A stretch of DNA of 25,509 bases. Source: a virus. Below the pieces are notes generated by a model. The model did not search any database, was not told where the DNA came from, and saw nothing but the letters and a program-made list of their open reading frames with translations. The translations under genes and the position numbers were made by a program. The stretch lies in IMG/VR virus record IMGVR_UViG_3300010158_003988, positions 1-25,509 of that record. One strand, written 5' to 3'. Shown here one piece after another: positions 1-25,509 of the stretch (positions within the stretch are counted from its first letter, which is position 1; every line of letters starts with the position of its first letter).

Positions 1-126
1 ATCAAATATGTGACTGATCAAAGGTCTATTGTTGTAAGGAACTAGGCTTTTGTTTATGATGCGACTAAACGGACCCATGCGGCGCCCATATCCAGCGGCC
101 AATATTAATACTGTTAATGGTTTCAT
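1..126 (-). CDS. Sugar nucleotidyltransferase, N-terminal part (cut by window edge)
   Basis: An open frame of 42 codons runs from an ATG at 126 leftwards off the window. Its N-terminus carries the NTP-transferase signature LILAAGYGRRMGP followed by a lysine (INKSLVPY) and a typical RPLISHIFD stretch. This is the nucleotide-binding P-loop-like start of enzymes that make NDP-sugars from sugar 1-phosphates and NTP. The start overlaps the stop of the upstream cupin gene as ATGA, which suggests translational coupling. Pairing of a nucleotidyltransferase with a mannose-6-phosphate-isomerase-type cupin is common in sugar-nucleotide pathways, so a role in supplying an activated sugar is inferred. Which sugar and nucleotide it uses cannot be decided from 42 residues; it does not look specifically like RfbF. 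Confidence 0.8.
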   Translation of the reverse strand, partial: MKPLTVLILAAGYGRRMGPFSRIINKSLVPYNNRPLISHIFD

Positions 127-599
127 TTATTATGTTCTTGTTCTATACGACCGTGGGTTCTATTGGCATCGTCTTGCAGTCTAATTACATCATCCAGTTC
201 TGTGGTGCTGGCTTCAACGAAGCGTAACTGTGTTGTTGCCTTCATTCTGTGTACGGTACCGGGTTCCATAGTCATTACACTGCCAGGACCGTAGGTTATC
301 ACAGTTAAGTCATTGACAATGTCAGCAATTTCTTCAGCAGTGTAAGCACCAGCAACATAGCGTTCACAATCAAATGCATGACGATAGTACATCATTTCGC
401 CCGAACCTTCTAGTATGTAATTGGTTTCTGCCTTGAATTGATGTACCTGTAGGCTGGTTTTATAGCCAGGATTGAGAATGATTTCTTTGAGAGCATAGGT
501 GTGATTGCCACCAGTGGGTTGTAACCATTTTTCTTGGCCCCAGGGCTTGTTTACCACTTTGACCTTGTCAAGGTCTTGATGACAGACTCGATTTTCCAT
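123..599 (-). CDS. Cupin-fold sugar-phosphate isomerase-like protein
   Basis: This 158-residue protein is a single cupin domain of the type-II mannose-6-phosphate isomerase kind. The N-terminal KPWGQEKWL is typical of that family. Cupin motif 1 is seen at residues 53-62 (HQFKAETNYI, with H53 and E58 as likely metal ligands) and motif 2 around PGTVHRM (H117). Family members interconvert or epimerise sugar phosphates, often fused to or beside a GDP-mannose pyrophosphorylase. Here the next gene is a nucleotidyltransferase, reached through an ATGA overlap, which fits such a pair. The 44-bp gap upstream of its start (600-643) contains AATAAATA on the minus strand, only weakly like a phage late promoter. 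The exact substrate is unknown. Confidence 0.8.
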   Translation of the reverse strand: MENRVCHQDLDKVKVVNKPWGQEKWLQPTGGNHTYALKEIILNPGYKTSLQVHQFKAETNYILEGSGEMMYYRHAFDCERYVAGAYTAEEIADIVNDLTVITYGPGSVMTMEPGTVHRMKATTQLRFVEASTTELDDVIRLQDDANRTHGRIEQEHNK

Positions 600-643
600 A
601 TTTGATGTAGTATTTATTGGGCAGTCGAGACCCGGTAGATTTA

Positions 644-1126
644 TTAACTTTTACGTTTGAGATTCAAGTAACAGGGTTCAGCATTGCTGATGAACTCGGG
701 CCATATGTCAACAAGTTCTTCTCGAGTCTCGGGTTTGTATATTCGCACACGGGGTACAGAGGCCAACACAGCAGAATCGTCGTGTGCCCAATGACTGATG
801 CCATCGTGTTCGTAATCTTGATCTCTACCCGAGCCCACCAGTTTAACTGCTGTGCCTTCGTAGTTCATGTAGTTACGAATAAATTCAAATGGACGATACA
901 ATACAAAACTACTCATGGAGTAGCATACTGGAATCAACCCTTCTTGAGCCATGCCAATGGCAGCTCCCAGCATGAGTTGCTCGGCCGCACCTACGTTGTA
1001 ACTGTGTGTAGGGTGTGTGTTGCGAACCGTGTCCAGTATGCCGTAGCCTAGATCGGCTGTGATCAGTCTGACTTGAGAGTTACTGTTCATTTCTTCTAAC
1101 AACAATTTTGCAAATGTAAATCTCAT
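644..1126 (-). CDS. Split transketolase-like enzyme, pyrimidine-binding subunit (copy 2)
   Basis: This 160-residue protein matches the Pyr domain of transketolase/DXS-type thiamine-diphosphate enzymes. The conserved NVGAAEQ carries the glutamate (E49) expected to activate the cofactor's aminopyrimidine ring. LVGSGRDQDY and the ending YLNLKRKS are shared with the paralogue at 4083-4565, which is also 160 residues. It stops after the Pyr domain; the usual C-terminal transketolase domain is missing. It starts within the stop of the PP-domain gene (ATGA at 1123-1126), so the two would be made in equal amounts and would form an alpha/beta enzyme. In sugar clusters such pairs are thought to transfer two-carbon units to keto sugars; that role is inferred here. 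Confidence 0.88.
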   Translation of the reverse strand: MRFTFAKLLLEEMNSNSQVRLITADLGYGILDTVRNTHPTHSYNVGAAEQLMLGAAIGMAQEGLIPVCYSMSSFVLYRPFEFIRNYMNYEGTAVKLVGSGRDQDYEHDGISHWAHDDSAVLASVPRVRIYKPETREELVDIWPEFISNAEPCYLNLKRKS

Positions 1127-1734
1127 AGTAGACTCCGATATTCTTGTTCATTGAGTACGTGATAATGCGTTTTTAAACCTTGTATAAATCCAAAGTCAGT
1201 TGGTTCACTGAGTCTGATACGGATTCTTGGTAGGAATGCTTGTAAACGTGCAACCAATGGATCCACATCAATCATGTCATATGCACCCATGCCATTGATG
1301 TTGGCATATACTTGTAAATTATCCACAGGATAGTCGGCAATAAATCTTAAACTTTCCCAAATTGATCCTTCTGCGGCTTCTCCGTCGCTGATCATACACC
1401 AGACCTGTTTTTCTGGAGTGGCCAGGGCATGTCCAATGGCAATAGGCAAACCTGATCCCAAGCTGCCAGTGGAGCAATACAAGTGATTGTCTAAATCCCT
1501 ACTGGGGTGTATGCCGTGTTTGTGTAACATGGCAACTGGATCAACTCCGTATCGTTCTTCAAGTACGCAATACAGGGCAAGTCCTGCGTGACCATTACTG
1601 AGAATCACTACTTCATCCTCTTGTCTAGTGGCGTATATTTCTTCCAAGATTGGGGCGGCACTTAAACAACTGCTCAAATGGCTTTGTCGCTCTTGGTAAG
1701 TTATTTCTAATATTCTTCGTTGTAATTTATTCAT
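1123..1734 (-). CDS. Split transketolase-like enzyme, TPP-binding subunit (copy 2)
   Basis: This 203-residue protein is the PP (diphosphate/Mg2+-binding) domain of a transketolase. The TPP motif reads SDGEAAEGSIWE and continues to ANINGMG, i.e. the DG...N pattern, with serine in place of the usual first glycine. Also visible are an RQSHLSS segment near the N-terminus (where the family has GHxxxS), ILSNGHAGLALY, and STGSLGSGLPIAIGHALA. It is much shorter than a full transketolase N-terminal half (about 270 residues). The start overlaps the upstream SDR stop (ATGA at 1731-1734) and its stop overlaps the Pyr-subunit start. It is paralogous to the gene at 4562-5170 but well diverged, so the two pairs probably act on different substrates or were acquired separately. 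Confidence 0.88.
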   Translation of the reverse strand: MNKLQRRILEITYQERQSHLSSCLSAAPILEEIYATRQEDEVVILSNGHAGLALYCVLEERYGVDPVAMLHKHGIHPSRDLDNHLYCSTGSLGSGLPIAIGHALATPEKQVWCMISDGEAAEGSIWESLRFIADYPVDNLQVYANINGMGAYDMIDVDPLVARLQAFLPRIRIRLSEPTDFGFIQGLKTHYHVLNEQEYRSLL

Positions 1735-2549
1735 TGTAGTCTCTTGATTATATCTGCTATACCTGCGTCTAATGTATACTGTGTTTCAAATCCATACTTT
1801 TCTCTTGCATAAGCTGTGTCACATTGCCATACCAGTGTATCGTGTGCCCGCATAAACGAGTCTTTGAATGTAACCGGAGCCTGTCGTCCTGTTACTCTTT
1901 CCCATGCCGCCAACACTTGTGAATTGGTAGTTTGTACTCCCGAACCAAAGTTAACAAGTTCTCCTGGAGTCCAGTCATGTCCAATTAATATTTCAATGCC
2001 GCGAATGAAATCTTCAATGTAGATAAAGTCATGCACACCTTCAAAAATAGTCATTGGTTCATTTTTAAAAAATGCTCGGTACAGGGTGGGAAACAGTCTG
2101 CGTGGGCGTTCATAGGCACCATAGCCCGAATAGATACGTGCCACGCAGGTGTGTATACCAAACTGTCTAGCATATCCTTGACACAACAGCGTGGCAGCAC
2201 CTTTGGTAGCTTCGTACACATTCTGTGGATTGATTCTATCTGTTTCACAGGTGGCACGATCCACAGGACCGTACTCGGCACTGCTGCCAATGGTGATCAT
2301 TCTAGCCTCAGGATTGAGTCTTTGCCATTCCAGTATTTCGTACACTAGGCCAATATTGGATTGTTGCATTACATCGGCATTGTAAATCTCAGCCGCACAG
2401 TGCAATATTAACTCGGGCTGATATAAATTCAATGCCGCGGTCAAGGATATGGAGTTTCTACTCCATACCACAACTTCATCGGTCCGCTCAAAGTGTTCCT
2501 GAAAACTCTTGCCAATAAATCCCGAAGTGCCTGTAATTAATATTTTCAT
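1731..2549 (-). CDS. NAD(P)-dependent NDP-sugar epimerase/dehydratase/reductase (extended SDR)
   Basis: The start is placed at 2549, where the protein begins MKILITGTSGFIG, the Rossmann GxxGxxG motif; an in-frame extension to 2669 has no SDR features. The 272-residue product has the extended-SDR catalytic YxxxK as YEATK, with a preceding TIGSSAEYG active-site strand. It resembles the 4-ketoreductases and epimerases that finish deoxysugar pathways (RfbJ/GDP-4-keto-6-deoxymannose reductase-like). The ATGA overlap with the upstream glycosyltransferase (2546-2549) and with the downstream transketolase subunit places it firmly in the operon. Reduction or epimerisation of a 4-keto sugar made by the RfbH-like enzyme is a reasonable inference; the exact reaction is not visible. 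Confidence 0.87.
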   Translation of the reverse strand: MKILITGTSGFIGKSFQEHFERTDEVVVWSRNSISLTAALNLYQPELILHCAAEIYNADVMQQSNIGLVYEILEWQRLNPEARMITIGSSAEYGPVDRATCETDRINPQNVYEATKGAATLLCQGYARQFGIHTCVARIYSGYGAYERPRRLFPTLYRAFFKNEPMTIFEGVHDFIYIEDFIRGIEILIGHDWTPGELVNFGSGVQTTNSQVLAAWERVTGRQAPVTFKDSFMRAHDTLVWQCDTAYAREKYGFETQYTLDAGIADIIKRLQ

Positions 2550-3187
2550 CTTGTGATTTTCGTCAACATCTCTGTGGCCTGCTGTATGCGTACCGGCTTG
2601 TGTAATCCCGGCCAATGCACAATCCAATCGCCTGGTGTCCATTCCCCACTGAGACCAAATATATCCCAACGCACATCACAGTAGTCGTATGGTGCTTGTA
2701 CGTAGCTGTTCATGTATTTCTGTGGTACAATTTTAACTATGTCGGTGTAATCCTCGATACTGTCAATTATGACCTGTTGTTCTGCCCATTCGGCTTCAGC
2801 GTATTCACTTTCACGATTTAAAATCATTTGCAAATAGCCACGCCCTTGGGGTGAGTTGCGTACTAAAATATTTCCAGCATTTAGATTCAATCTGTCCACT
2901 GGCATGATAAAATGATAACCTTCATCAATCTTGTCATCAATGCTGACAGTTAAGTTAGTTATTGTAGCATCACATTCGGTAAACAACAACCAGTCAATGT
3001 CCGGATGTGTGTTTAACAAGTCCAACATGTAGTGAATTTTATTAAAGCCCATGATGGGACTGTAGCGTGAATCACGCAACACGTGAAATTGATAACCCCA
3101 ACGTTCACAATACTCACGCTTGGGTGCGTCAGTCAAGTCGGCTAGGTCTTGATAGTTTTCTAAGTTAATTGAAGCAACGGCATGCAT
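2546..3187 (-). CDS. GT34-like glycosyltransferase
   Basis: This 213-residue protein resembles galactosyl/mannosyltransferases of the GMA12/MNN10 type (GT34). Supporting segments are the N-terminal HAVASINLENYQDLADLT, FNKIHYMLDLL, the acidic strand end DWLLFTECDATI (ECD at 71-73, where family members carry the metal-binding motif), GNILVRNSPQG, EQQVIID and the C-terminal WIVHWPGL. These occur in the right order for the family. An AGGA Shine-Dalgarno lies 7 nt before the ATG. It lies 11 bp after the GT17 gene and overlaps the SDR start by ATGA. It probably adds one sugar of the glycan made by this operon; donor and acceptor are unknown. Confidence 0.7.
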   Translation of the reverse strand: MHAVASINLENYQDLADLTDAPKREYCERWGYQFHVLRDSRYSPIMGFNKIHYMLDLLNTHPDIDWLLFTECDATITNLTVSIDDKIDEGYHFIMPVDRLNLNAGNILVRNSPQGRGYLQMILNRESEYAEAEWAEQQVIIDSIEDYTDIVKIVPQKYMNSYVQAPYDYCDVRWDIFGLSGEWTPGDWIVHWPGLHKPVRIQQATEMLTKITR

Positions 3188-3198
3188 ATAAGGTCCTG

Positions 3199-4071
3199 TT
3201 ATTCGCTGAAGTAATTTTTAAATTGCTGGTAATTATCTAAAATGTATTGTGGTTGCATACCAGGTTCTGTTGGCACTGTTACTAAATGATAGTCAGCTAA
3301 AAATCTAGCCAGGGCTTCTTCTCTAGTGGTGTTGTCAAACTTTAATTTAGTGTGTTTTGGATCATGGTCACGACTGTGAGCCCATGCACGTTGTTTGGCT
3401 AGAATATCTTCGCCACCGTTTTGATCCATGAATGTAAAATGCCATCCAGCATTGTTGATCAAGTGTGTGCAAATGCGTTGATCACGCAGGGTGGCTGGCA
3501 AACGCTTTTTGTAAGTGGACAACTTTGATACCATGCCGGACGAGTCTGACTCTTCCCAACTTTTGTGCAACAAATTAAACTTGTACCCATAAGTCATGTA
3601 CTTGAACATGATAATAGGCATGTTGGCATGGTCAGTGACAGGTTCCAGTGCAGCACGAACTGTTTCAAAAGTAGCACCACGCAACAACTCGTCTGGACAG
3701 CTTACATACACTATGTCATCATCTGTGGCGCCGGCATCCATCAAGGCCTGTAGAATAAAATTACATTGGAAATGATCTCGGCCCCAGTCAGCACTGCTTT
3801 GTGCTGTACCACGATCCAAAGTTACAAACTCATCTACCAAGTGCGGATAATCTAAGTATGCTTGATCAAACGTGTCAAACTTTCTATATATAATTTTTTC
3901 AGCGTAGGGAGCAAATCGCTCATGATCAAAGTTGAATGACTTGGGCAATCCTGTGTGTGTTTCTCCGGCTTCCACAATGACAAATTTATCAACATGGTGC
4001 CAGTGTTCGTTAAATCTAATTTCCAATAGATCGTTTTCGATCCAGTAATGCATACAGTCATAAACTGCCAT
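3199..4071 (-). CDS. GT17-family glycosyltransferase
   Basis: The start is set at 4071 (MAVYDCMHYW); upstream in-frame codons to 4143 lie in the preceding gene's 3' end. The 290-residue product begins with the GT17 pattern: YDC, then ENDLLEIRFNEHWHHVDKFV, then IVEAGETHTG. Eukaryotic GT17 is the bisecting N-acetylglucosaminyltransferase; bacterial and phage homologues sit in surface-polysaccharide clusters. Further family-like parts are the ADWGRDHFQCN segment and DDIVYVSCPDELL. The gene lies 11 bp downstream of the first split-transketolase pair and 11 bp upstream of the GT34-like gene, so it very likely shares their transcript. Sugar specificity is not predictable. Confidence 0.8.
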   Translation of the reverse strand: MAVYDCMHYWIENDLLEIRFNEHWHHVDKFVIVEAGETHTGLPKSFNFDHERFAPYAEKIIYRKFDTFDQAYLDYPHLVDEFVTLDRGTAQSSADWGRDHFQCNFILQALMDAGATDDDIVYVSCPDELLRGATFETVRAALEPVTDHANMPIIMFKYMTYGYKFNLLHKSWEESDSSGMVSKLSTYKKRLPATLRDQRICTHLINNAGWHFTFMDQNGGEDILAKQRAWAHSRDHDPKHTKLKFDNTTREEALARFLADYHLVTVPTEPGMQPQYILDNYQQFKNYFSE

Positions 4072-4082
4072 AATTGTTTCCT

Positions 4083-4565
4083 TTAGCTGGCTTTTGACAA
4101 ATTCAAGTAACAAGGTTTGTCGTTGTATAAAAACTCTTCCCAAATTGCTTCCAGTTCGGCACTGTCTCGGGGCTTGTAAATTTTAATGTTTGGAAATACC
4201 TGTAGTGCTGCCTCGTCATCGATGGCCCAGTGACTGAATCCCAAGTGTCCGTAATCTCGATCTCTACCTGATCCCACCAGTTTAACAGGAGCCAGTTCGT
4301 GATTTAAATAGTTACGCAACCACTCATAGGGTCTAAAAATAATAAATGGTGTAATGCTGTAACAAATGGGAATGGCACCATTGTGTGTTAAGCCCACAGC
4401 AGTGCCTAATATCAGTTGTTCAGCGGCACCCATGTTGTAGGCACGATCGGGTGCAATTTCTCTTGAACGATTCAGTACACCAAATCCTACATCTCCGGCC
4501 AATAGATAAATTCTTTTGTCTTTTTCTATTGAGTCTGCTAGTAATTCTCCAAAACGTGGTCTCAT
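4083..4565 (-). CDS. Split transketolase-like enzyme, pyrimidine-binding subunit (copy 1)
   Basis: The start is at 4565 (MRPRFGELLADS), where ATGA overlaps the PP-domain gene's stop; a longer in-frame start at 4631 would lie inside that gene. The 160-residue product is a Pyr domain with NMGAAEQ (E49 as the probable cofactor-activating glutamate), LVGSGRDRDYGH, and the ending YLNLSKAS. It has the same length and layout as the paralogue at 644-1126 and likewise lacks the C-terminal transketolase domain. With its PP partner it would form a minimal two-subunit TPP enzyme. Position directly after an RfbH-like dehydrase suggests that it attaches a two-carbon unit to a 4-keto-3,6-dideoxy sugar; this is inference from context. 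Confidence 0.88.
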   Translation of the reverse strand: MRPRFGELLADSIEKDKRIYLLAGDVGFGVLNRSREIAPDRAYNMGAAEQLILGTAVGLTHNGAIPICYSITPFIIFRPYEWLRNYLNHELAPVKLVGSGRDRDYGHLGFSHWAIDDEAALQVFPNIKIYKPRDSAELEAIWEEFLYNDKPCYLNLSKAS

Positions 4566-5170
4566 AGTTGTGCGTAGTCCTCTGGTTTTAAAACATAGTA
4601 GTGTGTAAGTACACCTTGTGCAAACGGCCAATGGGGTGGTTCGGTTTCGCGGATGTTGATTCTTGGCAAAAATGCACGTAGTCTTGTAAAAATATATTCT
4701 TTGTCAATAAAATCGTAGGCAATCATGCCGTTGACATTGACGTAGACTTCTAGATTATCCAATTTGGCTTCATAGATAAATCTCAGTGCTTCCCAGATTG
4801 ATCCTTCGCCACACTCGCCGTCACTGATTAAACAATGCACACGACGATTTCTATTGGCCAGTGCATAGCCCACAGCAACAGTGAGTCCCATGCCCAAACT
4901 GCCGGTACTGCAAGGCAATCCTGATTCAACGTCTCTGTGTGGATGAAGTCCATGCTTTTCAAATAAATGTTCAGCATCTTGCCCTTCATACTTTTCTAAT
5001 ACCACATACCAAGCCAAGGCCGCATGTCCCGAACTTAGGATAAACGGTTCGTCTGGGCCTTTGTTTTGATAAATCTCTTCAATGATATTAACTGCATTTA
5101 AAGTTGAACTCAAATGTCCAATCTTATGCTGGTAACTAATATCAACTACTCTGCGTTCAACATCATTCAT
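4562..5170 (-). CDS. Split transketolase-like enzyme, TPP-binding subunit (copy 1)
   Basis: The start is set at 5170 (MNDVERRVVDISYQHKIGHL). The 202-residue product is a transketolase PP domain. It shows KIGHLSSTLNA (family GHxxxS region), ILSSGHAALAWY, CSTGSLGMGLTVAVGYALA, and the TPP motif SDGECGEGSIWE running to VNVNGMI (D117-G118, N147). As in copy 2, the first glycine of the TPP motif is serine. It begins 8 bp after the RfbH-like gene and its stop overlaps the Pyr-subunit start. In many bacterial surface-polysaccharide clusters an rfbH gene is followed by two such half-transketolases, so this order has cellular precedent; its presence in phage is the notable point. Confidence 0.88.
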   Translation of the reverse strand: MNDVERRVVDISYQHKIGHLSSTLNAVNIIEEIYQNKGPDEPFILSSGHAALAWYVVLEKYEGQDAEHLFEKHGLHPHRDVESGLPCSTGSLGMGLTVAVGYALANRNRRVHCLISDGECGEGSIWEALRFIYEAKLDNLEVYVNVNGMIAYDFIDKEYIFTRLRAFLPRINIRETEPPHWPFAQGVLTHYYVLKPEDYAQL

Positions 5171-5178
5171 AATATTCC

Positions 5179-6495
5179 TTATTTGTATAAACTCATAAAT
5201 CCATCCACCCGTTCGCCAATCCAAGCAATCTGCTCGGGAGTGATCACAGCACTGGCACCATGGAAATAACTGTGTGTCATGACATGTGTGGCCACTGGGA
5301 AATTGGTTTTAGCATCCATGGGATTCATTAAGTGACTGTAGGCCGGTTGCAACATGATGTTGCCGGCAAAGTATGGACGGGTTTGAATTAAATTTTCTTC
5401 CAAATAGTCTACAATTTCATTGCGAGTGAACGGTGCACCCTCACGTATGGTCAGCGGGAAAGCAAACCAACTGGGATCTGCACCTGCTTGGGCTCTTGGC
5501 AAATGGAAAAACTCTTCGTACTTTTCGTAAATGCGGAACAGTAACTGATAGTTGCGTTTTCTTAAAGAGTGAATCTCTGGCAACTTTTTAAGTTGTTGCA
5601 TACCCATGGCACACTGTACTTCGATGGGCTTTAGATTATATCCAATTTCATCATATACAAACTTGTGATCAAATATCTCATCTGGCAATGTGGGAATCCA
5701 GTTGTTGAATCGTTTGTTACAAGTTCCACATTTTAGTTTGTTGGCCACAGGACCCACACAATAACAACCACGACCCCATTCACGGAAACTGCGTAGGATA
5801 ATTTCAGTTTGTGGATCACTAGTAGCAACAAAGCCACCTTCGCCCATGGTCATGTGGTGTGCAGGATAAAAACTGCAACTTGCCATTAGGCCATAACTGC
5901 CCAGTGCTCTACCGTTGAAGGTACTGCCCAGTGCATCACAGCAATCTTCTAAAAATACCAAATTGTATTTCTTGACCAAGGTCATTACATCATCCATGTT
6001 GGGACAATTACCCAACACATGAGCAAATGTAAGAATTTTAATATCATGTTCGCGAATTAAATCTTCTGCTCGTGTCAAATCTAAATTCAGTGTGTCCAGT
6101 TCAATATCCAAGAACACTGGCTCAAATCCCATTTGCAATGTTGGATTCAGTGTAGTAGGGAATCCTGCGATGGGCATCAACACTTTGGTACCACGTGGAA
6201 AGTTATATCCACGCTTGCTGGTCAGTGCTGCCATCATCAGCAAGTTACTGCTACTTCCCGAGTTGGTCAAAATACCACCAGTTTTACCAAACTGCGCCGG
6301 GAATGTTCGTTCAAACTGCATGCCATTGTCGCCCATGACCAACCAGCCTTTGAGCAAACTTTCCACTGCGGCTGCATACTCATCACTGTCAAAGTGTGCG
6401 CCTGCATAGTGTACTAGATCTCGACCTGCTGTCCACGTTTGTGTGGCTTGTTTATTTTTAATATATTCGCGAACTAACTTTAATATTTCTTCCAT
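5179..6495 (-). CDS. rfbH: CDP-4-keto-6-deoxyglucose 3-dehydrase-like (E1/RfbH, PLP + [2Fe-2S])
   Basis: This 438-residue DegT-fold protein carries the E1 hallmark SFYPAHHMTMGEGG: the PLP lysine of ordinary aminotransferases is replaced by histidine (H213), so PLP is not covalently bound. It also has iron-sulfur cysteines C186, C244 and C246 (C-x57-C-x-C spacing as in E1), and then C256 and C259 in KCGTCNKRF. Known E1 has only seven residues before the last cysteine, so there is a small insertion here. E1 removes the 3-hydroxyl of CDP-4-keto-6-deoxyglucose on the way to 3,6-dideoxyhexoses and needs a reductase partner (E3), which is not in this window; nor are RfbF or RfbG. It lies 2 bp after an SDR gene and just before the split transketolase. 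Confidence 0.93.
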   Translation of the reverse strand: MEEILKLVREYIKNKQATQTWTAGRDLVHYAGAHFDSDEYAAAVESLLKGWLVMGDNGMQFERTFPAQFGKTGGILTNSGSSSNLLMMAALTSKRGYNFPRGTKVLMPIAGFPTTLNPTLQMGFEPVFLDIELDTLNLDLTRAEDLIREHDIKILTFAHVLGNCPNMDDVMTLVKKYNLVFLEDCCDALGSTFNGRALGSYGLMASCSFYPAHHMTMGEGGFVATSDPQTEIILRSFREWGRGCYCVGPVANKLKCGTCNKRFNNWIPTLPDEIFDHKFVYDEIGYNLKPIEVQCAMGMQQLKKLPEIHSLRKRNYQLLFRIYEKYEEFFHLPRAQAGADPSWFAFPLTIREGAPFTRNEIVDYLEENLIQTRPYFAGNIMLQPAYSHLMNPMDAKTNFPVATHVMTHSYFHGASAVITPEQIAWIGERVDGFMSLYK

Positions 6496-6497
6496 TG

Positions 6498-7466
6498 TTA
6501 TCCTTGACTGATGCGTTTTTTGTACATTTCTACGTTGATGTAGTTGGGCTCACTCCAACCTGCTCGATCTGTTACTGACATCTTGGAGATCAATTCCTCA
6601 ACTGCATTGGGAATTGTAACATAATCCCACTGGCCAAACAAGCCTTGCATCACTCGATTGTCAACAAAATAACTTCTAGGATCCGGAACTCTGTTGTTGA
6701 TGATGGTTAGTTTTGGAATTCTAGGCAACAGTGTACTGCGTATTTCTGTGGCTAGGTCACCTATGCTGTAGTTTTTGGCACTGACATTGATCACTGTGGG
6801 TAAATCTTCATGCACTAAAACTTCGCCATACACACGAATCAAGTCGTCAATGTGGATCAAGGGTCTGCAGGCCTTTTTGTCATTGATATAAATGGTACTG
6901 TCCAATACACTGGTCTTGGTCATGGTGTTGACCACAAGGTCTGTACGCATGCGTGGCGCCCAACCAAACACTGTGGCTTGTCTTAGATTAATTACTTTGA
7001 ATCGACTGTTGCTCAAGTAGTTCAATCCGTGCTCGCTTTGTATCTTACTGATACCATAAGGGAAGTCCACCTGTGGAGTAATCATTTCATCGCTTACTGT
7101 GCGTCCATTACTGCCATACACACTACAACTGCTGGCAAATATAAATTTAGGCACACCTGCTTCACGGGCCAAGTATGCTGTTAGACTGGTTCCGCCCAAG
7201 TTTTCTATAAAATTATGACTGGGTTTGAAGTTGGCCATGGGGTCATTGCTGAGTCCGGCCAAATGAATCACAGCGTCAAACCCTGTATAGGTATCCACTG
7301 TGGCATCAAATATGTCCATTTTGGTCACGGTGACGTTTGGCCCGGCTTCAACATTGCATCCAAAATCAAAACGGTCCAACACTGTGATGGTGTGTCCTTG
7401 CGTGGCAAGATACGGTACAAGTTTACTGCCAATATAGCCCGCTCCACCTGTTACGAGTAGTTTCAT
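6498..7466 (-). CDS. NAD(P)-dependent NDP-sugar epimerase/dehydratase (extended SDR), first gene of the operon
   Basis: The protein of 322 residues opens MKLLVTGGAGYIGSKL, the GxxGxxG Rossmann motif, then shows VIHLAGLSNDP, IFASSCSVYG and the catalytic YGISK (YxxxK). RPLIHIDDLIR and INVSAKNYSIGDLA are typical of the C-terminal sugar-binding half of extended SDRs. Relatives act as epimerases, dehydratases or reductases on NDP-sugars, and homologues commonly neighbour rfbH in bacterial clusters. It is the first gene after a strong minus-strand promoter (7492-7520) and has an AGGA ribosome site about 8 nt before the ATG. The exact sugar step cannot be read from sequence alone. Confidence 0.9.
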   Translation of the reverse strand: MKLLVTGGAGYIGSKLVPYLATQGHTITVLDRFDFGCNVEAGPNVTVTKMDIFDATVDTYTGFDAVIHLAGLSNDPMANFKPSHNFIENLGGTSLTAYLAREAGVPKFIFASSCSVYGSNGRTVSDEMITPQVDFPYGISKIQSEHGLNYLSNSRFKVINLRQATVFGWAPRMRTDLVVNTMTKTSVLDSTIYINDKKACRPLIHIDDLIRVYGEVLVHEDLPTVINVSAKNYSIGDLATEIRSTLLPRIPKLTIINNRVPDPRSYFVDNRVMQGLFGQWDYVTIPNAVEELISKMSVTDRAGWSEPNYINVEMYKKRISQG

Positions 7467-7491
7467 TGAAAAATCCTGTAGTTATTGAAAT

Positions 7492-7520
7492 AGTATATTA
7501 TTTAACACAGTGTAAGTCAA
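7492..7520 (-). promoter_or_regulatory. Sigma-70 promoter for the leftward glycan operon
   Basis: Reading the minus strand, TTGACT (7520-7515) is followed after exactly 17 bp by TATACT (7497-7492). The -10 lies 26 bp before the ATG of the first SDR gene. It is back to back with the rightward promoter at 7535-7564, so the two glycan operons diverge from a shared 104-bp region. Confidence 0.8.
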
Positions 7521-7534
7521 CGGTTAAAAAATAT

Positions 7535-7564
7535 TTGACAACTTGGTGAGAACTTAAATATAAT
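7535..7564 (+). promoter_or_regulatory. Sigma-70-like promoter for the rightward glycan operon
   Basis: TTGACA (7535-7540), an 18-bp spacer and TATAAT (7559-7564). The -10 box ends only six bases before the ATG at 7571 and no Shine-Dalgarno is seen, so the predicted transcript would be leaderless or nearly so. Confidence 0.75.
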
Positions 7565-7570
7565 ACTGAT

Positions 7571-8284
7571 ATGAAACCACTTTTTATTTTAACCAGCGCC
7601 TTGAATACCAAATTTGGCGTACACTCGAACTCTCAGCGACTCACCCAAACACTAGACAGTATAGAATCCATACGCAGATATTGTCCTGAGGCCAGTATTG
7701 CTGTTGTGGAGATGGGCGGTATTGCCTCCACTGATGAGCAAATTGCCACTATAGAATCCCAGGTAGAATACTACTACAACTTCAGTGAAAACGAAGCTGT
7801 GCAAGGTATATTCCACAGTACTGACAACTGGGACATTGTAAAAAATACCACAGAAGTAATGATATTTGGTGAACTGCTCTCACAAATGACAGCGGCTAAA
7901 ATTCCTGAACAGTTTGATAGAATATTTAAAATGTCGGGACGTTATCAACTCACCGAAAGATTCAATCCCCAATATTACAGCACAGTACCGGATCGCATTG
8001 TGGTGTTGGAACGCAAGTTGAGCCAATTCCCTCCCTCAGTAACCGACGGCATGGAATACCAATACATGAGCAGATTATGGAGTTGGCCAGCCAATTGTAC
8101 AGATCAAATCATCGACAGTTATCTCAGAGGATTTGTGGGCATGGCACAGCGACTGGATGTGGGCGGCTATTTTGACATTGAACACATGTTGTATTATTAC
8201 CTGCCCGAAGCACTGGTAACAGCAGTACCAGTGGTGGGCCTGCGTGGATTGCTTGGACCGAATGGAATACAAATTGAAGATTGA
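7571..8284 (+). CDS. Putative GT-A-like glycosyltransferase
   Basis: The 237-residue product has no motif that I can assign with certainty. FILTSALNT at the N-terminus, TQTLDSIESIRRYCPEASIA followed by VVEMGG, and RIFKMSGRYQLTERFN in the middle resemble the nucleotide-sugar-binding strands of small GT-A-like transferases found in surface-glycan clusters. It is the first gene of a rightward operon whose next members are a GT9 enzyme, an FkbM methyltransferase and another GT9-related protein, which supports a glycan role. It has a strong promoter but no ribosome site, and its 3' end overlaps the GT9 gene. A function other than sugar transfer cannot be excluded. Confidence 0.6.
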   Translation: MKPLFILTSALNTKFGVHSNSQRLTQTLDSIESIRRYCPEASIAVVEMGGIASTDEQIATIESQVEYYYNFSENEAVQGIFHSTDNWDIVKNTTEVMIFGELLSQMTAAKIPEQFDRIFKMSGRYQLTERFNPQYYSTVPDRIVVLERKLSQFPPSVTDGMEYQYMSRLWSWPANCTDQIIDSYLRGFVGMAQRLDVGGYFDIEHMLYYYLPEALVTAVPVVGLRGLLGPNGIQIED

Positions 8285-9164
8285 ACAACCCATTAATATC
8301 TTGGTACAACGGCGTGCCGCCATTGGTGATGTCATTATGACCACTGGAGTAGTGCGTGAATTGAAACGACGCTACGGGGCAGATGCTGGCATTGATGTGG
8401 CCACAGACTGCATGGAAGTGTATAGAAACAATCCACATGTGAGAAATTTAATACCCATGGCAGCAGTGGAAGCCGGGCGTTACGATGTTTACATCAACTT
8501 GGATGACGCTTACGAGATCAATCCCTTAAATCACTACGTGGACAGTTATTTTTATCGTGCGTTTGGCAGTACAAATTTCAATCGCAGTGTGGAACTGTTC
8601 CCGGACACCACAGACACAGTCCCGGTGGATCAAGATCTACAGGAGATCGGTACAAAATTCATTGTGGTTCACATGCGTAACTGGCACTGGGGTGCCAAGA
8701 ACATTTCCTTGGAGGTATGGTACGATGTATTTGCACAATTATTTACAGCACGTACAGACTTTCGAATAGTCACAGTGGGCGGCGCAACAGATCATACATT
8801 AGAGCATCCTTTGTTCTTTGATGCACGTGATAGATACAACAGCCAACAGTTAAAATACCTATGTGACCATGCTAGAGCATTTGTTGGTATAGATTCTGGT
8901 CCCATGCAGTGTGCAGCGGCAAGTTCAACACACATTGTTGCCTTGTTGACACATTTGCAACCCCAACGTATTATACCACATAGACGCATGGATATCAATT
9001 GGCATGCTACCCCGATAACAACACTGGAGGACTGTCATGGTTGCAATGACCATCAGGCTAGACCCATAAGACAAATTGTATGTGAAAAAGGCAACTATCC
9101 CTGCACCAACAATTTTGATACCAAACAAATAACCACAGCCATATTAACACAACTAGGAGAATAA
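8262..9164 (+). CDS. GT9-family glycosyltransferase (heptosyltransferase-like)
   Basis: The N-terminus INILVQRRAAIGDVIMTTGV matches the acceptor-binding start of ADP-heptose:LPS heptosyltransferases (GT9), and FVGIDSGPMQCAAASSTHIV matches their C-terminal donor-binding loop with its DSGPMH-like signature (Q in place of H). The product has 300 residues, a little short for a GT9 member (about 320-350). The ATG at 8262 is chosen because the GT9 core begins right after it; a GTG at 8244 in the same frame is possible. The gene overlaps the previous one by 23 bp. Cysteines in the C-terminal stretch (DCHGCND, then CEKGNYPC) are unusual for GT9 and might bind a metal. Acceptor is unknown. Confidence 0.82.
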   Translation: MEYKLKIEQPINILVQRRAAIGDVIMTTGVVRELKRRYGADAGIDVATDCMEVYRNNPHVRNLIPMAAVEAGRYDVYINLDDAYEINPLNHYVDSYFYRAFGSTNFNRSVELFPDTTDTVPVDQDLQEIGTKFIVVHMRNWHWGAKNISLEVWYDVFAQLFTARTDFRIVTVGGATDHTLEHPLFFDARDRYNSQQLKYLCDHARAFVGIDSGPMQCAAASSTHIVALLTHLQPQRIIPHRRMDINWHATPITTLEDCHGCNDHQARPIRQIVCEKGNYPCTNNFDTKQITTAILTQLGE

Positions 9165-9165
9165 T

Positions 9166-9894
9166 TTGAGAAACTGGGACGAATTTTTTACATTTATAAA
9201 GCAACAGGGATTTGATCCTGCCACTGTGGTTGATGTTGGAGTGGCCACTGACACCGAGGAAATGTATCGTCATTTCCCCCAGGCACAATACCTGTTTGTA
9301 GAACCTTTGGCAGAATTTGAACCCAGCCTACAACAACTGTGCCGTCGTTATCGCGGTAACTACATGTTGGCCGCGGCTGGTGCAGAAAATGGTGAAATCG
9401 CTTTCAACGTGCCCACTGACCTGGGTGGCAGCAGTAGATTCACTACACTGGAAGCTGAAGCAGGTGACTATGAAATGCGAGCTAGAACAGTTCCGCAGTA
9501 CACACTGGACAGCATGTGGGAAGCATTTGAATTGTCGGGTCCTGCATTGCTTAAAATTGATGTACAGGGCGGAGAGTTGGAAGTGGTCAAAGGTGCAGTT
9601 GCATGTTTACCAAACTTTGAATTTGTATTGCTGGAAATTGGCTTGGTGGAACAGTATGTAGGGCAACCAATCTTTCATGAATACTTGAACTTTATGGCCG
9701 AACAAGGCTTTGTTACCTACGACATCATACATACCGGCTTTGCTGAAACAGGTTTACTGGCACAGGTTGACATGGTGTTTGTCAAACAACACAGTCAGTA
9801 CAGAAGCAATCAACGTTGGTTTGTTGATGCCGCCAGTGCAAAAAGAAATTTATCACCGGACTACAAAGGTGTGAGACGCAATGACAGTATCTAA
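9166..9894 (+). CDS. FkbM-family SAM-dependent methyltransferase
   Basis: This 242-residue protein fits the FkbM O-methyltransferase family: a SAM-binding VVDVGVATDTEEMYRHFP loop, an acidic strand end YLFVEPLAEFEP, YTLDSMWEAF, and LLKIDVQGGELEVVKGA, which is the family's conserved ID(V/T)QG-E motif. The frame has no suitable ATG near its start; TTG at 9166 is chosen because AGGAGA lies 5-7 nt upstream. It starts directly after the GT9 stop. Enzymes of this family methylate sugar hydroxyls in polysaccharides and secondary metabolites, so capping or masking a glycan residue is the likely job, inferred from context. Confidence 0.88.
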   Translation: MRNWDEFFTFIKQQGFDPATVVDVGVATDTEEMYRHFPQAQYLFVEPLAEFEPSLQQLCRRYRGNYMLAAAGAENGEIAFNVPTDLGGSSRFTTLEAEAGDYEMRARTVPQYTLDSMWEAFELSGPALLKIDVQGGELEVVKGAVACLPNFEFVLLEIGLVEQYVGQPIFHEYLNFMAEQGFVTYDIIHTGFAETGLLAQVDMVFVKQHSQYRSNQRWFVDAASAKRNLSPDYKGVRRNDSI

Positions 9895-10651
9895 TACGTT
9901 TCGTCATTCTGGTACCTTGGGCGATTTGATTTACAGTTTATCTATTGTAAAGAAAATGCCACCAGGCCGGTTCTTGGTGGCCTTAAACAACATAGAATCA
10001 TGTGTAGCACAATACGGTTATAGACCCGACGAAGTAGATCCTGCACACAGAGGAAGATTTACAGAGCAGGACTATGCATGGTTACTGCCGTTGCTCAAAC
10101 GTCAAAGTTATATTGACTCAGTGGGCACTTGGAGTCAGGGCGATGCTGAGCCCACAGTGGATTTAGATAGATTCCGTGGAACACTGTTTAGAGGTTTTGA
10201 AGGCAACTATGTAGAAGCCTATCACCGTGCGTTCAACATGCCATTTGTAATGCAGGACTACGACACACCTTGGTTGGAAGCAGATCCTGTCGCTGTCAAG
10301 CCCATAGTGGTCAGTCGTACAGCCAGATATCGTTGCCCCAACGGTGACGCAGTGTGGCAAAGTATGGTTGCTGATGCAGACTTGATCAACAATGGTATTT
10401 TTATTGGAACAACAACAGAACATCAAGATTTTGTACAAGTAACAGGTGTTGCTATCCCCCACCACACTGTTAATAATTTCTTAGAATTGGCCAATGTGGT
10501 GGCCGGAGCAGATCTAGTCATGGCCAACCAAAACTTTGTGTACAGCATAGCCATGGGGCTGGGTGTCAGTACAGTGTTAGAAACTATCAAAATAAAACCC
10601 TTGCAACAGAATGAGTGTTTCTTTCCCAGAACCACGTGTCAGTATTTCTAA
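9881..10651 (+). CDS. GT9-related (GT-B-like) glycosyltransferase homologue
   Basis: The 256-residue product begins with FRHSGTLGDLIYSLSIVKKM, like the G-x-GD-I start of GT9/GT-B transferases, and ends with a segment (NFLELANVVAGADLVMANQN, then AMGLGVSTVLET) placed as in the donor-binding half of that fold. The true DSGP motif of GT9 is replaced by ANQN. It overlaps the FkbM gene by 14 bp and is the last gene before the groE promoter. It may be a catalytic transferase or a degenerate homologue that only binds glycan; I cannot tell which. Confidence 0.6.
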   Translation: MTVSNTFRHSGTLGDLIYSLSIVKKMPPGRFLVALNNIESCVAQYGYRPDEVDPAHRGRFTEQDYAWLLPLLKRQSYIDSVGTWSQGDAEPTVDLDRFRGTLFRGFEGNYVEAYHRAFNMPFVMQDYDTPWLEADPVAVKPIVVSRTARYRCPNGDAVWQSMVADADLINNGIFIGTTTEHQDFVQVTGVAIPHHTVNNFLELANVVAGADLVMANQNFVYSIAMGLGVSTVLETIKIKPLQQNECFFPRTTCQYF

Positions 10652-10665
10652 AAGGTAAATATTTT

Positions 10666-10692
10666 TGTCGGCTCAGTATTGACAGGCCGACA
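10666..10692. repeat. 7-bp inverted repeat spanning the groES -35 box
   Basis: TGTCGGC (10666-10672) and GCCGACA (10686-10692) form a perfect inverted repeat with a 13-nt centre that holds the -35 box TTGACA. It could be an operator for a repressor of groESL, or a weak terminator of the upstream glycan operon (it lacks a long T-run). The CIRCE element usual for bacterial groE (TTAGCACTC inverted repeat) is absent. Confidence 0.5.
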
Positions 10693-10707
10693 TTTCTGTA
10701 GTACAAT
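10679..10707 (+). promoter_or_regulatory. Sigma-70 promoter for groES-groEL
   Basis: TTGACA (10679-10684), a 17-bp spacer and TACAAT (10702-10707), 40 bp before the groES ATG. It is close to the sigma-70 consensus and unlike heat-shock (sigma-32) promoters. A strong AAAAGGAG ribosome site precedes the start codon. Confidence 0.82.
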
Positions 10708-10747
10708 AAACAAACTAGAATTTATTCATTTTTAAAAGGAGATCATA

Positions 10748-12666
<1,919 letters not shown>

Positions 12667-12689
12667 TTGCTGTTAAATAAGTAGGACAC

Positions 12690-12732
12690 ACCCGCCCGGC
12701 CTCTCTGCGATGCACACTTGGGCGGGTTTTTT
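12690..12732 (+). terminator. Intrinsic terminator after groEL
   Basis: A perfect 8-bp GC-rich stem ACCCGCCC (12690-12697) / GGGCGGGT (12720-12727) is followed directly by a run of T to 12732. The 22-nt loop is long, but the stem and T-tract are strong. The next promoter starts two bases further on. Confidence 0.85.
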
Positions 12733-12733
12733 C

Positions 12734-12762
12734 TTGACTGACAATTCTTGCTGTGTTATACT
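12734..12762 (+). promoter_or_regulatory. Sigma-70 promoter of the small-gene module
   Basis: TTGACT (12734-12739), 17 bp, TATACT (12757-12762), 29 bp before the ATG at 12792. It sits right behind the groEL terminator and opens a new transcription unit. Confidence 0.75.
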
Positions 12763-12791
12763 TGCAGTTACGTCAATCATCAGGAGTAGAA

Positions 12792-12962
12792 ATGAACAAT
12801 GCAAATACCATACCCAGCGAAGAATATTCGTCAGCATTTCCCTCAGAAACCGAGCATCAAGCCTGGGCAGAAAGTTTAGAGTTTTCAACAAAGTTAGTAG
12901 CCGCCGACCAAGTCTGTGAGTTTGAAGAAGATCTAAGCCCATTCAACACAGTGAATTCCTAA
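12792..12962 (+). CDS. Small acidic protein, unknown function
   Basis: A 56-residue protein starting at the ATG at 12792, which has AGGAG five bases upstream; a longer reading to 12753 would start inside the -10 region. The product (MNNANTIPSEEYSSAFPSET ...) is acidic, polar, with no membrane segment, and contains one cysteine. I recognise no family. Position just after a consensus promoter at the head of a run of tiny genes suggests an early phage protein, perhaps one acting on host machinery; that is inference only. Confidence 0.65.
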   Translation: MNNANTIPSEEYSSAFPSETEHQAWAESLEFSTKLVAADQVCEFEEDLSPFNTVNS

Positions 12963-12973
12963 AGAGTAGAAAA

Positions 12974-13249
12974 ATGAAAGACCAAATACAAGCAGAGCTC
13001 ACTCAACCCAGCACGGTACAAGTTGACTTTGAAAATATGACAGATACTGATATTCGTCAATTGATCATACACTATGCTACTTTGCTTCGCGATCCTCAGT
13101 CTGATCGAGCACACCAAGTCGTAGAGATATGGGACGGTTGGCCAATTGAATTTTTCAAAAAATTCGCTAACATTGTAGAAACCTCATCTTTGGCTCGTAA
13201 TGATTTTTGGTCTCGCCCAGCAGATATCAACATTAAGTATGGAATTTGA
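12974..13249 (+). CDS. Small protein of unknown function
   Basis: A 91-residue soluble protein beginning MKDQIQAELTQPSTVQVDFE, 11 bp after the previous gene and therefore in the same transcript. The ribosome site is weak (AAGAG). A middle part (MTDTDIRQLIIHYATLLRD) looks helical and amphipathic, and the C-terminal half has aromatic residues (EIWDGWPIEFFKKF). No recognisable domain. It is followed by the first copy of the repeated promoter cassette. Confidence 0.65.
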   Translation: MKDQIQAELTQPSTVQVDFENMTDTDIRQLIIHYATLLRDPQSDRAHQVVEIWDGWPIEFFKKFANIVETSSLARNDFWSRPADINIKYGI

Positions 13250-13269
13250 AGTAGTTTAATGCAGTTTGG

Positions 13270-13298
13270 TTGACCCAGAATTCGCCATTTGCTATAAT
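13270..13298 (+). promoter_or_regulatory. Repeated promoter cassette, copy 1
   Basis: TTGACC (13270-13275), 17 bp, TATAAT (13293-13298), followed by ATTAGTATAGTTAAAC and an AGGAG ribosome site. The spacer end TTTGC and the downstream GTATA are shared with the copies at 13533, 13744 and (partly) 15614. Confidence 0.88.
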
Positions 13299-13327
13299 AT
13301 TAGTATAGTTAAACAACAGGAGCTGAA

Positions 13328-13543
13328 ATGAAATTAAATGTTAATGATAAAATTACTTGGGTTAGTGCCGCTGGTAAATTAACTGGTACAATCAAAAACA
13401 TTGCATTATCCGAAAATGCCGCAGAAAAAACAGTGCCTTGGATTGATGTAATTTACGGTGAAAACGACTGTTATGGCGTTAGAATTTGTGCTACAGACAG
13501 CAATCTTAAAATGATGAAAGTGGCAAAAACGGTTGACCAATAA
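13328..13543 (+). CDS. Small beta-rich protein, unknown function
   Basis: A 71-residue protein with AGGAG five bases before its ATG. The sequence (KLNVNDKITWVSAAGKLTGT followed by IKNIAL) has the alternating pattern of a small SH3/Tudor-like barrel, in which a K-x-W-x-SAAG-x-L-x-G-x-I hairpin is often seen in short phage proteins. This resemblance is loose. The last codons (ACG GTT GAC CAA TAA) double as the -35 box of the next promoter, so gene and promoter are interlocked. Confidence 0.7.
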   Translation: MKLNVNDKITWVSAAGKLTGTIKNIALSENAAEKTVPWIDVIYGENDCYGVRICATDSNLKMMKVAKTVDQ

Positions 13544-13561
13544 TAGCCATTTTGCTATAAT
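13533..13561 (+). promoter_or_regulatory. Repeated promoter cassette, copy 2
   Basis: TTGACC (13533-13538), 17 bp, TATAAT (13556-13561), then ATTAGTATAGTAAACG and AGGAG. The -35 box overlaps the final codons of the upstream gene. Downstream bases up to the ribosome site are nearly the same as in copy 1. Confidence 0.88.
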
Positions 13562-13590
13562 ATTAGTATAGTAAACGATTAGGAGCAGAA

Positions 13591-13737
13591 ATGAAAAAAA
13601 TAGCGGTAATGATAAACAGTGGATGTCTTGGCATTATAGCAGGGCAATTGATAATTCATGACATGACGGCTATGGCCATTGCAGTGGTTGGTCTTATAGT
13701 TTCAAACGCCTTGATTATTGCATCTTTGGAAGGCTAA
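13591..13737 (+). CDS. Tiny two-helix membrane protein, unknown function
   Basis: A 48-codon gene (MKKIAVMINSGCLGIIAGQL onwards) with AGGAG six bases before the ATG and its own consensus promoter. Two hydrophobic stretches, about residues 3-21 and 27-45, are joined by a short polar turn (IHDMT), so a small hairpin membrane protein is predicted. Small early phage membrane proteins may block superinfection or alter the host envelope, but nothing in this sequence identifies its role. Promoter, ribosome site and clean stop all argue that it is real despite its length. Confidence 0.72.
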   Translation: MKKIAVMINSGCLGIIAGQLIIHDMTAMAIAVVGLIVSNALIIASLEG

Positions 13738-13743
13738 AAACGG

Positions 13744-13772
13744 TTGACCCATAATTGGGGTTTTGCTATAAT
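13744..13772 (+). promoter_or_regulatory. Repeated promoter cassette, copy 3 (AAA+ ATPase)
   Basis: TTGACC (13744-13749), 17 bp, TATAAT (13767-13772), followed by ATATGTATATTAACAACAG and an AGGAG (13793-13797) that serves the ATG at 13803. The spacer CATAATTGGGGTTTTGC shares its start and end with the other copies. Confidence 0.88.
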
Positions 13773-13802
13773 ATATGTATATTAACAACAGTAGGAGCTA
13801 GT

Positions 13803-14846
13803 ATGACAAACAGTTTTATTCGTATCAAATCAGGTGCTTATCGCACTACAGATGTAAGTGGTAAAATTTTCCAATTGGTAGAGCAGTATAAAACTACCGC
13901 CAAAGGTGGCTATGTCACTGTGAGAAATGGCGGAGTATTTGCTGGTTTCCCAGACGACATTCGTGTAAAGGTATCGGGTATGACGGATTATGAATTTGTG
14001 AGCGAAGCAGAATATGTTGATGCCGGTAATACACCGGTGGCTGAAGCTGAAGCGTTGGTCACTGCACAAGAAACAGATGAACAAGCCATCGAGCGTATTC
14101 GTCAAAGATTTGAGATCTTAGATGAAATGGCCACTGCCGCAACCACAGGCGACATCCGTGCAATGATTGTATCGGGCCCCCCAGGAGTTGGTAAAAGTTA
14201 CGGTGTAGAACGTATTGTGGAAAAGGCCTGTTTGTTTGATCAAATCTCAGGTCGTCGACTACGTGCAGAAGTTGTCAAAGGCAGTGCTACCGCATTGGGT
14301 TTGTATTCCACACTGTACAAGTATTCAGATGCCAACTGCATGCTGGTATTTGATGACTGTGATAGTATCTTGGTTGATGATGTGGCATTGAACTTGTTGA
14401 AAGGTGCCCTGGACTCGGGTAAGAAACGTAAAATTTCTTGGTTGAGTGACAGCAGTATGCTGAAACGTGAAGATGTTCCCAGCTCGTTTGAGTTTCGTGG
14501 CAGTATAGTGTTTATTACCAACCTCAAGTTTGATCAAATGAAAAGTCAGAAGTTGAAAGATCACTTGGATGCACTACAGTCAAGATGCCATTACTTGGAC
14601 TTGACCTTGGACACCATGCGTGACAAGGTGTTGCGTATCAAGCAAATTGCACAGGATGGTGCCTTGTTTGCGGACTATGATTTTGAACCGTGTGTGCAAG
14701 ATGAGATCATTGGCTTCTTGGAAGACAACAAGAACCGCTTGCGTGAAGTTAGTCTGCGTATGGCAATCAAAATCGCAGACCTGCGTAAGAGCTTCCCACT
14801 AAAATGGAAAGCAATGGCCTCGGTAACATGTATGAAAACTGCTTAA
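13803..14846 (+). CDS. AAA+ ATPase
   Basis: The start is at 13803, six bases after AGGAG; the in-frame extension to 13755 lies inside the promoter. The 347-residue product has an N-terminal domain of about 110 residues with no clear match, then a AAA+ core: Walker A GPPGVGKS (125-132), Walker B LVFDDCDS (181-188), a sensor-1 region IVFITNLKFD (N240) and a possible arginine finger at R261 (LQSRCHYLDL). AAA+ proteins use ATP to remodel proteins or nucleic acid. No protease, helicase or clamp-loader motif points to a specific task. Single AAA+ ATPases of this type recur in large phages. It has the strongest cassette promoter and a terminator overlapping its stop codon. Confidence 0.88.
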   Translation: MTNSFIRIKSGAYRTTDVSGKIFQLVEQYKTTAKGGYVTVRNGGVFAGFPDDIRVKVSGMTDYEFVSEAEYVDAGNTPVAEAEALVTAQETDEQAIERIRQRFEILDEMATAATTGDIRAMIVSGPPGVGKSYGVERIVEKACLFDQISGRRLRAEVVKGSATALGLYSTLYKYSDANCMLVFDDCDSILVDDVALNLLKGALDSGKKRKISWLSDSSMLKREDVPSSFEFRGSIVFITNLKFDQMKSQKLKDHLDALQSRCHYLDLTLDTMRDKVLRIKQIAQDGALFADYDFEPCVQDEIIGFLEDNKNRLREVSLRMAIKIADLRKSFPLKWKAMASVTCMKTA

Positions 14847-14858
14847 CAGCAGTTTTTT
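14835..14858 (+). terminator. Terminator-like hairpin overlapping the ATPase stop codon
   Basis: AAAACTGC (14835-14842) pairs with GCAGTTTT (14849-14856) around the loop TTAACA, which contains the stop codon TAA, and T continues to 14858. The T-tract runs into the next gene's GGAG ribosome site. It could act as a partial terminator that lowers expression of the genes behind it. Confidence 0.65.
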
Positions 14859-14868
14859 GGAGAACATT

Positions 14869-15114
14869 ATGAACCAACAAATTATCAAATTAGCTCAACA
14901 AGCAGGCATCATTGGAGAATCAGAAACAGCATTGGCACCCACTGTGGAACAGTTTGCCGAGTTGATCGTACAACGATGTTTATCTGCGGTGGACGGTTTG
15001 ATAGATAGGAATGAAGATGGATCTTGGACTACAGATGAATTGTATACAGATTACAATGGCGCATTACACTTGGTGGAATACGAAATTAGAAAAACTTTTG
15101 GAGTTGAAGAATGA
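14869..15114 (+). CDS. Conserved-type phage hypothetical protein
   Basis: An 81-residue acidic protein from the ATG at 14869, with GGAG six bases upstream; an in-frame TTG at 14857 is less likely because it overlaps that site. The opening MNQQIIKLAQQAGIIGES resembles a widespread family of short phage proteins that begin MN-x-x-I-x-x-LA-x-QAG. It is helical, with no known function. Its stop overlaps the next start (ATGA). Confidence 0.72.
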   Translation: MNQQIIKLAQQAGIIGESETALAPTVEQFAELIVQRCLSAVDGLIDRNEDGSWTTDELYTDYNGALHLVEYEIRKTFGVEE

Positions 15115-15302
15115 AAGCATTTCCTGTAGGTAATTCAGAAAGAGTATGGGACGAAGGCATGGACCTAAGAGATTACTTTGCGGCTCAAGCCGTGCCCGCG
15201 ATTGTTACACATGCACTTACACACAGTAAAACCGCACATTTTGTAGCAAGAGAAGCATATGATGTGGCAGATGCCATGATGGCGGCGAGAGAAATTAAAT
15301 GA
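15111..15302 (+). CDS. Small phage hypothetical protein (DLRDYFAAQA type)
   Basis: A 63-residue protein with the segment GMDLRDYFAAQAVPAIVTHA followed by AREAYDVADAMMAAREIK. Short proteins with the G-M-x-LRDYFA-x-x-A and A-Y-x-x-ADAM-x-x-AR patterns are common in phages and prophages; their function is unknown. It is coupled by ATGA overlaps to both neighbours, making a three-gene unit. Confidence 0.75.
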   Translation: MKAFPVGNSERVWDEGMDLRDYFAAQAVPAIVTHALTHSKTAHFVAREAYDVADAMMAAREIK

Positions 15303-15601
15303 GTGAATATACACCAGACCGTTGGGTTATAGTGGAAATGAACAGCGAACACGGTCGAATTCGCAAGGTACTTGGTAGTTGGTACGGCGGATATGCCGGT
15401 TCTGATAGCTGGAGAATGAACTCGGGTATTGAACAGGTGATTGATCAAGGTGACCATTATGATGTTGTTGGTTATTCAGGTTCAATATACAAGTGTTACA
15501 AAGGTAGTGAAGGCATGAGTGCGTACACTAGAAGTGTATTTGAAAGTTTTAAACGTGATGCGGAGGTTGCTGGTGCTACTATAGAAATTGTAGCAATATA
15601 A
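15299..15601 (+). CDS. Small phage hypothetical protein
   Basis: A 100-residue protein starting MSEYTPDRWVIVEMNSEHGR. The N-terminal YTPDRWVIVE and the following G-x-WYGGY and W-x-x-NSGI segments look like a small beta-rich domain that recurs as a hypothetical protein in tailed phages. No catalytic motif is visible. It ends the ATGA-coupled trio and is followed by a promoter copy. Confidence 0.72.
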   Translation: MSEYTPDRWVIVEMNSEHGRIRKVLGSWYGGYAGSDSWRMNSGIEQVIDQGDHYDVVGYSGSIYKCYKGSEGMSAYTRSVFESFKRDAEVAGATIEIVAI

Positions 15602-15613
15602 CAACATTTGTAG

Positions 15614-15642
15614 TTGACTGATAATCCCAGATTTGTTATAAT
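15614..15642 (+). promoter_or_regulatory. Repeated promoter cassette, copy 4 (no clear gene downstream)
   Basis: TTGACT (15614-15619), 17 bp, TATAAT (15637-15642), followed by ATATGTATGATG. It matches copy 3 in the ATAAT of the spacer and in TATAATATATGTAT, but lacks an AGGAG and a convincing gene behind it. Confidence 0.82.
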
Positions 15643-15781
15643 ATATGTATGATGTAAGAAGTAGTACCAACTGTGCTAACTTGATGTCAAGAGCTTTTAG
15701 GTTGAAATCGACTGTGCTAAATTTATGCGGGTGAGCTGTTAAGTCGTGTTTGATTTGGTATCAAAGACATTTTGTTTTTGG
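15643..15781 (+). ncRNA. Candidate untranslated RNA or long leader
   Basis: This stretch lies between a consensus promoter and the -10 box of the next gene. It holds two copies of ACTGTGCTAA (15670-15679 and 15711-15720), each followed by a TT-ATG-like element, and a weak hairpin TTTGAT/ATCAAA (15749-15765) before a T-rich stretch. The only reading frame, 29 codons from 15648, has no ribosome site. A small RNA, a long 5' leader of the 15821 gene, or a decayed early gene are all possible. It does not fold as a tRNA by eye. Confidence 0.35.
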
Positions 15782-15787
15782 TATAAT
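15782..15787 (+). promoter_or_regulatory. -10 box upstream of the first secreted protein
   Basis: TATAAT lies 33 bases before the ATG at 15821, but no good -35 box is seen 16-18 bp upstream. It may need an activator or a phage sigma factor, or simply be an AT-rich leader read from the 15614 promoter. Confidence 0.45.
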
Positions 15788-15820
15788 ACTTAATTGTTTT
15801 TCAACATAAAGGTAGTAAAA

Positions 15821-16513
15821 ATGAAACGTAAACTAATAGCATTAATGATAGCGGGCTTGTGTGGTACTGGAACCGGTCATGCGGCAGGTTTTGCTGTAAC
15901 CGGCGCCAGTAACAGCAGTATCAACGGTGGCGTAAGTGTGTTTTCCACACAAACAGGTGCAGGCTCCAGCAGTTACTCCGGTTCAGTATCGGCCAGTAAC
16001 TCCATGGGTATCACAACTACCAATACCATCAATCCCACAACAGGTGTGGGCACAATTAATTCTTCCATCAGTTCAACTGGTAGAACTGCAACCAGTGTAA
16101 CAGGTACAGGCACAGGTGGTGCTGAATCTTTTGCTAATCAATCAGGTTTTGCCACAAGAACTATTGATGGCAGTGTCAATGGTGCCACAGGTACACTAAC
16201 AAACTCAGTTGGATCTGCTGGTGGCATTGGTGTATCATCGTTTGGTAGCGGTAGTTCAGCGAATCTCACAGGTGCTGGTACAGTAGCAAGCGGTACCAGT
16301 GCAGTGGGACAAAACGCCACCAGCGTGACTTTTGGATTAAGTACAACTGGTGCAACTTCTGTTACTGGATCTACCAGCAGTGCAACCGCACAAAACAGCA
16401 TTACCAATACTGGATCGGTTTCAAATGCATTAACTGGTTCGTTTCAAGCAGTTGGGTCAACTGGTGCTAATGGTGTGTTTAACGGTACTTTTACTAACGT
16501 GATTGGACAATAA
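15821..16513 (+). CDS. Secreted Gly/Ser/Thr-rich repetitive protein
   Basis: The start is at 15821, with AAAGG upstream; an in-frame start at 15794 would spoil the signal peptide. The 230-residue product has a clear Sec signal (MKRKLIALMIAGLCGTGTGH, then AA-GF) with likely cleavage after GHA. The mature part is almost only Gly, Ser, Thr, Ala, Asn and Val, in irregular short beta-type repeats, with no cysteine. Such composition is seen in beta-solenoid or adhesin-like secreted proteins. It is paired with a second signal-peptide protein 2 bp downstream. Role unknown: export to periplasm or cell surface during infection is what the sequence supports. Confidence 0.8.
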   Translation: MKRKLIALMIAGLCGTGTGHAAGFAVTGASNSSINGGVSVFSTQTGAGSSSYSGSVSASNSMGITTTNTINPTTGVGTINSSISSTGRTATSVTGTGTGGAESFANQSGFATRTIDGSVNGATGTLTNSVGSAGGIGVSSFGSGSSANLTGAGTVASGTSAVGQNATSVTFGLSTTGATSVTGSTSSATAQNSITNTGSVSNALTGSFQAVGSTGANGVFNGTFTNVIGQ

Positions 16514-16515
16514 CT

Positions 16516-17016
16516 ATGAAACTACACCACGGCTTAATTGCATTAGTCATTGTCAGTAACCTTGCTCATGCACAAACTACAAACATGGATGTGGGTGCTG
16601 GTGCGAATTCAACCAATGCAGGTGCCACAAGTATTGCCAATCCCAATGCAACAGGCATTGGCAATACACAAAGCATTAATATTGGTGGCAGTGGCGGCGG
16701 CAGTAGTGATGTTACTTACAACGGCAGTTACACTGTAAAAAATGTACCATCAGTTAATGGTCCCAACTTAACGTCAGGTCTTGATACTTGTATGGGGTCA
16801 ACTTCGGGCAGTTTTAATATTGCCGGATTAGGTTTTGGTGGTGGTACTACATTTGTCGATGACAACTGTAAACGATTGAAACTGGCCCGTGAACTTTGGA
16901 ATTTTGGTATGAAGGCTGGTGCCATTGCATTACTGTGCAACGATGATGAAGTAAGACAGGCATTGGCTGATACTGGTTTTACTTGCCCTGCTCGACGTAA
17001 GAAAGAAAACGAATAA
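16516..17016 (+). CDS. Secreted cysteine-containing protein of unknown function
   Basis: This 166-residue protein has a Sec signal (MKLHHGLIALVIVSNLAHAQ, cleavage likely after AHA), a Gly/Asn/Ser-rich middle like its neighbour, and a more ordered C-terminal part with four cysteines (DTCMGS, DDNCKRLK, ALLCND, GFTCPA) that could form two disulfides in the periplasm. The pattern TCMGSTSG ... NCKRLKLARELWNFGMKAGA resembles a conserved domain I have an impression of from other phage-encoded exported proteins, but I cannot name it. It starts 2 bp after the preceding gene and ends before tandem terminators, so the two form a bicistronic unit. Confidence 0.8.
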   Translation: MKLHHGLIALVIVSNLAHAQTTNMDVGAGANSTNAGATSIANPNATGIGNTQSINIGGSGGGSSDVTYNGSYTVKNVPSVNGPNLTSGLDTCMGSTSGSFNIAGLGFGGGTTFVDDNCKRLKLARELWNFGMKAGAIALLCNDDEVRQALADTGFTCPARRKKENE

Positions 17017-17028
17017 ATGTTGTTTTTC

Positions 17029-17062
17029 CTGTGATTCTCTCTAGCTCCTGAATCACAGTTTT
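17029..17062 (+). terminator. First of tandem terminators
   Basis: CTGTGATT (17029-17036) pairs with AATCACAG (17051-17058) and is followed by TTTTAT. An 8-bp perfect stem with a 14-nt loop, 12 bp after the stop codon. Confidence 0.75.
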
Positions 17063-17064
17063 AT

Positions 17065-17092
17065 AGCCCTGCTTAACCGCAGGGCTTTTTTT
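17065..17092 (+). terminator. Second of tandem terminators
   Basis: AGCCCTGC (17065-17072) pairs with GCAGGGCT (17079-17086) around a 6-nt loop and runs into seven T. A textbook intrinsic terminator, insulating the secreted-protein unit from the replication module. Confidence 0.92.
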
Positions 17093-17108
17093 ACCCAACC
17101 AACTGTGT

Positions 17109-17114
17109 TATAAT
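17109..17114 (+). promoter_or_regulatory. -10 box of the replication module
   Basis: TATAAT ends five bases before the ATG at 17120 and there is no Shine-Dalgarno. A T-rich stretch (TTTTTT near 17086-17091) lies at -35 distance but is poor as a box. If active, it would give a leaderless mRNA starting at or next to the ATG. Confidence 0.5.
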
Positions 17115-17119
17115 ACATT

Positions 17120-18256
17120 ATGCGACAATTTACTCATGTGGAAGATTATTTAGAAGTGATAGTGGGACACAGAGATCCTGTGTCTGGACAACTGCTTAAT
17201 CCATGGTTGGCCGACATCAAACCCATAATCAGCTTGGCCAGATACGATGTTGGTGTACTGGAAAGCATGGCCACTTCAGTTTCTGTATCACAGTCCTTGA
17301 CCCTACGCCAGGCCGACCTGCTGGTCAAGATTGTACTCAAATACCAACGACAGTTGCAGGCACAAGGTATTGATGTTGAACCTGTGCGTCAACCTGTATG
17401 GAGACAGCCCTTGCGTCAACTGGACTACACTTGTTCTTTGACCCGCGACGGAGATAGATTGTTGATACGGTTTCCATTCAACAATGACCACATCGGCGAC
17501 ATAAGAGACTTTTCCAAAACCAGTCAAGGTGAGGTAAGATGGGATCAAAATCACCGAGTATGGACTGCGGCAGTGACAGAATACAACGTAAGTTGGCTAA
17601 CCACTTGGGCCAATAAAAACCGATTTGAAATCGACTCAGCTGTTCACAGTCTCATGGATCAAATTCATCAGGTTGAATCACAGCCCTATGCTATAGAACT
17701 GTATATCAACGGGGATCAACTTGACATACGCAACTCACCAGACAGCCTGCGAGAATACATCAACTCTCACGGTGGGTTTGGCCTGGATCGCCTGCTGTAC
17801 CTGGTGGACATGAGTGGTGTGTTGGGCTACACTGTGGAGCCAGCCATTGCCGAATCCATCATGGCCACACGTGGTGCCAAATTTTATAATTTATTGGTGC
17901 ATAGAGAACTCAGACTTGATCCCGCTACATTTGCCAACAATGTTGACTTTGACACTGTGTTGGATTATGCTGAAGCTGTGAATCGTTACCCTGTGGTGAT
18001 CTACGAGCCCAACAGTTCCTATCGCATGTTGAAACAGTTACAAAGACGAGTTGGCACCGATGAAGTTTTTAAAATGCAACAGTATATACATACACAGCAA
18101 CCACTTGTGGATCGGCCCATTGGATTGTTGATCAGCAGTGTTGGCATGGTGTTTGGAGGAGACAGGCAACACATGTTACAACAGGCCGAAAAGGTTGTGT
18201 ATGTGGCACAAGAAGTGTACAATAAGAAGAACAACACTAAGGTAAAACGATTGTGA
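17120..18256 (+). CDS. Phage protein with possible HARP-like domain
   Basis: This 378-residue protein is not one that I recognise as a whole. Residues about 107-172 (RDGDRLLIRFPFNNDHIGDI ... RWDQNHRVWTAAVTEYNVSWL) have the layout of a HARP-type segment, in which R-x-F-P-Y/F-x-x-x-x-I ... RWD-x-x-x-x-VW-x-x precedes helices; in SMARCAL1-type annealing helicases this domain binds forked DNA next to an SF2 motor. A separate SF2 helicase (UvsW) lies two genes on. The C-terminal half is predicted helical/mixed without motifs. It ends KKNNTKVKRL, basic. The start is a leaderless-type ATG, and its stop overlaps the next GTG start. Confidence 0.75.
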   Translation: MRQFTHVEDYLEVIVGHRDPVSGQLLNPWLADIKPIISLARYDVGVLESMATSVSVSQSLTLRQADLLVKIVLKYQRQLQAQGIDVEPVRQPVWRQPLRQLDYTCSLTRDGDRLLIRFPFNNDHIGDIRDFSKTSQGEVRWDQNHRVWTAAVTEYNVSWLTTWANKNRFEIDSAVHSLMDQIHQVESQPYAIELYINGDQLDIRNSPDSLREYINSHGGFGLDRLLYLVDMSGVLGYTVEPAIAESIMATRGAKFYNLLVHRELRLDPATFANNVDFDTVLDYAEAVNRYPVVIYEPNSSYRMLKQLQRRVGTDEVFKMQQYIHTQQPLVDRPIGLLISSVGMVFGGDRQHMLQQAEKVVYVAQEVYNKKNNTKVKRL

Positions 18257-19116
18257 TATTGTGTATTGAACTAGGCTCAGACCAATTTGCATTGCGATTT
18301 AAAGTGTTACGCACACCCATAGCCACTCAGTGGCTGGAACGTATGATGGCCAGAGAGCCGTATCCATTGGACCATCCTGACAGGTTTTATGGATTCAACA
18401 GTGTGGCACAAGAAGAATCTCGTGCTGTGGCAATGATACAGGCCAGTATCGACACCATCAACAGTCACAATAATATTATTACCCGAACGATATCCAGTGT
18501 GCAGGATCAAGATACGCTTAATTATCTACACAGTATTTTTGAACAATATCATGGTTTGCTAGATCAGCAATCAAACAAATTTTGGAACACTGCACCTGCA
18601 ACAGTTAAACAAGCCATGGCTGATTTAAATATCAATGTACACCGTTGCGAATCAGTAGCCAGAGGTAACCAACCACGTTTTGTGTGTACTTGGTACGGAC
18701 TACCCAAAGTTCATGTACTTGATCCCGATTTGATGGAGGAATACGGAACACTTGATCCTGGATTTGGCTCTGTGTGCTTAAACTATTGTGAGATAGGTAA
18801 AACCCTAGAAGACCTTGCCCTTGATAAAGATCAATACATCAGCCAGGAGGCATTTCGACCATTTGGAGTTTACAGTGCAGATTTTGCAGTTAGGTTTTTT
18901 AAAACTCAGGTTGATAGCACCTTGGAGAATATGTTACAATACTATATAAAGAATAAAGAGTTCTTTAACAGTCAGGGATTTGCTAAATTTGAAGATCCTC
19001 GACTGTTACCGTTGAGGTTTCCTGTAGCAGAATTAATTGAAACTCGGCCTAGAGATGAATTGTTAAAAGAAATTGCACAACGACAATCTATAACCAAAGT
19101 ATATTTTGAAAGCTAA
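18253..19116 (+). CDS. Phage hypothetical protein upstream of uvsW
   Basis: This 287-residue protein starts with GTG at 18253, overlapping the previous stop (GTGA); there is no suitable ATG nearby. I recognise no domain. It is soluble, with a helical N-terminal half, an arginine/aromatic middle (NQPRFVCTWYGLPKVHVLDP) and conserved-looking FGSVCLNYCEIGKTLEDLAL. The Y-C-E-I-G-K-TL-E stretch could be part of a binding site but does not match a known motif. Its position between a possible HARP-like protein and UvsW, with overlaps at both ends, suggests a role in DNA metabolism; inference only. Confidence 0.75.
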   Translation: MILCIELGSDQFALRFKVLRTPIATQWLERMMAREPYPLDHPDRFYGFNSVAQEESRAVAMIQASIDTINSHNNIITRTISSVQDQDTLNYLHSIFEQYHGLLDQQSNKFWNTAPATVKQAMADLNINVHRCESVARGNQPRFVCTWYGLPKVHVLDPDLMEEYGTLDPGFGSVCLNYCEIGKTLEDLALDKDQYISQEAFRPFGVYSADFAVRFFKTQVDSTLENMLQYYIKNKEFFNSQGFAKFEDPRLLPLRFPVAELIETRPRDELLKEIAQRQSITKVYFES

Positions 19117-20563
19117 ATTAGTAATACGTGATGAAGTCAACATCAAGATTGAAGGTCTTGATTTGGCCACACGTAAAAAGCTAGTGGATCGGTTCAAATT
19201 TGAAATACCCGGTGCCAGATATCAACCCGCAGTGAGATTGGGCAGATGGGACGGCAAGGTTGCGTTCTTTCAACTCAGTGGCACCAGTTATGTAAACCTG
19301 TTGCCGGATATCCTGCCCATCCTGGAATCCCAAGGATACGATGTTGAGTTGGAGGATGTTCGTGACTACCGCACACAGTTTGAGTTTGCAGAATTTCGAG
19401 AAGATAGTTTCAGCGATCAAACATGGCCCGCAGGCCATCCCCGAGCCGGCGAACCCATAGTGTTTCGCGACTATCAAGTGGAAATTATCAATAACTTTTT
19501 AAGTAATCCACAGAGTATACAAGAAATAGCCACTGGTGCTGGCAAAACTATTATGACCGCGGCCTTGAGTCGCAGTGTGGAACAGTATGGCAGATCCATT
19601 GTCATTGTGCCCAACAAAAGTCTAGTGACACAGACCGAAGACGACTACAAAAATCTAGGACTAGATGTGGGAGTGTACTTTGGCGATAGAAAAGAATTTG
19701 GTCGAACACACACCATTTGCACTTGGCAAAGCCTAAACATCCTATTAAAGAACACCAAGTCGGCAGAGGCCGAGGTCACCATTGGCGAGTTTATTGAAGG
19801 TGTGGTGTTGGTCATGGTGGATGAAGTACATATGGCCAAGGCCGATGCACTAAAGACTTTGCTGACCGGAGTGTTTGCCCATGTGCCCATACGCTGGGGA
19901 CTCACTGGTACCGTGCCCCGAGAAGATTACGAAAAGACCAGTATCTTTTGTAGTCTAGGCTCAGTAGTGGGTCGATTAAGTGCGTCGGAACTTCAAGAAG
20001 CGGGCCACCTGGCCCGTTGTCACGTAAATATAGTACAGTTGATAGACCACGTTGAATATACCAACTACCAAAGCGAGCTTAAATACTTGACCGAAACAGC
20101 AGGTAGACTTGATTACCTGGCACAGTTGATAAACAGTGTAAACGAAACTGGCAACACACTTATCTTGGTAGATAGAATTGCCACAGGAAAGCTGTTGTTG
20201 GAACGCTTAGGCGAACGTGCTGTGTTTGTATCGGGATCAACCAAGGCTCAGGAGAGAAAAGATGAATACGATGAAGTTGCCGTCAGTAGTGATAAAATTA
20301 TCATTGCTACCTATGGTGTTGCTGCTGTGGGTATTAATATCCCTAGGATATTTAATCTTGTGTTACTTGAGCCGGGCAAAAGTTTTGTTCGAGTCATACA
20401 AAGCATCGGGCGTGGCATCAGAAAAGCCGAAGACAAAGATCATGTGCAAATCTGGGACATCACCAGCACCTGTAAATTCGCAAAAAGACATTTAACCGCA
20501 CGTAAGAAATTTTATACGGAAGCTCAATACCCCTACACAATAGAGAAAGCAGACTGGCAATGA
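19106..20563 (+). CDS. uvsW: UvsW-like SF2 DNA/RNA helicase
   Basis: A 485-residue helicase that starts with TTG at 19106, overlapping the previous gene by 11 bp. The N-terminal 90 residues match the UvsW DNA-binding domain (FEIPGARYQPAVRLGRWDGK). The SF2 motor follows: FRDYQVEII, Walker A ATGAGKT (142-148), DEVH (239-242), motif III TGT (267-269), and motif VI IQSIGRGIRK (431-440). In T4, UvsW unwinds R-loops and branched DNA and switches replication from origin- to recombination-dependent. Length is close to that of T4 UvsW (about 500). It is a good marker for a T4-like genome. The next gene starts within its stop (ATGA). Confidence 0.95.
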   Translation: MKAKLVIRDEVNIKIEGLDLATRKKLVDRFKFEIPGARYQPAVRLGRWDGKVAFFQLSGTSYVNLLPDILPILESQGYDVELEDVRDYRTQFEFAEFREDSFSDQTWPAGHPRAGEPIVFRDYQVEIINNFLSNPQSIQEIATGAGKTIMTAALSRSVEQYGRSIVIVPNKSLVTQTEDDYKNLGLDVGVYFGDRKEFGRTHTICTWQSLNILLKNTKSAEAEVTIGEFIEGVVLVMVDEVHMAKADALKTLLTGVFAHVPIRWGLTGTVPREDYEKTSIFCSLGSVVGRLSASELQEAGHLARCHVNIVQLIDHVEYTNYQSELKYLTETAGRLDYLAQLINSVNETGNTLILVDRIATGKLLLERLGERAVFVSGSTKAQERKDEYDEVAVSSDKIIIATYGVAAVGINIPRIFNLVLLEPGKSFVRVIQSIGRGIRKAEDKDHVQIWDITSTCKFAKRHLTARKKFYTEAQYPYTIEKADWQ

Positions 20564-21063
20564 GAATTTTGACTTTAGAAAATAGAAGTTATCCCTTAGA
20601 TGAAATACCCGACGAGATTGACGAACTCAATTTCTGTGTGCTGGACAACAGTAATCCCAAGGATCCAGACTACTTTTATATTCCCTTGATCTTTATGGAA
20701 AGCTTCAACAGTCCAGCCCTGGTGTTGAAGATTGGTGAACACACCATTCGTATGCCAGTGGATTGGCAACTGTTGATTGGCGAAAAAGACATGGGCGATT
20801 TAGAAGTGGTACCCCTGACAAGTATCAACGATAGGGGATTCTCGGCCTTTGCATTCAATCCCAAGACCAGTTTCCGTCCGGACTTTTATCCGGTGGAAAT
20901 TGTAGACATTTATCAAGATGTCAAATGGTATTTTCCCAAACTCAAGCCTGGACAACTGTTGGCAGTGCCCCTGGAAAACGGTGTTGACGGGCCCATGTGT
21001 GCTTACTTTGTCAAAGACATCAGTCGTCAAAGTGAAGTGGTCAACTACAGTTTAGTTTGGTAA
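20560..21063 (+). CDS. Conserved phage protein downstream of uvsW
   Basis: A 167-residue beta-rich protein starting MRILTLENRSYPLDEIPDEI. Segments MPVDWQLLIGEKDMGDLEVV, PLTSINDRGFSAFAFNP and VKWYFPKLKPGQLLAVPLEN are like a hypothetical protein often present in T4-like marine and large phages near DNA-metabolism genes. No catalytic motif is evident. The ATGA overlap with uvsW suggests coupled expression, so a helper role in recombination or replication is possible but unproven. Confidence 0.82.
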   Translation: MRILTLENRSYPLDEIPDEIDELNFCVLDNSNPKDPDYFYIPLIFMESFNSPALVLKIGEHTIRMPVDWQLLIGEKDMGDLEVVPLTSINDRGFSAFAFNPKTSFRPDFYPVEIVDIYQDVKWYFPKLKPGQLLAVPLENGVDGPMCAYFVKDISRQSEVVNYSLVW

Positions 21064-21066
21064 ACC

Positions 21067-21300
21067 ATGACCAAGATATACGAAAGCCCAGATTCGGGTG
21101 AAACTGTGTATGTTAGAAACATGGGTGAAACGGATAGACAACTGCATCATGTTTCATCCCGGCATGCAGATCACTTAGAACAAATGCGTGAGGATCAACT
21201 GTGGATCAATATCAGAAGAACAGCTCAAACGGATGCCGGCTTGCAAGAATTACTAGAGCCTGCTATAATGTACTATAAATTAAAATATGACAACAGATAA
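21067..21300 (+). CDS. Small conserved-type phage protein
   Basis: A 77-residue protein beginning MTKIYESPDSGETVYVRNMG. Short phage proteins opening with a K-I-YESPD-G-x-TVY-x-R pattern and ending with a helical M-x-YKLKYD segment are common in T4-like phages; function unknown. It lies 3 bp after the preceding gene, and its last codons carry a possible internal promoter (21241-21269) for the next gene, which overlaps it by 14 bp. Confidence 0.8.
   Translation: MTKIYESPDSGETVYVRNMGETDRQLHHVSSRHADHLEQMREDQLWINIRRTAQTDAGLQELLEPAIMYYKLKYDNR
21241..21269 (+). promoter_or_regulatory. Possible internal promoter for the gp62-like gene
   Basis: TTGCAA (21241-21246), 17 bp, TATAAT (21264-21269), inside the upstream gene; TATAAATT follows at 21274. 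The -10 box ends 17 bases before the ATG at 21287. Spacing is ideal but the -35 is only fair and the site lies in coding sequence. Confidence 0.4.
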
Positions 21301-21760
21301 ACTATCAATCGCAAATGAAATGGCACAGTTTGATTCAAAGAACCGTGACTTCTATGATGATCTCACAGAAGAGGAACGTAAAAAGTTCTCACCATTTCTC
21401 ATGATACGCTATGGTGCCACTGTGTCGGGCTCGGCAGAATTACAAGCCTACTACTTGATCAGTTGCAACGAACGACTCAATCGCAACTTCTTTGACATCA
21501 ACACCACACAGCATAAAAAACTACAGTGGTTGTTGGCCACCACTGTGAGTCCCGGCATGGGACGACAGTTTCACCAGTGGATTTCGCCCAAGAAAAAAGA
21601 CACTAGTAACAACAAAGTAGAAAAACTACTGCGTGAATTGTACCCTGATCTGCGTGACGACGAAATTGCATTATTGGCCCGGTTGAATAGTAAAGACGAT
21701 CTTAAACAACATTTAAAATCTCAAGGATGGGATGACCGACGAATCAAAGAATACCTGTAA
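21287..21760 (+). CDS. Phage protein, possibly gp62-like clamp-loader small subunit
   Basis: A 157-residue, highly charged helical protein. It has FLMIRYGATVSGSAELQAYY, then about 20 residues on QHKKLQWLLATTV and GMGRQFHQWISPKKK, then a C-terminal helical pair (LYPDLRDDEIALLARLNSKD). Small T4-type clamp-loader subunits (gp62) have the same order: hydrophobic N-terminal helix, a Y-x-L ... GKRFGKWxKK basic segment, and a short helical tail in which D-E-x-x-x-L motifs recur. Size and place beside uvsW agree. No gp44 or gp45 is in view, so this is a tentative call. It overlaps both neighbouring genes. Confidence 0.75.
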   Translation: MTTDKLSIANEMAQFDSKNRDFYDDLTEEERKKFSPFLMIRYGATVSGSAELQAYYLISCNERLNRNFFDINTTQHKKLQWLLATTVSPGMGRQFHQWISPKKKDTSNNKVEKLLRELYPDLRDDEIALLARLNSKDDLKQHLKSQGWDDRRIKEYL

Positions 21761-22427
21761 GTACTGTGACAAGAGTTTTTTAAAACTCAGCACACTCAGT
21801 GTTCACCTGTGTGAGCCAAAGCGTCGCTGGCAACAGGAAAGTGAAACAGGTGTGCAGTTGGGACTCCGGGCATACTTGCGTTTTTATGAAACCACACAAG
21901 GATCAGCACGACTAAAAAGTTATGCAGACTTTGTTGCCAGTCCTTACTACAACGCCTTTGTTAAATTTGGTAGATATTGTCAGGACATACGTTGCATCAA
22001 CTTTGTCAACTATTTAGATTGGCTGTTGAAAAATAACAAAAAGATAGATCATTGGTGCAGTGATGGGTTATACACAGAATGGTTACCGGACTATGTCAAA
22101 AGAGAAGCAGTGTCGGACGCATTGGAACGAGCATTACGAGAAATGGAATCATATGCAGAAAGCAATACAGATCTTAAGGGAGGTTTTGGGGACTATTTTC
22201 GTTATGGCAACAGTAATAGGATTTGTTTCCATATTAGCACCGGTAGGATTAGTCCTTGGGTGGTGTTTAATTGTGCAACGGGTGTGGAATTTCTTGACAG
22301 TGTCACTGAAGAACAGATAGGTATGATCTTGCCCATGATCGACCCCGACTCGTGGCAACGGCGGTTTCGAGAATACTTGGCCGATGTCGAGTGGGTTCGA
22401 GACATATTGGCCAAGGCAGGACTATGA
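21732..22427 (+). CDS. Zinc-finger phage protein
   Basis: A 231-residue protein with an N-terminal finger C9-K-Y-C12 ... H25-L-C27 (CKYCDKSFLKLSTLSVHLCE), i.e. C-x2-C-x12-H-x-C. It continues KRRWQQESETGVQLGLRAYL, FVASPYYNAFVKFGRYCQDI, and ends near ISPWVVFNCATGVEFLDSV. I have an impression that proteins with this finger and these following segments occur widely in T4-like marine phages as hypothetical proteins. DNA or RNA binding is a reasonable inference from the finger and basic KRRW. AAGG lies six bases before the ATG. The gene overlaps the previous one by 29 bp and the next by ATGA. Confidence 0.85.
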   Translation: MTDESKNTCKYCDKSFLKLSTLSVHLCEPKRRWQQESETGVQLGLRAYLRFYETTQGSARLKSYADFVASPYYNAFVKFGRYCQDIRCINFVNYLDWLLKNNKKIDHWCSDGLYTEWLPDYVKREAVSDALERALREMESYAESNTDLKGGFGDYFRYGNSNRICFHISTGRISPWVVFNCATGVEFLDSVTEEQIGMILPMIDPDSWQRRFREYLADVEWVRDILAKAGL

Positions 22428-23005
22428 AATTTCGTTCAGACATTGACATAGATTTCCCCGATAGATCTCGGGCACTGGCAGTGCTGGAGCATCACCCTGC
22501 GGGTATAGTTCGTGATGGTGGATTGATACGTCACAACACAGGTGTATATGTGACTGCAATTCCCACCGATCCGTTTACCGGCACTGCCAGTCTTGATTAC
22601 AAATCTGCAGAAGAATTGGGTTATGTCAAACTGGACTTTCTCAACGTGTCATTATATACGCAGATAAAAGATGAAGCTCACTTACAACAGTTGATGTCAC
22701 AAGAGCCCGACTGGAGTAGATTATACGATCCAGAGTTTTGTAGTCAACTTATACACATTGGTAACCACTACGAAACACTAATCAAAATGCCCGAAGCAGT
22801 TGATAGTATACCAAGATTGATGATGTTTATGGCCATAATACGTCCGGCCAAGCGACATTTAATAGGATTACCTTGGCGCGAAGTTGCAACAACTATTTGG
22901 GAAAAATCTGCGGATGGCGAGTATGCGTTTAAAAAAGCTCACTCGTGTGCTTACAGCCATTTAGTCGTGGTACATATGAACTTGCTAGCCAACACGCCTG
23001 ACTAG
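22424..23005 (+). CDS. Miniature DnaE-like (C-family DNA polymerase) protein
   Basis: The start is at 22424 (ATGA overlap); an in-frame start at 22352 lies inside the previous gene. The 193-residue product collects the signature blocks of Pol III alpha in the right order: SDIDIDFPDR (D8 and D10 aligning with D401/D403 of E. coli DnaE), GLIRHNTGVYVT (like TRNAG-HAGGVVI), ELGYVKLDFLNV (D71 aligning with D555), a LIKM ... MAIIRPAK block (like the ALFRPGP region), and YAFKKAHSCAYSHLVVVHMN (like the NKSHSAAYALVSYQ block). The PHP, thumb, beta-binding and OB domains and most of the palm/fingers are absent; DnaE has about 1160 residues. Whether it polymerises DNA is unknown. Similar short forms may exist in other phages; I cannot check. 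Confidence 0.85.
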   Translation: MKFRSDIDIDFPDRSRALAVLEHHPAGIVRDGGLIRHNTGVYVTAIPTDPFTGTASLDYKSAEELGYVKLDFLNVSLYTQIKDEAHLQQLMSQEPDWSRLYDPEFCSQLIHIGNHYETLIKMPEAVDSIPRLMMFMAIIRPAKRHLIGLPWREVATTIWEKSADGEYAFKKAHSCAYSHLVVVHMNLLANTPD

Positions 23006-23389
23006 GGTAATTGATCGGCGTTTGCTGCGACGTTGGCTCATTTCTTTTAAACTCACCTGCGGTCCAATTTGTATCACAACATCTTTGCTGTTCATTGTTT
23101 TTACCACTGCTTTAAACTCTGTCCAATCCTGTTTTAAAAACACATTGATGGGAATAATTCTGTTGCTTTCCCACCACCAAACATCTCCCAATTCTAGGAA
23201 TTTTACTTTTTGTTCTGTGGTTTTCAGTGCTGAAAAATCATAGATTGTAGTGATCTGTTCATCACTGTTTTGCACAATGCCTACATATTCAACACCACCA
23301 TAGGTCAGTAGGGTAAGATAAGGGTACTGATCTAGTAGTTGTTTAATTTCTTCCACGTTTCTCGCTAAATATGTTATAAAGGCAATCAT
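22985..23389 (-). CDS. Conserved-type phage hypothetical protein, leftward
   Basis: A 134-residue protein on the opposite strand to its neighbours. Residues YLARNVEEIKQLLDQYPYLT open it, followed by YGGVEYVGIVQNSDEQITTI, a WWWESNRIIPINVFLKQDW block and a very basic end (SQRRSKRRSITLVRRVG). Such proteins, with the WWWESNR-IPIN block, seem to recur in large marine phages; function unknown. Its 3' end overlaps the DnaE-like gene by 21 bp in convergent orientation, and its start codon overlaps the start of the rightward gene at 23388. A TATAAATA box on the minus strand (23410-23417) may drive it. Confidence 0.8.
   Translation of the reverse strand: MIAFITYLARNVEEIKQLLDQYPYLTLLTYGGVEYVGIVQNSDEQITTIYDFSALKTTEQKVKFLELGDVWWWESNRIIPINVFLKQDWTEFKAVVKTMNSKDVVIQIGPQVSLKEMSQRRSKRRSITLVRRVG
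23375..23380 (+). promoter_or_regulatory. Late-promoter-like box for the rightward structural genes
   Basis: TATAAA (in GTTATAAAGG) lies just before the ATGs at 23388 and 23392, without a -35 box. T4-type late promoters consist only of TATAAATA at -10, so this may be a weak match. The AAAGG also serves as ribosome site, so only one of the two functions may be real. Confidence 0.3.
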
Positions 23390-23498
23390 GAATGATCACT
23401 ATCAAAACATATTTATATTCTATCGTGGTGGAGGTCCAGATTTTCGACCCCACTATATTTACTACAAGGAATCGCCGAGTGTACTCAAGAGCCGTTAA
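23388..23498 (+). CDS. Possible short ORF overlapping the next gene's start
   Basis: A 36-codon frame (MNDHYQNIFIFYRGGGPDFR onwards, to TAA at 23496) starts four bases before the next gene's ATG, with AAAGG at the better spacing (5 nt). Its composition looks protein-like, rich in aromatic residues. It could be a separate leader peptide, the true N-terminus joined to the next frame by a +1 shift, or chance. No frameshift signal is obvious. Confidence 0.25.
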   Translation: MNDHYQNIFIFYRGGGPDFRPHYIYYKESPSVLKSR

Positions 23499-23886
23499 AG
23501 TCTATCAAGGTATAGATAACCCAGTGCAGATTGTAATTAAAAACCAAGATCAAAAAGCAGTGAATCTAACTGGATACACTGTGGAAGCACAAATACAAGA
23601 CCCTGTTAATCAGTTAACAGTTACAACTTACCCTGTGACTTTCAGTGACATAACCAAGGGCCAAGGAACATTTACGTTTACCAAGGTGGTAATTGATGAC
23701 TTGGAACAGAGATTTTACAAGTTGACTTTTAAGGTTACCAAGACGTCAGACAACTCCGAACTGCCACTGTACGTGGATGACAATTACGGAGTTCCTTTAG
23801 ATTTACAAATAATGCCAGCTTATTGGAGCAACACACAACCTGCTCCGGGCATTGATCAAAGTGTGGTTGATGGTGGATACATCTAA
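23392..23886 (+). CDS. Tail-fibre-associated / baseplate-like structural protein
   Basis: A 164-residue beta-rich protein. The core RAVKVYQGIDNPVQIVIKNQ, DQKAVNLTGYTVEAQIQDPV, FYKLTFKVTKTSDN and LYVDDNYGVPLDLQIMPAYW resembles the small immunoglobulin-like domain (BppU/fibre N-terminal type) found in phage proteins encoded just before tail fibres. The N-terminal start is uncertain: the ATG at 23392 is used, but the 36-codon overlapping frame at 23388 competes for the ribosome site, and GTG codons at 23425/23428 are also possible. The stop overlaps the tail-fibre start (TAATG). A structural role at the tail tip or fibre base is inferred from fold-like sequence and position. Confidence 0.75.
   Translation: MITIKTYLYSIVVEVQIFDPTIFTTRNRRVYSRAVKVYQGIDNPVQIVIKNQDQKAVNLTGYTVEAQIQDPVNQLTVTTYPVTFSDITKGQGTFTFTKVVIDDLEQRFYKLTFKVTKTSDNSELPLYVDDNYGVPLDLQIMPAYWSNTQPAPGIDQSVVDGGYI
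23410..23417 (-). promoter_or_regulatory. T4-type late promoter box (TATAAATA) on the minus strand
   Basis: The exact T4 late consensus TATAAATA reads leftwards here, about 20 bases upstream of the ATG of the leftward gene at 23389, with no -35 box. It lies inside the first codons of the rightward gene. A phage gp55-like sigma factor would be needed; none is in the window. Confidence 0.45.
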
Positions 23887-25509
23887 TGACTGTTGCCAAT
23901 GTACAAGTAACCCAAGTACTATTCAAACGTGGTAATACTGCTCTTGCCCAAACCTATATAGGACCTTTAGGCGAAGCGGTACTGGACACCGGATTAGGCA
24001 CATTGCGACTGCAGGATGGTGTAACTCCTGGTGGACGCTTGATGGCCACAGCAGCACAGGCCAACGCAATAGTCGGTGGCAGTACTTACGGCAATGCCAA
24101 CGTGGCGGCATACTTGCCCACATATTCGGGCAACATCACTGCCGGGAACACACGTACAGGTAATATTTTTACCAACAATTATTTTTATGCCAATGGTGCT
24201 CCATTTGTCAGCAGTAACTACAGCAATGTTGATGTAGCCAGTTACTTGCCTACTTATTCAGGCAACATCACTGCCGGTAATGTGCTCGCAAATCGCCATC
24301 TCTATGCCAACGGCGTCAACATATTGACCAGTATCAACAACAGCATACTAGCATCCAACTCAGCCATCGCCACCTTACAGACTCAAGTCTACAGTAACGC
24401 CAATGTAGCAACATACCTGCCTAGTTATGCGGGATCAATTTCAGGTACCATCACCACAGCCACTCAACCCAATATCAATCAACTTGGTGTACTCAACTCA
24501 TTGGCCACAGCCGGTGACGCCACAATCAACGGTAACTTAACAGTAACCGGAAATATTAATTTTATCGGTAATGTAACCAATCAAACAGTTACAGGAAATT
24601 CGGGACAGTTCTTTGGCAATGCCAGCGGATTTGGTGCCTTGTATGCTGGCATAGGTACAGGATATCTCAATGAACCACAAATGGCATTCCAAGTGGCCAC
24701 CAACTTCAATGGGTACAGCGGAATGACCATGCAAAATATCAATTCCGGTAGCCAGGCCAGCAGTGTACTTAGTATTCTCCCCAACAACGGAAGTCTGTTG
24801 GATACCTATATTGCCATGGGCATTGGCAGCAGTAATTTTAGCTATCCTGGCTATAGTCTTCTTGGTCGGAATGATGCTTTTATCAACGTGTCCGGAAATT
24901 CGGTAACTGGTAGTGGAAATTTAGTATTAGTTACAACAACATTCACTGACATTGTATTTGCCACTGCGTCCCGTGAAGTAATGAGAATTACTGCTGGCAA
25001 TGTGGTTCAGATTCAATCTAACACTGCCAGCACCAGTGCCACATCAGGCGCTTTGACAGTGGCTGGTGGTGTGGGTGTTTCTGGCACAGTCACAGTGGCC
25101 AACACAGTTGTGGTACAGGGAGTTGACTTACTTGCCAATGTAAGCAGTTTAGCAAATCAAATTGTCACAGCCAACACAGCAATGAAGGGCTATGTTGACA
25201 CACAAATCACGACAGTGACCACAGCGTGGACTGCCAATGCTGGAGCTCAGGCCACCGAACTAGTTAATTTAGATCTTAAGATTATTGCAGCCAATACCTA
25301 TGCCAATAACAATGTCACTGGGGCCAATGCCGCAATACAATCACTCAATGCCAATATAGGCAGTTACTACATCTATGCCAATGCCAATGTGGCAGGTTTA
25401 CAAGGTCAAATTATCGGTGCCAATATAGCATGGCAGGCCAATGCAGCCACGCAGCAGGGGTTGATACAAGCAACAAGTGCCAATATTGGCAGTTACTACA
25501 CTTATGCCA
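23886..25509 (+). CDS. Large repetitive tail fibre/tail spike-like protein (3' end beyond window)
   Basis: An uninterrupted frame of 541 codons runs from the ATG at 23886 off the right edge. The N-terminus QVLFKRGNTALAQTYIGPLG followed by DTGLGTLRLQDGVTPGG matches the attachment domain of phage tail fibres (RG-T ... GPLGE ... RL-DG-TPGG, as in major tropism determinant-type proteins). The rest is Asn/Ala/Thr/Gly-rich with repeats of Y-x-N-x-x-VA-x-YLP-x-Y-x-G-x-I, NLTVTGNINFIGNV strands, SATSGALTVAGGVGVSGTV (a motif common in phage fibre shafts), and later SANIGSYYxYA repeats with probable coiled-coil or trimeric character. It would bind host surface glycan, fitting with a phage that also modifies such glycans. 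Confidence 0.92.
   Translation, partial: MTVANVQVTQVLFKRGNTALAQTYIGPLGEAVLDTGLGTLRLQDGVTPGGRLMATAAQANAIVGGSTYGNANVAAYLPTYSGNITAGNTRTGNIFTNNYFYANGAPFVSSNYSNVDVASYLPTYSGNITAGNVLANRHLYANGVNILTSINNSILASNSAIATLQTQVYSNANVATYLPSYAGSISGTITTATQPNINQLGVLNSLATAGDATINGNLTVTGNINFIGNVTNQTVTGNSGQFFGNASGFGALYAGIGTGYLNEPQMAFQVATNFNGYSGMTMQNINSGSQASSVLSILPNNGSLLDTYIAMGIGSSNFSYPGYSLLGRNDAFINVSGNSVTGSGNLVLVTTTFTDIVFATASREVMRITAGNVVQIQSNTASTSATSGALTVAGGVGVSGTVTVANTVVVQGVDLLANVSSLANQIVTANTAMKGYVDTQITTVTTAWTANAGAQATELVNLDLKIIAANTYANNNVTGANAAIQSLNANIGSYYIYANANVAGLQGQIIGANIAWQANAATQQGLIQATSANIGSYYTYA
24087..24446 (+). repeat. Three degenerate repeats in the tail fibre gene
   Basis: Copies begin at 24087 (YGNANVAAYLPTYSGNITAG), 24219 (YSNVDVASYLPTYSGNITAG) and 24390 (YSNANVATYLPSYAGSISG), all in frame, 132 and 171 bp apart. 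They are repeats of a fibre-shaft unit, a usual substrate for length change by recombination. Confidence 0.85.
25347..25509 (+). repeat. Second repeat family at the 3' edge of the tail fibre gene
   Basis: NANIGSYYIYA at 25347 and SANIGSYYTYA at 25476 are 129 bp apart in frame, separated by a heptad-like ANVAGLQGQIIGANIAW segment. More copies may lie beyond the window. Confidence 0.75.

Follow-up and report, generated by a model that had tools for sequence, protein, structure and literature searches.

A virus-encoded E1-type 3-dehydrase and a minimal split transketolase-like enzyme: a possible branched-sugar pathway

Introduction

An intriguing question raised by this viral locus is whether a nucleotide-sugar 3-dehydrase and the two halves of a TPP enzyme encoded directly behind it could carry out consecutive steps towards a branched sugar. 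YerE, the TPP enzyme of the yersiniose pathway, acts on CDP-3,6-dideoxy-4-keto-glucose, and ketone-accepting TPP enzymes are sought for the preparation of chiral tertiary alcohols, with none demonstrated in the transketolase class (PMC12247030). The DNA analyzed here, hereafter the window, is a 25,509-nt stretch, IMG/VR virus record IMGVR_UViG_3300010158_003988. A sequence-only reading of it had proposed that an RfbH-like (E1-type) enzyme followed by a split, transketolase-type TPP enzyme forms a branched sugar in the manner of yersiniose biosynthesis. We found this proposal to be supported by comparative tests, with the reaction remaining an inference. Nothing relevant to rfbH with transketolase, or to split transketolase with polysaccharide, was encountered in the literature searched.

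Results

The three genes of the proposal were all confirmed on the minus strand, with the start of the first TPP-enzyme half likely at 5170 and not 5224. They belong to a minus-strand operon running from 7466 to the left end of the window, which opens with SDR1 (6498..7466), an NAD-dependent epimerase/reductase-type SDR (PF01370). This gene is followed by the E1/RfbH-type nucleotide-sugar 3-dehydrase (5179..6495, 438 aa), by PP1 (4562..5170, 202 aa), the TPP-binding (PP) half of a minimal split transketolase-like enzyme, and by PYR1 (4083..4565, 160 aa), its Pyr half. The operon continues through a glycosyltransferase family 17-like gene (3199..4071, 290 aa; PF04724, 1.6e-19), a family 34-like gene (2546..3187, 213 aa; PF05637, 3.8e-16), SDR2 (1731..2552; PF01370, 5.4e-28), also of the epimerase/reductase type, a second PP half, PP2 (1123..1734, 203 aa), a second Pyr half, PYR2 (644..1126, 160 aa), and a cupin resembling the C-terminal part of phosphomannose isomerase (123..599, 158 aa; PF01050, 6.5e-6). 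The leftmost 122 nt (1..122) were identified as the start of a nucleotidyltransferase-APH kinase fusion by comparison with a 98%-identical relative, in which the fusion is 512 aa long (L004:13045-14583). In the nearest relative, contig IMGVR_UViG_3300032216_001981, whose RfbH and PP1 are 98% identical to those of the window, the operon runs on into this fusion and a GatZ/KbaZ-like aldolase.

The assignment of the first enzyme to the E1/RfbH family is firm, because it passes the NCBIfam cut-off, if narrowly (NF011936, 423.9 vs 423 bits), has Yersinia E1 as its best PDB match (3bcx, E 2.5e-92), carries His213 in place of the PLP lysine (SFYPAHHMTMGEGG), and possesses the four [2Fe-2S] cysteines with E1 spacing (C186-x57-C244-x-C246-x12-C259), the last spacer (x12) being longer than that of Yersinia E1. 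A [2Fe-2S] cluster with four cysteines, together with His for Lys, is described for E1 and SpnQ (PMC8987622). Both features had been proposed beforehand and both held; the reaction itself is inferred from the family, and the nucleotide is not established. E1 requires the reductase E3 (PMC8987622). In searches for an E3-type reductase or ferredoxin, neither Fer2 nor NAD_binding_1 was matched in 20 viral records, any of which may be incomplete, and RfbH would therefore need an electron donor from the host. It was also noted that none of 110 DegT matches in these loci was of the K-type (aminotransferase); this absence is a weak result, since the profile had been seeded with His-type proteins.

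We then assessed the fold and active site of the split enzyme. The AF2 models of PP1 and PYR1 reached pLDDT 94.9 and 94.7, respectively. PP1 aligned with 6yak over 202 residues (Z 22.8, rmsd 2.2) and end to end with residues 8-273 of E. coli transketolase, and PYR1 aligned with residues 357-522 of the latter (Z 18.4-18.6) and with 6yaj (Z 20.4); the identity of PYR1 rests on these alignments together with sequence matches and residues. For both halves the closest match by sequence is the split transketolase of Carboxydothermus, which is also the best or nearly the best by structure. The transketolase C-terminal (TKC) domain is absent, PYR1 stopping after 160 aa at about residue 522 of the E. 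coli enzyme, and the Pyr halves of all 125 related pairs are likewise shorter than 215 aa. The description of the enzyme as minimal therefore held for both halves. Because the two halves score 82.6 and 56.1 bits against the whole-chain cut-off of 488 for a curated transketolase, which is not reached, the pair was filed as transketolase-like only.

Residue by residue, PP1 H19, H49, H76, H190, D117, and N147 correspond to H26, H66, H100, H261, D155, and N185 of E. coli TktA (EcTktA), and PYR1 E49, H112, and K158 correspond to the catalytic Glu E411, H473, and R520, with PYR1 L108 occupying the position of D469. The equivalents of the donor histidines (H26, H66, H100, H261, H473), of the catalytic Glu, and of the Mg/TPP Asp and Asn are retained in the window and in almost every one of the 125 distinct minimal PP/Pyr pairs that formed our comparison set. 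An Arg at position 2 of the Pyr half was invariant in 56 sequences and, as inferred from the aligned range, would take the position of E. coli transketolase R358. The fold, the kept catalytic and donor residues, and the His at the H261 position suggest that PP1/PYR1 functions as an enzyme and has a donor site of the transketolase type. In this statement the fold and residues are shown, and TPP binding and activity are inferred.

One alternative is that the pair performs the same branching step with an acetyl (acetaldehyde) unit taken from pyruvate, as YerE or DXS would. In favor of this reading, the structure of PYR1 resembles DXS no less closely than transketolase (Z 22.6 vs 18-20), its R101 sits seven residues before the D469 position as in DXS, and the acetolactate-synthase- and pyruvate-dehydrogenase-type enzymes found in the same gene position (see below) are expected to use 2-keto acids (PMC12247030). 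Against it, the PP half is nearest to transketolases (Z 22.8 for 6yak and 21.4 for human transketolase, about 18 for DXS) and keeps the H261 equivalent, which is not His in DXS, and pyruvate was not used by a reconstituted split transketolase (PMC7661550). We consider an acetyl donor unlikely.

The distribution of these genes bears on whether they serve the virus at all. No informative match for the PP or Pyr halves was found in PHROGs, and the INPHARED phage set returned just 14 weak PP1 matches, some in bacterial-looking records; the environmental viral collection was used for this reason. Relatives were found in 337 confirmed viral stretches vs 47 in genomes, the latter mostly distant, although these counts do not give a rate, as the two scans differed in peptide patterns and collection size. 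PP1 and PYR1 overlap by 4 nt in the window, as do the two halves in 77 of the 125 distinct minimal pairs. RfbH and PP1 are separated by 8 nt in the window, and among related loci with RfbH and PP adjacent, the two genes share a 4-nt overlap in 24 of 29 cases. Given the active-site residues conserved across the 125 pairs and these recurrent overlaps, the gene set goes beyond chance. Under a passenger explanation, the genes would derive from a host capsule or O-antigen cluster and be decayed or without function for the phage, which is favored only by our having a single window and no expression data. It is opposed by the intact frames, by the invariance of the catalytic residues in the 125 distinct pairs, by the presence of some pairs in large phage records bearing gp23 and terminase, and by the far larger number of close relatives recovered from viral contigs than from 84,980 prokaryotic genomes. 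We regard it as very unlikely.

To characterize what viruses place behind RfbH, a gene-neighborhood search was run on 81 distinct viral RfbH proteins. Only loci fetched by RfbH queries were counted, and those fetched by PP/Pyr queries were left out because their inclusion would be circular. Among the 77 RfbH with room (at least 3 kb downstream or a match), 66 had a downstream TPP enzyme within 6 kb, 46 of them within 60 nt, and 11 had none. TPP-enzyme ORFs numbered 126 in the 6 kb behind RfbH vs 7 elsewhere in 1.27 Mb. The 66 enzymes fell into an acetolactate-synthase/YerE type (DC, n = 36), a transketolase type (TK, n = 17), and a pyruvate-dehydrogenase-E1 type (KADH, n = 13). The DC-type enzymes are acetolactate-synthase-superfamily chains, whole or split in two, with 8rph as best PDB match (E 2.6e-108), which is JanthE, a YerE-like ketone-accepting enzyme (PMC12188165). 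The KADH-type enzymes are minimal pyruvate-dehydrogenase-E1 alpha and beta halves. The same three superfamilies have been listed as formers of branched sugars (PMC12247030). Of all the evidence, most weight falls on the viral RfbH loci without a transketolase-type pair, where other TPP enzymes take its place.

The best RfbH tree requires at least 22 switches of enzyme type, and well-supported branches force at least 10 changes of the TK label. The window offers an example: outside its own pair, its nearest RfbH (L044, 87% identical) is accompanied by a DC-type enzyme. That viruses interchange three TPP-enzyme classes behind one 3-dehydrase, a finding beyond the original proposal, is shown as gene arrangement, with function inferred. 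Since the type is repeatedly replaced in a fixed position behind RfbH, the best explanation is that members of all three superfamilies catalyze the same type of reaction, a carboligation with the RfbH product as acceptor; this activity is likewise inferred. The window pair is not a decarboxylase-superfamily (acetolactate synthase-like) chain and matches transketolase domains, a mismatch that leaves the claim that it works like YerE unaffected. It holds the post-E1 slot that JanthE-like enzymes hold in related viruses.

The second PP/Pyr pair (1734-644), which the sequence-only reading had missed, is paralogous to the first (54% and 49% identical) and provides a comparison within the same operon. 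PYR2 keeps Asp at the D469 position (YEHDGISHW), the transketolase Asp that favors alpha-hydroxy acceptors. Among the distinct pairs, the D469 equivalent is Leu in 51 and Asp in 69, which separates an RfbH-linked type 1 (Leu, as in PYR1) from a type 2 (Asp, as in PYR2) whose usual upstream partner, judged from neighborhoods, is an SDR of the SDR2 type. A His-type 3-dehydratase was found within 6 kb of 42 of the 51 Leu pairs vs 4 of the 69 Asp pairs. Four of the nine Leu-pair exceptions start at the very end of a sequence and just three have at least 2 kb upstream; in some Leu pairs a ColD-like dehydratase takes the place of RfbH. Two of the four Asp pairs near a 3-dehydratase are those of the window and its near-twin, where RfbH goes with the other pair, and the remaining two (L126 and L134) have RfbH nearby and no other pair in the records searched.

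In E. coli transketolase, mutating D469 moves the activity towards propionaldehyde, an aldehyde without an alpha hydroxyl, with the propionaldehyde/glycolaldehyde activity ratio rising from 0.04 in the wild type to 0.38 in D469T (PMC3657141). The 4-keto-3,6-dideoxy acceptor would have no hydroxyl beside the ketone because the 3-dehydratase has removed it, and by analogy with these mutants, Leu at this position would suit such an acceptor. The correlation is merely suggestive, since the Leu/Asp difference needs just two changes on the PP/Pyr tree; for the same reason the Fisher exact test (p 7e-19) was not counted as significance.

As a further alternative, PP1/PYR1 could act as an ordinary transketolase that supplies a ketose or small sugar precursor for use elsewhere in the cluster, and its adjacency to RfbH would reflect operon packing and not a shared step. 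The sequence similarity to transketolases favors this, and the second pair, which keeps Asp469 and lies near SDR2, the cupin, the kinase-nucleotidyltransferase, and the GatZ-like aldolase, could fit such a route. However, an ordinary transketolase would not be exchanged in one slot for TPP enzymes of unrelated superfamilies, 4-nt overlaps with RfbH recur among related loci, and the acceptor position is Leu in the RfbH-linked pair. This explanation also appears improbable.

The remaining pathway genes were examined in related viruses. Type-1 cassettes commonly run RfbH-PP-Pyr-FkbM methyltransferase-SDR-4,6-dehydratase and type-2 cassettes GT34-SDR2-FkbM-PP-Pyr-4,6-dehydratase, and the 4,6-dehydratase, SDR, and FkbM genes recur in TK and DC cassettes alike. 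A 4,6-dehydratase encoded by the window was considered and rejected, as the Asp-Glu dyad of that enzyme is absent from SDR2 and from SDR1, where the sequence reads SSCSVYG. The gene is carried by relatives and not by the window, which the sequence-only reading had missed along with the apparent lack of E3. The relatives' 4,6-dehydratases are RmlB-like, carrying an STDEVYG motif and scoring about 300 bits, which is under the curated cut-off; this resemblance points to dTDP sugars without showing them. A sugar nucleotidyltransferase was present in just two of the 20 viral records. From this rarity and the missing E3 or ferredoxin, it follows that the host would supply electrons and, mostly, NDP-glucose. 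Genes for T4-type gp23 and terminase were present in three of the large relatives, indicating that the cassette resides in genuine large phages.

Discussion

We lean towards the reading that the three genes encode consecutive steps to a C-branched 3,6-dideoxy sugar for the phage glycosyltransferases, a variant of the yersiniose-type pathway with a transketolase-type enzyme, with no activity or reaction shown. RfbH, whose family is shown, would remove the C3 hydroxyl from an NDP-4-keto-6-deoxyhexose, giving NDP-4-keto-3,6-dideoxyhexose. PP1 and PYR1 are predicted to assemble into a minimal transketolase-type enzyme, probably alpha2beta2, which would bind TPP between its halves. A ketose phosphate or hydroxypyruvate may serve as donor of a two-carbon ketol (hydroxyacetyl) unit, and transfer of this unit to the ketone at C4 of the RfbH product would yield a two-carbon-branched octose with a tertiary alcohol. 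Transfer of a ketol to C4 is itself an inference, drawn from the slot equivalence, the donor residues, and the acceptor-site change. By homology and gene order, the octose would then be reduced by an SDR, methylated by FkbM in relatives, and used by glycosyltransferases; in related viruses, a YerE-like or pyruvate-dehydrogenase-E1-like TPP enzyme would do the corresponding step. The two-carbon ketol branch, the C4 position, and the CDP nucleotide are all inference. The tests that lend the original proposal its support are the slot shared by three superfamilies, including YerE-like enzymes, the retention of the donor histidines, and the replacement of Asp by Leu in pairs linked to a 3-dehydratase.

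Several observations weigh against this reading. A ketone acceptor has yet to be shown for any transketolase, and the Leu/Asp difference, resting on two tree changes, is beyond statistical test. The Asp-type pairs L126 and L134 also have RfbH nearby. The 20 viral records lacked an E3-type reductase or ferredoxin domain, the 82.7-kb record of the closest relative contains no clear 4,6-dehydratase (just weak TIGR01181 matches), and 11 of the 77 viral RfbH lack a downstream TPP enzyme.

A bolder reading, which we judge as likely to fail as to hold, is an interchangeable phage cassette in which one 3-dehydrase is combined with a TPP carboligase that can be swapped among three superfamilies, so that viruses would differ in the carbon branch placed at C4 of 3,6-dideoxy sugars. 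Its transketolase-type module is largely viral and has just two domains, and it would provide the first case of a natural transketolase with a shown ketone acceptor. With more than 100 distinct compact two-domain pairs genetically tied to the maker of a probable keto-sugar acceptor, the ketone question becomes directly testable, and use of a ketone by the pair would settle a point still open for transketolases. If the cassette reading is true, phages do more than borrow surface-sugar genes and create variety in rare branched sugars through the exchange of a single catalytic module, which bears on how phages alter host or virion surface glycans.

Compared with known systems, the window combines features of several. 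The RfbH shares its His-for-Lys 3-dehydratase family with ColD (GDP-4-keto-6-deoxymannose 3-dehydratase), and ColD-like proteins replace RfbH beside some Leu-type pairs, but ColD lacks the iron-sulfur cluster (PMC8987622) and its cysteines, which the window enzyme has. The split-gene transketolases of miharamycin and amipurimycin biosynthesis are likewise encoded by two genes and have a proposed role in attaching a hydroxyacetyl unit to a keto sugar, although they belong to Streptomyces secondary metabolism and this role is untested (PMC12247030). The split-gene transketolase of Carboxydothermus hydrogenoformans (6yak/6yaj), the closest solved sequence relative of both window halves, similarly carries PP and Pyr on separate chains with the TPP and donor residues. 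Unlike it, the window halves lack the transketolase C-terminal domain, and the RfbH-linked pair has Leu for Asp469 and lies in a nucleotide-sugar cluster; the window PP half is also about 60 residues shorter than that of E. coli transketolase. In the yersiniose A/erwiniose pathway (E1 and E3, then YerE or ErwE), as in the window, an E1-type 3-dehydrase precedes a TPP enzyme, and the TPP carboligase acts on a 4-keto-3,6-dideoxy sugar (PMC12247030). An SDR step, another common element, comes after the carboligase in that pathway. Its carboligase is a single decarboxylase-superfamily chain and it has E3, whereas the window enzyme is transketolase-type, with two genes and two domains, in a viral setting where no E3 was seen; YerE-like enzymes do, however, occur in this very slot in related viruses.

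Alternative TPP enzymes behind viral RfbH

Among the viral relatives, 13 loci were found in which the E1-type 3-dehydrase RfbH is followed directly by minimal alpha and beta halves of a pyruvate dehydrogenase E1 (PDH-E1)-type enzyme (for example, L055:9313-11091, L252:9317-10473 and L320:9311-10482). It was noted that a 217-aa ORF resembling a GIY-YIG endonuclease separates the two halves in L055. In L302, both PDH-E1 profiles were matched by a single ORF (13153-14316), an alpha and beta fusion, and this virus also possesses a split YerE-like enzyme, of the acetolactate synthase superfamily, behind RfbH. Between RfbH and the YerE-like enzyme, other loci carried a NeuB/PseI-like synthase (L045:9329-10435) or a class I aminotransferase-like protein (L049:9317-10483), and it is possible that either of these makes or processes the 2-keto-acid donor.

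Additional genes of the window

A second PP/Pyr pair, PP2/PYR2 (window 644-1734, minus strand), was 54% and 49% identical to the first pair, and the position of the E. coli transketolase acceptor-site residue D469 is Asp in PYR2. The neighbors of such pairs in relatives were SDR2, an FkbM methyltransferase and a 4,6-dehydratase; a cupin, a nucleotidyltransferase-APH kinase fusion and a GatZ-like aldolase accompanied the pair in two viruses.

On the plus strand, a divergent glycan gene set (7571-10651) comprised a GT9-like protein (8313-9164) and an FkbM methyltransferase (9166-9894), together with two proteins whose family is unknown. Phage-borne groES and groEL were located at 10748-12666 (plus strand); the GroEL shares ~70% identity with its enterobacterial counterparts, suggesting acquisition from a proteobacterial host in the fairly recent past. 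Two neighboring Gly/Ser/Thr-rich ORFs with signal-peptide-like starts (15794-17016, plus strand), the second of which had no family match, may encode surface or secreted repeat proteins.

Relatives in cellular genomes

Relatives of the PP/Pyr pair, about 40-50% identical, were encountered in Patescibacteria, Omnitrophota, Elusimicrobia and others (L061-L078, L104), where RfbH was absent nearby and the PP half was mostly longer. Two bacterial genomes possessed a split transketolase of ordinary length with a ColD-like 3-dehydratase near it, close by in L097 and about 7 kb away in L098, and because of this proximity the link between 3-dehydratase and split transketolase is perhaps present in cells as well.
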